From: an uncultured Prevotellaceae bacterium
GTDB taxonomy: Bacteria; Bacteroidota; Bacteroidia; Bacteroidales; Bacteroidaceae
DNA length: 64,000 bases
Direction: 5' to 3'
Assembly (NCBI GenBank): GCA_947305005.1
Contig: CAMZCM010000009.1
Span: 1-64,000, forward strand
In this document: in pieces, positions 1 to 64,000 of the stretch
How the letters are laid out: every line of letters begins with the position of its first letter
Position numbering within the stretch: position 1 is the stretch's first letter
The notes under the pieces: generated by a model
Seen by the model: only the letters and a program-made list of their open reading frames with translations
Told to the model about the DNA's origin: nothing
Databases searched by the model: none
Translations under genes and position numbers: made by a program

Positions 1-160
1 TTCTCATTGCTTCTTGTACTACTTTGTCTTATTAGCTAATCTTTCAAAGAACGTTTTTTATTGCAAAAATCGGTTCCAGAGGCATCGTCTTGGGGTTCCC
101 AAGGGCCCTCTTTTCTCGTTTGCGGGTGCAAAGGTACGGCAACTTTTTCGTTCCGCCAAA
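1..160 (-). promoter_or_regulatory. Probable rRNA-operon promoter and leader (boxA), transcribed leftward
   Basis: On the minus strand a TACCTTTGC -7 element (128-136) sits 20 bp from a TTTG -33 element (157-160), with AT-rich sequence behind it (about 161-200) like an UP element. The transcript would run leftward and contains acgttctttgaaag (complement of 41-54), which resembles the boxA antitermination signal found in Bacteroidota rRNA leaders. The 16S gene itself would lie beyond the left edge, so the assignment is inferred. A 60-codon plus-strand reading frame here has no coding character. Confidence 0.55.
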
Positions 161-295
161 CGTTTTCAAAAGAATTTGATAAATAATTTTTCGTAACTAT
201 CTCTTTTGCAGACTTCTTCGCGCGCGAACATTAATATATAATTATAAATAGATTGAAAGAAGGAAGCCTATTCAGCCCCTTTTCTCTTTAAAAAC

Positions 296-327
296 TTGTT
301 TTTCACATTCGCAAGCACTACCTTTGC
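296..327 (+). promoter_or_regulatory. Promoter of mnmA
   Basis: A TTG element (296-298), 20 bp spacer and TACCTTTGC (319-327) match the Bacteroidota primary sigma factor consensus, 18 bp before the mnmA start codon. Confidence 0.7.
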
Positions 328-345
328 AGCATCAATCAAGAACAC

Positions 346-1446
346 ATGAAAGATTTACGAGGCAAAAAAGTAGCCGCACTGCTCTCGGGCGGTGTTGATA
401 GTTCTGTGGCAGTAGCTCTGTTGGTAAGGAAGGGTATCCATCCAGATTTATGGTATATTCAGATAGGTCCCGACCGTGATACAACGGATTTTACATGTAC
501 CATCGAAGAAGATTTGGAAATGGCTCGTGCTGTTGCACACAAATACAATCTCCCCCTGCAAGTCATTGATCTGCATAAAGATTATTGGGAGAAAGTCGTT
601 GATTATACAATTTCACAAGTGCGACAGGGGCTAACGCCCAATCCTGATGTTATGTGCAACCGTTTGATTAAGTTTGGTGTATTCGATGAACGAGTAGGCA
701 AAAACTATGATATCATTGCGACAGGTCACTATGCTACGACTGAAGAAGACGAGCAAGGTCGCACATGGCTTTGCACGAGTCCAGACCCCGTGAAAGATCA
801 AACAGACTTTTTAGCTCAGTTGCAACCTTGGCAGCTTCAAAAAGCTTGTTTTCCCATAGGTCATTTACCAAAAGCCGATGTTCGCACCATTGCAGAACAA
901 GAACATCTACCTGCAGCTCATCGCAAGGATAGTCAGGGGATCTGCTTTCTCGGCAAGATAGACTACAACGACTACATTCGAAAATACCTTGGCGAGAGCC
1001 CTGGACAGGTAATTGATCGAGAAACAGGCAAGGTCCTAGGGTTGCATCGCGGTCTATGGTTCCACACTATTGGTCAACGCAAGGGGCTCGGATTTAGCGG
1101 AGGTCCTTGGTATGTGATTGAAAAGGACATGGAGCGAAATATTTTATGGGTGGCCAATGGCTTCGACACTCAGAAGCAGTACTCCGATCACTTTTGTGTG
1201 ACAGCTCCCCATTGGTTGACAATAAATCCTTTCGAGGGAACAGCTGAGAGCCCCACACTATCGATGAGCATTAAGATCCGCCATACACCTGACTTCTGTC
1301 AGGCATCAGTTTATCTTCTTCCTGACGGACGCCTTGACATCCAGACAGAACATCCTCTGCAGGGCGTTGCACCAGGACAGTTTGCGGTGTTATATGATAT
1401 AAAGCAACATCGTTGTTATGGATCAGGTGAAATCAGATTAGCATAA
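346..1446 (+). CDS. mnmA: tRNA-specific 2-thiouridylase MnmA
   Basis: A 366-residue cytoplasmic enzyme that thiolates U34 of Lys, Glu and Gln tRNAs, using ATP to adenylate the base and a persulfide relay for sulfur. The PP-loop motif SGGVDSS is at residues 14-20. Two conserved cysteines fit the catalytic pair: Cys104 in the MCN motif and Cys200 in GICFLG. GHYAT and IGQRKGL segments also match the family, and the length is normal. It is monocistronic, with its own promoter, and its stop codon lies inside a strong terminator hairpin shared with the convergent lyase gene. Bacteroidota often carry more than one MnmA paralogue, so this may not be the only copy in the genome. Confidence 0.93.
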   Translation: MKDLRGKKVAALLSGGVDSSVAVALLVRKGIHPDLWYIQIGPDRDTTDFTCTIEEDLEMARAVAHKYNLPLQVIDLHKDYWEKVVDYTISQVRQGLTPNPDVMCNRLIKFGVFDERVGKNYDIIATGHYATTEEDEQGRTWLCTSPDPVKDQTDFLAQLQPWQLQKACFPIGHLPKADVRTIAEQEHLPAAHRKDSQGICFLGKIDYNDYIRKYLGESPGQVIDRETGKVLGLHRGLWFHTIGQRKGLGFSGGPWYVIEKDMERNILWVANGFDTQKQYSDHFCVTAPHWLTINPFEGTAESPTLSMSIKIRHTPDFCQASVYLLPDGRLDIQTEHPLQGVAPGQFAVLYDIKQHRCYGSGEIRLA

Positions 1447-1490
1447 GAGGAGAGGCTCCGCAAATCGCGAAGCCTCTCCTCTTATGCTAA
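1438..1490. terminator. Bidirectional terminator, perfect 20-bp inverted repeat
   Basis: The arms 1438-1457 and 1471-1490 are exact reverse complements around a 13-nt loop. The left arm begins in the last codons of mnmA and includes its TAA stop. T-rich sequence follows on the plus strand (TTTTATTTAT from 1495) and a weaker T-rich run on the minus strand, so it probably ends both convergent genes. Confidence 0.8.
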
Positions 1491-1496
1491 TCCATT

Positions 1497-4400
1497 TTAT
1501 TTATATCGCATCTTTTGTCCGTTGATAATATATACCTGACCAAGACGCGGTTTATGAGCTTTCTGGCCATCAAGTGTATATATGACTTGATCGTCACGAT
1601 TCACTTTCACAGTACGAAGCCCCACAGGCGCTACATCAGTAACACGAAGAATACCTTTCTTGATATCACTTGTATCCCAATATAGTCCCTTCTCAGCACT
1701 AATCTCATAAGAAGCGGTTTCAAGGACCGGGGTTCCTGTAACTGTTGTCACATTTTTCCAAAGCAAAACACTATCGCCCACAGCGAACTTATCGGCGGCT
1801 GTATTGGAATAGTGAAGTTTAACAGTACCATTCATCGTCAACTTATTAATATTTTGAATGCTTGAACCACCTGTTGAAGAGGCTGTAGCAGGACTTGAAA
1901 TGCCTATTTGCAAAATAGAGCCTTTAGCCATAGTAACATTACCAGCTCCAAAGTTAATAAGACCAACTACAGCCGTTGCTGTAGAGCCTACTTGCAACGT
2001 GGCACCTCCACTGAAGGAATAGGATGAATTGGTCAGCGGTGTATTGCCTGTCACGCCCGATAGAGTGGCATCCTTTGCCACAGTGAGGCTACCCGTGCCA
2101 AGGGTGGCACCAGCCTTAATAGCAAGTTCGCCGGCGTTGACACCCGTAGTGCCAGAATGGTTGCTCTTGCCCGAGACCGTCATCTTGCAGGTTCCTATTT
2201 TATTAAAGACAACCTTATTGGTGCCACCTGTATCGGTAAAGATACCTGCAAAAGTGAAGTTCTTACCATCGCTATTGCCCACATTCCATATATTGTTGCC
2301 AGTAACAGCAGCTTGGCTCTTGAAGTCGGGACCTGCCTGCACCAGCGAACCGCTACCTGTGAGTTGTCCTACAGTGAAAGCCTTGGCAGTGTTGCAGACG
2401 CCACAACCCGCATCGATGAAGAGGGTTCCCTTTGGCATTCCACCACTCATGTCAAGAGGCAACCAAATATCCTTGTTGGTGTGTTTGACGGTTCCCTCGA
2501 ACTGGCTCCAGTCGCCAGTGATGCGGACACGGCTGACAGTATTGCGCGGAATAATGACAAGCGTTCCTTCGCCTGTGACCTTATTACTATATGCTGTATA
2601 ATAGGCGTAGGAGAGATGCCAGTAACCAGTCTTTCCCTTAGGAACGTAAATGTTGTGAGTCGTGCATTGGGCGTCATCATAGAGCGTACCGCCTTGGAGC
2701 TCCACGGTCGTAGCAGGATTGCTAGTCTCAGCCACAGAGCCGGTCACGATAATCATTCGGGAAAGCGTACTGCCATTGGTTACAAAGAGACAGCCATTTC
2801 CTTTCTTGGTGAGCAGAGTTCCAGAAAGAGCCGCACCACAGGTGAAATCATCAGCAGCATTGATGACACCGCCTTCATCACCCACCATTTTCATAGGTGA
2901 ACCCTGCTCTACCTTGTCTGTGGTCTGCAGCACAGCGCCATTCTCCATTGTGAATTTATCGGCTGATGTGGTGATACCACCCAGATTGCCCGATGCATTG
3001 TATTGATTGGAGAGGGCACTGACCTTGGTGATACCGCCCTTCAAGTAGTTTCCGCCCGTATAGCTGTTAACTGCTTCAATTGTGACAGTACCCGTTCCTT
3101 CTTTTACAAATTTTGCATCACCACCAATGGAACCCATTCCTTTAAAGGTATAGTCCTTGGTGTTATTGACTGTGAATGAGGCGGGAAGAAGGTTACCACT
3201 GACGACCACCGTCTTAGACGTAGCCTCATCGTTGAAGACAACTTGATCAGAAGCTACGAAAGTGGTGGCATCCTCAAAACCATCCTTCGTGAAGTTGGCT
3301 GTGATATCAAAGTCCCAAGTATTACTGGTTGCGCCATCCCAAGTGATAAGGCCTGCCTCACGGACAGGCAGGATCTCCAAGATCAGACGATTGTCCTCTA
3401 CATAAAGTTGTTTTTTCTCTAAAGGCAGCCCTTCGACAATCAGGTTATTAGTACTCCCCGAGAATTCACTCTCGAACTCGGCAATGACGTATTTACCAGT
3501 AGCAATACGAGTCTCACCTTCCAAAGGATGGCCAACCAGTTCAATGACCGGCATCAGATACTCTGGCCCAGCAGAAACCCAAGCGCTACTTGTCTTTCGT
3601 TCAATGTTCAGCGCTTGGACTTTGAGAGTGTCGGACTCAAGGCCTTTACTATAAAGATCCACCACAACACGTGAGCCAAAACCTAAAGAGAGTGTATTGA
3701 TATCAATGTTTCCACGCTTGTCCGCTCCACCAGGGCGGATGACAGAAGCATAATCAGCCTTAATGCTCTTGAAGTATCCACCGTTTGAATTCAATTCCGC
3801 AAAACGATTGAGCCAAAGGTCGGACTGCTCCATACGGCCATCAAAGTTAAGTGTTCCAGCCCAAATATCAGTATTGCCAGTATGGGTAAAGTTGACAGAC
3901 GGAAGAGTAAGAATACCATCGCCCTGCTTGACGAGGCGAGCTGATCCAGAGAGGCCGCCACCGGCAACAGTACAAGAGTAAGTGGTATAGTTGATTTTTG
4001 TATCCTGCGTAGCACACTCACTGGAAGCTGTTCCTTGCACCCATGTCGGAATATTAAAAGTGAGGACGGTAGGAGTTGCTCCCTCCTCTATAGAAACAGT
4101 TGTGTTCTTGGCTTCACAGACAATGACGTGCTTTCCGTTTAAGCTACTATTAATCGTACCGCCATTGGCAACCTCTTCACGTCCCGTCATAATAAGTGGT
4201 GGCGGAGCCACAGTGATACCCTCCAACTCACCGAGGAAGTAACTAGTATGAGGCGGTTGGTTGTAACCACACATCTGCCATACCATCGCATTTCGATACT
4301 GATGGTCGGCCCATAGGGTTGGAATGCGCCACTTGGAAGGTGTGATGGTTGAATAAATCCGGATATTGTTGTCAGCTGTGCGCATAATAACCTCCTCACG

Positions 4401-6065
4401 CCAGTCTCCGAAAATATCACCTTGGAAACATGGAGTACCTTTAGTGTCATTATTTGTCAAGGAACCCGTAAAGGTGTAGATGGGTGACCAACTGCCATAT
4501 TTGGCGATACAGCCTTCGGTATTCTTGCCATTCACATAATTGAACGTTTCCTCACAAAGATCGCCGTCCCAATAAATTCGGAAATTAGTGTTGACACCAG
4601 TAGCGCCGAGTCCGCTGACAGCCTCGCCAGTAATAGTGCTGATAGCGCCTTCTCTAGCCGAGCACCCCATGCCACCTGGGAAGGCATTTGTGAAGTTGCC
4701 CGCCATGGCACGGCCATCGTCATCTGTAGCAAAGAAATGATGATATACCTTACTGGTGGTAGCATCACGATAGTTGTTACCCCAATTAGGACTATGTTCC
4801 AAACAAGCATAAATTTCTTGGCCGTGAACATACGGGTTGAAATCCGAGCAATGTTGTGCATCGCCATGACCAAAACCTGTTGTAGAAAGTCCCTTACCAT
4901 TGTCGTCAATGACCATAGAGCCATATACAATCTCGTCGCAACCGTCCCAATCAACATCGGCAATGCCATAATTGTGATAACCCTGTCCCTTCCACGGTCC
5001 ATTGGTGTTATTATACCATGTCCAACGCTGTTTCAATTTATGAGTACTTGGGTTTACATCATAAGCAGCCATCTTATGACGGGTATATATTCCTCGAGCG
5101 AGGAATATACTGGGCTTACGGCCATCCAAATAAGGAGCACCAAAGAAATGCTTTGAGCAACGATGCCCCGTATTGTCACCCCATGCTCTGTTCAAGTCTG
5201 TCTCACCGCTCTCAAGACGACGAAGAGGATAGGATATACAATCATAAGTCGCCCCCGTCTCACCATTCAAATAGAGCAAATACTCTCCATCAGTGGTAAC
5301 AAACCAATTAACACCGCCCCCATTGGCAGCGCGAACATTAGAATTGGCATCACCTACTGTATAGGTTGTGCCATCACGATGGTGCACAACAGTAGCATCA
5401 GCAGCACGCATAATTATCTCTGCCTTTCCATCGCAGTCCCAGTCATAAGCCATAATATTCTGCTCGTTATTCTGGAAATCGCCCATGTTAGGGCCACAGT
5501 TGATCCACCAAAGGCGTGTGCCATCCATCTTGAAACATTCAAAGATGGAATATTCATGAGTGACGACACCACCAACCGTAGGCCCGTTTCTTGGATAAGA
5601 CTGCTCCATCTCGCTCAGGTTGTCAAACTTCATGATAATCTCGAGCTCTCCGTCGCCATCAACATCGGCGCAGGTGGCATCATTAGGTACAAGGGTACTA
5701 CGGATGCCTTCATGTGTAAGCTGAATCTCCTTGTAAGCATTTGCCCACACGGGGGTCGCACGCACTTCATTGGTGTCCTCCACACCTTGAACTACAGCCT
5801 TAATGCTATATGTACTAGATGTTGTACCACTCTTATCAGTGAAGTTGGAGACAGAGAGGGGCGTTTCAGTTATTTTCTGCCCATCGCGATAAACGTTGTA
5901 TGTAACATCATAATATTCTTCTCCAAGGATACGCCAGCTAAGAAATACCCCATTAGATACTTTCATAGCCACAAGACCACGGTCAAGCTTATCAACGGTG
6001 CGCTGTGCATAGCCACTTAGACTCATTGTCATGAGCGCAAAAAGCGCCATTATTTTTAGTTTCAT
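1497..6065 (-). CDS. Secreted rhamnogalacturonan lyase (PL11) with long autotransporter-type repeat tail
   Basis: A 1522-residue protein with a Sec signal peptide (cleavage near GYAQ, residue 21) and no lipobox. Residues about 21-110 form a fibronectin-like N-terminal domain. Residues about 110-620 carry the PL11 beta-propeller signature, with repeated calcium-binding-like Asp clusters such as DVDGDGE, DWDCDGK and DVDWDGC. PL11 enzymes cleave the rhamnogalacturonan I backbone by beta-elimination. A typical PL11 stops near 620 residues. Here about 850 more residues follow with recurring units such as GTGTVTIEAVNSYTGG and GVNAGELAIKAGATL, the pattern of passenger-associated (PATR) beta-helix repeats. 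The extreme C-terminus (VIYTLDGQKA to VYIINGQKM) resembles a short motif found on many Prevotella secreted proteins. There are no SusC/D genes beside it. Confidence 0.82.
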   Translation of the reverse strand: MKLKIMALFALMTMSLSGYAQRTVDKLDRGLVAMKVSNGVFLSWRILGEEYYDVTYNVYRDGQKITETPLSVSNFTDKSGTTSSTYSIKAVVQGVEDTNEVRATPVWANAYKEIQLTHEGIRSTLVPNDATCADVDGDGELEIIMKFDNLSEMEQSYPRNGPTVGGVVTHEYSIFECFKMDGTRLWWINCGPNMGDFQNNEQNIMAYDWDCDGKAEIIMRAADATVVHHRDGTTYTVGDANSNVRAANGGGVNWFVTTDGEYLLYLNGETGATYDCISYPLRRLESGETDLNRAWGDNTGHRCSKHFFGAPYLDGRKPSIFLARGIYTRHKMAAYDVNPSTHKLKQRWTWYNNTNGPWKGQGYHNYGIADVDWDGCDEIVYGSMVIDDNGKGLSTTGFGHGDAQHCSDFNPYVHGQEIYACLEHSPNWGNNYRDATTSKVYHHFFATDDDGRAMAGNFTNAFPGGMGCSAREGAISTITGEAVSGLGATGVNTNFRIYWDGDLCEETFNYVNGKNTEGCIAKYGSWSPIYTFTGSLTNNDTKGTPCFQGDIFGDWREEVIMRTADNNIRIYSTITPSKWRIPTLWADHQYRNAMVWQMCGYNQPPHTSYFLGELEGITVAPPPLIMTGREEVANGGTINSSLNGKHVIVCEAKNTTVSIEEGATPTVLTFNIPTWVQGTASSECATQDTKINYTTYSCTVAGGGLSGSARLVKQGDGILTLPSVNFTHTGNTDIWAGTLNFDGRMEQSDLWLNRFAELNSNGGYFKSIKADYASVIRPGGADKRGNIDINTLSLGFGSRVVVDLYSKGLESDTLKVQALNIERKTSSAWVSAGPEYLMPVIELVGHPLEGETRIATGKYVIAEFESEFSGSTNNLIVEGLPLEKKQLYVEDNRLILEILPVREAGLITWDGATSNTWDFDITANFTKDGFEDATTFVASDQVVFNDEATSKTVVVSGNLLPASFTVNNTKDYTFKGMGSIGGDAKFVKEGTGTVTIEAVNSYTGGNYLKGGITKVSALSNQYNASGNLGGITTSADKFTMENGAVLQTTDKVEQGSPMKMVGDEGGVINAADDFTCGAALSGTLLTKKGNGCLFVTNGSTLSRMIIVTGSVAETSNPATTVELQGGTLYDDAQCTTHNIYVPKGKTGYWHLSYAYYTAYSNKVTGEGTLVIIPRNTVSRVRITGDWSQFEGTVKHTNKDIWLPLDMSGGMPKGTLFIDAGCGVCNTAKAFTVGQLTGSGSLVQAGPDFKSQAAVTGNNIWNVGNSDGKNFTFAGIFTDTGGTNKVVFNKIGTCKMTVSGKSNHSGTTGVNAGELAIKAGATLGTGSLTVAKDATLSGVTGNTPLTNSSYSFSGGATLQVGSTATAVVGLINFGAGNVTMAKGSILQIGISSPATASSTGGSSIQNINKLTMNGTVKLHYSNTAADKFAVGDSVLLWKNVTTVTGTPVLETASYEISAEKGLYWDTSDIKKGILRVTDVAPVGLRTVKVNRDDQVIYTLDGQKAHKPRLGQVYIINGQKMRYK

Positions 6066-6127
6066 GATGAATATGTTTTGTTGAATTAGTCAGTTGTTTA
6101 TAGTGTGTAAACCACACAATATTCGGG

Positions 6128-6136
6128 GCAAAGGTA
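6128..6136 (-). promoter_or_regulatory. Promoter -7 element of the PL11 lyase
   Basis: TACCTTTGC on the minus strand, about 62 bp before the lyase start. No clear -33 partner was found. Confidence 0.5.
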
Positions 6137-6189
6137 ACACTTCTTTTGCATATAATACGCACGAGACGTGTATTTTAACCATCTTTTTT

Positions 6190-6220
6190 TTGATAGACGG
6201 TCAAAAATGGCTATCTTTGC
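6190..6220 (+). promoter_or_regulatory. Promoter of the envelope operon
   Basis: TTG (6190-6192), 19 bp spacer and TATCTTTGC (6212-6220), 28 bp before the DUF4254 start. No other clear promoter was seen until 18001, so this one may serve the ten genes up to 17941. Confidence 0.65.
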
Positions 6221-6248
6221 CCCCAACAAATAATAAAATCATTGCAAT

Positions 6249-6857
6249 ATGACCTTTACAGCTCTGGCGTGCCCTATCTTTGAGCAAGCCATTAAAGACT
6301 ACCACAAGACCGACTGCGTGGATACGCCCATCAATAATCCATACACTAAAGGAACCATTGAGGCCGACCTGTATCTCAAGTGTTGGATTGATACTGTTCA
6401 ATGGCACTTCGAAGATATCATACGCAATCCGAATATCGACCCTGCTGCAGCACTAGTGCTGAAACGCCGCATAGACAAGAGCAATCAAGATCGTACGGAT
6501 CTTGTAGAGACTATTGACAGTTATTTCTACACGAAATATCACCATATCCAACCATTAGCCGATGCTACGATTAACACAGAGAGCCCAGCATGGGCAGTTG
6601 ATCGACTAAGCATCCTCGCTTTGAAGATTTATCATATGCGAGAACAAGTGGAGCGTCCTGACGCCACAGCTGAGCATAAGGCAACTTGCCAAAAAAAGCT
6701 AGACGTGTTGTTGGAACAACAAAAAGACCTTTCCACGGCCATTGATCAGCTTTTGGCAGATATCGAAGCCGGGCGAAAATGGATGAAGGTCTATAAGCAA
6801 ATGAAAATGTATAACGACCCCGATACGAATCCCATTTTGTACGGTTCTAAAGCATAA
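6249..6857 (+). CDS. DUF4254 family protein
   Basis: A 202-residue soluble, mostly helical protein without signal peptide or membrane segment. The N-terminal half (FEQAIKDYHKTD, TIEADLYLKCWIDTVQWHFEDIIR, and the KRRIDKSNQDRTDLVE stretch) matches DUF4254, a Bacteroidota family of unknown biochemical function. In this phylum the family is usually found next to GT9 or other LPS core glycosyltransferase genes. That holds here: a GT9 gene follows after 3 bp. It is the first gene of the envelope operon. A role in LPS core assembly is inferred from neighbourhood only. Confidence 0.8.
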   Translation: MTFTALACPIFEQAIKDYHKTDCVDTPINNPYTKGTIEADLYLKCWIDTVQWHFEDIIRNPNIDPAAALVLKRRIDKSNQDRTDLVETIDSYFYTKYHHIQPLADATINTESPAWAVDRLSILALKIYHMREQVERPDATAEHKATCQKKLDVLLEQQKDLSTAIDQLLADIEAGRKWMKVYKQMKMYNDPDTNPILYGSKA

Positions 6858-6860
6858 AGC

Positions 6861-7898
6861 GTGGCTCACATTGTTGTTCTTCGATTTTCAGCCATGGGCG
6901 ATGTGTTAATGACGATTCCTGTCATTGACAGTTTTGCACGACAATACCCTGACGTACGAATAACCGTAGTGAGTCGTCCCTGGGCAAAGCCCCTCTTCGA
7001 TTTGTTGCCCTCAAACGTCAGTTTTTTAGGAGTAGATTTCCGAGGAGCTCATTCCGGGTATCATGGTTTGAATCTATTAGGGCGCAGGCTGTTAGGCTTA
7101 CAGCCCACCCATATTGCGGACTTGCACGACGTACTTCGCACGAAATGGCTTCGCCTACGTTTTAATATGGCAGGGCTAAAAGTTTCCCATATTAAAAAGG
7201 GAAGACGTGCAAGAAAGGCGTTCATTCAATCTGAACAGAAAACACAACAAAAGACTGCCTTTGAGAAATATGCAGACGTCTTTCGCCGTCTGGGCTTCCG
7301 AGATTTCCAGGTAACCTTCCACAGTCTTTTCGATGAAGGCGGTGCTGACCTCGTTAAGGTTATGCCTCATTTTAACATCGACACTCGTCCCGAGCCTTAT
7401 TGGATTGGCGTTGCACCATTCGCAGCCCATGAAGGGAAAGTCTATCCATTACAGATGATGGAACAGGTCATCAAACAACTCTCAAAGTGTGGCGACACCC
7501 GCCTTTTCCTCTTTGGCGCTGGTAGCGACGAGAAAGAAGTGTTGGAAGCATGGGCAAAACGCTATCCACATACAGAGAGTATAGCGGGCAAACTGCAGAA
7601 CATAGGGGAAGAGCTGGCACTGATATCTAAGCTCAACGTCATGTTGACGATGGACTCTGGCAATATGCATCTGGCATCGCTGGCCGCAGTACCTGTAGTA
7701 AGCATCTGGGGAGCCACCCACCCCCTCGGTGGTTTCCTTGGTTACGGGCAGAAGATGGAGAACGTAATACAACGTTCCGATCTTCCCTGTCGTCCTTGTT
7801 CCATCTATGGCAACAAGCCTTGCCAGTTCAATGACTACCGCTGTTTGACGGGGATTCAACCGGAGGAAATTGTGAAAAAAGTGGAGAGGAGAAAGTGA
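6861..7898 (+). CDS. Glycosyltransferase family 9 (heptosyltransferase-like)
   Basis: A 345-residue GT-B enzyme of the ADP-heptose:LPS heptosyltransferase family. It begins with VLRFSAMGDVLMTIPV, the usual N-terminal GDV loop, and contains the C-terminal donor-site motif TMDSGNMHLAS (Asp265) followed by VSIWGATHP. A cysteine-rich end (CRPCSIYGNKPC) is typical of Bacteroidota members. The start is a GTG 3 bp after the preceding stop; no better ATG lies upstream. It probably adds a sugar to the LPS inner core on the cytoplasmic face. The exact sugar cannot be told from sequence. Confidence 0.85.
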   Translation: MAHIVVLRFSAMGDVLMTIPVIDSFARQYPDVRITVVSRPWAKPLFDLLPSNVSFLGVDFRGAHSGYHGLNLLGRRLLGLQPTHIADLHDVLRTKWLRLRFNMAGLKVSHIKKGRRARKAFIQSEQKTQQKTAFEKYADVFRRLGFRDFQVTFHSLFDEGGADLVKVMPHFNIDTRPEPYWIGVAPFAAHEGKVYPLQMMEQVIKQLSKCGDTRLFLFGAGSDEKEVLEAWAKRYPHTESIAGKLQNIGEELALISKLNVMLTMDSGNMHLASLAAVPVVSIWGATHPLGGFLGYGQKMENVIQRSDLPCRPCSIYGNKPCQFNDYRCLTGIQPEEIVKKVERRK

Positions 7899-7908
7899 AG
7901 AGAGGGAG

Positions 7909-9849
7909 ATGAAAAAGGACATTTCTAAATTATATCTACCCATCATCAACAACTTTTTGTTGCTCATCGCTGCCTACATTCTTTGTAGGCTACTTTTCTG
8001 GTGGGAAAATCGTTCTTTTTTTAATGGACTTGACACAACTGAAATCTTAGGCATTATGCATGGCGGTTGGCGTTTTGACATAGCTGCCATTTCCTATACC
8101 AATATCCTGTATCTCCTAATGGTCGTGTTTCCTTGCCACCTCAAGGAACGAAAGGGGTGGCGGCTGGCATCACGTATTTTCTTTGTCTTCATCAACTGGA
8201 TATGCTTAATCAGCAATCTCATTGACGCCGTCTATTTCCCCTTCTCACAACGGCGAACCACAGCCTCTGTATTCACAGAATTTGCGAGCGACAACCTTAC
8301 AGGAATCTTTGCGGTAGAAATAGTGCGCCATTGGTATTTTACCCTTATTGGTATTCTCTTATTAATCGGCCTATGGTATGCCTACCGTATGCCTATATTA
8401 GCTCCTCATAAACGTCTTCGTTATTATTTCCTTTGCATCACTGCATTTCTCATCGGCGGTATAGCAGCGTTCTTTGGCATTCGTGGGTATCTTGACATTG
8501 AGATGAGGCCCATCAACAATAGTAACGCTAAGAACTTCGTCAGTAATCCGAACAACGCTGCGTTAGTGCTCAACACTCCGTTTTCAATTATCCGCACAAC
8601 AGGCAAGCAGGCGTATCCCAACCTTAGTTATTATGAGGAAGAACAACTGCCAATCATCTTTTCCCCTGAAAAGCAGATGAGCTGTCCTGTCAAGGAACAC
8701 AAAGATAATATCGTCATACTGCTATTAGAAAGCTTCAGCTCGGAGTACTCCAAGCGCCTGACACCCTCACTCCCCGACGATAGTTATATGCCGTTTCTAG
8801 ACTCATTGATGTCTGAAGGGCTAACCTACGATTTATCGCTATCAAACGGTATCAAGAGCATTGACGCCCAAGTCTCTGTCTTCGCATCCATACCGATGCT
8901 CGTCGAATCATTCATGACCGCACAGGCAGCCATGAATAAGGTGGACGGCCTTGGAAACTATCTAAAGCCTTTAGGGTATGAGACGGCTTACTTTCACGGC
9001 GCAGACAACGGATCACTCGGTATTGAAGCCTTTGTCAAGACTTGCGGCATCAACAAATACTTTGGACGAAACGAATATGCAAACGAAGCAGACCACGACG
9101 GACGATGGGGTATCTGGGACGAGCCGTTCCTACAGTTCGTGGCACGTGAGATTGGAGAGCTCAAAGAGCCATTCTGCGCCAGTGTGTTCACCCTCACTTC
9201 CCATCACCCCTTCAAAATCCCTGGAGCTTACCGCGACACTTTCCCCGAAGGGCCACTTCAAATTCACAAATGTATCCGCTACACCGACCACTCACTACAT
9301 CGTTTCTTCGACTACGCCAAAAAACAGCCGTGGTATGCAAATACCCTTTTCGTATTTACAGGGGATCACACGAACATGCGGTATTTGCCTGAATCTATGA
9401 ATTCGTTAGGTAATTTCAAGGTGCCAATTTTCTTCTTCCATCCTACAGATACCACATGGCGCGGACATCGTAAGGGCATTATTCAGCAGATTGATATCAT
9501 GCCAACCTTACTGCATCATGTAGGTTATCAAGGGCCGTATTTTGCATTTGGCAACGACTTGCTTGACCAGTCTGTTCCGCCCCATGGAAGCATTGCATAT
9601 CTGAGCGACCAATACCAACTCACCGAACCAGACTGGTTGTTACAATTTGATGGAGAACAAAGTACTGCACTCTATTATTATCCACTGGATCCTCTGTTAC
9701 AGGCCAATTTGATTGCCGATCCGAAAATGGCGGAACGACGTGAGGAGATGGAGCATCAACTCAAGGCTATCATTCAACAATATATGTACCGTATGAACCA
9801 CAACCGTCTTACGGTGCTACCTCCACCCACTATCATACACAAGCCTTAG
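7909..9849 (+). CDS. LtaS-like membrane phosphotransferase (sulfatase fold), copy 1
   Basis: A 646-residue protein with about five N-terminal membrane segments (to about residue 190) and a large extracytoplasmic alkaline-phosphatase/sulfatase domain from about residue 265. The domain starts with the metal-site motif LLLESFSSEY. NGIKSIDAQ follows, where Ser317 occupies the place of the catalytic Thr of LtaS, then SHHPFKIP and FTGDHTNM supply later metal ligands. LtaS-type enzymes move phosphoglycerol from phosphatidylglycerol to glycans. In a Gram-negative the acceptor could be LPS core or a periplasmic glucan, as for MdoB/OpgB. It is followed after 2 bp by a paralogue of the same architecture. 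Substrate is inferred. Confidence 0.85.
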   Translation: MKKDISKLYLPIINNFLLLIAAYILCRLLFWWENRSFFNGLDTTEILGIMHGGWRFDIAAISYTNILYLLMVVFPCHLKERKGWRLASRIFFVFINWICLISNLIDAVYFPFSQRRTTASVFTEFASDNLTGIFAVEIVRHWYFTLIGILLLIGLWYAYRMPILAPHKRLRYYFLCITAFLIGGIAAFFGIRGYLDIEMRPINNSNAKNFVSNPNNAALVLNTPFSIIRTTGKQAYPNLSYYEEEQLPIIFSPEKQMSCPVKEHKDNIVILLLESFSSEYSKRLTPSLPDDSYMPFLDSLMSEGLTYDLSLSNGIKSIDAQVSVFASIPMLVESFMTAQAAMNKVDGLGNYLKPLGYETAYFHGADNGSLGIEAFVKTCGINKYFGRNEYANEADHDGRWGIWDEPFLQFVAREIGELKEPFCASVFTLTSHHPFKIPGAYRDTFPEGPLQIHKCIRYTDHSLHRFFDYAKKQPWYANTLFVFTGDHTNMRYLPESMNSLGNFKVPIFFFHPTDTTWRGHRKGIIQQIDIMPTLLHHVGYQGPYFAFGNDLLDQSVPPHGSIAYLSDQYQLTEPDWLLQFDGEQSTALYYYPLDPLLQANLIADPKMAERREEMEHQLKAIIQQYMYRMNHNRLTVLPPPTIIHKP

Positions 9850-9851
9850 CT

Positions 9852-11843
9852 ATGGTATCACGCTCCCTACACTCGCCAGTTCTCAAGATGTGGCATACAC
9901 CGCTTGCTTTTATCTGGAACATCGTATTGGTCTATGTGGTCTATGGGGTTTGCCGTCTCATCTACTGGGCAGAGAATGCACAAATCTTCAATGGCCTATG
10001 GAGGGAGAATAGTTGGTGCGACCTAATAACAGGCGCTTGGATGTTTGACAGTTCTGCCATTCTATACACCAACGCACTATATGCCTTGCTCATGCTTGTT
10101 CCTCTTCATTGGAAAGAGCAATGTGGATGGCAACGCGTGGCCAAGTGGGTCTATTTCCTCGTGAATAGCATCGCCATTACCATTAACTTAGCTGATGCGG
10201 TCTATTTCCCTTACACGGGAAGACGCACTACTGCTTCCGTATTCAGCGAATTCAGCACCGAAGGGAACCTGTTAAACATATTCGGTGTCGAGGTTATCAA
10301 ACATTGGTATCTAGTTCTTGCCGGTGTGGCATTGATTGTATTATTGTGGAAAGGATATAAACCTGGTGGGCAAGCCGCAAAAGTCACGACCAATAGAAAA
10401 GTTCGCGAGACTCTCCTTTATTATCTAGTGCAATGCACCTGCCTCATCATTTTCATTCCACTATGTATCAGCGGTATGCGAGGAGGGCTGAGTCATGCCG
10501 TTCGTCCCATTACCATCTCCAACGCCAATCAATATGTCAACCGCCCGACAGAAGCGGCTTTCGTTCTGAACACGCCCTTTTCACTGATTCGTACGTGGGG
10601 GAAAAAGAGTTTCATCGAACCTGAATACTTTACGGATGAGGCAAAGATGAAAGCTCTGTATTCACCGCTTCATCATCCCTCTGGTTCATTGACAATGCGG
10701 AAAAAGAATGTCGTAGTGCTGATTGTGGAGAGCTTCGGGCAGGAGTATATCGGGACCCTCAATCCGATGCTGGAAAATGGCAGGTATAAAGGCTATACAC
10801 CATTTATCGATTCTCTGGTATGCCAATCTTGCACATGGAAACATACATTTGCTAATGGACGTAAAAGTATTGACGGAATGCCCAGCATCCTGAGTTCCAT
10901 CCCGATGTTTGTCGAGCCATTCTTTTTAACGCCAGCCTCTATGAACACAGTGGGAAGTATCGCAAAAGAGCTGAAGCACTGCGGCTATCATTCCGCTTTT
11001 TTTCATGGCGCAGAGAATGGGTCTATGGGGTTTCAAGCTTTTGCTCGCACAGCAGGATTTGACACCTATTATGGGCGCACAGAATACAATGCCGATAAAC
11101 GTTTCGGGGGCGATGCAGACTTTGACGGTATGTGGGCGATATGGGACGAACCTTTCCTGCAGTTCATGGTAGCCCAACTTTGTGATATGCCACAACCATT
11201 CATAGCTAGTGTGTTCACTGCCAGCAGTCACCATCCCTTCAAGATACCAGAAGCTTATCGTGATAGCTTCCCAGAAGGTACGTTGCCTATTCACAAATGC
11301 ATCAGATATACAGATTATGCCTTGCGCAGATTCTTTGAGACAGCCCATACACAGCCTTGGTTTGAGAACACTATATTTGTTATCACGGCTGATCATTGCA
11401 ACCAAAGCGACCACCAAGAATATCAAACAGACTTAGGCCTTTATAGAGTCCCCATTATTTTCTTTGATCCTTCAGGGGAAATGCCACAAGGTATTGCAAA
11501 TGGTATCGGACAACAGATAGATATCATGCCGACCCTTTTAAGTTGGTTAGGATATAACCGACCATACATTGCATTTGGTTCCGACTTGCTCAACACAAAA
11601 GAAGAAGATACTTGGGCTGTCAACTACAACAACGGCATTTACCAATACATCAAACATCAAAGGATTCTTCAATTTGACGGTCAACAAGCACGAGCGCTCT
11701 ATCATTTTGAAAACGATCCTTTATTAAAAAACAACTTGCTCGGAAAAGACTCTTGTGAAGCTCCTATGACAGAGGAGTTGAAGAGCATCATTCAACAATA
11801 TATGCAACGAATGAACAACAATCAACTGGTTCTTGAACCATAA
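9852..11843 (+). CDS. LtaS-like membrane phosphotransferase (sulfatase fold), copy 2
   Basis: A 663-residue paralogue of the preceding gene with the same layout: five membrane segments, then a sulfatase-fold domain with LIVESFGQEY, NGRKSIDGMPS (putative nucleophile Ser339), SSHHPFKIPEAYRD and ITADHCNQ. Both copies share long blocks around PFKIP.AYRD.FPEG and the C-terminal QFDGEQ/QFDGQQ plus IIQQYM, so they arose by tandem duplication. The start ATG is 2 bp after the previous stop, which implies coupled translation. Two copies may act on different acceptor positions or use different head groups; the sequence does not decide this. Confidence 0.85.
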   Translation: MVSRSLHSPVLKMWHTPLAFIWNIVLVYVVYGVCRLIYWAENAQIFNGLWRENSWCDLITGAWMFDSSAILYTNALYALLMLVPLHWKEQCGWQRVAKWVYFLVNSIAITINLADAVYFPYTGRRTTASVFSEFSTEGNLLNIFGVEVIKHWYLVLAGVALIVLLWKGYKPGGQAAKVTTNRKVRETLLYYLVQCTCLIIFIPLCISGMRGGLSHAVRPITISNANQYVNRPTEAAFVLNTPFSLIRTWGKKSFIEPEYFTDEAKMKALYSPLHHPSGSLTMRKKNVVVLIVESFGQEYIGTLNPMLENGRYKGYTPFIDSLVCQSCTWKHTFANGRKSIDGMPSILSSIPMFVEPFFLTPASMNTVGSIAKELKHCGYHSAFFHGAENGSMGFQAFARTAGFDTYYGRTEYNADKRFGGDADFDGMWAIWDEPFLQFMVAQLCDMPQPFIASVFTASSHHPFKIPEAYRDSFPEGTLPIHKCIRYTDYALRRFFETAHTQPWFENTIFVITADHCNQSDHQEYQTDLGLYRVPIIFFDPSGEMPQGIANGIGQQIDIMPTLLSWLGYNRPYIAFGSDLLNTKEEDTWAVNYNNGIYQYIKHQRILQFDGQQARALYHFENDPLLKNNLLGKDSCEAPMTEELKSIIQQYMQRMNNNQLVLEP

Positions 11844-11862
11844 ATAATATATACATAGTAAT

Positions 11863-12840
11863 ATGGCTTTCTACGAAATACGAACCCTCACTCGATGGCA
11901 GACCTTCCGGCTTAATATATTACATGGTCTGTTCTTCCTTCTTTCCCTACTCCCTTTGTGCTTCCTTTATCTGTTATCGGATCTTTGCTTCATCCTGCTC
12001 TATTCCGTTGTACGTTACCGTCGCAAGATTGTTCGCCAAAATCTACTGAGCGCATTTCCTGAAAAGACAGACAAAGAAAGAAGACTGATTGAGATTCGTT
12101 TTTATCGTTGGTTATGTGACTACTTCGTTGAGACCGTCAAACTCACTTCCATGAGTAAACGAACGATGAAAAAACGGATGCGATTTGAAAACAATGAGCT
12201 TATCCAACAGCTATTAGACGAAGGTAAATCTATCGTATTGATGTTGGGACATTACGGGAACTGGGAATGGATCTCAAGTATTCCACTCCATATCCATAAA
12301 AATCCTTCCGAATGGGGACGCTATCAAATCTATCATCCCATTGAGAATGCAGTCCTCAATAAATTATTCCTGCGCATTCGTGGTCGAATGGGCGTTCAGA
12401 GTGTACCCATGAACGAGACTCTTCGAGTACTGATGCACACCAAACAAGAAGGTAAGCCTTCCATGACAGGGTTCATTGCTGACCAGGCTCCCCGTTGGCT
12501 GGACATCCGTTTGTGGGCACCCTTTTTAAATCATCCCGAAACACCGTTCTTCATCGGCCCAGAACGTATTGCCAAAAAGCTAGATTTCACCATGGTCTAT
12601 CTTGATGTCCAATGTGAGCGACGCGGTTATTACGTGGCGACTTATCGCTTAATGACCGAACAGCCTAAAGATTATAAAGATTATGAACTCACAGAGTGGT
12701 ACGCCCGCCTCTTGGATGAGACCATCCGACGCAAGCCTGAGTACTGGTTGTGGACCCACAACCGCTGGAAGCGTACCAAGCAGCTATATGACAAAATATT
12801 AGACCCAGAAACAGGTAAGCTACATTTAGAACTCCTTTAA
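11863..12840 (+). CDS. Lipid A biosynthesis acyltransferase, LpxL/HtrB family
   Basis: A 325-residue protein with one N-terminal membrane anchor (about residues 20-50) and the acyltransferase motif HYGNWEW at 130-136, giving the H-x4-E catalytic pair His130/Glu135. The family adds secondary acyl chains to lipid A from acyl-ACP on the inner face of the inner membrane. The basic stretch after the anchor (RYRRKIVRQNLLSAFPEK) is typical. Its place between LtaS-like genes and an Arn-like module supports a lipid A role. Bacteroidota usually make penta-acylated lipid A, so one such late acyltransferase is expected, but whether this is that one is inferred. Confidence 0.85.
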   Translation: MAFYEIRTLTRWQTFRLNILHGLFFLLSLLPLCFLYLLSDLCFILLYSVVRYRRKIVRQNLLSAFPEKTDKERRLIEIRFYRWLCDYFVETVKLTSMSKRTMKKRMRFENNELIQQLLDEGKSIVLMLGHYGNWEWISSIPLHIHKNPSEWGRYQIYHPIENAVLNKLFLRIRGRMGVQSVPMNETLRVLMHTKQEGKPSMTGFIADQAPRWLDIRLWAPFLNHPETPFFIGPERIAKKLDFTMVYLDVQCERRGYYVATYRLMTEQPKDYKDYELTEWYARLLDETIRRKPEYWLWTHNRWKRTKQLYDKILDPETGKLHLELL

Positions 12841-12842
12841 TC

Positions 12843-13637
12843 ATGATTCTACTCAGTTTTGACACAGAAGAATTTGATGTCCCACGCGAACATGGCGTTA
12901 ACTACGATACTTTAACAGAAGGTATAGAAGTCTCTGTCATCGGCACCAATCGCATCTTAGACATCTTAAAACAGAACAATGTCCATGCGACCTTTTTCTG
13001 TACGGGAAACTTCGCGGAACAGGCTCCCGAAGTGATGCAACGTATCATAGAAGAAGGACATGAAGTGGCCTGTCATGGCGTCGATCACTGGCAGCCAAAA
13101 GAAACAGATGTTGCACGGTCAAAAGAGATCATAGAGCAAGTTACCAGACAGCGTATCAATGGCTATCGACAGCCCCGTATGTTCCCCGTATCGGACGAGG
13201 CCATTCGTGATGCGGGCTACACGTATAACTCATCTTTGAATCCCGCTTTTATACCCGGACGATATATGCACCTGTCAGCTCCCCGTACTTGGTTCATGAA
13301 AGAGGGGGTGATGCAGATACCTGCTTCTGTGACACCTTGGCTGCGTTTTCCGCTATTCTGGCTCTCATTGCACAATTTACCTGAAGCTCTTTATCATTGG
13401 TTAGTACGACGCACCCTGAAACATGACGGCTATTTCGTCACCTACTTCCACCCCTGGGAGTTTTACGAACTAAAAGAGCATCCAGAACTGAAAATGCCAT
13501 TCATTATTCGCAACCACAGCGGACAACAAATGTGCCAACGTCTAGACAATCTTATTAAGATGCTGAAAGAAAAAGGATATATTTTCTGCCGTTTCACCGA
13601 CTTTGTTGAGTCTCAAAAGAAAAGAAAAGATCTATGA
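12843..13637 (+). CDS. NodB-type polysaccharide deacetylase/deformylase
   Basis: A 264-residue cytoplasmic-looking protein without signal peptide. Motif 1 is SFDTEEFD (Asp7 and Glu9). Motif 2 is CHGVDH, with metal-binding His78 and His82. Motif 3 is GYRQPRM. This is the carbohydrate esterase 4 (NodB) fold. The next gene is an ArnC/GtrB-like GT2 overlapping by 4 bp (ATGA), so an ArnD-like job is possible: deformylating or deacetylating an undecaprenyl-phosphate-linked amino sugar before transfer to lipid A. A peptidoglycan or capsule substrate is less likely given the missing export signal. Confidence 0.8.
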   Translation: MILLSFDTEEFDVPREHGVNYDTLTEGIEVSVIGTNRILDILKQNNVHATFFCTGNFAEQAPEVMQRIIEEGHEVACHGVDHWQPKETDVARSKEIIEQVTRQRINGYRQPRMFPVSDEAIRDAGYTYNSSLNPAFIPGRYMHLSAPRTWFMKEGVMQIPASVTPWLRFPLFWLSLHNLPEALYHWLVRRTLKHDGYFVTYFHPWEFYELKEHPELKMPFIIRNHSGQQMCQRLDNLIKMLKEKGYIFCRFTDFVESQKKRKDL

Positions 13638-14581
13638 TTCGATTAGCTACCGTATCGCCCTGTTATAACGAGGAAGAAGTTCTCAAAGAATCTACTTGCC
13701 GCCTCACCGCCCTCTTCAACCGCATGATGGAAGAGCAGCTTATCAGTGCAGACAGCCTAATTGTTTTTGTTAACGATGGCAGTAGCGACTCTTCATGGAA
13801 TGTGATACAAGAGTTGCATCAGCAGAACCCGTTGGTATGCGGCATCAACCTGACCCGTAACTGCGGACATCAAAACGCCATCATGGCTGGCATGATGACT
13901 GCGAGAGCATGGGTTGATGCAGTGGTAACCATTGATGCAGACCTGCAGGACGACCTCGAAGCCATTCCTAAGATGGTCGCAGCGCTGAATAATGGTAACG
14001 AGATAGTGTATGGAGTCAAAGTTTCACGTACGGCAGATCCTCTGCTCAAACGCCTTTCAGCAGAAGCCTTCTATCGGTTACAAAGCAGTATGGGCGTAGA
14101 AAGTATCTTCAACCATGCTGATTTCCGTCTTCTGTCCCGCAGAGCACTGGATCTATTAGCGAACTACGAAGAACGTAATATTTACCTGCGTGGCATGATT
14201 CCATTGTTGGGACTTTCCTCAACAACTGTTGACGATGTCCTAAGCGAGCGCTCCGCTGGTTCATCGAAATACAATCTCAGCCGCATGATGAGTTTGGCGT
14301 TGGATGGTATCACATCTTTCTCCGTACGCCCTATCTATGGTGTTATCTATCTAGGCATTATCTTTATCATCATTGCCTTCTGCATTGGTCTCTACGTTCT
14401 CCACGCCCTCATTGTCGGAACAGCTGTCCCCGGTTGGTCATCCTTGATTCTCAGTATCTGGCTTGTAGGCGGCTTTGTGCTGATTGGCGTTGGTATTATC
14501 GGTGTGTATATTGGTAAAATCTATCAAGAGGTAAAACACCGTCCCCTTTATCACATCAAAGAAATCCTCACGCATGAATAG
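13634..14581 (+). CDS. Polyprenyl-phosphate glycosyltransferase, GT2 (ArnC/GtrB-like)
   Basis: A 315-residue protein with an N-terminal GT-A domain (VSPCYNEEEVL, then FVNDGSSDSSW and the TIDADLQDD metal site) and two C-terminal membrane helices (about 230-260 and 265-300). This is the layout of GtrB, ArnC and dolichyl-phosphate mannose synthase, which load a sugar onto undecaprenyl phosphate. It overlaps the deacetylase by 4 bp upstream and gtrA by 8 bp downstream, so the three are almost certainly translated together and act in one lipid-linked sugar pathway. Confidence 0.87.
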   Translation: MIRLATVSPCYNEEEVLKESTCRLTALFNRMMEEQLISADSLIVFVNDGSSDSSWNVIQELHQQNPLVCGINLTRNCGHQNAIMAGMMTARAWVDAVVTIDADLQDDLEAIPKMVAALNNGNEIVYGVKVSRTADPLLKRLSAEAFYRLQSSMGVESIFNHADFRLLSRRALDLLANYEERNIYLRGMIPLLGLSSTTVDDVLSERSAGSSKYNLSRMMSLALDGITSFSVRPIYGVIYLGIIFIIIAFCIGLYVLHALIVGTAVPGWSSLILSIWLVGGFVLIGVGIIGVYIGKIYQEVKHRPLYHIKEILTHE

Positions 14582-15020
14582 ACAGATTCCCTTCTTCAAG
14601 GACTGGCAGACATCACATCCCGAGCGAATGAAAGATTTCTGGCGTCTCTTCCGTTTTGGTATCACTGGCACCATTTCTTCTCTTATACACTACGGCGCCT
14701 ATTGCCTAATGCTCTTATGGACGGGAACGACCATTTCCTATACTATAGGCTATCTAGTCGGACTCTTCTGTAATTACATATTAACTACTTATTTCACGTT
14801 CCAACGCCAACCAAACAAGAAGAATGCCACAGGCTTCGTCGGCAGCCATCTGCTGAACTATTTGCTAGAGATTGGCCTATTGGATTTGTTCCTGTGGGTG
14901 GGACTTGATAAATTCATTGCCCCTATCATGGTAATGGTGATTGTCGTTCCCATCAACTTCTTCCTATTAAGATTTGTGTTTATCAGTCACACCTCTTCAA
15001 AAGAAGATGAAGAAAAATAA
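14574..15020 (+). CDS. GtrA family membrane protein (lipid-linked sugar flippase)
   Basis: A 148-residue protein with four predicted membrane helices and the GtrA-type signature RFGITGTISSLIHYGAY near residue 25 and YTIGYLVGLFCNYILTTYFTF near 60. Proteins of this family are thought to move undecaprenyl-phosphate sugars made by GtrB-like enzymes across the inner membrane. The gene overlaps its GtrB/ArnC-like partner by 8 bp and the following transferase by 14 bp. Confidence 0.85.
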   Translation: MNRQIPFFKDWQTSHPERMKDFWRLFRFGITGTISSLIHYGAYCLMLLWTGTTISYTIGYLVGLFCNYILTTYFTFQRQPNKKNATGFVGSHLLNYLLEIGLLDLFLWVGLDKFIAPIMVMVIVVPINFFLLRFVFISHTSSKEDEEK

Positions 15021-16782
15021 TATTTTTGTTCAAATATGCCAACGGATACCCCATATAATAGTTAAGGGCATCGCAAGAAGTAGAACAGAAATGCTGTTCT
15101 TTTTGGGGATGTGCTATACCATTGCTATCATCGGTAACCTGTCCGGCATCTATTCAGATCTATTTCTCTCTTTCTTACTCCCCATCTTTGATTGCTACCT
15201 GATCTGTGTGGGCGTCCATTGGTTGAAGCGCTTTCATTTGGGATGGCTACTCACTATTCCTATAACCCTACTGTTGGTTGGAGAACTTTTTCTTATCTTT
15301 TTCTATCGTTCGTACTACACTCTGCATGTCGTACAGTTACTGACGGAAACCAATTCACAGGAGAGCTCAGAGTTCCTGCTATCAGCGCTAACGCAACCGA
15401 GTCTATGGTTTGCTATAGGTATCGCTACATGCATAGCGCTACTTTCATGGTGGATCGGCCGCCTTGTCAGAAGGCCTTTCCGCATGCGTACTCCTCTCTT
15501 TTTCATTGTTTTTATCATAGTTTTATGGTCTGGCTTGCGGCAGATTTCTGCGTATAAGAAACTTACTCATTGTTTCTATTCTGCTAGTATTTCTGAATGT
15601 GGGAAGCCAGAGAATATTCCACATCTCAACACTCCAATTATCCGTTTCTCTTATGGAATAGCTTACAACATGGCCTCATCTGCAGAATTGATGGTATTGG
15701 AAAAAACCGTAAAAGCAACAGACGTGGAGAGTTGCAAGTTCCGTTGCCCATTGATTATTCTGGTAATTGGAGAGTCCTACAACAAGCACCATACTCCTTT
15801 ATATCAAAAAGGATATCTGCCAACAACACCGAGGTTGTCTCAGCTGCAGGCCGACGGAAAACTGTTCGTCCATACGAATGCTGTCTCACCTTTCAATCTC
15901 ACCTCAAACGTCTTTAAATACATGTTCTCCACTTGGGACGAGAGCGATGATGATGACTGGACACAACACACTCTCTTCCCCGCCCTCTTCAAGAAAGCAG
16001 GCTATAGGGTTCTATTTTACACGAACCAATTTACAACGAATAGCGACGACCTTTGGAACGTAGTGGGCGGCACCATATTCAACAGTCCTTCACTATCGGA
16101 ATTACAATTCACAGAACGGAACGAGAGTACCTATACCTACGACGGGGATTTGTTGCAAGAGATTCCTTCCCTAACAAAATTGAAGGCTGCTCCCACATTG
16201 CTGATTGTTCACCTGATTGGACAACATGTACGCTATGCCGAAAGATATCCGAAAGGATACACGCATTTTACGGAAGAAGACGCACAAACTACATTTGGAG
16301 GGAAAACGGGAAAACAGATGGTGGCAGACTATGATAATGCCACTTATTATAATGACGATATTGTCGGATCTTTTTTGGAGCGCTTCCGAGACTGTGATGC
16401 CATTGGTATCTACCTGTCAGATCATGGCGAAGAAGTGTATGATTGGCGTGCACAATACGAGCGTACAAACGAAGCTGACATCTCGCCTGAGATCGCTCAT
16501 TACCAATATGAGATCCCGTTCCTTTTTTATCTTCCGCCGCGTTTTCAAGCCATGCATGAAGACATCACTCAGCAAGTACAAGATTGTTTAGAGAAACCAT
16601 TTATCAGCAGTGATATCTCCCATATCCTTCTTTACTTAGGCGGAATCCAATGCGCAGACTATGAAGAGCGTAAAAATATCCTCTCGCCTCAGTATGACAT
16701 ACATAGAAAAAGAATCCTGCGCAATCAGGTCGATTACGATGAACTCATGAAATCCTCTGCCTATGCTATTACACAACATTAG
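15007..16782 (+). CDS. Phosphoethanolamine transferase, EptA/CptA-like
   Basis: A 591-residue protein with about five N-terminal membrane helices and a periplasmic sulfatase-fold domain. ILVIGESYNKHH supplies the metal-binding Glu, SPFNLTSN the probable nucleophile Thr299, and LSDHGEEVYD the later metal ligands. The family moves phosphoethanolamine from phosphatidylethanolamine to lipid A or core sugars. The frame is open from 14974, but the ATG at 15007 is preceded by a good AAAAGAAG ribosome site and starts a proper MKKNN N-terminus, so it was chosen. It overlaps gtrA by 14 bp. This is the third sulfatase-fold phosphotransferase in the operon. Confidence 0.85.
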   Translation: MKKNNIFVQICQRIPHIIVKGIARSRTEMLFFLGMCYTIAIIGNLSGIYSDLFLSFLLPIFDCYLICVGVHWLKRFHLGWLLTIPITLLLVGELFLIFFYRSYYTLHVVQLLTETNSQESSEFLLSALTQPSLWFAIGIATCIALLSWWIGRLVRRPFRMRTPLFFIVFIIVLWSGLRQISAYKKLTHCFYSASISECGKPENIPHLNTPIIRFSYGIAYNMASSAELMVLEKTVKATDVESCKFRCPLIILVIGESYNKHHTPLYQKGYLPTTPRLSQLQADGKLFVHTNAVSPFNLTSNVFKYMFSTWDESDDDDWTQHTLFPALFKKAGYRVLFYTNQFTTNSDDLWNVVGGTIFNSPSLSELQFTERNESTYTYDGDLLQEIPSLTKLKAAPTLLIVHLIGQHVRYAERYPKGYTHFTEEDAQTTFGGKTGKQMVADYDNATYYNDDIVGSFLERFRDCDAIGIYLSDHGEEVYDWRAQYERTNEADISPEIAHYQYEIPFLFYLPPRFQAMHEDITQQVQDCLEKPFISSDISHILLYLGGIQCADYEERKNILSPQYDIHRKRILRNQVDYDELMKSSAYAITQH

Positions 16783-16789
16783 CTTTAAG

Positions 16790-17941
16790 ATGAAAGCATT
16801 TTTCAAGCAGCCTTTTTTCAGCAGCCAACGAACTCTCTTCTGGCTTTGGTTGTTGCTACCCGTTGTAGCAGCCCTGACCAAGATATCTAAGCACAACAAT
16901 AATTTTCTCATCTTCAGAGGCGTTTTTTGGCACACGCTACAGGGAACATCTCTATATATAGAATACCCCAACGAATATTATGACACAAATCATTATGGCC
17001 CATTTTTCAGTCTGCTTATAGCTCCTTTTGCTGTAATCCCAGAATGGCTTGGACTCTTTTTTTGGTTAGTGGCATTGACCATGTTCCTTTACTGGGCTAT
17101 CCGCAAGCTCCCTGTACGAGATGGGGTTCAAATTGCGACTTTATGGTTTTGTGCTCATGAACTTCTGACGGCACTATTCATGGCACAATACAACATAGCC
17201 ATTGTCGCAGGTGTGCTTTTTACTTATGTTTGCATCAGGAAAGAACAAGACTTCTGGGCTGCCTTTTTCATCATGTTAGGAACTTTTGTAAAGCTATATG
17301 GAATTGTGGGGCTCTCTTTCTTTTTCTTTTCCAAGCATAAAAAGAAGTTCATTCTCTCATTATTCCTCTGGGCTGCAGTGATGTTTGTAGCCCCCATGCT
17401 TATCAGCAGCCCAGAATATGTCTTTAGTCAATATACAGAGTGGTTCACCAGCCTAACTTCCAAGAATACCGAGAACCTCTTTGCATCCCACCAGAATATC
17501 TCGTTTTTAGGCATGGTACGCAAGATCTCTGGATGTGCTGATTATTCTGACCTCTGGCTCATCCTTCCAGGTTTATTACTTTTTGGCCTACCGTATCTAC
17601 GTTGGCAACAATTCAAGCATCTTTCTTTCCAGCTCACCCTTCTGGCATCGGTGTTAATGTTTACAGTTCTTTTCAGCACAGGTAGTGAATCAAGTACCTA
17701 TATTATCGCATTTGTCGGTGTAGCTATATGGTATTGGGCAGCCCCTTGGCAACGTACCCGTTGGGACATCGCATTGATGGTCTTTGCCTTCATTCTCACC
17801 TCTCTGTCACCCTCTGATCTCTTCCCTGCCTATGTACGTCAGGAATGGGTACAACCCTATGCACTGAAAGCCTTACCCGTGACCATTATTTGGCTACAAT
17901 TAACATTAGAAATGTTATGCAAAGACTATGCCAACAAGTAA
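16790..17941 (+). CDS. GT87 family membrane glycosyltransferase (DUF2029)
   Basis: A 383-residue polytopic protein with about nine to ten membrane helices. The first periplasmic loop holds YYDTNHYGPFFSLLIAPFAV, the usual GT87 region with an acidic residue followed by Y-x-P-x-F-like spacing. GT87 enzymes are GT-C transferases that use polyprenyl-phosphate sugars on the outer face of the inner membrane, which fits the GtrB/GtrA pair upstream that would supply such a donor. The frame opens at 16763 inside the previous gene; the ATG at 16790 is 8 bp after that stop and gives a normal N-terminus. Last gene of the envelope operon. Confidence 0.75.
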   Translation: MKAFFKQPFFSSQRTLFWLWLLLPVVAALTKISKHNNNFLIFRGVFWHTLQGTSLYIEYPNEYYDTNHYGPFFSLLIAPFAVIPEWLGLFFWLVALTMFLYWAIRKLPVRDGVQIATLWFCAHELLTALFMAQYNIAIVAGVLFTYVCIRKEQDFWAAFFIMLGTFVKLYGIVGLSFFFFSKHKKKFILSLFLWAAVMFVAPMLISSPEYVFSQYTEWFTSLTSKNTENLFASHQNISFLGMVRKISGCADYSDLWLILPGLLLFGLPYLRWQQFKHLSFQLTLLASVLMFTVLFSTGSESSTYIIAFVGVAIWYWAAPWQRTRWDIALMVFAFILTSLSPSDLFPAYVRQEWVQPYALKALPVTIIWLQLTLEMLCKDYANK

Positions 17942-17976
17942 AAATATCTCATAATCGGTCTTTTAATATAAGTTTC

Positions 17977-18009
17977 TTCGTTTAATTCGAGAAATATACG
18001 TACCTTTGC
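17977..18009 (+). promoter_or_regulatory. Promoter of the MsbA-type transporter
   Basis: TACCTTTGC at 18001-18009 is 24 bp before the start codon. The -33 position has only TTCG (17977-17980), so the match is partial. Confidence 0.55.
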
Positions 18010-18033
18010 CGCTATAATTTTCTGTAACATCGT

Positions 18034-19869
18034 ATGTTGAAGCAATTTTTGTCTATCATGGCCCGATACTTGAAACCTTATCGCAAGTATCTGGCATGGT
18101 CTGTTGTATTAAATTTCATATCACAATGGTTAAATGTTTTCTCCTTTGTGGTGCTCATTCCTATTCTTAACATTCTGTTCAAAATTGATACAACTGTCTA
18201 TGAATATCGTCCGATTAATTGGAGCCATATCCATAAGGATGATATTATCAACAATGCATACGCTTGGATACAGGAACTCATCAACATCCATGGTCCCTTC
18301 CTTACGCTAGTATTTATGGGCATTGCGCTCATCGTTATGACCGCTTTAAAGACTTTCGGTTATTTTGCCTCTTCTGCCGTCATGGTACCATTGCGTACAG
18401 GTATTGTTCGAGATATTCGTATCGAAGTATATGAGAAGGTGCTTAGATTGCCACTAAGCTTCTTTTCCGAGGAGAGGAAAGGCGACATTATAGCTCGCAT
18501 GTCTGCTGACGTTCAAGTGGTTGAAGGCTCCATCACCAGCTCTATCGATATGCTGATCCGCCAACCAATTGCCATTCTTGTCTGCTTCTCTACTTTGTTT
18601 GCTACGAGTTGGCAACTGACTATTTTTGTGCTCTTTGTCGCTCCTTTGGCTGCATGGGTAATGGGTATTGTCAGCCGCAAGCTTAAAAGCCAATCTACTG
18701 CAGTACAAGGACAATGGGGTGATATCATCGCTCAGTTAGATGAGACATTAGGTGGCTTACGCATTATCAAAGCGTTCATAGCTGAACATAAGATGTTGAA
18801 GCGTTTCACTTATGTGAACAATGAGTTTCGCAAAGGTATGAATGCCATGGTCATTCGACAGAATGCTGCACATCCTATGTCGGAATTTCTTGGAACAATC
18901 ATTATCGTCGTTGTCCTGTGGTTCGGCGGATTTCTTATTTTGAGTGATAGTAATCTCATTGATGCCTCCTCATTCATCTTTTACATGGTCATCCTCTACA
19001 ACGTGATTAACCCTGTGAAGGAACTGTCTCGTGCGACCTACCAGATTCCTCTCGGCCTTGCTTCCATGGATCGTATTGACTTCATCCTCAAAGCTGAGAA
19101 TCCAATTAAGGAGCCTGAAGTTCCACAGCCGCTACCCTCATTTGAAGAGGGTATTGAACTGCGTGATGTCAGTTTCAGCTACATTGAGGGGCGCGACGTA
19201 TTAAAGCACATCAACCTAAAAGTGCCTAAAGGTAAAACCATCGCCTTGGTCGGGCAGTCCGGTTCCGGAAAGAGTACCCTTGTAGATTTGATTCCTCGCT
19301 ACCATGATGTTTCACGCGGCGAGGTCCTTATTGACGGAAAAAACATCAAGGGATTGCGTATCTCTGAGCTCCGCACACTCATTGGCAACGTGAATCAGGA
19401 AGCAATCCTCTTCAACGACACCTTCTACAACAATATCACCTTTGGCGTTGATAATGCCACCATGGAACAAGTCATAGAGGCAGCCAAGATTGCCAACGCC
19501 CATGACTTTATTATGGAGAGTGAAAACGGCTACAATACCATGATTGGCGACCGTGGCGGACGCTTATCTGGAGGACAACGCCAACGTGTCAGTATCGCCC
19601 GCGCCATCTTAAAGAATCCTCCCATCCTTATCCTAGATGAAGCCACTTCCGCCTTGGACACTGAAAGTGAACGCCTCGTGCAGGAGGCTCTCGAACGACT
19701 GATGAAATCTCGCACCACCATAGCCATCGCTCACCGCCTCTCCACCATCAAGAACGCCGATGAAATCTATGTGCTCTATGAAGGTGAGATAGTAGAACGA
19801 GGCCAGCACGAGGAACTCATAGAGAAAAACGGCTATTACAAACGGCTGTACGACATGCAGCAATTGTAA
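18034..19869 (+). CDS. ABC exporter, MsbA-type (lipid flippase)
   Basis: A 611-residue half-transporter: six membrane helices (about 1-330) fused to an ATPase domain. Walker A GQSGSGKST is at 407-415, the signature LSGGQRQR at 511-518, and Walker B ILILDEAT ends near 538. This is the architecture of MsbA, which flips core-lipid A across the inner membrane. Its position directly after the LPS operon, with its own promoter, supports that role. Bacteroidota have several similar exporters (for glycans or lipids), so msbA is likely but not proven. Confidence 0.82.
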   Translation: MLKQFLSIMARYLKPYRKYLAWSVVLNFISQWLNVFSFVVLIPILNILFKIDTTVYEYRPINWSHIHKDDIINNAYAWIQELINIHGPFLTLVFMGIALIVMTALKTFGYFASSAVMVPLRTGIVRDIRIEVYEKVLRLPLSFFSEERKGDIIARMSADVQVVEGSITSSIDMLIRQPIAILVCFSTLFATSWQLTIFVLFVAPLAAWVMGIVSRKLKSQSTAVQGQWGDIIAQLDETLGGLRIIKAFIAEHKMLKRFTYVNNEFRKGMNAMVIRQNAAHPMSEFLGTIIIVVVLWFGGFLILSDSNLIDASSFIFYMVILYNVINPVKELSRATYQIPLGLASMDRIDFILKAENPIKEPEVPQPLPSFEEGIELRDVSFSYIEGRDVLKHINLKVPKGKTIALVGQSGSGKSTLVDLIPRYHDVSRGEVLIDGKNIKGLRISELRTLIGNVNQEAILFNDTFYNNITFGVDNATMEQVIEAAKIANAHDFIMESENGYNTMIGDRGGRLSGGQRQRVSIARAILKNPPILILDEATSALDTESERLVQEALERLMKSRTTIAIAHRLSTIKNADEIYVLYEGEIVERGQHEELIEKNGYYKRLYDMQQL

Positions 19870-19899
19870 TCAAAAGGTTGAAACATTGAAATATACCAA

Positions 19900-20172
19900 A
19901 TGCAAAAAGGGGAACACATCGGTCATATCAATGAGCGAAGCCTCCAGGTCTTTTATCAGAATGGTATACAGGATGTTGACACTAAGCTGTTGGAGGCTGA
20001 AGTAGAGAGGTTGAGGAACTTGGCTTTGGGCAAAGAGCAGGTTATTATGTTGCAAGAAAAAACTATTTCTGTCAAGCAAAGAGAAGTGAAGCAATGGGAA
20101 AACAAGGAAATCGCTTAGATTGTTGCTATGGTTGTTGCCATTATTCTATACTTTTTCAATACTCTTACATAA
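19900..20172 (+). pseudogene. Small coiled-coil plus membrane-helix gene interrupted by in-frame TAG
   Basis: The first part (19900-20118) encodes 72 residues. An N-terminal segment MQKGEHIGHINERSLQVFYQ is followed by a heptad-patterned helix with LLEAEVERLRNLALGKEQVI. It ends at TAG 20116-20118. The same frame then continues for 17 codons as IVAMVVAIILYFFNTLT and stops at TAA (20170-20172). That is a near-perfect single membrane helix with no polar residue in its core, so the natural product was probably a coiled-coil protein anchored at its C-terminus and the TAG is a nonsense mutation or sequencing error. No family was recognised and no clear ribosome site is visible. Confidence 0.5.
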
Positions 20173-20206
20173 CAGAGATAACAAAGACTAGAAAGGAGAG
20201 GACACC

Positions 20207-21106
20207 ATGACCAGATATATAAAGACGCAGTTCTACAAGATCATAAGAAAGGCTATATTCAAATCCTTGTCGGAGAAGTATGCTGGAAACGATTCCTGGC
20301 AATTGAGGGAAATAATGTTCAGGGCTTTCAAAGACCGAGACCCAATACTCGAAAGCATGTTGAAAAAGTATGTTCTTGAAGCTTTTCCTGATTCCGTACA
20401 ATTGAGAGAAATACTGCTCAAGGCTTTCAAAGACCGAGAACCGATACTCGAAAGCATGTTAAAAAAGTATATTCTTGAAGCCGTTCCTGAAATACAAGAC
20501 CTGAAGTGTAGCGGTAGGCACATCATGGTTGACAGTTTTGGTAAAACGACGATAGGCAAGGACGTAAAACTGTATTCGCCATACCACATCTACGAGTGTT
20601 TCATAGGCGATTATACGTATATAGCACAAAACTCCTACATGTCGTATGCTACCGTCGGACGTTTTTGTTCCATCGGGCCCAACTTAATTTGCGGTTGGGG
20701 GATTCATCCTTTGGAGGGCATCAGCACGCATCCGATGTTCTTCTCTACCCTTAAACAGAACGGCATGACCCTCTCTTCTGAAGACAAGGTTGAGGAGCGT
20801 AAGCACATCACAATAGGAAACGATGTCTTTATTGGCGCCAATGTCATTATTTTGGATGGCATCACCATTGGCGACGGGGCTGTGATTGGGGCTGGGGCAG
20901 TGGTGTCTAAGGATATCCCCCCATATGCCATTGCCGTCGGGTGTCCGATAAAAGTGAAAAAATACCGTTTCCCTGTAGAGCTTTGTAAAAGGCTTAGAAA
21001 TATTAAATGGTGGGATTTTGACTTGGAACAATTGAAGGACGTAGAAGCGAATTTGTTTAATGTAAAAAAGTTTGTGGAACAATATGAAAGCCAAAGAGAA
21101 TCTTAA
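20207..21106 (+). CDS. Hexapeptide-repeat O-acetyltransferase (CatB/LbH type) with N-terminal tandem repeat
   Basis: A 299-residue protein. The C-terminal two thirds (from about 105) is a left-handed beta-helix with hexapeptide periodicity, including TIGNDVFIGANVIILDGI and IGDGAVIGAGAVVSKDIPPYA, the usual CatB/Vat-type acetyltransferase core with a WGIHPLEG-type loop. These enzymes O-acetylate sugars from acetyl-CoA. The N-terminus holds two 33-residue direct repeats built on QLREI, FKDRDPILESMLKKY and LEA; the DNA repeats span 20300-20398 and 20399-20497. That helical extension is not part of the usual family and may form a coiled stalk. First intact gene of the surface-glycan block. Confidence 0.82.
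   Translation: MTRYIKTQFYKIIRKAIFKSLSEKYAGNDSWQLREIMFRAFKDRDPILESMLKKYVLEAFPDSVQLREILLKAFKDREPILESMLKKYILEAVPEIQDLKCSGRHIMVDSFGKTTIGKDVKLYSPYHIYECFIGDYTYIAQNSYMSYATVGRFCSIGPNLICGWGIHPLEGISTHPMFFSTLKQNGMTLSSEDKVEERKHITIGNDVFIGANVIILDGITIGDGAVIGAGAVVSKDIPPYAIAVGCPIKVKKYRFPVELCKRLRNIKWWDFDLEQLKDVEANLFNVKKFVEQYESQRES
20300..20497 (+). repeat. 99-bp tandem direct repeat inside the acetyltransferase gene
   Basis: Unit 1 (20300-20398) and unit 2 (20399-20497) start with the same CAATTGAG word and are nearly identical over their central 60 bases. The unit length is a multiple of three, so the copy number can change without breaking the frame. Confidence 0.9.
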
Positions 21107-22004
21107 GCTGAGTATTATTACGATTGCGTACAACAACCTGCAAGGGTTGAAGGATACGTACCAGAGCATTAGGAATCAAACCTTTCGAGACTTTGAATGG
21201 ATAGTCGTTGATGGTGGCAGTACGGACGGAACGAAGGAGTTCCTTGAGGAGCACAATTCGGATATTGTCTGGTGGTGCTGTGAGTCGGACAAAGGTGTCT
21301 ATAATGCCCAAAACAAGGGCACAGAGCACGCACAGGGTGAGTATAGCATCTACATGAACTCGGGCGATACGTTCTTTGCTGCCGACGTTTTGGAGAAAGT
21401 CTTTAAAAAAGATATTGACGCAGACATTATATATGGCAACTGGATGCTGGTCTTCGAAGACGGCAAAACGAGATTGGGCCGTGCGCCGCAAGTGGTGGAT
21501 TTAGCATATTTCTATGATGACAATATGTGCCATCAGTCTATGTTGATACGAACAGAAGCGGTAAAGAACCGTCCTTACGATGAGAGTTTCCGAATCTATG
21601 CAGATTGGGAAGAGTGGCTTGCACTCCTTGTGCAAGGCAAAAGGTTTGAGAGGATAGACATAACCGTCTGCAATTTTATGGTTGGTGGCATCAGTACGGG
21701 CGATGGCGCATCAGAGAAGTTGAAGGCAGAGCGCAAAGCAGAAATAAAACGAATCCAAAAAAGATACTACACAGGGCTTTGGGAGGAGACGATGAACCGT
21801 GTAGCTCCGATTATTCGAGAGTATAATGCAGTGAAAAGTTGGCTAGGAGAAGATGAATCTTTGGCGTTCCAGACAGCTCTCAATGAACGAGAATTCCTAT
21901 TGGCGAAAAGAAGAAAACATATGATAGCTATTAGAATACTCATCTATATCTGTTGTTTGTTGCTTATCGCTAATATTACATTATTATCCATTATATCTAA
22001 ATAA
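21084..22004 (+). CDS. Glycosyltransferase family 2
   Basis: A 306-residue GT-A enzyme starting LSIITIAYNNLQGL, with WIVVDGGSTDGT and the MNSGDTFF metal site about residue 93. The CHQSMLIRTE segment is typical of WcaA-like capsule/LPS transferases. A C-terminal membrane helix (ILIYICCLLLIANITLLSII) anchors it to the inner membrane. The ATG at 21084 lies within the end of the acetyltransferase gene (23 bp overlap); a longer frame would need a TTG at 21072. The closest relative in the window is the minus-strand GT2 at 24059-24853, which has the same layout including the tail helix. Acceptor and donor are unknown. Confidence 0.85.
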   Translation: MKAKENLKLSIITIAYNNLQGLKDTYQSIRNQTFRDFEWIVVDGGSTDGTKEFLEEHNSDIVWWCCESDKGVYNAQNKGTEHAQGEYSIYMNSGDTFFAADVLEKVFKKDIDADIIYGNWMLVFEDGKTRLGRAPQVVDLAYFYDDNMCHQSMLIRTEAVKNRPYDESFRIYADWEEWLALLVQGKRFERIDITVCNFMVGGISTGDGASEKLKAERKAEIKRIQKRYYTGLWEETMNRVAPIIREYNAVKSWLGEDESLAFQTALNEREFLLAKRRKHMIAIRILIYICCLLLIANITLLSIISK

Positions 22005-22022
22005 AAATATGAAAGAGGCGGC

Positions 22023-23057
22023 ATGAAAAAAATTATGCGTATTCCGACAATAGAGGAGTTTGCGAAGCATATCATTGTTATGGATGCGAACAGGAATAAA
22101 GAATACGCTTCAGCTCCTCAAACATCACATGCGGTTTCTTACAACCCTACCACTTGCATTGATGTCACTATTGTAACTGTTTGCTACAATCCGCTCAAGA
22201 CAGGTCGTAACGATTTATTCCTAAAGAATTTGGATTCTGTACAAGCACAAGAAAACGTCCATCTTGAGCATCTCATCATAGATGGAGCTTCAACAGATGG
22301 CACTTTGGATTGGTTGAGAAAATATAACAATACCCGTTACGACATCCGTATTTTAAGCGCACCTGACTCAGGCATATACGAAGCTATGAACAGAGGTATC
22401 GCTCTCGCACGGGGGAAATACATCATCTATCTCAATAGCGATGACTATTTTCATGACCCACGAGGCATGTCCGCTTCTTTGGCAAGGATTGAAAAGCTAC
22501 AGTGTGACTTCTCTTTTGCCCCTGTCCGCTTCAGTGACACAACCATTAAACACAATCCACAACTTATTCCACATAAACGCCTTCGTCACTTCATCATCAA
22601 CTGGTGCTTCTCGCATCAGTCCATGCTGACCTCACGATCCCTGCTGTTACGTTTAGATGGATTCGATACCTCGTACAGATCTGCTGCTGACTATGACCTT
22701 TTGTTACGCATGATTGCCGCTGGAGCAAAAGGATGTTTCGTGCCAATCTCATTTTCAACCTTTGACCTCGGTGGCTTCTCTTGTTCTGAGGAAAACGCCA
22801 AACTCATCGAGGAAGAGAGCATACACTGCCTACAAAGTTTCTACAAATACTTTTACGGTGTTGAAATGACCCATGACGAAGTGGAATATATTTTCAACCA
22901 TCGGGTCTATCCTCATAAATATATCAATTTATATAAACAAACACAAAAACTCATTTGGGAACGCTTTATCGGCATACCTAAGGGGGGCATTACCTGGATT
23001 TCCCGATGGTTCAATTACATAAAATACTATCAAAAATGTAGGAAAGCGAACATATAA
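22023..23057 (+). CDS. Glycosyltransferase family 2
   Basis: A 344-residue GT-A enzyme with about 45 extra N-terminal residues before VTIVTVCYNPLKTG. It has LIIDGASTDGTLDWL, a GIYEAMNRGIALARGKYI block and the YLNSDDYFHD metal site, then HQSMLTSRSLLLRLDGFD. No membrane helix is apparent. It follows the previous GT2 after 18 bp and is the last plus-strand gene of the glycan block; the next genes converge on it. Its role is adding one sugar to a surface glycan, with specificity unknown. Confidence 0.84.
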   Translation: MKKIMRIPTIEEFAKHIIVMDANRNKEYASAPQTSHAVSYNPTTCIDVTIVTVCYNPLKTGRNDLFLKNLDSVQAQENVHLEHLIIDGASTDGTLDWLRKYNNTRYDIRILSAPDSGIYEAMNRGIALARGKYIIYLNSDDYFHDPRGMSASLARIEKLQCDFSFAPVRFSDTTIKHNPQLIPHKRLRHFIINWCFSHQSMLTSRSLLLRLDGFDTSYRSAADYDLLLRMIAAGAKGCFVPISFSTFDLGGFSCSEENAKLIEEESIHCLQSFYKYFYGVEMTHDEVEYIFNHRVYPHKYINLYKQTQKLIWERFIGIPKGGITWISRWFNYIKYYQKCRKANI

Positions 23058-23159
23058 TATAATCAACCTCCACAACTATTTTTCGCTTAAAACAATCCAA
23101 AGGGTGAGCATAGAATTGGTCTTCAGAACCAGAAAGACCCAAATAGATCTTCTCAAAAA

Positions 23160-24071
23160 TTACTTAAACGCAAGTATCCATCGAACTTTTATAGTTCTCA
23201 GCCAATGATTCCAACGTCTGATGGGGGTTAAACGCTTATGATAGTAAGTAACCTCCATTTTTCTCGCAACATATAATCGATAACCCTTTTGGAATATTTC
23301 TCCGTTAAAAGGAACATGCTCACAGAAACAAGCTTCGACTTCCATCAATTCTGGAGTTTGCATAACGCTAAACTTCAAATCTCGAATCGCCTCCCAACGA
23401 TAGATTCCAATCCCATTAAATGCTGATCGGCAAGGCAAGTAATCACAGCCTTTAAGTAATCTGTTTAAATACCATGATGTCACATCATGATAATTATGTG
23501 AAACAACCCACTTTCCCGTTGTCATGGGATCTACACCTTCTGGAACAAAAGCATAGGAATCATACTGGAAATGTGGTACTTTATCCGTTCCATCTGGTTT
23601 TCGGAATAGAAAATGACCGCTCGCAAAGAGCGCACCCCAGTCAGAAGGCACTTGACGAATGGCATCAACAACGTCGGTCGGAGAAAAGTTCTCCACATCT
23701 ATATCAATAAAACAAAATAAATCTGGTTCAAAACGACGACGGACTTCATCCAACACCCTATTCCTAAAACGAGCCATCCGTTCTATGCGATACACACTCT
23801 TAAACGGAAACGGTGATTTCTTGCTTTTCTCCGGAATCGTCTGCTGATTCGTTGTTTCACAGATCGCTACGACATGGGAATTCTGAGCAGCCCACTCTTG
23901 AAGGAGCTCTGCTGTACCATCTTTACTATCATTCTCATATATCACAACATGATAATCCAAGAAAGCCTGACCAATCTCTTCTACGCGAGACATATTGCGC
24001 CGAAGGCTAGCAGAACAGTCACGAGCAAGAATGCCGAATACAATGGTCTGATTCTCTATCATAAGATCCAT
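23160..24071 (-). CDS. Glycosyltransferase with CAP59/GT69-like signature
   Basis: A 303-residue soluble protein, last of three minus-strand glycan genes. VVIYENDSKDGTAELL near residue 43 and the LFCFIDIDVENF metal site near 118 give a GT-A fold, but the E-N-D-S-x-D-G-T pattern and the long insert before the DxD are those of fungal CAP59/GT69 and related mannosyltransferases rather than GT2. The NRVLDEVRRRF, FNGIGIYRW and EHVPFN segments also fit that group. It overlaps the upstream GT2 by 13 bp, so they are co-translated. Family placement is by motif only; a divergent GT2 is the alternative. Confidence 0.62.
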   Translation of the reverse strand: MDLMIENQTIVFGILARDCSASLRRNMSRVEEIGQAFLDYHVVIYENDSKDGTAELLQEWAAQNSHVVAICETTNQQTIPEKSKKSPFPFKSVYRIERMARFRNRVLDEVRRRFEPDLFCFIDIDVENFSPTDVVDAIRQVPSDWGALFASGHFLFRKPDGTDKVPHFQYDSYAFVPEGVDPMTTGKWVVSHNYHDVTSWYLNRLLKGCDYLPCRSAFNGIGIYRWEAIRDLKFSVMQTPELMEVEACFCEHVPFNGEIFQKGYRLYVARKMEVTYYHKRLTPIRRWNHWLRTIKVRWILAFK

Positions 24072-24853
24072 AATAGTATAAGGTTAAAAAACATGAGAAA
24101 CAAAGACAATACACCTAAAAGAATACAATAACGGGTATTTCTACGCCTTTTTATTTCATATACATTTTCTACTGTTATCATAAAATCATAGAAAACAGGA
24201 GGCAACAATTTACTAAATACCATCTCACGTTCTTCCCCAGAGGTAGCACATAAGATTGTAGACAGACCATTCATCATATAATTACAGACTGTGACTGAAA
24301 GGTGAGCAAAAGATTTTCCTTCTATCAGCCATACAAGCCACTGACGCCAATCTGAAACAATTCGATAATTCGTACTATATCCTCCACAATCATGAAGCAA
24401 TGATGCGCGAATGAACGTAGCCTGATGACATAATGATTTTTTTCGAAAATAATATAAGTTCAGTTGTTCCGGATAAATCATCTTTTTCTTTTGGCTGGGA
24501 TAAATAAACACCGCATCACCATACACGATATCCGCTGCAGGAAAATTCAAAAAGCACTGAGATAATGTATCTGAAGCATATAAAGAATCACCACTATTAA
24601 GGAACAACAGATACTCGCCTTTAGCCCTCATAATACCTTTGTTCATCGCATCATAGACACCCTGATCAGGTTCGCTTATCCATTCATCAGGCTGACGCTC
24701 CAACGATTGTAAATATTCCACTGTTCCATCCGTGCTAGCGCCATCAATCACAATCCATTCAAAAGCCGTCCAAGACTGAGCCAAAACACTCTCAGTAGTC
24801 CGTTTTAATCCTTCAAGATTATTCTTAGCTATTGTAATAATACTTAATTTCAT
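24059..24853 (-). CDS. Glycosyltransferase family 2
   Basis: A 264-residue GT-A enzyme: LSIITIAKNNLEGL, WIVIDGASTDGTVEYL, DQGVYDAMNKGIMRAKGEYL and the FLNSGDSLY metal site at about 90-98. CHQATFIRASLLHDCGGY follows. It ends in a membrane helix (CILLGVLSLFLMFFNLILLWIL). It resembles the plus-strand GT2 at 21084-22004 in sequence and layout, so the two may share an ancestor or act in consecutive steps. It starts 7 bp after the GT4 stop and overlaps the downstream gene by 13 bp. Confidence 0.85.
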   Translation of the reverse strand: MKLSIITIAKNNLEGLKRTTESVLAQSWTAFEWIVIDGASTDGTVEYLQSLERQPDEWISEPDQGVYDAMNKGIMRAKGEYLLFLNSGDSLYASDTLSQCFLNFPAADIVYGDAVFIYPSQKKKMIYPEQLNLYYFRKKSLCHQATFIRASLLHDCGGYSTNYRIVSDWRQWLVWLIEGKSFAHLSVTVCNYMMNGLSTILCATSGEEREMVFSKLLPPVFYDFMITVENVYEIKRRRNTRYCILLGVLSLFLMFFNLILLWIL

Positions 24854-24860
24854 CTATTTT

Positions 24861-26012
24861 TTAATCTGTTATGATCCGTGTATATAGCCTCAACAAATCC
24901 GCTGTCAGTTGTTTCTCTGAAAAGCGTTCGGAGTAATCGTTTCCTTCAGAAATCATCCTTTGCCGTAAAGTTTCATTTGAAAGCACTCTCGCAATAGCTT
25001 GAGCCAACTCCTGTGGATTATCAGGATTGACATAAATAGATTGGGGACCTCCTGCTTCTTCAAGGCATGAGCCTGTGCAACCTATGACAGGCGTGCCTGA
25101 GCAGAGAGCTTCTAACAGCGGAATACCGAAACCTTCGAAGCGGGAAGGATAGACGAAAAGGGTGGCCATCTGGTATAAAGCGGGCAAGTCAGCAAATGGT
25201 ACGCCGCTTATCATGCGAAAGCGAGGGCCAAGATGATGGGCGTCCACGAAGGATTGAACGCGATCTGCATAAGGCGTTCGTTTTCCGACTGCGATGACCT
25301 GAATATTCTGATCCTCAAGCTGCGACAAAGCTTCCGCCAACAGCATCAGGTTCTTGCGTTCTTCAATGCTTCCAACATAAAGGATATATCGCTCCGGAAG
25401 CTGATATCGTTCGCGTACCTCTCTCTTCTTAGTCTCTGGAGCTAGCTGTCTAAACTGTTCATCGCAGCCTTGGTAAATAACGCTTATCTTTTCTGCTGGA
25501 GTTCTAAAGAAGTGGATGATATCGCGCTTCGTACATTCGCTAACGGCTATGATATGGTCTGCTTGTTCGCAAGCACGACGGAACTTATAGCGGTAAATCC
25601 ACCGGTCAATAGGCTTATAGTATTGTGGATAGCGCAGAAATATGAGATCGTGAATGGTGACGATGCTTTTTACACCTTGGGCACGGCGAATATTCAATGG
25701 CAGTTCATTACTCAGTCCATGATAAATCTGCACGCCATCTTCTGCGAGATCACGGGTCATCCCCCAAACACGCCAAAGGCTGCGCAATCCTTTCCACCAA
25801 GCTGTTCTAGGATAGTGCATCTCTACAGCAGCCTCGCCGTCCAAGCCCCCCAAAGCTCCTGTCTTTCTGGGATTCGGAGCATACAGCAACAAGCGCATTT
25901 CAAAGGCATACTTGCACAAACCGTTCACCACAAAACGGCTATAATTACCTAAACCCGTGCGGTTCTGTGCAGCACGTTTTGCATCAAAGCCTATGACTGT
26001 TAACTCATTCAT
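24861..26012 (-). CDS. Glycosyltransferase family 4
   Basis: A 383-residue GT-B enzyme. The N-terminal half has the NRTGLGNYSRFVVNGL acceptor-domain loop seen in GT4 proteins. The C-terminal half has ILYVGSIEERKNL and the nucleotide-sugar site FEGFGIPLLEALCSGTPVI with the E-x7-E pair. These retaining enzymes often add mannose or glucose early in O-antigen or capsule units. It is the first gene of a three-gene minus-strand unit with its own promoter at 26031-26062. Confidence 0.87.
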   Translation of the reverse strand: MNELTVIGFDAKRAAQNRTGLGNYSRFVVNGLCKYAFEMRLLLYAPNPRKTGALGGLDGEAAVEMHYPRTAWWKGLRSLWRVWGMTRDLAEDGVQIYHGLSNELPLNIRRAQGVKSIVTIHDLIFLRYPQYYKPIDRWIYRYKFRRACEQADHIIAVSECTKRDIIHFFRTPAEKISVIYQGCDEQFRQLAPETKKREVRERYQLPERYILYVGSIEERKNLMLLAEALSQLEDQNIQVIAVGKRTPYADRVQSFVDAHHLGPRFRMISGVPFADLPALYQMATLFVYPSRFEGFGIPLLEALCSGTPVIGCTGSCLEEAGGPQSIYVNPDNPQELAQAIARVLSNETLRQRMISEGNDYSERFSEKQLTADLLRLYTRIITD

Positions 26013-26030
26013 TTTTCATCCGATGGCGTG

Positions 26031-26062
26031 ACAAAGGTAATGATTGTTCATGATTCCTCAAA
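26031..26062 (-). promoter_or_regulatory. Promoter of the minus-strand glycosyltransferase unit
   Basis: On the minus strand TTTG (26059-26062), 19 bp spacer and TACCTTTGT (26031-26039), 18 bp before the GT4 start codon. Confidence 0.6.
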
Positions 26063-26117
26063 ATAAAACACCATCTAAATGACCGAAGGCCGAAAAGTAG
26101 GCTCCTTTCGTTGTGCC

Positions 26118-26203
26118 AGTACTTCTACTAGAGTACTGCAGTACTTCCTAAGGAGTACTCGAGTACTCCAATTAGAGTACTGGAGTTTCCCCTAGGAGGT
26201 ACT
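26118..26203. repeat. Four-unit 22-bp array of AGTACT palindromes
   Basis: AGTACT occurs at 26118, 26132, 26140, 26154, 26162 and 26176, and degenerate copies (AGTTTC at 26184, GGTACT at 26198) complete a fourth unit. Each 22-bp unit is AGTACT, an 8-bp spacer, AGTACT and 2 bp; the spacers differ (TCTACTAG, TCCTAAGG, CCAATTAG). It lies between the GT4 promoter and the end of the NigD-like gene. Each half-site is self-complementary, so the RNA or single strand could fold several ways. Confidence 0.9.
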
Positions 26204-26234
26204 ATCTCTATGATTAAGGAGGACTTTCTTCAAA

Positions 26235-26891
26235 CTATTTCCCGAATCTCCACAGATGTGCTTTATCAAAACCTTGGACGGTTATTTCGATAGAATCATT
26301 TGCGCCAAAGGTTTTACTCACAGAATCCACAACGAGTGTCAAGTACACATCACTGCTATAGGCTAAAGGATCTTCCTTTTGGCTATGATAAAGTGATAAC
26401 TCATGTGTTACGCCACCTGCAAGATTGGGCCTTTTGTTGCTGCGAACAAAGCCCCAGTCGTGATTCAATGGATTAGACTTTGTCTTTGGAAGAAGATGCA
26501 TATTAATGAAGTGACTTTTTTTCCAAACGCTCACGACACCTACAGGATCGCATATAATAGAAGGGGCTTTTGTTGAGAAATCTTGCAGAAGGCGGATCGG
26601 CTGATAGCTATATACCTCTACCAACCCATCATCCTGAGGCACATAACCACAAACCATACGTCCTAAGATATAGGGCTTCAAACCGTCCAAAGTATTAGAA
26701 ACTGTATAAATAGCGCCATCGTCCGTAACGAATTTCATACGCAAGGCGCCATCCACCCAATATGTCACCAATTCTGTGACCATTGACGGATATGTCTCTT
26801 TTTCGTCATCACCATCACTACAGGCTAACATCGTCGTCATCAATACAACGACCAATGTAGAGAAATAGACGATGTGAAAAAACCGTTTCAT
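26235..26891 (-). CDS. NigD-like lipoprotein
   Basis: A 218-residue protein with a lipoprotein signal (lipobox MLAC, followed by SDGDDEKE, an acidic stretch like the surface-export signal of Bacteroidota lipoproteins). The body matches the NigD-like family: an N-terminal OB-like half (WVDGALRMKFVTDDGAIYTVSN) and a C-terminal beta-sandwich (SSDVYLTLVVDSV). Function is unknown; the family is named after a bacteriocin-associated protein. The ATG at 26891 overlaps the stop of the acyltransferase as ATGA; a longer frame would need a TTG at 26897. It is the last gene of the rpmH-to-ddl unit. Confidence 0.75.
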   Translation of the reverse strand: MKRFFHIVYFSTLVVVLMTTMLACSDGDDEKETYPSMVTELVTYWVDGALRMKFVTDDGAIYTVSNTLDGLKPYILGRMVCGYVPQDDGLVEVYSYQPIRLLQDFSTKAPSIICDPVGVVSVWKKSHFINMHLLPKTKSNPLNHDWGFVRSNKRPNLAGGVTHELSLYHSQKEDPLAYSSDVYLTLVVDSVSKTFGANDSIEITVQGFDKAHLWRFGK

Positions 26892-28060
26892 TGACAAGCC
26901 TTTGTATAGTTGATAACAGGGTTGGCATACATGGTCAATAAACGCTCACGCAGGAAGGAGGCATCTGGTTGGGGAAGATTCACCATGTCAATACGCTCTG
27001 CCAGATATTTCTCAAAACGAACTTTGTCGGCAGAAGTGTAACAGGACTTATGGGTTTCATTAGCACCCTGTAAAAGGTCGACAGCTACATAGTTGCCAGG
27101 ATAAAGACGATAGTTACGATGTATCTCCTTGTCTATGTTCTGCGCCAACGCTTGGAAGAATTCTTTTTCAGACAATTCTGACAAAGTGTCTATCCACTCA
27201 TTCACAGGCCTCCCCGTCTGGTAGTGAACATGACCCTTCTGTCCAAAAATGCCAGTCTTCATGTTCACCAGATCATCTTGCTTTGACTTCTTCCAAGAGG
27301 CATCGTCGCGCTTTTGCTGAAATTCTTCAGCTTTCAGGTAATCACAAGGATCATATTCGTAGCTGATGGTCAGTGGCACAAGGTTCAGCGCTTTAATGCT
27401 CTCTATGGCGCCTGCAGTACCTCCTTCGCCTGACATTGCCAACATCTTCAACAGCGACACCTGTGTCTGGTCACTTGAATCCTTTGCACGACCTTCACGC
27501 TGAGCAATCCAAATATTCTCGTGTTTCTTCTGGATAGCATAACGCATATAGCGACTCATTAAACGACTACTTTCATAGAGTTCGAGACGAGAGATATTGC
27601 GTCGAACAATGAAAGCTTTATTCAAGCGCACCAACGTACGAATCCATTTATATATGAGCAAATTGTCTCCGATGGCTATTTCACATGTAGTAGGAAATTT
27701 ATTGTCATGGAGCATCACATCGAGAATCGCACTGTCAAGTACAATATCTCTATGGTTGCTGATGAACGTATATCGGTCTGTACCTGGAGCAATACCCTGA
27801 AAAGAGAAGGAATGACCTGTAGAACAACGACGAAGGACATATTTCACAACAGGCTTCATAAAGCGCACCTGAAAGCCAAGTGTCGAGTGGATTCCCACTG
27901 TGGCCAAACGCAACAGACCTCTGCTTATGCTCAAAGGCAAAAAGGGAACAAAGCCTTTCAAAATATGCGAAAACTGTCGGTCATGAAGCAGCGTATCAAT
28001 CGCGCCCCGCACCTCATCGTCGTTGTAAGGACGTATATCCTTAAACTCTTCAGGAATCAT
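26888..28060 (-). CDS. PlsC-like 1-acylglycerol-phosphate acyltransferase family protein
   Basis: A 390-residue protein with the acyltransferase motif SNHRDIVLD (His103, Asp108; H-x4-D) and the later REGRAKDS block that fits PlsC motif III (phosphate binding). It is longer than classical PlsC (about 240), with a helical N-terminal extension and an extra C-terminal region containing NIDKEIHRNYRLYPGNYVA. It likely transfers acyl chains to a glycerophosphate or related lipid at the inner membrane. It overlaps ddl by 4 bp (ATGA). The group PASTA, RluD, Ddl, acyltransferase recurs in Bacteroidota. Confidence 0.8.
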   Translation of the reverse strand: MIPEEFKDIRPYNDDEVRGAIDTLLHDRQFSHILKGFVPFLPLSISRGLLRLATVGIHSTLGFQVRFMKPVVKYVLRRCSTGHSFSFQGIAPGTDRYTFISNHRDIVLDSAILDVMLHDNKFPTTCEIAIGDNLLIYKWIRTLVRLNKAFIVRRNISRLELYESSRLMSRYMRYAIQKKHENIWIAQREGRAKDSSDQTQVSLLKMLAMSGEGGTAGAIESIKALNLVPLTISYEYDPCDYLKAEEFQQKRDDASWKKSKQDDLVNMKTGIFGQKGHVHYQTGRPVNEWIDTLSELSEKEFFQALAQNIDKEIHRNYRLYPGNYVAVDLLQGANETHKSCYTSADKVRFEKYLAERIDMVNLPQPDASFLRERLLTMYANPVINYTKACQ

Positions 28061-29067
28061 AGCTTATCTTCAATAATATCCGTTAATACATCCTTGATAT
28101 CCAAACCGGCCGCACGTACTTGTTGAGGAATGAAGCTAGTGGCTGTCATACCCGGAGTGGTGTTGATTTCTAACATATTGATACGGTCGTGTTCATGACC
28201 ATCCTCTTCTTTTACCTTCGTGACAATATAGTCAATACGAATAATTCCAGAACAACCAAGTATGTCATAGATGGCACTTGTGAGAGCCTGCACACGATCG
28301 CGCAGGTCATCACTGATGCGTGCTGGTGTGATTTCATCAACCGATCCGTTATATTTGGCATCATAGTCGAAGAATTCGTTGTGAGTTACCACTTCTGTGA
28401 CAGGGAAGACAACCTCTTTTCCTGCGACTTTATAGCAACCGCACGTAAGTTCTGTGCCGGGCATGAATGCTTCCACCATCACCTCATCGCTCTCTTGCAT
28501 TGCCAGACGAATAGCAGGACGGAGTTGGTCGAGTGTTTTCACCTTCGTAACGCCAAAACTGCTACCACCAGCATTGGGTTTCACAAAACAGGGTAAACCA
28601 ATATGCTTTGTAATCTCCTCGTCGGTCACCAAATCTTCGTTGCCTTTACGAACGACCAGACTTTCACTGACACTTACACCAAATCCTTTCAGATATTGAT
28701 TCAGAGTAAACTTATTGAAAGTCATAGCTTCTACGAGCACATCACTAGTGCTATAAGGCATATGAATAAGATCAAAGTATCCTTGTAAGATACCGTTCTC
28801 ACCCGGTGTTCCATGAATGGTAATGTAAGCGAAGTCAGGATGAACAGTTCTGCGTCCGACTTTGAAGGAGAAATCCTCACGACTAACAGATACCCGCTTG
28901 TCATTTTCGAGATGTGCTTCCCAAACGAGTCCTTTCAGTTCAACTATAAAAACCTCAAATCGCTCTTTGTCGAGGAAACTGTAGATGCCTTGCGCACTAC
29001 GCAAACTGACATCATGTTCAGAACTGTCTCCACCGCAGACGATGGCTATTATTTTTTTCTTATCCAT
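28057..29067 (-). CDS. ddl: D-alanine--D-alanine ligase
   Basis: A 336-residue ATP-grasp enzyme that makes the D-Ala-D-Ala dipeptide for peptidoglycan. GGDSSEHDVSLRSA near residue 12 is the N-terminal signature. HGTPGENGILQGYFDL near 85 matches the family glycine loop, PCFVKPNAGGSSFGVTKV the ATP-binding lysine region, and MLEINTTPGMTATS the metal/substrate end motif. It overlaps the pseudouridine synthase upstream by 8 bp and the acyltransferase downstream by 4 bp. Confidence 0.95.
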   Translation of the reverse strand: MDKKKIIAIVCGGDSSEHDVSLRSAQGIYSFLDKERFEVFIVELKGLVWEAHLENDKRVSVSREDFSFKVGRRTVHPDFAYITIHGTPGENGILQGYFDLIHMPYSTSDVLVEAMTFNKFTLNQYLKGFGVSVSESLVVRKGNEDLVTDEEITKHIGLPCFVKPNAGGSSFGVTKVKTLDQLRPAIRLAMQESDEVMVEAFMPGTELTCGCYKVAGKEVVFPVTEVVTHNEFFDYDAKYNGSVDEITPARISDDLRDRVQALTSAIYDILGCSGIIRIDYIVTKVKEEDGHEHDRINMLEINTTPGMTATSFIPQQVRAAGLDIKDVLTDIIEDKL

Positions 29068-30166
29068 TATAATTATTATTTAAGGTACGCGCATAAAAGC
29101 GCCATTTTTCTGTTAACAATGATAAGTCCTCCGGTAACGGACTCTCAAAAAACATCTCTTCTTTCGTACGAGGATGCACGAAGCCAAGAGTGCGTGCGTG
29201 TAGTGCCTGACGCGGACAAAGTGACATCGCATTTTGCACGAAGGTTTTGTATTTGGCGGTGGGCTGTCCACGCAGAATCTCGCAGCCGCCATAGCGCTCG
29301 TCGGCAAACAATGGATGACCAATAGATTTCATGTGAGCACGAATCTGATGCGTTCTTCCCGTCTCCAGTACACATTCCACCCATGTGACAGGACCGAAAA
29401 CCTCCAACACGCGCCAATGAGTTACGGCAGGCTTTCCCATCTCACTCTCTGGCGGAAGCACCGTCATTCGCTGTCGGTCACGTGGGTCACGGGAAATATT
29501 GCCTTCTATCCTACCCTCCACTTGTTCGAAACTGCCCCAAACAAGGGCGTTATACTGACGTTTTGTACTTTTGACAAAAAACTGATGACAAAGATGCGTC
29601 TTGGCCTCTGGTGTCTTGGCTACAACAAGCAAGCCACTCGTATCTTTATCAATACGATGAACAAGACCCACACTGGGATCGTTGGGATTATACTTAGGAT
29701 TTTCACGCAGATGCCACGCCAAAGCGTTAACCAATGTTCCTGTATAATTGCCTACGCCCGGATGAACCACCAAACCAGCAGGTTTGTTCACTACCAGTAA
29801 ATCATCATCCTCAAACACAATCTCCAATGGAATATCTTCAGGAGTGATCTCCGTCTCTATATGAGGATGATCTAACATCAGCGTCACCACGTCCAGTGGC
29901 TTAACGCGATAATTACTTTTGACAGGACGGTCATTAACATGAATGCAACCAGCCTCTGCAGCGCGTTGAATCCGTGCGCGGCTGGTATCGCGCAAATGCT
30001 CCATCAAGAACTTGTCAACACGCAAGAGTGTCTGACCTTTGTCAGCTACCACACGACGATGCTCATAAAGCGTACCGTCAGGCGCTGCTTCCAAACCTTC
30101 GTCGTCAAGCGATAACTCATCTTCGTCGAGGGTCAGTTCATGGTCTTTCCACTCATTCGGCTGCAT
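29060..30166 (-). CDS. RluD-type 23S rRNA pseudouridine synthase
   Basis: A 368-residue protein. An N-terminal S4 RNA-binding domain (LLRVDKFLMEHLRDTSRARIQRAAEAGCIHVN, about 45-85) precedes a RluA-family catalytic domain. The key motif is GLVHRIDKDTSGLLVVAKT, with the catalytic Asp in HRID; VVHPGVGNYTGTLVNAL and the ETGRTHQIRAHM block follow the family. RluD modifies helix 69 of 23S rRNA. It has about 40 acidic residues in front of the S4 domain. It overlaps the PASTA gene by 14 bp. Confidence 0.9.
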   Translation of the reverse strand: MQPNEWKDHELTLDEDELSLDDEGLEAAPDGTLYEHRRVVADKGQTLLRVDKFLMEHLRDTSRARIQRAAEAGCIHVNDRPVKSNYRVKPLDVVTLMLDHPHIETEITPEDIPLEIVFEDDDLLVVNKPAGLVVHPGVGNYTGTLVNALAWHLRENPKYNPNDPSVGLVHRIDKDTSGLLVVAKTPEAKTHLCHQFFVKSTKRQYNALVWGSFEQVEGRIEGNISRDPRDRQRMTVLPPESEMGKPAVTHWRVLEVFGPVTWVECVLETGRTHQIRAHMKSIGHPLFADERYGGCEILRGQPTAKYKTFVQNAMSLCPRQALHARTLGFVHPRTKEEMFFESPLPEDLSLLTEKWRFYARTLNNNYNG

Positions 30167-30791
30167 CTGCGTTGTCTAACAATTCTCCTGACTCTAGTGC
30201 TTCATCGGCATCCTCAAAATCATCCAGTTCAAAATCATCCCTCTCTACACCTCCTTGTCCCACTTGCAGAACAAGAGGTACATCAATAGGCACATGTTCT
30301 CCCGCATAGACATTACGCCCACGGCTCTTGATGCCATAGACCCAATCCCGATCGCCAGCAACATATTCCACTGTGCCTAACTTAAAGCCCATTGCTGTCA
30401 GTTTAGCCTGCGCTTCACGTAAAGAACTATTATCTGCCAGATCAGGAACCGTCATAGTAGGTGTCCGTTCCGTATTAACCGTCAGGAAAACGACGCGCCC
30501 GCTTTTCACCTTTCGACCACCTGCTGGTGTCTGTTCTAAAATACTACCAGGGGGATAAGCCTTGTTGTAAGCACTATCTACTACTACACCCTGTAAGCCT
30601 AATTGATTAAGGCGGTAACAAGCATCCGTCTCTTGTACTCCTGTCAAATCAGGTACGTCAATACGCTCCCCATGATGTGTATAACTATCCATGCCCTTCC
30701 ATACTAATAGGCAAAGAATAATGACAACCAGCAACATGGCCAGCAAATTACCCCACACAATAGGGCTCGTTAGTTTTTTGGAGAAATCCAT
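30153..30791 (-). CDS. Membrane-anchored PASTA-domain protein
   Basis: A 212-residue protein with a short cytoplasmic N-terminus, one membrane helix (about 14-31) and a periplasmic part holding PASTA domains: VPDLTGVQETDACYRLNQLGL near 42 and VPDLADNSSLREAQAKLTAMGF near 115, with a partial third. The C-terminus is a low-complexity acidic tail rich in D and E. PASTA domains bind peptidoglycan stem or beta-lactam-like ligands in kinases and PBPs; here there is no kinase. Linkage to ddl supports a cell-wall role. No promoter of its own was found after the rpmH terminator, so expression may rely on readthrough. Confidence 0.85.
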   Translation of the reverse strand: MDFSKKLTSPIVWGNLLAMLLVVIILCLLVWKGMDSYTHHGERIDVPDLTGVQETDACYRLNQLGLQGVVVDSAYNKAYPPGSILEQTPAGGRKVKSGRVVFLTVNTERTPTMTVPDLADNSSLREAQAKLTAMGFKLGTVEYVAGDRDWVYGIKSRGRNVYAGEHVPIDVPLVLQVGQGGVERDDFELDDFEDADEALESGELLDNADAAE

Positions 30792-30810
30792 GGCAGCAAT
30801 CTATTAGAAA

Positions 30811-30855
30811 GGAAAAAGCGCAGATGACACATTCTCCAGAGTGTATCATCTGCGC
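30811..30855 (-). terminator. Intrinsic terminator of rpmH
   Basis: GCGCAGATGA (30818-30827) pairs with TCATCTGCGC (30846-30855), and a 3-bp inner stem follows after a small bulge. Reading leftward, the stem is followed by TTTTTCCTTTC (30811-30817 and beyond). Confidence 0.75.
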
Positions 30856-30882
30856 CGCGACAACAAGTGTACGGTTCAATAA

Positions 30883-31038
30883 TTATTTGCCGTGACGCTC
30901 GTCAGAGACGGTGAGTTTCTTACGACCCTTGGCACGACGGGCAGCGAGCACGCGGCGGCCATTAGCAGTCAACATACGTTCACGGAAACCGTGCTTGTTC
31001 TTTCTTTTACGGTTGTGGGGTTGAAAAGTCCTTTTCAT
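30883..31038 (-). CDS. rpmH: 50S ribosomal protein L34
   Basis: A 51-residue, highly basic protein beginning [18 protein letters not shown] and continuing through [19 protein letters not shown], which is the L34 signature from end to end. It ends with TVSDERHGK. It is a structural component of the large ribosomal subunit. It has its own strong promoter and a terminator and is divergent from efp. Confidence 0.97.
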
Positions 31039-31083
31039 TGCTTTATTATCTTATTGTTTTGTTTCAAAGTGAGCTAACGGGCT

Positions 31084-31115
31084 GCAAAAGTAGGTACTTT
31101 TTTTCAATCACGCAA
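31084..31115 (-). promoter_or_regulatory. Promoter of rpmH
   Basis: Minus strand: TTG (31113-31115), 20 bp spacer, TACTTTTGC (31084-31092). Confidence 0.7.
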
Positions 31116-31130
31116 GATTTCGGGTAAACT

Positions 31131-31164
31131 TTTGCGTTTTTTCGCTAATTTACATTACCTTTGC
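31131..31164 (+). promoter_or_regulatory. Promoter of efp
   Basis: TTTG (31131-31134), 21 bp spacer, TACCTTTGC (31156-31164), divergent from the rpmH promoter with only 15 bp between the two -33 elements. Confidence 0.7.
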
Positions 31165-31223
31165 ACCCGCAAAAGTGATAAATCACGTAATATCAATCAT
31201 CAATTCATCAATAATAAATCGGT

Positions 31224-31790
31224 ATGATCAATTCCCAAGACATCAAGAAAGGCACCTGCATCCGCATGGATGGCAAGCTTTATTTCTGTATTGACTTTCT
31301 GCATGTGAAACCCGGTAAGGGCAACACCATCATGCGTACCACATTGAAAGATGTTGTCAGCGGCAACGTTTTGGAACGTCGCTTCAACATCGGTGAAAAG
31401 CTCGAGGACGTGCGTGTTGAGCGTCGCAGCTACCAATACCTCTACATGGAAGGCTCTGATTACATTTTCATGAACAATGAGACATTTGAGCAGATTCCCA
31501 TTGCCAAAGACCTCATCAACGGCGTAGCCTTCATGAAAGAGGGTGAAAACGTAGAAGTCGTTACCGATGCTTCTACAGAAACCGTTCTTTATGCTGACGT
31601 TCCTGTGAAAGTGAAATTGGCTATCACATGGACAGAGCCAGGTCTCAAAGGCGATACTGCCACTAACACACTGAAGCCCGCTAAGGTGGAGACTGGTGCT
31701 GAAATCCGCGTTCCTCTTTTCATCAACGAAGGCGAAATCGTAGAAGTTGATACTCGCGACGGCAGCTACCTTGGTCGTGTAAAAGCATAA
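31224..31790 (+). CDS. efp: Elongation factor P
   Basis: A 188-residue translation factor that relieves ribosome stalling at proline runs. The KOW-like N-terminal domain carries KPGKGNTI, with Lys32 at the tip loop position modified in many bacteria. OB domains II and III follow, with FMKEGENVEVV and the TEPGLKGDTA and RVPLFINEGE signatures near the end. Length is standard. It is a single-gene unit with promoter and terminator. The modifying enzymes (EpmA or others) are not in the window. Confidence 0.95.
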   Translation: MINSQDIKKGTCIRMDGKLYFCIDFLHVKPGKGNTIMRTTLKDVVSGNVLERRFNIGEKLEDVRVERRSYQYLYMEGSDYIFMNNETFEQIPIAKDLINGVAFMKEGENVEVVTDASTETVLYADVPVKVKLAITWTEPGLKGDTATNTLKPAKVETGAEIRVPLFINEGEIVEVDTRDGSYLGRVKA

Positions 31791-31821
31791 GTTTTACCTT
31801 TTCAACAAAGGAACCCCCTTT

Positions 31822-31858
31822 ACACGTATATGCGCAGATGCGCATATACGTGTTTTTT
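31822..31858 (+). terminator. Intrinsic terminator of efp
   Basis: A 15-bp perfect stem (31822-31836 with 31839-31853) around GA, ending in a run of six T. It is the strongest terminator in the window. Confidence 0.9.
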
Positions 31859-31957
31859 AATGTGTAATGACACAAAATTGAGAAAACTGCTCTTTTCTTT
31901 CATTTTTTTTTCGTTACTTTGCACGCGATAAATACAACGAAGCTACACAAAACGATA

Positions 31958-34900
31958 ATGTTATCACTTTTTTTCAGAAGTAAGAGGGTGCTGGGGGCCT
32001 GCCTTTTCTTAGCAACAACCAGTTTCTCTTTTGCACAAGAACCACAGGGAGGACAAAAGCCCACGTCCGTACCTATACAAGGAGTCGTACCACAACGACC
32101 AGCGCCTATTACTGCCAATCAATTAATTATCAGCGGTGTTATCAAAGACACACAAGGCGAAACGTTGCCTGGTGCGAACATCCGTATTCGCGAGACCCAA
32201 GCAGGCGCTGTTGCCGATACTGATGGTAAGTTTACTCTTGCCGTACCCAAGGGACAATCCATTACTGTCGAATTCTCCTTTGTCGGCATGAAAGCACTGA
32301 TAAAAAAGTATGACGGCAAGAAAAACTATACCAACCAAGTCATCGTCCTTTCCGAAAGTGGAGATTTGGAAGAAGTGGTTGTTACGGGTCTGTTTGACTA
32401 TAAGTCCTCTACTTTTACAGGATCTACCGCCTCATACACGCAAGAGGAGTTGAAGATGGTCGGTAACTCTAATGTCTTGAAAATTATTCAGTCGTTAGAC
32501 CCGTCGTTCGTTGTGGATATGAACAACCTGATGGGTTCTAACCCGAACTATATGTCAGACATTACCATTCGTGGTAATGCATCCTTCGCAGGCCTGCAAG
32601 GAGAATATAGCGGCAACCCTAATGCGCCCCTGTTCATCCTTGATGGCTTCGAGGCTACCCAGCAACAGATCTTCGACCTCGACATGAACCGTATCAAGAG
32701 TGTTACCATTCTGAAAGACGGTGCTGCAAAAGCAATCTATGGTTCCAAGGCCAGTAATGGTGTGATTGTCGTCGAAACAATCCTTCCTGAAGCAGGTCGG
32801 CTCCGCATCACCTATACTGGAGACCTCAACGTAGAGGTTCCAGATTTGACAACTTACGATTTGACAAATGCGGCCGAGAAGCTACAAGTAGAGAAGCAAT
32901 CCGGACGTTACACTTCCAGTACACCTTATTATCAAGCTCTTCTTGATGAACAATATAATGCCATTGCCGCCGACATTGCCCGTGGTGTTGATACTTATTG
33001 GCTATCACAGCCCCTACGTTCAGGTGTAGGTCACAAACATACCGTTTATGTCGAGGGTGGCACTGAGGAGATGCGTTATTCTGCCAACCTGATGTACAAC
33101 AATGTTGCAGGTGTGATGAAGGAATCTTCTCGTAATACCCTTTCTGGTAATATCAACCTGAGTTATCGCTATAAGAAATGGATGTTCCGCAACCAGCTCT
33201 CTGTAACAGGGAATCGTGCCGATGATAGTCCCTATGGCACTTTCTCTGACTACACAGCTGTCAACCCTTACTTCACTTCCACCGACGAGAACGGTAACAT
33301 TCAGAAGATTCTCGGAACCTACACTTCCCCTGGAACCAACGGCAGTACTCTGACATATTACAACCCACTTTATAACGCTACAATCGGCACCAAGAACTTC
33401 TCAAAATACACCGAAGTCGTGGAGAACTTCTATTTGGAGTATCGTCCCATCACAGACCTTCGCTTTACAGCACGTCTCGGTTACACACATCAGAACAACA
33501 AACGTGAGGATTTCTATCCTGGCGATCACACTCGTTTTACGGAATGGACGGGTGACCGCTACTTCCAGCGTGGCAGCTACGCCATTACCAACGGCGAGAC
33601 GAATAGCCTCTCTGTGGACCTCACGGGAAATTATTCCCACACATGGGACAAACACATGCTCCTTGCTAACGCCGCCTATTCTCTTCAATCACAAAATGGA
33701 AACACAGAAGGTATGACCGCATGGGGATTCCTCAACAACCACGTCGATTACATCACTTTTGCCAAGCAATACGCTGAAGGCGGCAAGCCATCTGGTTCCG
33801 AGACAACCACCCGTTCACTCGGCATCACGGGCGCAGCCAACTATAGTTATGATGAGCGTTATCTGGCAGATGTGAGCCTACGCTTCAATGGTTCCTCTGT
33901 TTTCGGAAGTGACAACCGTTGGGGAACGTTCTGGAGTGCAGGTATCGGTTGGAACCTCCATAAAGAACATTTTATGAAGAATGCCGACTGGCTTTCTCTT
34001 TGTAAGTTCCGCGTTACTTATGGCCTTACGGGTAACCAAAACTTCTCTCCTTACCAAGCCAAAGCTACTTATAAGTTCTACGACAGTATCATCTACGATA
34101 ACATCTCGGGCGCTTACTTGATGGGAATGCCCAATACCAATTTGAAATGGCAGCAGACAGGTGACTTCACCATCGGTCTTGACCTCGGCTTGTGGAAACG
34201 CTTGAACCTGCGCTTCGACTACTACGACAGTCGCACCCGTGATGCCCTTATCGCTATGACCATTCCCACATCAACAGGCTTCACCTCTTACATGGAGAAT
34301 CTTGGTAATGTACAGAACCGTGGTATCGAAGCCACGGCCAACTGGCGTTTCTTCCAGAAGGGGCAATCATATATGAGTATCTCCGGTAGTATTGCACATA
34401 ATGTGAACAAGGTCACAGACATCAGTGATGCCCTTAGCAACTTCAATCGCGGACAGGATGCAGAGAACACCACATCTCCCATCATTCGCTATGAAGAAGG
34501 GCAGTCTATGACTGCCATTTGGGCTGTACAGTCTTTGGGCATTGACCCTGCTACAGGACGTGAGCTATTCTTGAAAAAGGATGGCACTCGCACCTTCACC
34601 TACACAACCGATGACTACATCATCGCCGGTGATTCCAATCCCAAAGTACATGGCACTTTTGGATTCAACGGAGAATACAAGGGTATCGGTCTGAGCCTGC
34701 TCTTTAGTTATCAGTTAGGTGGTGACTACTACAACCAGACTCTTGTGGATCGTGTGGAAAATGTGAATATTGCCAACAATGTTGACCGTCGTGTTTTCAA
34801 CGACACATGGAATGCATCTGGTGATGTAGCGCTCTACAAACATATCTCCGCTACACCCACCACCACCTATGCCTCCACGCGTTTTGTCCAACGCAACAAC

Positions 34901-35095
34901 ATGCTGGATCTCACCAGCCTGTCAGCATACTACGACTTTAAGCACTGCACGTGGTTACGCCGCGTCGGTATGGAGCGCTTACGCGTGACTGCTTACATGA
35001 ACGATGTCTTCCACCTCTCCACCATCAAGGCAGAACGAGGCCTGAGCTACCCCTATGCTCGCACCTTCTCTCTGTCCGTGACAGGAACCTTTTAG
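31958..35095 (+). CDS. SusC/RagA-family TonB-dependent transporter
   Basis: A 1045-residue outer-membrane protein. After a signal peptide (to about FSFAQ, residue 27) comes a carboxypeptidase-like regulatory domain (SGVIKDTQGETLPGANIRIRE) and a TonB-box-like EEVVVTG. The plug follows (DITIRGNASFAG, LFILDGFEA, ITILKDGAAKAIYGSKASNGVI-type block), then a 22-strand barrel to the terminal aromatic Phe. SusC proteins import ligands captured by the partner SusD using TonB energy. The open frame begins at TTG 31919, but that lies in the promoter; ATG 31958 is the likely start. Downstream proteases point to peptides as cargo, as for RagA of Porphyromonas. Confidence 0.92.
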   Translation: MLSLFFRSKRVLGACLFLATTSFSFAQEPQGGQKPTSVPIQGVVPQRPAPITANQLIISGVIKDTQGETLPGANIRIRETQAGAVADTDGKFTLAVPKGQSITVEFSFVGMKALIKKYDGKKNYTNQVIVLSESGDLEEVVVTGLFDYKSSTFTGSTASYTQEELKMVGNSNVLKIIQSLDPSFVVDMNNLMGSNPNYMSDITIRGNASFAGLQGEYSGNPNAPLFILDGFEATQQQIFDLDMNRIKSVTILKDGAAKAIYGSKASNGVIVVETILPEAGRLRITYTGDLNVEVPDLTTYDLTNAAEKLQVEKQSGRYTSSTPYYQALLDEQYNAIAADIARGVDTYWLSQPLRSGVGHKHTVYVEGGTEEMRYSANLMYNNVAGVMKESSRNTLSGNINLSYRYKKWMFRNQLSVTGNRADDSPYGTFSDYTAVNPYFTSTDENGNIQKILGTYTSPGTNGSTLTYYNPLYNATIGTKNFSKYTEVVENFYLEYRPITDLRFTARLGYTHQNNKREDFYPGDHTRFTEWTGDRYFQRGSYAITNGETNSLSVDLTGNYSHTWDKHMLLANAAYSLQSQNGNTEGMTAWGFLNNHVDYITFAKQYAEGGKPSGSETTTRSLGITGAANYSYDERYLADVSLRFNGSSVFGSDNRWGTFWSAGIGWNLHKEHFMKNADWLSLCKFRVTYGLTGNQNFSPYQAKATYKFYDSIIYDNISGAYLMGMPNTNLKWQQTGDFTIGLDLGLWKRLNLRFDYYDSRTRDALIAMTIPTSTGFTSYMENLGNVQNRGIEATANWRFFQKGQSYMSISGSIAHNVNKVTDISDALSNFNRGQDAENTTSPIIRYEEGQSMTAIWAVQSLGIDPATGRELFLKKDGTRTFTYTTDDYIIAGDSNPKVHGTFGFNGEYKGIGLSLLFSYQLGGDYYNQTLVDRVENVNIANNVDRRVFNDTWNASGDVALYKHISATPTTTYASTRFVQRNNMLDLTSLSAYYDFKHCTWLRRVGMERLRVTAYMNDVFHLSTIKAERGLSYPYARTFSLSVTGTF

Positions 35096-35230
35096 AGTGA
35101 AAAGTGAAAGCATGAAAAGTGAAAATAAAAGTTTCATTAGAAATAATCAATGACAAAGAAAACTCCAATAAAATATATGAAAAGGTGTAAGGGCAGCGTG
35201 AAAAGTAAATCTTATTTTTCACTTTTCACT
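35096..35230. repeat. GTGAAAAGTGAAA-type repeat forming an inverted pair around the SusD start
   Basis: The left arm (35114-35128, preceded by a second copy at 35096-35109) is nearly the reverse complement of 35212-35227. The loop of about 83 nt contains the SusD start codon, and the right arm encodes part of the SusD signal peptide. A related word occurs twice at 46877-46905. Confidence 0.7.
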
Positions 35231-36649
35231 CTTTCTTTTTTCATTCTCGCCTTATTGGCGAGTTGCAACTCGTGGCTCGATGTTCAGCCGCGTTCACAGG
35301 TTGAGGACACGGAACTCTTTGAGACGGAAAACGGCTACAAGGAAGCCCTTGCGGGTGTATATTCTTCTATGGTTTCCTCAAAGACCTATGCCAAAGAGAT
35401 GACATTCGGTTTCATTGGCATCCTCGGTCATGAATGGGACTTTTTTTATGATGCCCAGTACAAGGACGCTGATGCCTTTGACTACGAAGCATCTCTCCCT
35501 ACTGGTTACATCCGCGATATTTGGGCCAATAGCTATAGCGGCATCGCTAATGTCAACAACTTGTTGGCACATATTGATGATCATCCAAGTCTCTTCTCAC
35601 GTGATAACCACGATGTCATCAAAGGTGAGGCGCTGGCACTGCGTGCATTCCTGCACTTCGATCTTCTGCGCTGCTTTGGCGTCAGTTTCGCTGTCAACCC
35701 TGACCAACCATCCATCCCTTATTCTACCGGTCTTTCCTATCACGTCTTCCCACAGTTGACGGTACGTCAGGTAGCAGAGGCCGTAAAGACAGATTTACTA
35801 CAGGCGGAAGAATTGTTGAAAGGGGCCGACCCCATTGTTACAGGACGCAAGATCGATGAAACTACAGACAACGGCTACCTGCTTAACCGTCAACTTCATC
35901 TGAATTACTATGCCGTCAAGGGATTGCAGGCGCGTCTCTATATGTGGATGGGAGAATATGATAAAGCGCTGGCAGCAGCAGACATCGTCATCAATGACAA
36001 CAAATTCCCATGGGCTGATGTCACACAACTTCAATCCGGCTATGACCGTTCGCTGGCTACAGAGCATCTTTTTGCTCTCAATAACCTGACACAGGAGACA
36101 GATATTGCCAACCGCTACTTTGACGAAGGCTCACAATATTCGTTTGCTGTCACCCAACCCCGTCTGTTGGAATATTTTGACAATGCTACTCAGGACTATC
36201 GATACACCTTCCTCTTCAAGGCTGATGGTGGCACAAATATTCAGAACCGCTATCTCCGCAAATACGATACTCCGGCATCCGGAAGTGACACCTATTATAA
36301 ATATAAGATGCCGCTCATGCGCATCTCAGAAATGTATCTGATTCGTAGCGAAGCCTATCACCGTAACGGTGATGACACTCAAGCCCGCGCAGCCCTCAAC
36401 GAACTGCGTCAGGCACGTAACTTGCCTGCATACACAGCAACGACTATGCCGACCGACTATGACCTGGAACTCATCCGCGAGTATCGTCGTGAGTTCATCG
36501 GTGAGGGGCAATTGTTCTTCCTCTACAAACGCCTCAACCGCACCACTATCCTCTATGCCACCATTGAGGATGCTGTAGCGTCAAAGCTCTATACTTTCCC
36601 ACTTCCTTTGACAGAGACGGAAGCTGCCCAACGTGAAGAGAACAAGTAA
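35150..36649 (+). CDS. SusD/RagB-family surface lipoprotein
   Basis: A 499-residue lipoprotein with lipobox LLASC (Cys39) and the SusD N-terminal pattern WLDVQPRSQVEDTELF. The TPR-like region has GEALALRAFLHFDLLRCFG, and the C-terminal RISEMYLIRSEAYHRNGD to LELIREYRREFIGEG is the usual end. It caps the SusC barrel and captures ligand at the cell surface. The signal peptide region is encoded by AT-rich repeat DNA. The ATG at 35150 was kept; 35177 is an alternative start. It overlaps the next open frame slightly. Confidence 0.92.
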   Translation: MTKKTPIKYMKRCKGSVKSKSYFSLFTLSFFILALLASCNSWLDVQPRSQVEDTELFETENGYKEALAGVYSSMVSSKTYAKEMTFGFIGILGHEWDFFYDAQYKDADAFDYEASLPTGYIRDIWANSYSGIANVNNLLAHIDDHPSLFSRDNHDVIKGEALALRAFLHFDLLRCFGVSFAVNPDQPSIPYSTGLSYHVFPQLTVRQVAEAVKTDLLQAEELLKGADPIVTGRKIDETTDNGYLLNRQLHLNYYAVKGLQARLYMWMGEYDKALAAADIVINDNKFPWADVTQLQSGYDRSLATEHLFALNNLTQETDIANRYFDEGSQYSFAVTQPRLLEYFDNATQDYRYTFLFKADGGTNIQNRYLRKYDTPASGSDTYYKYKMPLMRISEMYLIRSEAYHRNGDDTQARAALNELRQARNLPAYTATTMPTDYDLELIREYRREFIGEGQLFFLYKRLNRTTILYATIEDAVASKLYTFPLPLTETEAAQREENK

Positions 36650-36692
36650 GAGCAAACAAAAAAAACAAAGTAATCAACTGAAAGTAAAAGCC

Positions 36693-37490
36693 ATGCGCAT
36701 ACTTCATACATCATACTTTTTACATCTCACATCATACATTGCAATCGCCATTGCCACTGCGATGATGATTGCTTGTTCCCATGAGGAAGTCTCCACCTAC
36801 GACACCTCTGTTACAGGTTTGGACATCTGGTTGGGAAATAGTTCGGGTGCAGTTTATGAATCTACAAGCTACAATTATTCCTATGCCTTTGAAGAAGGAG
36901 GCGTCACCTTCTATGCCCAAATTAGCGGTATGCCCGTTGACCACGACCGCACATTCCATTTGGAACTCTTCGGCGAGGATGCTGAGATTGCTCGTTCTTC
37001 TGTGAGATTAGAAGATTATATACTACCAGCCGGAGCTGTCAGCGGCACCTACAAAGTCTATTTCAACACGCAGAAACTGTCAGACCCAACCCTCTTCACT
37101 CAGACCGACGGTCACGTCAGTTTCTGCTTAGTTCCCAGCGACGATTTCATGATTGGTACAGAGAATCATCAACAGTTCACAGTCGTCTTGAAGAACTATC
37201 TGGCCAAGCCCGATAACTGGGACACCGCTAACTTTCCTCACATGGCACTCTCCAAGTTCTTCGGCACATACAGTCGTGTGAAATATCAATTTATGATTGA
37301 GCATCTCCATATCGTGGATTTTGATGTGAACTACAATGCGCGCACTAGCTATGATGAGGAAACCAATGTCGTTTCCTACTCCTACGTCACCTCTTATCTG
37401 GTGCAAGTCATGCAGCAGGCCCTCAAAGAATACAACTCCACCCACGAAACGCCTCTCACCGACGAGTTCGGAAATCCCGTGGAATTCTAA
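36693..37490 (+). CDS. DUF4843 lipoprotein
   Basis: A 265-residue lipoprotein: signal MRILHTSYFLHLTSYI followed by hydrophobic AIAIATAMM, with lipobox Cys and HEEVSTYD. The body has GLDIWLG, a beta-sandwich half (ITFYAQISGMPVDHDR-like) and the AKPDNWDT and FGTYSRVKYQFM motifs typical of DUF4843, a family that follows SusD in many Bacteroidota loci and is probably a surface ligand-binding accessory. The frame is open from 36633 inside susD; ATG 36693 gives a clean signal peptide and was chosen. The signal peptide is written in simple CATCATACAT repeats. Confidence 0.78.
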   Translation: MRILHTSYFLHLTSYIAIAIATAMMIACSHEEVSTYDTSVTGLDIWLGNSSGAVYESTSYNYSYAFEEGGVTFYAQISGMPVDHDRTFHLELFGEDAEIARSSVRLEDYILPAGAVSGTYKVYFNTQKLSDPTLFTQTDGHVSFCLVPSDDFMIGTENHQQFTVVLKNYLAKPDNWDTANFPHMALSKFFGTYSRVKYQFMIEHLHIVDFDVNYNARTSYDEETNVVSYSYVTSYLVQVMQQALKEYNSTHETPLTDEFGNPVEF

Positions 37491-37504
37491 TAAAACTATA
37501 GAGA

Positions 37505-39139
37505 ATGAAACATCTGACATCATACATCTTACATCTGACATCAACCATTGCAATAGCAATAGCTTTGACCGGCTGCTATGCAGACGAGGGCAACTACACA
37601 TATCATGAGCTTGATGCCGTAGGCATTGACACCATCGGTACAGGGTTACAGGCCAAATATGCTATCATGCGCTTCGATGAACTTGACCTGAATCCCAATG
37701 TCGTCTTCAATGGCCAAATTGTGACTCAGGAAAGCCAAGCTCCATTGGACTATCTATGGACCATGTACAGCGCCGTTTCCGGCACAGGTGCCAGTACCTT
37801 GATAGACACCCTCGGTTATGAACGTCATCTCAAGACCACCATATCCCGTTCTAGTGGTAATTACTACGTTCAACTCACCGTTACCAACCGCAACGACAGC
37901 ATCCGTCAGTTCTGGCGCGTGCCAGTGTCTGTCAGCGAAGTCTTCGACGGAGGTTGGATGGTGTTCTACGAGAGGGCCGATGCTGCAGGGTACTCCGACG
38001 TCGCCCTTGTTGTCAACCCTTGGACCAAGTTGAATTCTTTAGAAAACCATTGCTATACAAATCTCTACCTGTCCACCAATGGTGAGATGCTGAAAGGCAA
38101 GCCCATACGCTGTCTGGACATCGCCGTATCACTGGGACCTGGTAATAATTACATAGGCCTTTGCACAGACTATACCATGGTGGGCGTGAGTGAGAATGGC
38201 ATTGAGAAAGCTCTGGATTTCAACGACTTCTTCCATCAGCCACCCGCCACGATGGCACCCACGTGGTACGGCGAACATGGCTCCGGTGTGATGTCTGGAC
38301 AAAGTTCCGAGATTCTTATCAACGACAATCGTGTCTATACTAACACCTATACATATAGTGCCACAGAAGGTCGCACGACACGCTTCAGCGTGCCCAAAAC
38401 CGACAATGGCATCGGCACGTTAGCAGCTTGGAATTCTGAGGTGCCCAACACCCTCAACTATGGTGTTATCGTTTACGATCAGACCAACACCTGCTTCCGT
38501 TTTGCCGCTTACAACGGCTCCAGCTTGGAAAGATTTGGGGAGCAAAAAACTGATGCAGCATTTGATGTCAACAATACTGGTATGACGTTGTTGATGGGCG
38601 ACTGGGGCAAAGGTCTTTCTCAAGGTGTGGGTTTGCGCCCATATGACTATCTGTTAATGGCTAAGGGAACCCAACGTTATCTTGCCAAGGCTAATTTCTC
38701 CACAACCCAAGCGAATAGTGATAACATCGGCGTAGGTCTCTATCTTATGGATAATCTCTGCCCTGACATCGTCAACGCGACTACCTTCGCCGCCAGCCAT
38801 GTCGGTAGCTTCATTTACTATGGTACTGGTGACAAAGTCTATAATTTTGCTTACGACAGTAATCTTCCTGCTACCGTCGCTTGGACGGCGCCGTCTTCCG
38901 ACGAAGAAGTGACCTGTGTGCGCATCATGAAATACTACCACGGTGCCGTCTATGGCTATGGCATGGTGCCTAGCTCTGACAACCTTGTGCACATCGCCAC
39001 ATGGAACGCCACTACACAGCAGGGACATCTCTACGAGTACCTTATCAACCCAGCCAGCGGCATCCTTGACGAGACCTCATCCTACGACTATTCTATCCCC
39101 GGCCGTGTCAAAGATATGGCTTGGAAATTCTTCATGTAA
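37505..39139 (+). CDS. PKD-like family surface lipoprotein
   Basis: A 544-residue lipoprotein with lipobox LTGC and ADEGNYTYHELDAVGID just after it. Two Ig/PKD-like domains occupy about 30-150 (PLDYLWTMYS, YVQLTVTN) and a large beta-propeller-like C-terminal region follows (GGWMVFYERAD, ARDNLVHI-like repeats). This is the PKD-like lipoprotein usually paired with DUF4843 beside SusC/D. It probably binds ligand outside the cell. It starts 14 bp after the previous stop, and its signal peptide shares the ACATCTGACATC repeat word with the previous gene. Confidence 0.75.
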   Translation: MKHLTSYILHLTSTIAIAIALTGCYADEGNYTYHELDAVGIDTIGTGLQAKYAIMRFDELDLNPNVVFNGQIVTQESQAPLDYLWTMYSAVSGTGASTLIDTLGYERHLKTTISRSSGNYYVQLTVTNRNDSIRQFWRVPVSVSEVFDGGWMVFYERADAAGYSDVALVVNPWTKLNSLENHCYTNLYLSTNGEMLKGKPIRCLDIAVSLGPGNNYIGLCTDYTMVGVSENGIEKALDFNDFFHQPPATMAPTWYGEHGSGVMSGQSSEILINDNRVYTNTYTYSATEGRTTRFSVPKTDNGIGTLAAWNSEVPNTLNYGVIVYDQTNTCFRFAAYNGSSLERFGEQKTDAAFDVNNTGMTLLMGDWGKGLSQGVGLRPYDYLLMAKGTQRYLAKANFSTTQANSDNIGVGLYLMDNLCPDIVNATTFAASHVGSFIYYGTGDKVYNFAYDSNLPATVAWTAPSSDEEVTCVRIMKYYHGAVYGYGMVPSSDNLVHIATWNATTQQGHLYEYLINPASGILDETSSYDYSIPGRVKDMAWKFFM

Positions 39140-39166
39140 TTACAAAACTATTAAAAACATACGATT

Positions 39167-40318
39167 ATGAAAAAGTTAATGACTTTGATGATGTGTCTGA
39201 TGACCACTTCCGTGATTATGGCACAGGTCGCTTTCGAGCCCGAAGGTACCACCTTAGAACAAGCATCTGCCAAAGCAAAAGCTGAGAACAAACTCATCTT
39301 CATCGATTGCTACACGCAATGGTGCGGCCCATGCAAGAAGATGTCGAAAGAGGTCTTTCCTCAGGCTTCTGTAGGCGATTACATGAATCCTAAGTATGTC
39401 AGCCTCAAACTGGATATGGAGACACCCTATGGTGCTCCCCTCGCCAAGAAATGGCAGATTCAGGCCTACCCCACTTTCATGATTCTTACCGCTGATGCAC
39501 AAGAGATTAACCGTTTCCTCGGTTTTCATGCTCCTGACGATTTTATCAAAGTGCTCGACGAGAAGAGTAAGGACAATTCCTCAGGACCGTTACAGGCACG
39601 GTGGAAGAGCGGCGATCGCGACCCTCAATTCCTGATGGAATACCTGCAGTCACTCAACGCCTCTTACAAAGCTGATGAGGCTAACGACGTGGCCGAGGCT
39701 ATTCTCGATGGCAAGGAAGAGACCTTCGCTGCTGACAGCACTCTCCGCATGGTCTTCCTCCGCAACATCACCAACCCCTTCGCAAAGAGCTTCAAATATA
39801 CCATGCAGCATCCTGAGGCTTTGAAGGCTGCCGTGGGCGAGACCCTCGTGCAGATGAAGACAGGTAATGTTCTCATGGCCTTCCAGCGTCAGCTCATCAA
39901 CGAGGCCGATGGCACAGCCACCCTCGACCAAGAACGTTATGATGCATTCAGCAAGCTCCTCGACGAGCTGGGCGTGGTCAACGCCGACCACTATCGTCTG
40001 CAGACGCTCATCACATTATCCGAGAAACAGAAAGACTTTGCCGCTTATCTCAACTATATCCGTCAGTATCTGGCTAATCCCGCCCTCGATGCTACAGATA
40101 TGCAACTGGCTCAATGGGCTAAAGCGATCACGCCCGAGACGGATAAGCTGTATAAAACGCAGATGCAAGCTATCCTTCGCCATCGCCTCAATGATATCCG
40201 CGAGGGCAAGCGTGAGCCCCAGAGGATGGTCGGCAATATGAAACTCTCCGCTCCCACCGATCAACTTCTGCAAATGATTATCGACGCTATTGACGGAAAG
40301 ATGCCCACTAAGAAATGA
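39167..40318 (+). CDS. Secreted thioredoxin-fold protein
   Basis: A 383-residue protein with signal peptide (to about MAQ, residue 20). The thioredoxin domain at about 25-135 has FIDCYTQWCGPCKKM, with the redox pair Cys53/Cys56 (CGPC), and the cis-Pro AYPTFMIL. The C-terminal 240 residues are helical and unrecognised. It may reduce or isomerise disulfides in exported substrates or keep the neighbouring proteases active. It overlaps the zinc protease by 4 bp (ATGA). An extra Cys48 lies just before the active site. Confidence 0.8.
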   Translation: MKKLMTLMMCLMTTSVIMAQVAFEPEGTTLEQASAKAKAENKLIFIDCYTQWCGPCKKMSKEVFPQASVGDYMNPKYVSLKLDMETPYGAPLAKKWQIQAYPTFMILTADAQEINRFLGFHAPDDFIKVLDEKSKDNSSGPLQARWKSGDRDPQFLMEYLQSLNASYKADEANDVAEAILDGKEETFAADSTLRMVFLRNITNPFAKSFKYTMQHPEALKAAVGETLVQMKTGNVLMAFQRQLINEADGTATLDQERYDAFSKLLDELGVVNADHYRLQTLITLSEKQKDFAAYLNYIRQYLANPALDATDMQLAQWAKAITPETDKLYKTQMQAILRHRLNDIREGKREPQRMVGNMKLSAPTDQLLQMIIDAIDGKMPTKK

Positions 40319-41856
40319 GGAAGATTCTTCTTTCTTTAGCAGTTATTGCCGCGTGTTATGTCCATGCACAGCAGACCCTTTACGGTCTGCTCATGGAAGA
40401 TGATTTCCTGACCAGGAAGACCGCCTACACGTTGGCCGAAGGTGATACCCTTGCCTTCGACGATCTGCGTTTCTATATCAATCACACCGACGGCACCCAG
40501 GAACGGGGTAACTATGCCCGTGCTGATTTCTTTCTCTTCCGCCAGCCGGATATTGCGCTTTACAAGCCCAACTACCTTCGGTCCAACGACTTCAACAGCA
40601 CGAGCAGCCAATGGTGCTTTGACCGTTCACAACAGTCCGATCATTTTGTAGTCTTCTGGGAATCGGGCTTTGGCACCAATCCTACAAAGGCAGCCCCCAA
40701 CTACGCTTTCGACCCCGATGACTTGCTCGCACGAGCCGAAAAAGCTTACAAGGTCTATACAACTCAGCTAGGCTTCGTCAATCCTGCTACCTCTGAGACA
40801 CTGAAGACCTACAAGATCGCCATCTTCGTGCATTACACCACCACTTGGCGCGCCACAGGTTCCGGAGTGGACTTCAAATCAGGCACCCTTGATGTGAATC
40901 CTGCCGCCTCCAAGAATGTGATTACTACCGCCCACGAGATCGGGCACACCTTCCAGTACATCGTCAGCTGTGACTTTGACGACCATCGCAATCACGGCTG
41001 GCAGTACGGCTTTGAAGAAAGCGCCACAGGCCTGTGCGCCTGGTGGGAGAGTTGTGCGCAGTGGCAAGCCTATAAGGTCTATCCTGAGAAAAAGTTCATT
41101 GAGAGTTGGGAGACACATATTTACCTCTGGCCCCACTTGAACTTGCTCCATGAGAGAATGCGCTACTACAATTTCTTCGTTCAGGACTACTGGTGCCAGC
41201 TTCATGGTGAGGATTTCATTGGACGACTTTGGCGCGAGAGTGTGAAACCCGAAGATCCAGTGGAGGCGTATTGTCGTCTCACGGGCACCAACCACGAGAG
41301 CTTCTGCCGCGATATGTTTGATTACGCCTGCCGCGCCATTACATGGGACATTGATGCCATTCGTGAGTATGGCAGCCGTCGCACCGACCGCTTCTCCACC
41401 TCCATGCATTTAGTTACTGTTCCTGAGGATTCTTCCGAAGGTTTATGGTGGCAGGTAGATTCAGCCAACTGTCCTCAAAACTACGGCTTCAACATTATCC
41501 GCCTGAGCGTTCCTGTCGCAGGCACGACGGTCTCTGCCGACTTTCAGGGCATCGCCGGTGCTGCCGGTTATCGGGCGGTTAAGACAGACAAGGCAGGTTG
41601 GCGCTATGGCTTTGTGGCTTTGCAGGAAGATGGCACGCGTGTTTATGGTGACATGTTTGCGGAACCGACCGGAAAGGCCAGTTTCACCGTCCCTGAACAA
41701 ACAAAAAAGCTTTGGTTCGTTGTCCTCGGTGCACCTACCGAACATTGGCACCACCCCTGGGACATGGGAAATGATGATGTGTTCACAGCTGCTAATCTCG
41801 CCGATGATGAGCAATGGCCCTATCGTGTCCGATTCATCGGCGCCAACCGTAACTAA
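40315..41856 (+). CDS. Secreted zinc metalloprotease-like protein (HEIGH; DUF6055-like)
   Basis: A 513-residue protein with signal peptide (cleavage after VHAQ, about 19). The motif ITTAHEIGHTFQY places the gluzincin-type HExxH at His207-Glu208-His211. Downstream EESATGLCAWWESCAQW supplies a further possible Glu ligand, and the C-terminal beta domain begins near residue 360. The IAIFVHYTTTWRATGSG region fits the DUF6055 group of Bacteroidota. It is probably a secreted peptidase that produces peptides for the SusC/D pair. Catalytic assignment rests on the motif alone. It lacks a lipobox. Confidence 0.72.
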   Translation: MRKILLSLAVIAACYVHAQQTLYGLLMEDDFLTRKTAYTLAEGDTLAFDDLRFYINHTDGTQERGNYARADFFLFRQPDIALYKPNYLRSNDFNSTSSQWCFDRSQQSDHFVVFWESGFGTNPTKAAPNYAFDPDDLLARAEKAYKVYTTQLGFVNPATSETLKTYKIAIFVHYTTTWRATGSGVDFKSGTLDVNPAASKNVITTAHEIGHTFQYIVSCDFDDHRNHGWQYGFEESATGLCAWWESCAQWQAYKVYPEKKFIESWETHIYLWPHLNLLHERMRYYNFFVQDYWCQLHGEDFIGRLWRESVKPEDPVEAYCRLTGTNHESFCRDMFDYACRAITWDIDAIREYGSRRTDRFSTSMHLVTVPEDSSEGLWWQVDSANCPQNYGFNIIRLSVPVAGTTVSADFQGIAGAAGYRAVKTDKAGWRYGFVALQEDGTRVYGDMFAEPTGKASFTVPEQTKKLWFVVLGAPTEHWHHPWDMGNDDVFTAANLADDEQWPYRVRFIGANRN

Positions 41857-41890
41857 TACCTTATTCTTCTTGATTAAAATACTATCATTC

Positions 41891-44134
41891 ATGACTAAAC
41901 GTTTAATCTTTCTATTCTGTCTCTGTACTATATTCAGTACTACAATCATACGTGCCGACGAAGGCATGTGGCTCTTGGGTAAAACAGATCCGAAAGCGAT
42001 GGCGGTAGCCCGCAGCCTCGGCCTCCAACTCTCTGACGACCAGCTTTATGGCGAGGATGGAATGAGCCTTAAGGATTGCGTAGTGGATTTCTCCGACTAC
42101 TGTTCTGGTGTCATTGTGAGCGCCGACGGTCTCCTCTTCACCAATCACCACTGTGGCTTCCGTGCCATCCAGCAACTCTCAACGCCCGAAGATGATATCT
42201 TGCGAAATGGTTTCGTGGCTCACTCCTACGCAGAGGAACGTCCAGCCAAAGATATCTTCGTAAAGATTTGGCAGCGCACGGTTGATGTCACCGAGCAGGT
42301 GCGTCATGAGCTGGACAGCATCTATGCCAGTCGTGGAAAGCGCTTGAAAGAAAAGGAGAAAGCACAGATTTACGCCGATTACATCGGTGGCATCCTCAGC
42401 AGCATTGCCTCTCGTGCTGAGATACAGGCTGAGAAGGAAGGTCGCCTTGGCGTCGTCTGCGACTGTAAGTCGTTCTACGGTGCATCGGTTTTCTACCTCA
42501 ACGAATACAAACAGTATTCCGATGTGCGCCTCGTCTTCACCGTTCCCCAGTCATTGGGCAAGTTCGGTGGCGACACCGACAACTGGATGTGGCCGCGTCA
42601 GACTGCCGACTTCAGTGTGTTCCGCGTTTATGCCGACAGCCTCGGACAACCGGCTGAGTACAACGAGAAAAACGTGCCCTTACACCCGAAGCGCTGGGCA
42701 AAGGTGAGCCTCGATGGTTTCACACAAGGCGATTACTGCATGACCATCGGCTATCCAGGCAGCACCAGCCGTTACCTCAGCAGCTACGGTATCAGCGAGC
42801 GTGTCGGAACATCGAACGCCTCCATGATCCAGGTGCGTGGTAAGAAACAGGATGTGTGGAAACGTTGGATGCGCGAAGACCGTTCCGTAGGCATCAAATA
42901 TGCTTCAAAATACGCCGGTTCATCAAACTATTGGAAGAATTCACAGGGCATGAATGAGGCTATCAAACGCCTTGGCATCATCGAGAAAAAGCAGCAACGC
43001 GAACAAGAGATCCGACGTTGGTACACTGCCAACACTGAGCGCAAAACACGCTTTAACCAGATGTTTCCGATTCTGAAGAAAGGTTACCATTCTCGTTACA
43101 ATGCCCGCTATGCCTACTGCTTCATGAACGAGACGTTCTTCCGCGGCATTGAAATTCTCACTTTTGCCAAGCTGGTAGAGAGCTACAACAGAGCCATCGG
43201 TGATGGCAAGCAGAACCTGCTGGACCACATGCAGAATGCCTATAAGGACTACGACGCTCGTGTTGACGAAGAGACAATGGCTGTGCTTCTGGAGAACTAT
43301 GCTGAACAGGTGAGCAGCAAGTATCTGCCACGTTTCTACGGCGATATCCACAAGAAATACAAGAACGATTACCGTGCCTTTGCCCACGAAGTCTTTGCCA
43401 AGAGCAAGCTCACTAGCTACGAGGGTTGGTATCAGCTGACTCACGCCAAAGTGCGCTCTTCCATTCATTACGAAGATTCCTTGGAACAGTCACTGGCCGA
43501 TCAGAAAGCCTACGAGACCTATGTGAACAGCGATCCTGCCGTCAGTCTGGCTCAGGCCGTGACAGACATGGTGAACAGCGTGATTGCCAAGCCGCTCAAC
43601 GAGCCCGCTGCCAACATCTCCTACAACGAGAACCTACTCACACAGGCTGTCCTTGAGATGGAAATGGAGCAACCCCACTACAGCGATGCCAACTTCACCC
43701 AGCGCATGAGCTTCGGCATCGTCAGCGACTACACCAACGCCGGCACTCACCACGATTTCCTCACCACAATGCCCTCGCTGATTGAGAAGATTGAGAAGGG
43801 AAAGGACAATCCTGATTATCTGGTAGAAGCCGAGGTACTGAAGTTGCTGAAATCGGGTGACTACGGTCGCTATGTTGACCCCAAAACAAAACAACTGCCC
43901 CTCTGTTTCCTCACCACCAACGACATCACAGGTGGCAACAGCGGTAGTCCAATGTTCAACGGCAAGGGTGAACTTATCGGTCTCGCCTTCGACGGCAACT
44001 GGGATGCCCTCTCCAGCGACATTAGCTTTGACAGCGCCCTCACCCGTTGCATCGGCGTTGACATCCGTTTCGTCCTGTGGCTCATTGAAAAATGGGGCAA
44101 AGCAGACCGTCTCGTACAGGAAATCCTAAAATGA
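41891..44134 (+). CDS. S46-family dipeptidyl-peptidase, DPP7 type
   Basis: A 747-residue exported peptidase with a signal peptide (to about RADEG). The chymotrypsin-like triad is visible: TNHHCGF (His86/87), GGDTDNWMWPR (Asp 228-230) and GGNSGSP (Ser684). The S1 pocket residue in AFDGNWDAL is Gly702, the position that is Gly in DPP7 (hydrophobic P1) and Arg in DPP11 (acidic P1), so DPP7 specificity is expected. It releases dipeptides in the periplasm. The frame is open from 41558 within the previous gene, but ATG 41891 starts the signal peptide. Fifth gene after susC-susD. Confidence 0.9.
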   Translation: MTKRLIFLFCLCTIFSTTIIRADEGMWLLGKTDPKAMAVARSLGLQLSDDQLYGEDGMSLKDCVVDFSDYCSGVIVSADGLLFTNHHCGFRAIQQLSTPEDDILRNGFVAHSYAEERPAKDIFVKIWQRTVDVTEQVRHELDSIYASRGKRLKEKEKAQIYADYIGGILSSIASRAEIQAEKEGRLGVVCDCKSFYGASVFYLNEYKQYSDVRLVFTVPQSLGKFGGDTDNWMWPRQTADFSVFRVYADSLGQPAEYNEKNVPLHPKRWAKVSLDGFTQGDYCMTIGYPGSTSRYLSSYGISERVGTSNASMIQVRGKKQDVWKRWMREDRSVGIKYASKYAGSSNYWKNSQGMNEAIKRLGIIEKKQQREQEIRRWYTANTERKTRFNQMFPILKKGYHSRYNARYAYCFMNETFFRGIEILTFAKLVESYNRAIGDGKQNLLDHMQNAYKDYDARVDEETMAVLLENYAEQVSSKYLPRFYGDIHKKYKNDYRAFAHEVFAKSKLTSYEGWYQLTHAKVRSSIHYEDSLEQSLADQKAYETYVNSDPAVSLAQAVTDMVNSVIAKPLNEPAANISYNENLLTQAVLEMEMEQPHYSDANFTQRMSFGIVSDYTNAGTHHDFLTTMPSLIEKIEKGKDNPDYLVEAEVLKLLKSGDYGRYVDPKTKQLPLCFLTTNDITGGNSGSPMFNGKGELIGLAFDGNWDALSSDISFDSALTRCIGVDIRFVLWLIEKWGKADRLVQEILK

Positions 44135-44676
44135 CCATGCATCCCTTAGCACAATTCAAATACTGTCCCAAGTGCGGTTCACCGCGTTTTGTGGAGCACA
44201 ACGGCAAGTCCAAGCACTGCGAGGACTGCGGCTTCACCTATTATTTCAATCCTTCTGCCGCCACTGTTGCCTTGATTGTCCACAACGATGGGCGATGGCT
44301 CTGTGTACGTCGTGCCAAAGACCCAGCTAAGGGAACCCTCGACCTACCCGGCGGTTTCTCGGACATGTTTGAAACCAGTGAACAGGGAGTGATGCGTGAA
44401 GTAAAAGAGGAGACGGGACTCGACATCGACCGCGTGGAGTTCCTCTTCTCTGTTCCTAACCAATATGAGTATTCCGGTTTCCTCGTGCACACCATTGATA
44501 TGTTCTATCGCTGTCACGTGAAGGATGCCGAGACCAATCCCGCAGTCTTCGAAACAGCCCGTGCGGCCGACGATGCCGGTGAACTCCTTTGGCTGCGTCC
44601 TGAAAACATTCGTCCTGAGGACTTCGGGCTCCTCAGTATTCGGCGTGGTGTCACCCAACTTCTCCATAAAGGCTAA
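44131..44676 (+). CDS. NUDIX hydrolase with zinc ribbon
   Basis: A 181-residue cytoplasmic protein. YCPKCGS and HCEDCGFTYY give a four-Cys zinc ribbon (about residues 9-32). The Nudix box GGFSDMFETSEQGVMREVKEETGLDI starts near residue 74 and keeps the REVKEE metal ligands. It resembles NADH pyrophosphatase-like or ADP-ribose-type Nudix proteins but is shorter than NudC. Its ATG overlaps the S46 stop (ATGA), so it is translated with the peptidase operon although no functional link is obvious. Confidence 0.85.
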   Translation: MTMHPLAQFKYCPKCGSPRFVEHNGKSKHCEDCGFTYYFNPSAATVALIVHNDGRWLCVRRAKDPAKGTLDLPGGFSDMFETSEQGVMREVKEETGLDIDRVEFLFSVPNQYEYSGFLVHTIDMFYRCHVKDAETNPAVFETARAADDAGELLWLRPENIRPEDFGLLSIRRGVTQLLHKG

Positions 44677-44727
44677 GAAAAGTTAGAAGGGCGTTTTTCG
44701 CGTATTATAAAAACTTCATAGTCACAT

Positions 44728-44758
44728 ATAAAAAAAGAGGCCCTTCTCACGAAGAGCC
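44728..44758 (-). terminator. Terminator of the candidate ncRNA
   Basis: GGCTCTTC and GAAGGGCC (minus strand) pair over 8 bp with one G-U, around GTGA (44739-44758), followed by TCTTTTTTTAT. It has no T tract in the plus direction, so it does not end the nudix operon. Confidence 0.8.
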
Positions 44759-45056
44759 ACTCCTAAAGCTATGAACAAATCTTTTGTTGAAAATTCTCAG
44801 AATAACTTAGAGGACATAACGATCATGTTTCTCTTGCTTTCTCTGGACGCATCACTGCGACAGTTCTGCTTTTAGCTATTCTGATGTGGAAACGAGTGTT
44901 TCCTACAATCAACTTACCTTAACTAACTTACCTAAAGTTGAGCAGCAAGCTGCTCAGGGATGAAAACCTTTAAAACTAACCTAATACCATGAAAAACCGT
45001 ATATATAGAGAATATCTTCACAGATAAACTATCTATTTTGGATGTCTTCTCTTAAG
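44730..45056 (-). ncRNA. Candidate structured non-coding RNA, about 325 nt
   Basis: Bounded by a TACCTTTGC promoter (45062-45070) and an intrinsic terminator (44728-44758), with no open frame. Hairpins from 5' to 3' on the minus strand: GTCTT/AAGAC (45044-45058); a perfect 7-bp GAGCAGC/GCTGCTC hairpin (44940-44955); GGAAAC/GTTTCC (44888-44903); and CGCA/TGCG nested in CTG/CAG (44843-44863). The sequence does not show tmRNA, RNase P or SRP RNA landmarks. A 6S-type or Bacteroidales-specific RNA is possible but was not recognised. Confidence 0.55.
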
Positions 45057-45061
45057 ACACT

Positions 45062-45095
45062 GCAAAGGTAACATGAATTCGTGTAACCTGTACAC
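45062..45095 (-). promoter_or_regulatory. Promoter of the candidate ncRNA with inverted repeat at -33
   Basis: The -7 element is TACCTTTGC (45062-45070). In place of a TTTG -33 element there is an inverted repeat GTGTA-ACCTG-TACAC (45081-45095), which may be an operator. Confidence 0.55.
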
Positions 45096-45130
45096 TTCTT
45101 CGATTGATTTATGGGGATTTTTTGTCTTTT

Positions 45131-45146
45131 ATTGATATAAATCAAT
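45131..45146. promoter_or_regulatory. FNR/CRP-like palindrome
   Basis: TTGATATAAATCAA (45132-45145) is a perfect match to the FNR consensus TTGAT-N4-ATCAA and extends by one A/T pair on each side. Its centre is about 82 bp upstream of the predicted ncRNA start. It does not form a terminator, since no T run follows on either strand. Confidence 0.5.
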
Positions 45147-45219
45147 GGATTAACAATTACAAAGGGCGTTTTTACACTTTTTTACTACCTTTTTTGTCTT
45201 TTGACGTCATTTCTCTAGC

Positions 45220-46809
45220 TTACTTTTGGTCGTAGGCGTGTTTTGGATAGTCAACAGTGTAGTGCAAACCTCTACTCTCTTTACGCTCAATAGCCTGACG
45301 GGTGATGAGATAGCCGACATTGACCATGTTGCGCAATTCGCAGATGTCCTTCGAGGCTTTCACACGCTTGAAGAGCTCTTCAGTCTCCTCGTAGATAATG
45401 TCCAAACGTGTCCAAGCGCGATGCAGACGAAGGTCGGAGCGAACGATGCCCACATAATTGGACATTATCTGTCCCACTTCCTTCATATCCTGCGCAATCA
45501 GTATCTTTTCCTCGTTAGTCATCGTTCCTTCGTCATTCCATTCAGGAACAGCCTCATTAAACTGGTAGTTATCAATACAGGCAATGCTGTGCTCAGCGGC
45601 TTTATCAGCATAAACAACAGCCTCGATGAGGGAGTTCGAGGCTAAACGGTTTCCGCCGTGCAGACCTGTACAGGAACACTCACCAACAGCATAGAGGCGG
45701 TGAATGGTACTCTCGCCATTCAGATCCACTTTGATACCACCACACATATAATGGGCACAGGGCACCACGGGGATATACTGCTTGGTGATGTCGATGCCTA
45801 TAGATAAGCATTTAGCGTAGATATTTGGGAAGTGGTGCTTGGTCTCCTCTGGGTCTTTATGTGTCACGTCCAGACAGACGTGGTCGATACCGTGAATCTT
45901 CATCTCTTTATCGATGGCGCGGGCTACGATGTCACGAGGAGCCAGCGAAAGACGTTTGTCGTATTTCTGCATGAACTCTTCGCCGTTGGGAAGACGGAGG
46001 ATGCCGCCATAGCCACGCATAGCCTCGGTGATGAGGTAAGCGGGATGTGTCTCGCTGGGGTTATAGAGCGCTGTAGGATGGAACTGCACAAATTCCATAT
46101 CCTTCACAATACCCTTGGCGCGATAGACCATAGCGATACCGTCACCCGTAGCGATGTTGGGATTGGTCGTAGTGGCATACACAGCACCAGTGCCACCGGT
46201 GGCCATCAGGGTAACACGACTCAAAAAGGTGTCAATTTTATGCGTGTCAGGATCTAGAACGTAGGCACCATAGCACTCTATATCGTTCTGATGTCGGTTC
46301 ACCTCGCGACCTAGATGGTGCTGCGTAATAATTTCTACGGCGAAGTGGTTTTCCAACACCGTGATACGCTTGTTGCGGCGTACGGCACGAATCAAGCCCT
46401 GTTGGATTTCGTGGCCAGTATCATCGGCGTGGTGCAGGATGCGGAATTCCGAGTGTCCGCCCTCCCGGTGGAGGTCAAACTCACCATCCTCATTCTTGTC
46501 GAAGTTCACACCCCATTTGACCAGATCGGCTATGCCCTTAGGAGCATTCTTCACCACCTGTTCCACAGCGGCGGGATCGGAGATGAAATCACCAGCCACC
46601 ATCGTATCTTGGATGTGTTTTTCGAAGTTATCCACCTTCAGGTTCGTGACACTCGCCACGCCGCCCTGAGCCTTATCCGTATTGGCCTCGTCGATAGTCG
46701 TCTTGCAAATGAGGGCCACCTTGCCTTTTCCGCTTTGGGCTACCTTTAACGCATAACTCATGCCGGCCACGCCAGAGCCGATGATGAGAAAGTCGAATTT
46801 ACGTATCAT
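45220..46809 (-). CDS. nadB: L-aspartate oxidase
   Basis: A 529-residue flavoenzyme that oxidises aspartate to iminoaspartate, the first step of NAD synthesis. The FAD site is FLIIGSGVAGMSYA (Gly11, Gly13, Gly16). The succinate dehydrogenase/fumarate reductase-like core has EGGHSEFRILHHADDTG and FVQFHPTAL, then HYMCGGIKVD and the C-terminal LHRAWTRLD helical domain. nadA and nadC are not in this window, so the pathway genes are split. It has a promoter at 46832-46861 and no clear terminator after it. Confidence 0.94.
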   Translation of the reverse strand: MIRKFDFLIIGSGVAGMSYALKVAQSGKGKVALICKTTIDEANTDKAQGGVASVTNLKVDNFEKHIQDTMVAGDFISDPAAVEQVVKNAPKGIADLVKWGVNFDKNEDGEFDLHREGGHSEFRILHHADDTGHEIQQGLIRAVRRNKRITVLENHFAVEIITQHHLGREVNRHQNDIECYGAYVLDPDTHKIDTFLSRVTLMATGGTGAVYATTTNPNIATGDGIAMVYRAKGIVKDMEFVQFHPTALYNPSETHPAYLITEAMRGYGGILRLPNGEEFMQKYDKRLSLAPRDIVARAIDKEMKIHGIDHVCLDVTHKDPEETKHHFPNIYAKCLSIGIDITKQYIPVVPCAHYMCGGIKVDLNGESTIHRLYAVGECSCTGLHGGNRLASNSLIEAVVYADKAAEHSIACIDNYQFNEAVPEWNDEGTMTNEEKILIAQDMKEVGQIMSNYVGIVRSDLRLHRAWTRLDIIYEETEELFKRVKASKDICELRNMVNVGYLITRQAIERKESRGLHYTVDYPKHAYDQK

Positions 46810-46831
46810 AATAGAATGGATGAATTTTGCT

Positions 46832-46861
46832 GCAAAGTTATATAATTTAGGTCATCTGCAA
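46832..46861 (-). promoter_or_regulatory. Promoter of nadB
   Basis: Minus strand: TTG (46859-46861), 18 bp spacer, TAACTTTGC (46832-46840). It diverges from the PBP4 promoter. Confidence 0.5.
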
Positions 46862-46876
46862 GCATTTTTTCTCTTT

Positions 46877-46905
46877 TTTCACTTTTCATGATTTCACTTT
46901 TCATG
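46877..46905 (+). repeat. 15-bp period tandem repeat between divergent promoters
   Basis: TTTCACTTTTCATG occurs twice (46877-46890 and 46892-46905). The same word family forms the inverted repeat around the SusD start at 35096-35230. Confidence 0.8.
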
Positions 46906-46913
46906 GAATTGTG

Positions 46914-46922
46914 TACCTTTGC
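46914..46922 (+). promoter_or_regulatory. Promoter -7 element of the PBP4-like gene
   Basis: TACCTTTGC, 19 bp before the start codon. The -33 region is T-rich without a clear TTG. Confidence 0.55.
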
Positions 46923-46941
46923 GCACAAATAAAAAACAACG

Positions 46942-48195
46942 ATGAAGAAAAACTATGTTTTCTATTTCGTGATCATGCTCGTCATGGTTTCCTGTGGCTC
47001 CAGCCGTCATGCTACGCGTCAGCAGAGAGAACCTGATGTGAGACAAACCACTCTGGATAAGACCGTTCCGCACAAAGAGGTGACCACGACTTATCCCTCG
47101 AAGAGTAAGAAAACTCTGAAAAGCAAGCCGCAGTTGGCTGAGCGTATTGACAGCCTGATTTATTCGGCTGATACGTTGCTGCAGTTCTCCCAACTCGGAA
47201 TACACATCGTGGATCTTACGACCGGACAGGTTGTCTATACGCGCAATGCAGGCCACCGTATGCGTCCAGCTTCCACAGAGAAACTGGTGACAGCCATCTC
47301 CGCCCTTGACATCCTTGGGCCTTCCCATCAGTTTTCTACGCAGCTGCTGTCAACCGCGTCCTTAAGTGGCGGAACACTGCAGGGCGACCTATATATTAAA
47401 GGTGTGATGGACCCATTGCTCACCACAGCCGATGTCCGCACTTTGGCCAGTCAGCTCAAAGCTGCAGGCATCCGTCGCATCACAGGCCGTCTTGTCGCTG
47501 ACGCCTCCTTCAAGGATGCTGACGAGCTGGGGTGGGGCTGGTGCTGGGATGACGAAAATCCCACCTTATCGCCTTTGCTCGTCAACGGGAAGACCGGTCT
47601 TCCTGCAGCCTTGCTCAATGCGCTGAAGAACGTAGGCATCACTGTTAGCAAGGGCACAGTTTCAGGTATCACACCCACCAAAGCCCGTGAACTAGCCGCC
47701 TGTCGCCGTCCCATTACGGCTGTCCTGCAACCCATGATGAAGGAAAGTGACAATCTCTGTGCCGAAGCTGTATTTTATCAATTGGGCAAGACACGCAAGC
47801 AAATAGCACCGCTCATCAACAACCTGACGGGACCTGTTTCCACCATTGCCGACGGCAGCGGTCTCTCCCTTTATAATTACCAGACGCCCGAGACTTTCAC
47901 GCGGCTGCTGACTTACGCCGCCGCTCGTCCTGACAGCATCTTCAATCCTCTCCTAGAAGCCCTGCCCATTGCCGCTGTTGACGGCACGTTGAAGAAGCGC
48001 ATGGCCGATACGCCTGCTGCGGCCAATGTTCGCGCCAAAACAGGCTCTGTTTCAGCTGTCTCCACCCTCGCAGGCTATACCACCCAGCGTTCCACTGGCC
48101 ACCTCATCGCCTTTGCCATCATGAATCAGGGTATTGAACGCATGGCACAAGGCCGTACCTTCCAAGATCAAGTCTGTATCATACTGAGTGAATAA
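46942..48195 (+). CDS. dacB: D-alanyl-D-alanine carboxypeptidase/endopeptidase (PBP4, S13 family)
   Basis: A 417-residue lipoprotein (lipobox MVSC, Cys19) of the class C penicillin-binding proteins, which trim peptidoglycan stem peptides or cut cross-links. Active-site motifs are ASTEKL with Ser111 and Lys114 (SxxK), ESDN with Ser269 and Asn271 (SxN), and AKTGSVS with Lys366 (KTG). It is shorter than E. coli PBP4 (about 477), mainly because of a reduced domain between the first two motifs. A basic linker follows the lipid anchor. Confidence 0.92.
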   Translation: MKKNYVFYFVIMLVMVSCGSSRHATRQQREPDVRQTTLDKTVPHKEVTTTYPSKSKKTLKSKPQLAERIDSLIYSADTLLQFSQLGIHIVDLTTGQVVYTRNAGHRMRPASTEKLVTAISALDILGPSHQFSTQLLSTASLSGGTLQGDLYIKGVMDPLLTTADVRTLASQLKAAGIRRITGRLVADASFKDADELGWGWCWDDENPTLSPLLVNGKTGLPAALLNALKNVGITVSKGTVSGITPTKARELAACRRPITAVLQPMMKESDNLCAEAVFYQLGKTRKQIAPLINNLTGPVSTIADGSGLSLYNYQTPETFTRLLTYAAARPDSIFNPLLEALPIAAVDGTLKKRMADTPAAANVRAKTGSVSAVSTLAGYTTQRSTGHLIAFAIMNQGIERMAQGRTFQDQVCIILSE

Positions 48196-48252
48196 CGGCA
48201 TAATGCTGCACACATAACGGTGAACACTTATGTCGTAAAAAGAAAATTTCCC

Positions 48253-50484
48253 TCACCTAAAAAACACCTTCAAGAACCTACATCCGTGTAATGGGATGGT
48301 GCAGTTGAGTTCGCTTTCAGAGAGATTCTTCTGGCGCCATAGGTCGCGAATTGTTTTAGCAGGCTCTTTTGAGGGGATAAGGGTCTTCATATCCACTTTC
48401 TGGTCTGTGTCGCCGACGTTGAAAATACCTACGGCAATGGCTCCGTCTGCCAACGGACGACTCCATACCTCAATGTCGCCTTCCTTCTGGACGCGGTCGG
48501 CTTGCTTGCCGAGGAGATCCTGATTGATGGCGTTCACCTCATTATTGCAAAGCAGGTTCAGCGTGAAATCATCCATCTGAGCAATATCACAACCGATGAG
48601 CATATTTGAGGAGACAATGGTCCACAGCGTGATATGAGTGTATTGCTCATCAGGTGTCAGACGCGTCTCGCGCAGGCCGTTGGTGTCCTCGCCCAATCCA
48701 TAACCTACTTTACCCACCACCAGCATATCGGGGTCGTTCCAATGGCCGATAGAGGAATATTGGGATTTGCCTAACTGCTGACGGAAACCAACATCAGAGA
48801 TTGACTTCCATGTGTCGTTGATGTCCTGTGACGTACGCCAGCTGTTGCCATCGCAATATAGGCCCCACAGATACACCTTAGTTCCACCCAAGGGACCAAG
48901 GCTGTAGAAGATATCGCGAGGCTGCTGGCGTAAGTACTTCTGCATCAGTAGATGGGGGCGCACACAGCTGGCAAACCCCCAATCGTTTTCCTGAACACGT
49001 ACATTCTCATAGCTGCACCAGTCGTATTTCAAGTAATCCACGCCCCATTTGTTCCAAACCTCGGCGTCCTCCTTCTCGTGGTCGAGGCTTCCGAGATAGC
49101 CACCACAAGTAGTAGCTCCGGGCGAACTGTAGATACCGAACTTCAGTCCGCGCTCGTGGAGCCAATCTACAAGTTCCTTCATAGAGGGGAACTTCTCGTT
49201 TGCATCGAGAGTACCGTCGGCATTGCGTTCAGGAGCCTCCCAGCCATCATCGATGTTGATGTAGCTGTAGCCATAGTCGGCCAGACCTTTGTCGATAAGT
49301 GCCTGTGCCGAGGAAATCACCTTATCCTGCGTGACAGTCAGTCCCCAGCAGTTCCACGAGTTCCAACCCATAGGGGGCGTTTGGCCTATCATGTCTGCGC
49401 CCACCTTCAGCGTGAAGTCTTGTGAAGCCCTACCCTTTGCATTCTCAGCGGTTACGGTGAAAGCCAGGTTAGTTGGTTTGTCTATCTTTCCGCTCAGCAC
49501 GCCGCTTTCTGTCAGCTGGAGCCCTGCGGGCAGGTTGTTACAGGTGAACTTCATAGGCTTTTCACCCGATACGGGGAAGCGATAGATGACAGGGGAACCG
49601 GGACGCACACCCCACACCGGAGCACCATTGAAGCGGGGTGTGATTGGAGCCTTTGGTGTCAGAACGTATTTCAGCTGCTTACTTTCGCTAAGCACCTTTC
49701 CTGTCTTCGCGTCGGTGTAGGTTGCCGTCAGTTGGCACATCTTATCCATATTGTAGGGAACAGACACGCGCACAGGCTTGTTGCGCTTGATGGACAGTCT
49801 TTTGGTCTGAGACATCACCTTAGCTCCCGTCTCGCGGTCTGTAATCGTAACATCCAGCGTCCCTATGGTAGTCGTTAAATAGTCGTTGCAGACTTCTATA
49901 TCATAATGGTACTGTCCGATATTCGTATCCATAAGGCGCATAGAAAGTCCGTCAGCAGCCTTAGGGCAAAAAATCGTCAGAGGATTGTTGTACAAACCGC
50001 CAGAACCACCACGATTATAGACGCGAACAGCAATCACGTTTTCTGCATCCAAGCGGACACCGTCTTTTCTGACATCGACCATATAGTTGCGAACAACATT
50101 ACTAGCAGGGAAATAGCCCGCCGCATCTGTCGGCATACGGCCCGTCGAGCCAATCAGCTTACCATTCAAGTAGCATTCGTCTACATCATCAGCCTTGGGT
50201 ATATTGAAGATAAGAGCATTCTGCTGGTCCGCACCTTGGAATACACTTTTGGGGATATTCACATGAATGCGATACCAACCATATGCCTTCGTATTTTGTG
50301 GAAAGCCTTGCTCATCCCATCTTTTCGTAATGTCAATCTCACTCCAAGAAGCATCGTTCATTTCTGGCTTTGCCCAATCCATGTCATCACCTTGCTTGAA
50401 AAACGCCTTGCTAACACAAATGTTCTGTGCGCTTGCCTGCAGCCCCATCAGAGCCATCAATGCTACTAAATATAGTTGTTTCAT
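48253..50484 (-). CDS. GH27 alpha-galactosidase with N-terminal beta-sandwich domains
   Basis: A 743-residue exported enzyme with signal peptide (to about ASAQ, residue 19). Residues 20-165 resemble a GH2-type sugar-binding beta-sandwich (WYRIHVNIPKSVF, YLNGKLIGSTG). Residues about 285-360 form a putative Ig domain (NLPAGLQLTESGVLSG). The GH27 barrel starts at TPPMGWNSWNCWG. The nucleophile is Asp488 in YLKYDWC and the acid/base Asp is in HWNDPDML (about 581-588). A C-terminal beta domain follows. It removes alpha-galactose from plant galactomannans or raffinose sugars. It stands alone, with no SusC/D. Confidence 0.9.
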   Translation of the reverse strand: MKQLYLVALMALMGLQASAQNICVSKAFFKQGDDMDWAKPEMNDASWSEIDITKRWDEQGFPQNTKAYGWYRIHVNIPKSVFQGADQQNALIFNIPKADDVDECYLNGKLIGSTGRMPTDAAGYFPASNVVRNYMVDVRKDGVRLDAENVIAVRVYNRGGSGGLYNNPLTIFCPKAADGLSMRLMDTNIGQYHYDIEVCNDYLTTTIGTLDVTITDRETGAKVMSQTKRLSIKRNKPVRVSVPYNMDKMCQLTATYTDAKTGKVLSESKQLKYVLTPKAPITPRFNGAPVWGVRPGSPVIYRFPVSGEKPMKFTCNNLPAGLQLTESGVLSGKIDKPTNLAFTVTAENAKGRASQDFTLKVGADMIGQTPPMGWNSWNCWGLTVTQDKVISSAQALIDKGLADYGYSYINIDDGWEAPERNADGTLDANEKFPSMKELVDWLHERGLKFGIYSSPGATTCGGYLGSLDHEKEDAEVWNKWGVDYLKYDWCSYENVRVQENDWGFASCVRPHLLMQKYLRQQPRDIFYSLGPLGGTKVYLWGLYCDGNSWRTSQDINDTWKSISDVGFRQQLGKSQYSSIGHWNDPDMLVVGKVGYGLGEDTNGLRETRLTPDEQYTHITLWTIVSSNMLIGCDIAQMDDFTLNLLCNNEVNAINQDLLGKQADRVQKEGDIEVWSRPLADGAIAVGIFNVGDTDQKVDMKTLIPSKEPAKTIRDLWRQKNLSESELNCTIPLHGCRFLKVFFR

Positions 50485-50801
50485 TGCTAATTTATGGTTT
50501 TAAAGGATAAAAACGGTGTTTGACGTTACAAATATAACTTTTAACTTCCTACAAAGCTTCCTGTTTTAAGGAATAGTAACGTTTGTTGGGGGTATTTTTA
50601 TCATATTTGTTGATTGAGCACAATAGGAAGTGAGGAAAGAGAAGAAATATCATAAAAGGAAAGAGCAAAATTATATTTTTGGCTTCTTGACAGCACATTA
50701 TCAAAAATAAATAAGTATCTTTGCCGTCAGAAACGTATCATCTCATGATGGTACAAGAGTGGAATCATCATATTATCAACCTATAAACTTTCAATTCAAC
50801 A
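50485..50801. promoter_or_regulatory. Divergent promoter region between GH27 and the KduD-like gene
   Basis: A TATCTTTGC element (50716-50724) faces the KduD-like gene and leaves a leader of about 75 nt. A TATATTTGT element (complement of 50528-50536) may serve the GH27 gene. No other conserved feature or open frame was seen in these 317 bp. Confidence 0.55.
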
Positions 50802-51605
50802 ATGAATCCCTATCTGAATTTCTCCCTTGAGGGTAAGGTAGCCCTCGTGACGGGTGCCAGCTACGGCATCGGTTTCGCCATCGCCAGCGCTTTCGCTGAG
50901 CAAGGTGCTAAGATCTGCTTCAACGACATCAATCAGGAGCTCGTTGACAAAGGCTTGAAGTCTTATGCCGAGAAGGGCATCAAGGCTCACGGTTATGTCT
51001 GCGACGTGACCGACGAACCCGCTGTGCAGGCCCTCGTAAAGAAGATCAAGGAAGAGGTGGGCACCATCGACATCCTCGTGAACAACGCCGGTATCATCCG
51101 CCGTATCCCCATGCACGAAATGGAGGCTGCCGACTTCCGTCGCGTCATCGACATCGACCTGAACGCCCCCTTCATCGTCTCCAAGGCTGTTCTGCCCGAC
51201 ATGATGGCCAAGGGTCACGGTAAGATCATCAACATCTGCTCCATGATGTCTGAACTGGGTCGCGAGACCGTGAGCGCCTATGCTGCTGCTAAGGGCGGTC
51301 TGAAGATGCTCACCCGTAACATCTGTTCTGAATACGGTGAATATAACATCCAGTGCAACGGCATTGGCCCGGGTTACATCGCTACTCCCCAGACGGCTCC
51401 CCTGCGTGAGCGCCAGCCGGACGGCAGCCGCCATCCCTTCGACAGCTTCATCTGCGCTAAGACTCCCGCTGGCCGCTGGCTCGATCCGCAAGAACTGACC
51501 GGTCCTGCAGTTTTCCTCGCTTCTGAGGCCTCCAACGCCGTGAACGGCCACATCCTGTATGTTGATGGCGGTATTCTCGCCTATATCGGCAAGCAGCCCA
51601 AATAA
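50802..51605 (+). CDS. Short-chain dehydrogenase, KduD/gluconate 5-dehydrogenase type
   Basis: A 267-residue NAD(P)-dependent SDR. TGASYGIG (17-24) binds the cofactor, NNAGI marks the core, and Tyr160/Lys164 in YAAAK are catalytic. The C-terminal RERQPDGSRHPFDSFICAKTPAGRWLDPQEL block is typical of the Bacteroidota group annotated as gluconate 5-dehydrogenase or 2-dehydro-3-deoxy-D-gluconate dehydrogenase, used for uronate breakdown. Codon use is strongly biased, suggesting high expression. It is a single-gene unit with promoter and terminator. It could work downstream of the PL11 lyase product, but kduI is not in the window. Confidence 0.87.
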   Translation: MNPYLNFSLEGKVALVTGASYGIGFAIASAFAEQGAKICFNDINQELVDKGLKSYAEKGIKAHGYVCDVTDEPAVQALVKKIKEEVGTIDILVNNAGIIRRIPMHEMEAADFRRVIDIDLNAPFIVSKAVLPDMMAKGHGKIINICSMMSELGRETVSAYAAAKGGLKMLTRNICSEYGEYNIQCNGIGPGYIATPQTAPLRERQPDGSRHPFDSFICAKTPAGRWLDPQELTGPAVFLASEASNAVNGHILYVDGGILAYIGKQPK

Positions 51606-51626
51606 GATTTCTCAACCCTATGATAG

Positions 51627-51658
51627 CGGGCGCTTCCACTCAGGAGGCGCCCGTTTTT
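51627..51658 (+). terminator. Intrinsic terminator of the KduD-like gene
   Basis: An 11-bp stem (51627-51637 with 51643-51653, one G-U) around ACTCA, followed by TTTTT. Confidence 0.88.
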
Positions 51659-51668
51659 CGTATTCCTA

Positions 51669-51746
51669 TACCTAATCCTAATGAGCCGCACGGAAAAAGT
51701 AGGTATTTTGAGAGTTGGAGGACATCCTAAAGATTAGGTATTTTGT
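51669..51746. promoter_or_regulatory. Paired TAGGTATTTTG repeats upstream of the imelysin operon
   Basis: GTAGGTATTTTG (51699-51710) and TTAGGTATTTTG (51735-51746) are direct repeats, and TACCTAATC (51669-51677) is the reverse complement of GATTAGGTA (51732-51740). They lie just before the operon promoter, in the place of an operator. Confidence 0.4.
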
Positions 51747-51756
51747 ATTGAAGGGG

Positions 51757-51788
51757 TTGCGAGGAAGGTGAGATTACCATACTTTTGC
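51757..51788 (+). promoter_or_regulatory. Promoter of the porin-imelysin operon
   Basis: TTG (51757-51759), 20 bp spacer, TACTTTTGC (51780-51788), 28 bp before the first start codon. Confidence 0.7.
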
Positions 51789-51816
51789 GGTCGGAAATTT
51801 CACAAACAACGGTAAA

Positions 51817-53127
51817 ATGACATATATGAATAAAATTTCGATCGCAATCATTGGCTGCTGTCTCAGTGCAAACCTGCAGGCACAAGAGGCTGCAGGTGAC
51901 AGTGTGATGCAACACGTAACAGGGAACCGCCTCAGCATCGGCGGCTACGGAGAGGTGAACTATTCTCGCAATTTCTATAGCGACAACCCCTTCCGCTACA
52001 ACGATGCTGCCAACCACAAGAACGACCCTTCACACAATCGCTTCGACATCCCTCACGCCGTCATCTATTTAGGCTATGACTTTGGCAAGGGGTGGTCGTT
52101 GGGCACAGAGATTGAATTTGAGCACGGCGGCACAGGTTCCGCCGAAGAGCTGGAAGCCGACGAGTTCGCCGAATGGGAACAGGAGACGGAGAAAGGCGGT
52201 GAGGTGGAACTGGAACAGTTCTGGATTCAGAAGTCCTTCGGCCGCTGGGCGAACATCAAGGCCGGACACATCGTAGTGCCAGTGGGACTGACTAACGCCC
52301 ATCATGAACCCCTGCAGTTCTTTACGGTCTATCGTCCGGAAGGCGAGAACACCATCCTGCCTTGCACCTGGCATCAGACTGGCTTCTCGTTCTGGGGCCG
52401 CCACAAAGATTTCCGCTACGAAGTGCAGCTGTTGGCGGGCCTGAACAGCGACCAGTTCACACGCAACAACTGGATCAAGAACGGCACCAAGTCACCCACG
52501 GAGTACGAGGTGGCCAATAAATTCGGGACCTCCCTACGTATCGACAACTACAGTGTTCCTGGTTTACGCATCGGCCTAAGTGGATATTTCGGCCATTCTA
52601 TCGGGAATTCCAGCCCAAACGAGGCCACAGGTGCAACCGCCACCTATAAGGGTGTTGTCGCCATCGGTGCCTTCGACTTCAGCTATAAGGGGTACAACTG
52701 GATTGTTCGCGGGCAGGCCGACTACGGCTATCTGGGCGATGCCGACCAACTGACCGATATCTATAACCGCACCAACAAAAAATCCCCATTTCATCACAGT
52801 AGCAGCATGAGAACGGTGAGCAGCCGCGCCTATGCCGTAGGGGTGGAAGCGGGCTATGATATCTTCTCACAGATCCGTTGCACGAGACGGAATAGGGAAC
52901 ACCTCTATCTCTTTGGCCGTTATGAGCAGTACAACCCCTATGCCAAACAGATGGGCGCTAACAGCTACGATTACACCGCCGTCAAACGGATGGCCGTAGG
53001 CGTAAACTACTACCCACTGAAGCAGGTAGCCATTAAGGCTGAATACTCACAACGTTTCCTCAATAGCCGCTACAACAACGAGTCGAGTGTGAATATCGGC
53101 GTTGCCTACGAGGGATTCTTTTTGTAA
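51817..53127 (+). CDS. Outer-membrane beta-barrel protein of imelysin locus
   Basis: A 436-residue protein with signal peptide (to about LQAQ, residue 23). The rest alternates polar and hydrophobic residues with aromatic girdles, in repeated strands such as LSIGGYGEVNYSR, WSLGTEIEFEHGG and QFWIQKSFGRWANIKAGHIVVPVG, and it ends in a Phe-rich strand (VAYEGFFL), as expected for a porin-like barrel. An acidic patch (EELEADEFAEWEQETEKGGEVELEQ) may form a cation-attracting loop. ATG 51826 is an alternative start. It leads an operon with imelysin and a di-haem protein, so a role in iron or haem uptake is likely. Confidence 0.72.
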   Translation: MTYMNKISIAIIGCCLSANLQAQEAAGDSVMQHVTGNRLSIGGYGEVNYSRNFYSDNPFRYNDAANHKNDPSHNRFDIPHAVIYLGYDFGKGWSLGTEIEFEHGGTGSAEELEADEFAEWEQETEKGGEVELEQFWIQKSFGRWANIKAGHIVVPVGLTNAHHEPLQFFTVYRPEGENTILPCTWHQTGFSFWGRHKDFRYEVQLLAGLNSDQFTRNNWIKNGTKSPTEYEVANKFGTSLRIDNYSVPGLRIGLSGYFGHSIGNSSPNEATGATATYKGVVAIGAFDFSYKGYNWIVRGQADYGYLGDADQLTDIYNRTNKKSPFHHSSSMRTVSSRAYAVGVEAGYDIFSQIRCTRRNREHLYLFGRYEQYNPYAKQMGANSYDYTAVKRMAVGVNYYPLKQVAIKAEYSQRFLNSRYNNESSVNIGVAYEGFFL

Positions 53128-53168
53128 AAAAATTTGGTTGAGTCTAATAATTATAATAATTTTGCATT

Positions 53169-54449
53169 ATGAAGGTTTTTAAATTCGCAATGATTTGTGC
53201 CGTAGCAGGCACTTTGAGCGTAGCACTGTCAGCTTGTGACAGCGATGATTCTTCAACATCGGCCAACAACGACAACCAACAGTCGGCTGTTGACTATAGT
53301 AACAAGGTGTATGGACAGCAGGCTATGAGTGCCTGTGAAGAGGTGATCAATAGCTTGAATCAGGCTATGAGCGCCATTGAAAAGAGCAATCTCACTCAGG
53401 AGCAAACAGCGGAATTGCAACAGATTCTGACGAATAACGTGGACAACGTAATCGTGCCGACCTACAAGAACCTGGCCGATGCTGCCGAGAAACTGCAAAA
53501 GGCGCTGGGCGACCTGTCGGCCAACGAAATCACACAACAGAATATCGACGATGCCTGCACGGCGTTTAAGGAGGCCCGTGCATGGTGGGAGAAGAGCGAA
53601 GCTTTCTTGGGTGGCGCAGCCAGTGACTTCGAGATCGACCCCAGCATCGACTCATGGCCGCTGAACCGCGACCTGTTGCACAGCTATTTCCAGACAGGTG
53701 AATATAGCGAAGCTGCCATTGAAGACCAGAGCATCATGGGCTTCCACGCACTGGAGTTCGTGCTCTTCCGCAACGGAAAGAATCGCACAGTGGCTGAGTT
53801 TCAAGCCAATGACACCTACAAAGGTTTCAGCGATGTGAAAGGTGCTGAGGAATTGAAGTATGCCGAAGCTGTAGCCAAAGAACTGGTGCTCTCCTGCTAC
53901 AATCTGGAGGTTGCTTGGAGCGAGACACCCAATACAGCGCGTCTTCAGGCCATTCAAGACGATGATCGCAACTATCTGACCAAGAAGAATAAGTCCTTTG
54001 GTTGGAACATGAAAAACGCCGGTAATGTCGAGAGCACCTTCGATGGGCTCAACGATGCATTGGGACAGGTGCTCAACGACGATGAGGGCAGTGCTGCCGC
54101 CATTGCCGACGAGGTCGGTTCTGGCAAGATCGGTCATCCCTTCCAAAGCGGTTACATCTTCTATGTGGAGTCGCCCTACAGCTACAATTCGCTGACCGAC
54201 TTCCAGAATAATATCCGTTCCATCGAGAATGTGTGGTTCGGCAATACCAACGGCGCCAGCGGCAATGCCAATGTCAGTTTCAGCAAGTGGTTCGCCAAGA
54301 ACTATTCCAAAATGGGCAAAGCCGTAGAAGCTGCCATCAGCAACGCCATCAGCAATATTGGCGCTATGCCCAGTCCGTTTGTCACCTATGTCAGCACCGT
54401 TTGGGGTGTTTCGTTTGAAGATTCCAAGATTATAGATATCCCAGAATAA
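53169..54449 (+). CDS. Imelysin-family lipoprotein
   Basis: A 426-residue lipoprotein (lipobox LSAC, then DSDDSSTSANND). The imelysin hallmark GxHxxE is present as GFHALE with His193 and Glu196. Paired helical bundles surround it, with ARAWWEKSEAFLGG and the C-terminal IGAMPSPFVTYV. Imelysin-like proteins (ICMP, IrpA, EfeO/EfeM) are periplasmic or surface proteins linked to iron handling; peptidase activity is doubtful. It is followed 1 bp later by the di-haem oxidoreductase. Confidence 0.9.
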   Translation: MKVFKFAMICAVAGTLSVALSACDSDDSSTSANNDNQQSAVDYSNKVYGQQAMSACEEVINSLNQAMSAIEKSNLTQEQTAELQQILTNNVDNVIVPTYKNLADAAEKLQKALGDLSANEITQQNIDDACTAFKEARAWWEKSEAFLGGAASDFEIDPSIDSWPLNRDLLHSYFQTGEYSEAAIEDQSIMGFHALEFVLFRNGKNRTVAEFQANDTYKGFSDVKGAEELKYAEAVAKELVLSCYNLEVAWSETPNTARLQAIQDDDRNYLTKKNKSFGWNMKNAGNVESTFDGLNDALGQVLNDDEGSAAAIADEVGSGKIGHPFQSGYIFYVESPYSYNSLTDFQNNIRSIENVWFGNTNGASGNANVSFSKWFAKNYSKMGKAVEAAISNAISNIGAMPSPFVTYVSTVWGVSFEDSKIIDIPE

Positions 54450-54450
54450 T

Positions 54451-56214
54451 ATGAACAAGACTAACTTTTACCTATTCGCGCTTCTAGGATTGCTGTCCGG
54501 CTTGACACTGGTGTCTTGTGCTGACGACAACGATAACAACGTGGAGAAGGAAACCTACGAGCTGGCTGAAAAAGAAGCCGCCTTCGGTAAAGCCAACGAA
54601 GTCTTCACGGCCGAAGAATGGTACCCAGGCGGAGAACTCGGCACGACCACCAAGCGCAGCTACTCAGCAGCTGCTCCTGCTGTAGATAAAATCGCCGATG
54701 GAATGACCAGTTTTAAGCACGGAGAGGACTTCTTCGAGCACCTCTACACGCTGAACACGGAGCCTCGCAAGGGCCTCGGCCCCGCCTGGGTCCGTTCCAG
54801 CTGCATCCACTGCCATCCGGGTTACGGACACGGCAAGCGTCAAGAGGAATATCGTGCTAATGAGATTGGCAACGGCTACCTATTGGTCATCTATCATCCT
54901 GAGAACAATGCCTATATCTCTGAGGTGACTGGTATGCCCCAGACACAGGCAATGGAGCCTTTCACACCCCCCATCGATGAAAACCAAATCAAGATTGAGT
55001 GGAAGAAGGTGGAAGAGATGCCAAGCGGACTAGCAATGGAATTCAAGGACGGCGAAAGCTACGAGCTGATCTATCCGGAAGTGACGATCCCGCAATCGGC
55101 ATTCAATACGAATCCGAAGCCTGAGAACTACGAGGTTCGTCTGGAATCGACCATCGGCATCTATGGTACCGGCTTGCTCGATGCTATCACGGACGAGGAT
55201 TTGGAGGAACAGTGGCGCAAAGAGGCTCAGTTCGTGGAGCTGAACCCCGCGATGTGGGACAAAGAGAATAACACATTCACCGCCTCTGCCTATTACTCTG
55301 CTCCTTATAACGACTTGAACAAGCATCGTGGTGACCACGGCCCCGTGAAGCGTTTCACCTATGCAATGACACGTGGCTCGCTGCAGGACGGCGCTGGTGC
55401 TAATGCCATCTGGAACATCACCAATGTGACCCGTTCTGACCGCCACTGGCTCTACTCCACACCCGCTTGGGCAAAGGCTCAGAGCGAAGACCAGAACGTC
55501 ATCAATTACATCAAGGAGAATGGAGCTAGCGAAGAGAGTCTGCTGCATCCATACTATGCCGACGGTACCAATGAAGGCATTGCCGAGCGCGTGAACGAGA
55601 TTCTGGGTGTCACATCAGTGGCCAAGAAAGAAACCTTCGAGAAGTACCTCTTCAAGGGTGCTCCCTATAACAATAAGGAAGAAATGAGCGATCAGGACTA
55701 CTACGATTTCATGGTATGGCACCGTGGCCTCGCAGTTCCTGCCGCCCGTAACTTGGACGATGCTGATGTGCAGCGCGGCAAACAACTCTTTGCACAAATC
55801 GGTTGTACCCGATGTCACCGTGCTTCGTGGACGACCGGCAACGATGACTACTGGGTTGATGCCAGCATCAAGGCTTACTGCCAAGAGAAAGGTCTTGACC
55901 CCAAGAACAGTCTGCCTCGTTTCGTCAACCAGACCATTTGGCCTTACACCGATATGGTTCAACACCGTCTGTTCATGAAGAATGATATCCGCACAGGCTG
56001 GTGTCGCACCACCCCACTCTGGGGTCGAGGACTGTCACTCCGACTCACGGGAGCTGAAGACCGCTTACACGACTGTCGCGCTCGCAATGAGATAGAAGCC
56101 ATCATGTGGCACGGTTACTCTGCGGAGTCCGATGCCTACAAGACGGTGGAGAATTTCATGAAGCTCGAGAAGGCTGATCGCGATGCGGTGGTGAAGTTCC
56201 TACGTGCCATATAA
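54451..56214 (+). CDS. Di-haem oxidoreductase lipoprotein
   Basis: A 587-residue lipoprotein (lipobox LVSC) with two c-type haem sites: CIHCH at residues 118-122 and CTRCH at 452-456. The region GPAWVRSSCIHCHPGYGHGKR and the C-terminal FMKNDIRTGWCRTTPLWGRGL match the putative thiol/di-haem oxidoreductase family (DUF1111-like) related to MauG/CCP peroxidases. It sits between imelysin and a cytochrome c synthase, which would attach its haems. Electron donor and substrate are unknown; an Fe(II) or Fe(III) redox step in iron uptake is possible. Confidence 0.86.
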   Translation: MNKTNFYLFALLGLLSGLTLVSCADDNDNNVEKETYELAEKEAAFGKANEVFTAEEWYPGGELGTTTKRSYSAAAPAVDKIADGMTSFKHGEDFFEHLYTLNTEPRKGLGPAWVRSSCIHCHPGYGHGKRQEEYRANEIGNGYLLVIYHPENNAYISEVTGMPQTQAMEPFTPPIDENQIKIEWKKVEEMPSGLAMEFKDGESYELIYPEVTIPQSAFNTNPKPENYEVRLESTIGIYGTGLLDAITDEDLEEQWRKEAQFVELNPAMWDKENNTFTASAYYSAPYNDLNKHRGDHGPVKRFTYAMTRGSLQDGAGANAIWNITNVTRSDRHWLYSTPAWAKAQSEDQNVINYIKENGASEESLLHPYYADGTNEGIAERVNEILGVTSVAKKETFEKYLFKGAPYNNKEEMSDQDYYDFMVWHRGLAVPAARNLDDADVQRGKQLFAQIGCTRCHRASWTTGNDDYWVDASIKAYCQEKGLDPKNSLPRFVNQTIWPYTDMVQHRLFMKNDIRTGWCRTTPLWGRGLSLRLTGAEDRLHDCRARNEIEAIMWHGYSAESDAYKTVENFMKLEKADRDAVVKFLRAI

Positions 56215-56223
56215 AATGATTTT

Positions 56224-58242
56224 ATGCTAAAAAAAACACTCGTTTTACTCTATTTTGTGGTGGTGACCGTGATGGCCGCCGCCACTTTTGCGCAACGCCT
56301 CTATGGTGTTAACTTCTATGAGCAATGGTGGTTCACAGCCCTTTGGGCACTGCTCACTGCCGTTGGTACTGCGTGGTTCATCGTCCGCAAGGTGCATCGT
56401 CCGTCGGTAGTACTGCTCCACCTGTCGTTCGTGGTGATCCTCTTAGGCGCCCTGCTGACTCACCTGTTTGCTCAGCGCGGCATCATCCATCTGCGTGAAG
56501 GAGAGACCACACAGGCTTACCTCACCAGCGACAACAGAGTACACCATCTGCCGTTCATCCTGCGGCTCGACACCTTCCGGATTATCTATCACCCCGGAAC
56601 AACAGCGGCCGCCGACTATGAGTCACACCTGACTATCATAGACAAAGAAGAAATGTACAACGAGGTTGTCTCCATGAATCATATCTGCTCGCGAGCAGGC
56701 ATTCGGCTGTATCAGAACAGTTACGACGAAGACGGACACGGTAGCGTACAGACCATGACCAGCGACCCTTGGGGCATCGCTGTCACCTATACAGGCTATG
56801 CCTTGCTGTTCATCTCGCTCATCTGGATTCTCATTGACCCACGTGGCAGCTATCGCAAGTTGCTACGCTCACCAGTCCTGAAACGCGGGGCGCTGTCGCT
56901 CATGCTACTGATGACAATGGGCAGTCAGACGATGGCTGCACCTCCGACGATTCCCAAACTGACAGCCGAGAAACTGGGTAAGCTGAACATTCTGTACAAC
57001 GACCGAATCTGTCCGCTGCAAACCTATGCCCTCGACTTCACCAAGAAGCTACACGGAAAGACACATTATGAAGATCTGACAGCCGAGCAAGTGCTAGCCG
57101 GCTATCTCTTCTTTGCCGATGAATGGGAGAATATTCCGTTGCACAAACCGAAAGAAGATCAAAAGTGGGTTCTCTACTACCTCCAGCATGGCCTCTCGCT
57201 GAAGGTCTTCCCTTGTACCCAGGAGACGACAACCCGGTGGTACGCGCCCGCCGACCCCATTGACACCCTATTCGTGTCTGCTGAGAGTAAGGTGCTCATC
57301 ACCTCATTCTTCGATGTGCTCTATGGCGCTGTCAGCGTAGGCGACTATGAGCTGGCCAACCAGTATCTGGACCGTCTGCTCGACTACCAGCAGCAGAATG
57401 CCGGCACATCTATCCCCTCTCACTTCCGTCTGCAGGCCGAACGCCTCTACAATGCCGTACCCTTTGCCACCATTCTGTTCATAGTCTGCCTGACGATGGG
57501 CTTTCTGTCCTTCCTGATCTTCCTGTTCTGGCCCAAGAAGAACGCCTTCCGCATGCAATTCATCGTGATGCTGCTCTCGTTCTTAGCACTGACCCTCTGC
57601 TTGGCACTGCGCTGGATCGTCAGCGGTAATATCCCGATGTCCAACGGCTACGAAACGATGCTGTTCGTCGCCTGGCTGCTACAGTTGCTCACCCTGCTGC
57701 TACAACACCGTTTCCGCATCCTCCTCACCTTCGGCTTCCTGCTCTCAGGCTTCTTCCTGCTGGTGAGCCATATCTCACAGATGAATCCGCAGATAGGATC
57801 CCTCATGCCCGTCCTGCGGTCTCCCTTGCTCACCCTTCACGTCAGCATCATCATGATTGCCTTTGCCCTGCTCAGCCTCACATTCATCAGCGGCGTCACG
57901 GCACTCATTTTCCATTTCACGGACCGTCATTCGCAGGTGGAATCGCTGGCCATTCTCAGCCGTGTCTTCCTCTATCCCGCCCTTACCACCTTAGGCTTTG
58001 GCATCTTCATCGGTGCCATTTGGGCCAATATCTCATGGGGAACCTATTGGAGCTGGGACCCCAAGGAAGTGTGGGCGCTCATCACCTTCATGGTCTATGC
58101 CGTCGTTGTACATACTCAGAGTCTCCCCATCTTCCAACGTCCCCTTGCCTATCACGTCTATGTGACCCTCGCTTTCCTGACGCTTCTCATGACCTATTTC
58201 GGTGTCAACTATTTCCTTGGAGGTATGCATAGTTACGCTTAA
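56224..58242 (+). CDS. Fused cytochrome c synthase CcsBA
   Basis: A 672-residue polytopic protein. The N-terminal half resembles CcsB/ResB: about three helices, then a periplasmic segment with EGETTQAYLTSDNRVHHLPFILRLDTF. The C-terminal half from about 415 is CcsA/ResC with eight or so helices and the haem-handling WWD motif in WGTYWSWDPKEVWALI (from residue 605). System II CcsBA exports haem and attaches it to CXXCH proteins. It is compact compared with other CcsBA fusions. It begins 9 bp after the di-haem gene, its likely client. Confidence 0.88.
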   Translation: MLKKTLVLLYFVVVTVMAAATFAQRLYGVNFYEQWWFTALWALLTAVGTAWFIVRKVHRPSVVLLHLSFVVILLGALLTHLFAQRGIIHLREGETTQAYLTSDNRVHHLPFILRLDTFRIIYHPGTTAAADYESHLTIIDKEEMYNEVVSMNHICSRAGIRLYQNSYDEDGHGSVQTMTSDPWGIAVTYTGYALLFISLIWILIDPRGSYRKLLRSPVLKRGALSLMLLMTMGSQTMAAPPTIPKLTAEKLGKLNILYNDRICPLQTYALDFTKKLHGKTHYEDLTAEQVLAGYLFFADEWENIPLHKPKEDQKWVLYYLQHGLSLKVFPCTQETTTRWYAPADPIDTLFVSAESKVLITSFFDVLYGAVSVGDYELANQYLDRLLDYQQQNAGTSIPSHFRLQAERLYNAVPFATILFIVCLTMGFLSFLIFLFWPKKNAFRMQFIVMLLSFLALTLCLALRWIVSGNIPMSNGYETMLFVAWLLQLLTLLLQHRFRILLTFGFLLSGFFLLVSHISQMNPQIGSLMPVLRSPLLTLHVSIIMIAFALLSLTFISGVTALIFHFTDRHSQVESLAILSRVFLYPALTTLGFGIFIGAIWANISWGTYWSWDPKEVWALITFMVYAVVVHTQSLPIFQRPLAYHVYVTLAFLTLLMTYFGVNYFLGGMHSYA

Positions 58243-58267
58243 GCCTCATTTTCCAGAGGCGTTTTTT
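58243..58267 (+). terminator. Terminator of the imelysin operon
   Basis: GCCTC (58243-58247) pairs with GAGGC (58256-58260) and GTTTTTT follows. The T run overlaps the -33 element of the next promoter. Confidence 0.75.
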
Positions 58268-58297
58268 GGTCTTACAGAAAAAAAGATGTACTTTTGC
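58266..58297 (+). promoter_or_regulatory. Promoter of the Rid-like/M16 pair
   Basis: TTG (58266-58268), 20 bp spacer, TACTTTTGC (58289-58297), 20 bp before the start codon. Confidence 0.7.
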
Positions 58298-58317
58298 GGC
58301 CGATTTAGGAACATTGC

Positions 58318-59457
58318 ATGGATTTTAGCACCATTTCTTTCCCAGAACTGGGCGTAACGGCAGAACTTTCCACGTTTGCCCCCGAGGGAAAAATCACTGA
58401 GCAGCACGCCATTCTTCACGTGGAGTCACGTGGAGATTTGTTCCGTGAGCAGTTCGACCGCATTCGTCAGGCCGAACAGGTTTTGTTGGCACAGCCTCAG
58501 TGTGCAGGTTCTCGCATCATCCTCAAGCGCTACTTCCTCAGCGATGCCACCAACCAGCAGCCCCTCGTCACCATCGACGCTGATTGCTCGGTCAGCTGCA
58601 TCCAGCAGGCTCCCCTTGACGGTTCCAAAGTGGCTGCATGGCTTTACCTCGTCCATGACATGGAGGTCGAAAATCAGGATGCTCTTGTCATTGCCCGTCA
58701 CAATGGCTACTGCCATCTTTGGAAGTTGGGTATGTGTGCCACCGAAGGCGACAGTGCCCAGCAGACAACAACATTGTTGGAACAGTATGAGGCTGTGCTG
58801 AAAGACTTTGGCGCAACACTGGCCGACAACTGTCTCCGCACCTGGTTCTATGTCCGCGATGTAGATACCCAGTATGCCGGAATGGTAAAAGCTCGTCGTG
58901 AGAATTTCATCGAGCAGGGATTGACCGAGCAGACCCATTATATCGCTTCTACAGGTATTGGCGGCCTGCCAGCCGACACTCGCGCCATTGTGCAACTCGG
59001 CACCTACGCCCTCACAGGTTTCGACCCACGTCAGCAGCACTATCTCTACGCCAAGACACATCTGAACTCCACTTATGAATATGGTGTCACTTTCGAGCGT
59101 GGCACACGTCTGGATTTTGGCGACCGCCGTCATGTCTTAATCAGCGGTACTGCCAGCATCAACAACAAAGGTGAAGTGGTTCATGTCGGCGATATCGTCA
59201 AGCAGACAGAGCGCATGTGGGAGAATGTCGAGGCGCTCTTGGCAGAAGCAGAGACCACATTCGACGATATCGCACAAATCATTGTCTATCTGCGTGATAT
59301 CAGCGACTACGAGACTGTTCGCCAGATGTTCGAACGTAAGTTCCCCGCGACCCCTTACGTCATTACCCTCGCTCCCGTCTGCCGTCCCACCTGGCTCATC
59401 GAGATGGAGTGTGTCGCCATTCGTGAAATCCACAATGAGGATTTTAAGGATTTCTAA
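58318..59457 (+). CDS. Two-domain Rid (YjgF/RidA) superfamily protein
   Basis: A 379-residue cytoplasmic protein. The C-terminal part (about 225-370) has the RidA pattern: LISGTASINNKGEVVHVGDIVKQTERMWENVEALLAEA and IIVYLRDISDYETVRQMFERKFP. The N-terminal half (FREQFDRIRQAEQVLL) is a divergent second Rid-like fold. The layout is similar to chorismatase (FkbO/Hyg5)-like proteins and to Bacteroidota Rid-family proteins near tRNA or amino-acid genes. Enamine/imine deaminase activity is possible, but the key Arg was not confirmed. It is followed directly by an M16 peptidase whose ATG overlaps its stop codon by one base. Confidence 0.7.
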   Translation: MDFSTISFPELGVTAELSTFAPEGKITEQHAILHVESRGDLFREQFDRIRQAEQVLLAQPQCAGSRIILKRYFLSDATNQQPLVTIDADCSVSCIQQAPLDGSKVAAWLYLVHDMEVENQDALVIARHNGYCHLWKLGMCATEGDSAQQTTTLLEQYEAVLKDFGATLADNCLRTWFYVRDVDTQYAGMVKARRENFIEQGLTEQTHYIASTGIGGLPADTRAIVQLGTYALTGFDPRQQHYLYAKTHLNSTYEYGVTFERGTRLDFGDRRHVLISGTASINNKGEVVHVGDIVKQTERMWENVEALLAEAETTFDDIAQIIVYLRDISDYETVRQMFERKFPATPYVITLAPVCRPTWLIEMECVAIREIHNEDFKDF

Positions 59458-60692
59458 TGAACACCCTTCGTATTATCCTTTCCCCTTCTTCTACCGATGT
59501 CGTTTATGCCGGCATAGCCGTTGCTACCGGCACACGTCATGAGCTGGACACCGAAAGTGGCATGGCCCATTTGGTGGAGCACATGACGTTCAAGGGTACT
59601 AACCACCTTTCTTCCACTCAGATTCTCAACCGGATAGAGCGCGTTGGTGGCGACCTCAATGCCTATACGGGTAAGGAAGAAACTATATACTATGTCACCT
59701 TCCTGCGCCAACACCTTCATCGCGCCCTTCCCCTGTTGATGGATATCGTCTTCGACAGCACCTATCCGCAGACCGAACTGGAGAAGGAAGTGGAAGTGGT
59801 CATCGATGAAATCGAGAGTTACAACGATTCGCCTGCTGAACTTATCTACGATGAATTCGAGAGTTTGCTCTTTCCTAATCACCCTCTGGGCCGCAATATC
59901 TTGGGCGATGCCGACCGCCTCCGCCAATATCGCAGCGAAGATCTCCAACGCTTTGTCCAACGCACTTATAGCCCCGAGCAAGCCGTTTTATTCGTAAAGG
60001 GAAATGTCAGCATGGCGGACGTGAAGAAAGCTTTTCAAGGAAAGGACTGGTCGCTGCTGCCAACTGAGAATATTCCCTCCGCACAAAAGCGACAGGCTCC
60101 CATTCTCCCGAAGAAGGAACATGGGGAAGCGTCCACTATCATCCACAAGCCTGTTCATCAGGCTCACGTGATGCTGGGTGCTCGTGCCTATGCCGCTACC
60201 GATCCCCGTTATTACGGACTGTTCCTGCTGAACAACCTCTTGGGCGGTCCCGCCATGAACTCGCGCCTAAGCCTTGCTTTGCGCGAACGCGCCGGCCTCG
60301 TCTATACGGTAGAAAGTGCTGTTACAGCTTATACCGATACGGGGGTCTGGTCGGTCTATTTCGGCTGCGATCCAGAAGATGTGCGTCGTTGTCTGCGACT
60401 TGTCCATCATGAGCTTCGTCGTCTGGTGGACACACCGCTGGGCCCTCGCGCCCTTGATGCCGCCAAGCAACAGCTCATCGGACAGATTGGAATCAGCTAC
60501 GATCATTTTGAAAACGTAGCCTTGAGCACGGCCAAACGTTTCCTACACGACGGTTATTACCGTTCACCAGAAGAAATCATCCATTCCATCGAAGCTTTAA
60601 CAGCCGAAGGCCTACAAGCCATCGCTGCCGAGGTCCTGGATCCTGCAAATCTCATGACCCTCATCTACCAGCCCGAAGAGGCTCACAAATAG
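59457..60692 (+). CDS. M16-family zinc peptidase (pitrilysin-like)
   Basis: A 411-residue protein with the inverted zinc motif HLVEH (His38, Glu41, His42) in GMAHLVEHMTFKGT, a later Glu ligand in EVEVVIDEIESYNDSP, and a C-terminal non-catalytic domain with RAGLVYTVES, the arginine-tyrosine motif of the family. No signal peptide is seen. It is of the single-subunit-length type that acts as a homodimer or with a partner. Its end overlaps the convergent WbqC gene by 10 bp. Confidence 0.9.
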   Translation: MNTLRIILSPSSTDVVYAGIAVATGTRHELDTESGMAHLVEHMTFKGTNHLSSTQILNRIERVGGDLNAYTGKEETIYYVTFLRQHLHRALPLLMDIVFDSTYPQTELEKEVEVVIDEIESYNDSPAELIYDEFESLLFPNHPLGRNILGDADRLRQYRSEDLQRFVQRTYSPEQAVLFVKGNVSMADVKKAFQGKDWSLLPTENIPSAQKRQAPILPKKEHGEASTIIHKPVHQAHVMLGARAYAATDPRYYGLFLLNNLLGGPAMNSRLSLALRERAGLVYTVESAVTAYTDTGVWSVYFGCDPEDVRRCLRLVHHELRRLVDTPLGPRALDAAKQQLIGQIGISYDHFENVALSTAKRFLHDGYYRSPEEIIHSIEALTAEGLQAIAAEVLDPANLMTLIYQPEEAHK

Positions 60693-61219
60693 AAAATCGC
60701 TTCCGGCCCCATATTGAAAAGGAGATCCACGATGCTCAGGTCGGACAGGAAGCCAAGACGTTGCTGAAAAACTTGATAATAAGGTGTAACCGTTCCTTCT
60801 ACACTGCGACGCAGGTTTGAGGGAACGGTTTGTTCGATATCAATGAGCCTGCACACCAATTCGTGTAGCGCCGCATTGAAGTCAACGAGGTAGTCGTGCG
60901 TACGCGAATGATAAAAAGGCGCGAATTCATCAGCATAATATTCAAAAAACGGGCTCTTGCCATAGGCCGTTCGTAGGGCGCTCCAGTGGTGATGACGCCA
61001 GTTGCCATGTTCGCTGATTCGGATGTCGCGGATGGGGACATGACTCGAAGCTGCCTCCACAGGGATAATCAGATTCGCCGGACCATCGGGCATTGCGATA
61101 GTGCAACGATTACGAATCGTCTGCTTCACATAGTGTTCTTCCGTATGAATAGTAGTATCCTCACTCGCGTGAAACAAACGATACCATGAAATGGGAGCAA
61201 GATAGGCAGTAGTCAGCAA
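60683..61219 (-). CDS. WbqC family protein
   Basis: A 178-residue soluble protein. TAYLAPISWYRLFHASEDTTIHTEEHYVKQTIRNRCTIA and LIIPVE near the start, with HHHWSALRTAYGKSPFFEYYADEF in the middle, match WbqC, a family often found with O-antigen or surface-polysaccharide genes, probably involved in amino-sugar transfer. Here the neighbours are housekeeping genes, so context does not sharpen this. It overlaps the M16 gene 3' end to end and starts 12 bp after the methyltransferase stop. Confidence 0.85.
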   Translation of the reverse strand: MLTTAYLAPISWYRLFHASEDTTIHTEEHYVKQTIRNRCTIAMPDGPANLIIPVEAASSHVPIRDIRISEHGNWRHHHWSALRTAYGKSPFFEYYADEFAPFYHSRTHDYLVDFNAALHELVCRLIDIEQTVPSNLRRSVEGTVTPYYQVFQQRLGFLSDLSIVDLLFNMGPEAIFYL

Positions 61220-61231
61220 AATAATGAAGAT

Positions 61232-62458
61232 TTAAAGACGTTCGACACGAATGAGCACTTTCTGGTTATCCGCAAGCGTTGTTGCGATGAAATGGATATT
61301 TCCGCCTTCCTTCAGATGTAGTTGCTTGCGTAAGTTCACAACAGATATAGGGAAGCCACGAACGGTGAGATCTGCAGCATCGATACCTTCCAAGAGACGC
61401 TTCAGGTCTTTCTTGCTGAAGGTTGCGTGGTCAAGAACCCGCCATTGCCGCCCTGGGAAATTAGTAAGATGCTCCTCAGCTCCATAGAGATGAGAATGGT
61501 GCGCAAGTTTCTGCACGGGATAGCGCCGGCAGACGCTCTTATAAGCCCCAGCTTTCATAATGCCCGCATTGGGTTCATAGAGGAACGGAGGCAACCCGCC
61601 GTCCCAGTTGCCAATCACCAACGGTGCATCTTTTTCCTGCTGAAGCGTGAAGCGGAACTCAGAGATGATATTCAGTGGAAGGGCAGCTTCTATATCCGCA
61701 CAACAGATAGGAATAACGTCGCGTCGCCGATTTGGCCCCATCACCAACAGCAGCTCCTTGCACTCGCCCTCCACACAGACCACGTGCACCTCAGCGATTC
61801 CCTCTAAAGAACGCAAGGCGGCAGTGATGTCAAGCATAGGGGATAATTTAATGATGGTATAAACCGAGTTTTTTCTCAGTTGTTCCTGCAAGGCACAGAC
61901 ATCGGGCGTGCAATCCTCGATACGGGCCACCTTTCGTCCGGCATCGTCGCGACGGGCCGGGTCGATGAACAGGAAGGTGACAGGCAGGAAAAAGTCCGAT
62001 GCATCGCCACAGACGACCTCTGCATGGGCGCAACCCATCAAGGGCAGGTTATTGCGGGCCAGATTACAGAGGTCAACATTGCGTTCGACATAGACAGCTT
62101 GTTTGAACAGCGGAGCGATGGCCATGAAATCGATGCCAAGACCACCAGTCAAATCGCAGAAAATCGGCCCGTCTCCCTCCCATTTTGTGGGCGGCATCGC
62201 CTCTAACAACCGACGAACCACGTGTCGTTTATACATCGCTGTCGTCTCGCTTGAACATTGTTCCATGCTCAAGCGCGGGGGAAAGAGGAAGCCGTCAGTG
62301 GCAGCGCAAGCGGGTAACTTACGTGCTGCCAACTGACGGCCTTCTATCTGTTGAAGCGCTATACGCAAATCTACATCTGTCGGCACAGGCCGAAGCGCCA
62401 ACTGACAGACGTCATCGTTGGCATGTTTACGAATGTATTCTTGCGTCGCACGGTTCAC
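61232..62458 (-). CDS. Class I SAM-dependent methyltransferase with THUMP-like domain
   Basis: A 408-residue cytoplasmic protein. The SAM site is IFCDLTGGLGIDFMAIAP near residue 100, followed by YVERNVDLCNLARNN. VTFLFIDPARRDD is the acidic motif. A C-terminal THUMP-like domain follows (RYPVQKLAHHSHLYGAEEHL). It probably methylates RNA, as THUMP-fused enzymes do, but target and position are unknown. It overlaps the TlpA-like gene by 4 bp (ATGA). Confidence 0.8.
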   Translation of the reverse strand: MNRATQEYIRKHANDDVCQLALRPVPTDVDLRIALQQIEGRQLAARKLPACAATDGFLFPPRLSMEQCSSETTAMYKRHVVRRLLEAMPPTKWEGDGPIFCDLTGGLGIDFMAIAPLFKQAVYVERNVDLCNLARNNLPLMGCAHAEVVCGDASDFFLPVTFLFIDPARRDDAGRKVARIEDCTPDVCALQEQLRKNSVYTIIKLSPMLDITAALRSLEGIAEVHVVCVEGECKELLLVMGPNRRRDVIPICCADIEAALPLNIISEFRFTLQQEKDAPLVIGNWDGGLPPFLYEPNAGIMKAGAYKSVCRRYPVQKLAHHSHLYGAEEHLTNFPGRQWRVLDHATFSKKDLKRLLEGIDAADLTVRGFPISVVNLRKQLHLKEGGNIHFIATTLADNQKVLIRVERL

Positions 62459-63564
62459 TTTAAGAGCTCGCCTACTATTTCTGCAAGCTTGTCGCCGCGC
62501 AGGTCACGTGCAACAATCTTACCATCCTTGATAAGCACGGTGGCCGGGATAGCACGCACACCATAGAGGCTGGCGCCCTCGCAGTCCCAACCCTTGAGGT
62601 CAGAGATCTGCGGCCAGGTGATGCCCAGCTCCACAATCGCTTGCTTCCAAGCATTAACATCTTTATCCAAGCTGACACCGATGATTTCAAAGCCTTGAGC
62701 ATGATACTGCTCATAGGCAGCCTTCACGTTAGGCATCTCCCCACGACAGGGACCACACCAGCTGGCCCAGAAGTCAATCAACAGGACCTTCGCCTTGGCA
62801 GCTACTTCGCCAACGCTCAGCTCGTTGCCCTCTGGGGTCTTGGCCTTGATATCCTTGAATGGTTTACCGACGGCTGTCACGGCCTTCAGCGCATAGAGCT
62901 CGCGCAGACTTTGGATATCCTCGTTGTCACTGTTTTCAGGAATAGCAGCCAGCTGCTCATTTACAAAATCGTCACCTAAGGCACCAGCATACATCACAAG
63001 ATAGGTCTGCCCCACGACGTTGTCGATATTTTCCTGAATAAAATTTCTATAGATGTCCATCGACTGATCCTGTAGGTCGTTTAATTGCTTCTCGGCATCA
63101 GCCTTAGCTTCATCCGTAGCACTCAAATCGTTGAGGACACCAAAAATCTGTTGCGCTTTCTGGTTGAGTTCGTACTCCTGTGCGGACAATGCTGACAGCG
63201 CCTCGTTAGCCGGTGTTCCACAAATCTCAGCACTCTTGTTCTGCGCAGTATCCAATTTGATGGTGATAGATCCATTCTCCAAGGCAAACTGAGTGGCCAG
63301 TGCCAAGTCAGGATTGGCATTCGAACGCCAAATCACATACCGCATAACAGCAGTATCCTGCACGCCCTCAAAGACAAACTTTCCTCCCTTGACAAGGACA
63401 ATCTGAATCGTATCAACATCGTTCATTCCCCTGACATCGGCCAAAATCACCGTGTCTCCATTTTCAGCGCCTGTGACATAACCTGTTACCTTATAACCCT
63501 TTTTGTTACAGGCAGCTACGCAAAGCAACAATGCAACTGCAGCCAATGATAGTAGTTTTTTCAT
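62455..63564 (-). CDS. TlpA/ResA-type thiol-disulfide oxidoreductase lipoprotein
   Basis: A 369-residue lipoprotein (lipobox VAAC, Cys19, in LLCVAACNKKG). The N-terminal domain (about 25-110) is of the DUF4369 type, with KVTGYVTGAENGDTVILAD. A helical linker precedes the thioredoxin domain with FWASWCGPCRGEMP, redox Cys270 and Cys273. Such proteins reduce periplasmic thiols, for example apocytochrome c. The CcsBA genes are only a few kb away, which makes a cytochrome role possible but unproven. Confidence 0.88.
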   Translation of the reverse strand: MKKLLSLAAVALLLCVAACNKKGYKVTGYVTGAENGDTVILADVRGMNDVDTIQIVLVKGGKFVFEGVQDTAVMRYVIWRSNANPDLALATQFALENGSITIKLDTAQNKSAEICGTPANEALSALSAQEYELNQKAQQIFGVLNDLSATDEAKADAEKQLNDLQDQSMDIYRNFIQENIDNVVGQTYLVMYAGALGDDFVNEQLAAIPENSDNEDIQSLRELYALKAVTAVGKPFKDIKAKTPEGNELSVGEVAAKAKVLLIDFWASWCGPCRGEMPNVKAAYEQYHAQGFEIIGVSLDKDVNAWKQAIVELGITWPQISDLKGWDCEGASLYGVRAIPATVLIKDGKIVARDLRGDKLAEIVGELLK

Positions 63565-63580
63565 AGACTTTCTCTGTTAG

Positions 63581-64000
63581 TTATTTATTCGTTGATATTT
63601 CCTTGTTTAGTTTTTCCAACGCACGATTTTCTGCAGCCTCCATGATTTCCCGTTCCCCAGGCCCTTTGTCATTGATGCCACAGAGATGAAGGATGCCGTG
63701 AATGATGACACGATGCAGTTCCTGCTCGTAAGAAAAACCGATTTCATCGGCATTTGAGTGCACCGTATCAAGACTGATGAACAGGTCACCGCCGATGGAA
63801 ATGGTGCTGCTATTGTCAAAGGTGATGATATCTGTGTAGTAGTCGTGCTGCAGGAACTGACGGTTCACTCGCAGGATCTCTTCATCATCCACGAAGATAT
63901 AAGCGATGTCGCCGACGCGACGGCCATAATCGGCCGCTACCGCCTGCACCCAAGCCCTGATCCTATCCTGATTGATGGCTGGCATCTCTACGCCTATGGT
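63581..64000 (-). CDS. ybeY: Endoribonuclease YbeY (cut off by right window edge)
   Basis: The visible part is about 139 codons. An ATG at 63985 gives 134 residues, but the frame is open to the window end (GVE before MPAINQD) and related Bacteroidota proteins have about ten more residues there, so the true start is probably outside. The metal site is HRVIIHGILHLCGINDKGPGE: the usual HGxLHLxGxxH has Asp in place of the third His. YbeY processes 16S rRNA 3' ends and takes part in ribosome quality control. FVDDEEILRVNRQFLQHDYYTDIITF is the family block. Confidence 0.88.
   Translation of the reverse strand, partial: TIGVEMPAINQDRIRAWVQAVAADYGRRVGDIAYIFVDDEEILRVNRQFLQHDYYTDIITFDNSSTISIGGDLFISLDTVHSNADEIGFSYEQELHRVIIHGILHLCGINDKGPGEREIMEAAENRALEKLNKEISTNK

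Follow-up and report, generated by a model that had tools for sequence, protein, structure and literature searches.

Gene content and layout of the locus

The window is the whole stretch of Prevotellaceae DNA analysed here, 64,000 nucleotides long. Profile searches over positions 31958-44676 found every gene named in the initial annotation, in the order and on the strand it had given. The features are:

31822..31853, + strand: terminator-like hairpin that follows EF-P, just ahead of the locus (14-pair stem, T-tail)
31958..35095, + strand: SusC/RagA-type TonB-dependent transporter (TIGR04056 593 bits, PF13715, PF07715)
35150..36649, + strand: SusD/RagB-type lipoprotein lid (PF07980, PF14322)
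36693..37490, + strand: DUF4843 lipoprotein (PF16132; ATG at 36693)
37505..39139, + strand: PKD_2 lipoprotein, PKD-like domain plus beta-propeller (PF16407)
39167..40318, + strand: thioredoxin-fold protein with signal peptide and CxxC (PF00085 among its matches)
40315..41856, + strand: DUF6055 gluzincin-fold metallopeptidase, Svx-related (HEIGH is residues 207-211)
41891..44134, + strand: S46 dipeptidyl-peptidase, DPP7 type (PF10459 682 bits; ATG at 41891)
44131..44676, + strand: NUDIX hydrolase, partner of S46 (PF00293; ATG at 44131)

With these starts, the gaps from SusC to NUDIX are 54, 43, 14, 27, -4, 34 and -4 bases, the DUF6055 start overlapping the thioredoxin stop by 4 bases; the mechanical ORF starts at 36633 (DUF4843), 41558 (S46) and 44092 (NUDIX) are probably too early. 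The interval of the initial annotation covered the NUDIX gene, which its text did not mention. The sole plus-strand terminator-like site between SusC and NUDIX is a weak 5-pair one inside susD (36154), from a scan that found 14 sites versus 12.4 expected by chance; as no strong site of this kind separates the genes, a single SusC-to-NUDIX transcript is possible. Pfam matched no glycoside hydrolase family in any of the eight proteins encoded in this interval, as had been claimed, nor any family of the glycan-active enzymes that a polysaccharide utilisation locus would carry. A GH27-type gene at 48253-50484, 3.6 kb past the interval, was rejected as part of the system: it had no match (E 1e-3) in 138 loci, a database that does give matches for other window queries.

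The adjacent susC and susD genes encode a SusCD outer-membrane uptake system, with TIGR04056 (593 bits for SusC, where the cut-off is 368), PF07980 and PF14322 all over cut-off. Among solved chains, SusC is closest to 8aa4 of the dextran utilisome (E 2.7e-56), which ranks ahead of RagA (6sli, E 1.2e-43). Since a dextran SusC is the nearest and RagA the second, the sequence gives no proof of peptide cargo. The lipobox Cys is almost invariant in DUF4843 (10 aligned rows) and Cys24 of PKD_2 fully so (31 rows), and because acidic residues follow both lipoboxes the two lipoproteins are predicted to be surface-exposed. The PKD_2 protein has an AlphaFold pLDDT of 86.7, and Foldseek placed 4r5o at the top (E 1.5e-12, TM 0.42 of query), with other propellers also matching. 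In the thioredoxin, an aromatic-CxxC motif is kept in 64 of the 65 cluster members of at least 300 aa.

Conservation of the module and its neighbours

By comparison across loci, SusC-SusD-DUF4843-PKD_2-thioredoxin is a conserved Bacteroidales module. Of 104 relatives we kept 80, counting loci cut by contig ends as misses; the window queries matched SusC in 75 of these module loci, SusD in 78 and PKD_2 in 69. A gene of the thioredoxin cluster is present in 66/80, and seven further loci carry a gene from two other clusters, one scanned representative of each having a TlpA/AhpC-type thioredoxin fold. That the thioredoxin is a true member of the system, as first proposed, is also borne out by strong matches to PKD_2 (at least 63%) and to the thioredoxin (at least 64%): of 101 genus genomes, one set of 13 has both, and they lie adjacent there. 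The module is found in records of Hoylesella, Butyricimonas, Odoribacter and Bacteroides pyogenes as well, and the relatives, where record titles give a source, come mostly from ruminants and other herbivores. Among the literature matches listed, no title deals with SusC, PKD, thioredoxin and DUF4843 together; DUF6055 by itself turned up in one paper and DUF4843 in two.

The neighbours of the module vary. Peptidases M3, M64, M24, S9 and C10 occur near it in other relatives (hand-picked neighbours), GH29 and GH31 lie near a few module loci, and GH127 adjoins SusC in four, 0.5-0.6 kb upstream, and sits 2.3 kb upstream in a fifth. The S46 enzyme is of the DPP7 type that the initial annotation had assigned: it has Gly at residue 673, the DPP7 mark in PgDPP11 numbering (PMC8041751), within FDGNW, against FDRNW or FDRVW in five DPP11 chains. 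Its score against the DPP7 equivalog NF053519 is 733 bits, below the cut-off of 1200. Its membership of the system did not survive comparison. S46 is present in 0/80 module loci and adjoins NUDIX in 11 of 16 genus loci lacking the module; in 9/9 genus relatives that have both S46 and the module, the two are on separate contigs. We rejected it as a member on the 0/80 count and the NUDIX pairing elsewhere; in the window it looks like a chance neighbour, probably outside the conserved system.

The DUF6055 metallopeptidase and its glycosidase neighbours

The HEIGH protein is a metallopeptidase, as proposed, by fold and by an invariant HExxH...E: H207, E208, H211 and E245 are unchanged in 31 rows, giving the gluzincin ligand set, and the structure model has a gluzincin fold (Foldseek alone was uninformative). 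A DUF6055 protein has been assigned to MEROPS M106 (PMC11241649). By profile, DUF6055 is distantly related to Svx: the match to the Svx/AvrXca family NF040510 spans ~350 residues and reaches 64.6 bits, below the curated cut-off of 625. HExxH...E and the gluzincin-type fold are common to both. The third Glu follows after 33 residues, not 22, which is outside the X(8,28) of the Svx papers. The window protein also has an E at +22, the exact HEXXHX(22)E of Svx; we rejected it as a zinc ligand because several close orthologues lack it while E245 is invariant. The Svx sugar-site residues W136/G137 (H-4, H-3) and N171 are not kept, DUF6055 having I, T and Q by motif position matching only. Svx and AvrXca belong to plant pathogens, whereas the window DUF6055 lies in a commensal SusCD setting. 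The proposal that the HEIGH protein cleaves at the cell surface fared poorly: inspected by eye, the window protein and its nearest downstream orthologues have ordinary signal peptides and no shared lipobox, making an enzyme that stays in the periplasm or is released the likelier case.

DUF6055 recurs as a partner of the module, in 13/80 module loci: eight downstream and five divergent and fused to GH97, lying on either side and being of two kinds ~30% identical. (One locus first clustered with DUF6055, L115, proved to be GH97 plus GH88-like and was removed from the count.) The other 67 show none, some being cut by contig ends. As a control, loci around S46 carry DUF6055 in 1/16 (5.6 kb off) and a distant GH97 in 1/16; the difference from 13/80 is not significant (Fisher p 0.45), and for 13/47 genus-type module loci p is 0.09. 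On the tree we counted at least five changes for downstream DUF6055, one for the divergent fusion and two for upstream GH127, with gains and losses pooled and loci judged cut on the relevant side omitted.

In the fusion (locus L042), the GH97 part is nearest to the solved alpha-galactosidases 3a24 (a retaining enzyme, 571 bits) and 5e1q (568), against 139 for the best alpha-glucosidase, and keeps FKVDF with the nucleophile Asp, as a retaining alpha-galactosidase should. We take the Asp of FKVDF to be the GH97 nucleophile. Outside the module, GH127 lies beside 7 of 21 DUF6055 genes and in none of the 16 control loci around S46 (Fisher p 0.012, on rows that are not independent); the 21 loci were selected by us, and six of the seven linked ones look like one subfamily. 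In the genome from which the window comes, the best-scoring GH127 sits 0.5 kb upstream of a second DUF6055. These neighbours carry a PF07944 match and an ExC...CC motif and may be GH127 or members of GH137, GH142 and GH146, related families that cleave beta-L-arabinofuranosides of pectin (PMC7263609). Hydroxyproline catabolism through the proline racemase/hydroxyproline epimerase family was set aside, there being no PF05544 in the 85.6% complete genome.

Candidate substrates and routes

Svx has been proposed to cleave alpha-galactosylated plant extensins, a substrate that is only predicted (PMC9266454, PMC10815107); extensins are among the glycoproteins that make plant cell walls stiff (PMC9266454). 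From gene content, order, conservation, motif and linkage, with the modelled DUF6055 fold, we infer the following, tentatively. The five-gene outer-membrane module would capture and import peptides or glycopeptides, the DUF4843 and PKD_2 lipoproteins probably retaining substrate next to the transporter. The thioredoxin, in the periplasm, would keep the peptides reduced once imported. In this lineage, the DUF6055/Svx-like zinc endopeptidase would cut imported chains in the periplasm. DUF6055 enzymes of the genus may act on plant hydroxyproline-rich glycoproteins, extensins for example, with a GH97 alpha-galactosidase or a GH127 beta-L-arabinofuranosidase whose gene is a neighbour in relatives or sits at another place in the genome. 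Together, S46/DPP7 and NUDIX would form a separate genus unit that lies downstream here and may trim the products. Peptide import by the module is plausible and the extensin substrate conjectural; as 67/80 module loci show no DUF6055, the general cargo need not be extensin.

What the initial annotation had proposed, a SusCD peptide system, keeps its link to proteolysis. It loses S46 membership and surface cleavage, and its argument from missing glycosidases is weakened by certain relatives, where the module comes with GH97 or GH127. Its full chain, in which the HEIGH protein cleaves at the surface, SusCD imports and DPP7 trims as one evolved system, would fit the tight spacing through S46, the lack of a strong terminator-like site between the genes and the position here of the only S46 match found in the genome; given an S46 that is missing from all module loci and pairs with NUDIX elsewhere, and DUF6055 orthologues that, as far as examined, share no lipobox, we consider it very improbable. 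A glycan utilisation locus, whose protease merely uncovers or frees glycan and whose cargo is an oligosaccharide, would suit the dextran-like SusC and the GH127, GH97, GH31 or GH29 genes near some module loci. It is nonetheless unlikely: the window locus has no glycosidase, and the most constant enzyme partner is a thioredoxin, for which oligosaccharide uptake has no obvious need.

A possible, if doubtful, reading is a general importer of mixed dietary or host peptides, like RagAB, for which DUF6055 is one among several interchangeable peptidases, without any particular tie to plant glycoproteins. The spread of the module to Hoylesella, Butyricimonas, Odoribacter and Bacteroides pyogenes, the varied hand-picked peptidases and the many module loci lacking DUF6055 all agree with it, but it leaves unexplained the recurrence of DUF6055 with the module in the genus, the GH97 fusion and the GH127 neighbours. 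We lean, short of confidence, to a SusCD importer of peptides or glycopeptides whose role in this genus would be the use of plant hydroxyproline-rich glycoproteins, with S46/DPP7 separate. A wider proposal, that herbivore-gut Bacteroidales own a dedicated route for taking up and digesting plant structural glycoproteins, made of the SusCD-PKD_2-thioredoxin importer and DUF6055/Svx-like glycopeptidases that pair with GH97 alpha-galactosidase and GH127 beta-L-arabinofuranosidase, is on the unlikely side. If true, a protease family known as a plant-pathogen virulence factor would be a nutrient enzyme in commensals. The conserved SusCD-thioredoxin module and the DUF6055-GH127/GH97 linkage point to concrete enzymes for testing and suggest what two families of unknown function, DUF6055 and DUF4843, may do. 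Among the literature matches listed, titles and abstract openings showed no bacterial uptake route for extensins or similar glycoproteins in Bacteroidales.

Known systems resemble the locus in part. BT2261-2264 likewise has a SusCD pair (BT2263-64; BT_2264 is chain 5fq6), presumably with two extra lipoproteins, BT2261/2262, whose chains we take to be deposited in the PDB; the window lipoprotein profiles have no match of such kind among PDB chains, and we rejected BT2261/2262 as homologues of both. BT2263-64 is said to hold peptide (PMC11992087). The BT4240-50 mucin O-glycoprotein locus of Bacteroides thetaiotaomicron, for which the published model is glycopeptide import, also joins SusC/SusD to a protease, an M60-like glycopeptidase with glycosidases (PMC11992087). 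There the M60-like enzyme is a surface lipoprotein with CBM32, accompanied by GH2/GH109 and directed at mucin, whereas the window has a DUF6055 without shared lipobox, a thioredoxin core and no GH in the locus; the words 'thioredoxin' and 'PKD' are absent from the main text of that paper. RagAB of Porphyromonas gingivalis is a SusCD-type peptide importer in a Bacteroidales species (PMC11817032, with no 'thioredoxin' in its main text), and differs in that the window SusC is nearer the dextran SusC than RagA. HypBA1/HypBA2/HypAA of Bifidobacterium longum use GH127 on arabinosides from hydroxyproline-linked chains, with an ABC sugar importer and no protease named in the introduction of the paper (PMC7263609); in the present case, the GH127 genes next to DUF6055 are at other places in the genome, outside the window locus.

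Gene content of the locus and conservation of its module

The gene list of the initial annotation was recovered in full on the plus strand, with intergenic gaps of -4 to 54 bases (start codons as chosen in the analysis) and a hairpin that marks the left border.

31822-31853: terminator-like hairpin of 14 pairs, after EF-P
31958-44676, plus strand: SusC, SusD, DUF4843 lipoprotein, PKD_2 lipoprotein, thioredoxin-fold protein, DUF6055 (HEIGH), S46 peptidase, NUDIX hydrolase

Inside the locus, the terminator scan, whose sites were overall no more frequent than in shuffles, gave one weak plus-strand site (36154, in susD). The source assembly is a draft genome (2.45 Mb, 40 contigs, 85.6% complete). 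Ordinary genes flank the region: a D-Ala-D-Ala ligase (28057-29067) and an S13 D-Ala-D-Ala carboxypeptidase (46942-48195). A minus-strand gene 3.6 kb past the locus (48253-50484) encodes a GH27-type alpha-galactosidase (Melibiase_2) that also carries an Ig-like domain; it had no match across the 138 fetched loci (L039 onward).

Within the genus (101 genomes, counting the window's own), PKD_2 gave 13 strong matches (63-100% identity) and two weak ones; the thioredoxin matched strongly (64-100%) in the identical 13 genomes, adjoining PKD_2. The order SusC-SusD-DUF4843-PKD_2-thioredoxin was seen in loci of 12 genus relatives, four with one or two module genes masked by a false ORF (greedy ORF choice) and one ending within SusC. 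A wider set comprised the best 80 of 104 relatives that emerged from a scan of one-per-species genomes. There, at a threshold of at least 80 bits, the window's queries found SusC in 75, SusD in 78, PKD_2 in 69 and thioredoxin in 59 of the 80 loci (66 for thioredoxin by clustering). The PKD_2 cluster of 78 ORFs forms 62 groups at 90% identity. Aromatic-CxxC, mostly CGPC, is kept in 64 of 65 thioredoxin members of at least 300 residues, and the lipobox pattern occurs in 74 of 78 PKD_2-propeller and 62 of 76 DUF4843 members. Sources named in record titles are mostly ruminant rumen, reticulum, omasum or colon, with one horse faeces.

The S46 peptidase and its NUDIX neighbour

The S46 enzyme scores highest against structures of Asp/Glu-specific DPP11 and carries Gly (FDGNW) where five aligned DPP11 chains have Arg. 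An excerpt of PMC8041751 gives a rule assigning DPP7 or DPP11 type by that residue, under which the Gly makes the enzyme a predicted DPP7-type peptidase, as initially labelled. S46 matches were found in 84 of the 101 genus genomes and in 9 of 12 module-bearing relatives, on a separate contig from the module in all nine (draft assemblies). Neither S46 nor NUDIX appears in any of the 80 module loci, and SusC, SusD, PKD_2 and thioredoxin are absent from 16 S46 loci of other genomes. The same NUDIX gene adjoins S46 in 11 of those 16; in the window the two overlap by four bases, so that this pair looks like the unit. Judged by gene neighbourhood, S46 is apparently not part of the module system, its membership being rejected on the evidence of the 80 module loci, the separate contigs and the NUDIX pairing. 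The initial observation stands, and the interpretation is half right, one of its failings being that it counted S46 into the peptide system.

Sugar enzymes and possible substrates

SusCD peptide uptake seems to take a new form in the module with its DUF6055 partner. The PKD_2-propeller and DUF4843 lipoproteins would sit at the transporter and SusCD would take in peptides or glycopeptides, which the thioredoxin would hold reduced and DUF6055 would cut in the periplasm; we infer the peptide cargo, the protein locations and the substrate. The locus lacks the protease that generates extracellular fragments. Among the published systems compared, the closest parallel, going by extracts of PMC11992087, is BT4240-50: mucin glycopeptides are handled there by an M60-like glycopeptidase together with SusCD and glycosidases.

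Outside the module, 21 DUF6055 loci were compared (20 hand-picked plus the own genome's second copy). In seven of them a GH127-type gene of the same strand lies upstream at a distance of 0.5-1.5 kb, versus 0/16 S46 control loci (Fisher p 0.012, rows not independent); six of the seven linked DUF6055 genes look like one subfamily. GH97 occurs in 2/21 versus 1/16 (control match 26% identity). In the DUF6055-GH97 fusion of locus L042, the GH97 domain is nearest retaining alpha-galactosidases (3a24, 571 bits; 5e1q, 568), the best alpha-glucosidase scoring 139. Among six GH127 places in the own genome, the best-scoring one is upstream of the second DUF6055, where a GH127-type gene, a 135-aa gene and DUF6055 lie in series (L054, G000:C5, 6868-11468). 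This GH127 retains ExC and the CC motif, which we take to be the zinc-cysteine site. In the wider set GH127 is present in 6/80 module loci: four have it adjoining SusC (L060 and L061 near-identical), L074 has it 2.3 kb upstream, and in L124 it lies far downstream. Extracts of PMC7263609 place GH127 HypBA1 in the B. longum system that acts on the hydroxyproline-linked arabinosides found in extensin and report that related families cleave beta-L-arabinofuranosides of pectin, so the GH127 linkage is a pointer to an extensin-type substrate, not proof.

Tentatively, with chances a little short of even, the SusCD (glyco)peptide importer with DUF6055 may serve plant hydroxyproline-rich glycoproteins in this genus. 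That the module is a general importer of mixed dietary or host peptides is a doubtful but serious alternative: DUF6055 also turns up in one S46 control locus (L136, 5.6 kb off, opposite strand), because of which we weighed this alternative higher and the plant-glycoprotein readings lower. It seems unlikely that herbivore-gut Bacteroidales possess a dedicated uptake and digestion route for plant structural glycoproteins, built of the module with DUF6055, GH97 and GH127. The plant-glycoprotein reading can be put to test.

Regulators and other neighbours of the module

In more distant relatives of the wider set FecR precedes the module (21/80 loci), as does an ECF-type sigma factor; the window locus has neither ahead of it. 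Both are often upstream outside the genus (L100-L134), indicating that regulation differs. A conserved, unnamed gene (cluster c5; L055:12872-14089) lies near the module in 25/80 loci. Eight further places in the window's genome match stretches of its protein's C-terminal end, all of them inside residues 309-405 and most often the final 46-58, which resemble a putative shared C-terminal secretion signal. In L048 (15392-19858) and L095 (18-4142), probably the same genome twice, the gene immediately upstream of SusC encodes a C10 cysteine peptidase that bears BspA-type leucine-rich repeats. An RHS-repeat or DUF4595-like gene of about 460-500 residues follows the thioredoxin in 9/80 loci (e.g. L050:4345-5751).
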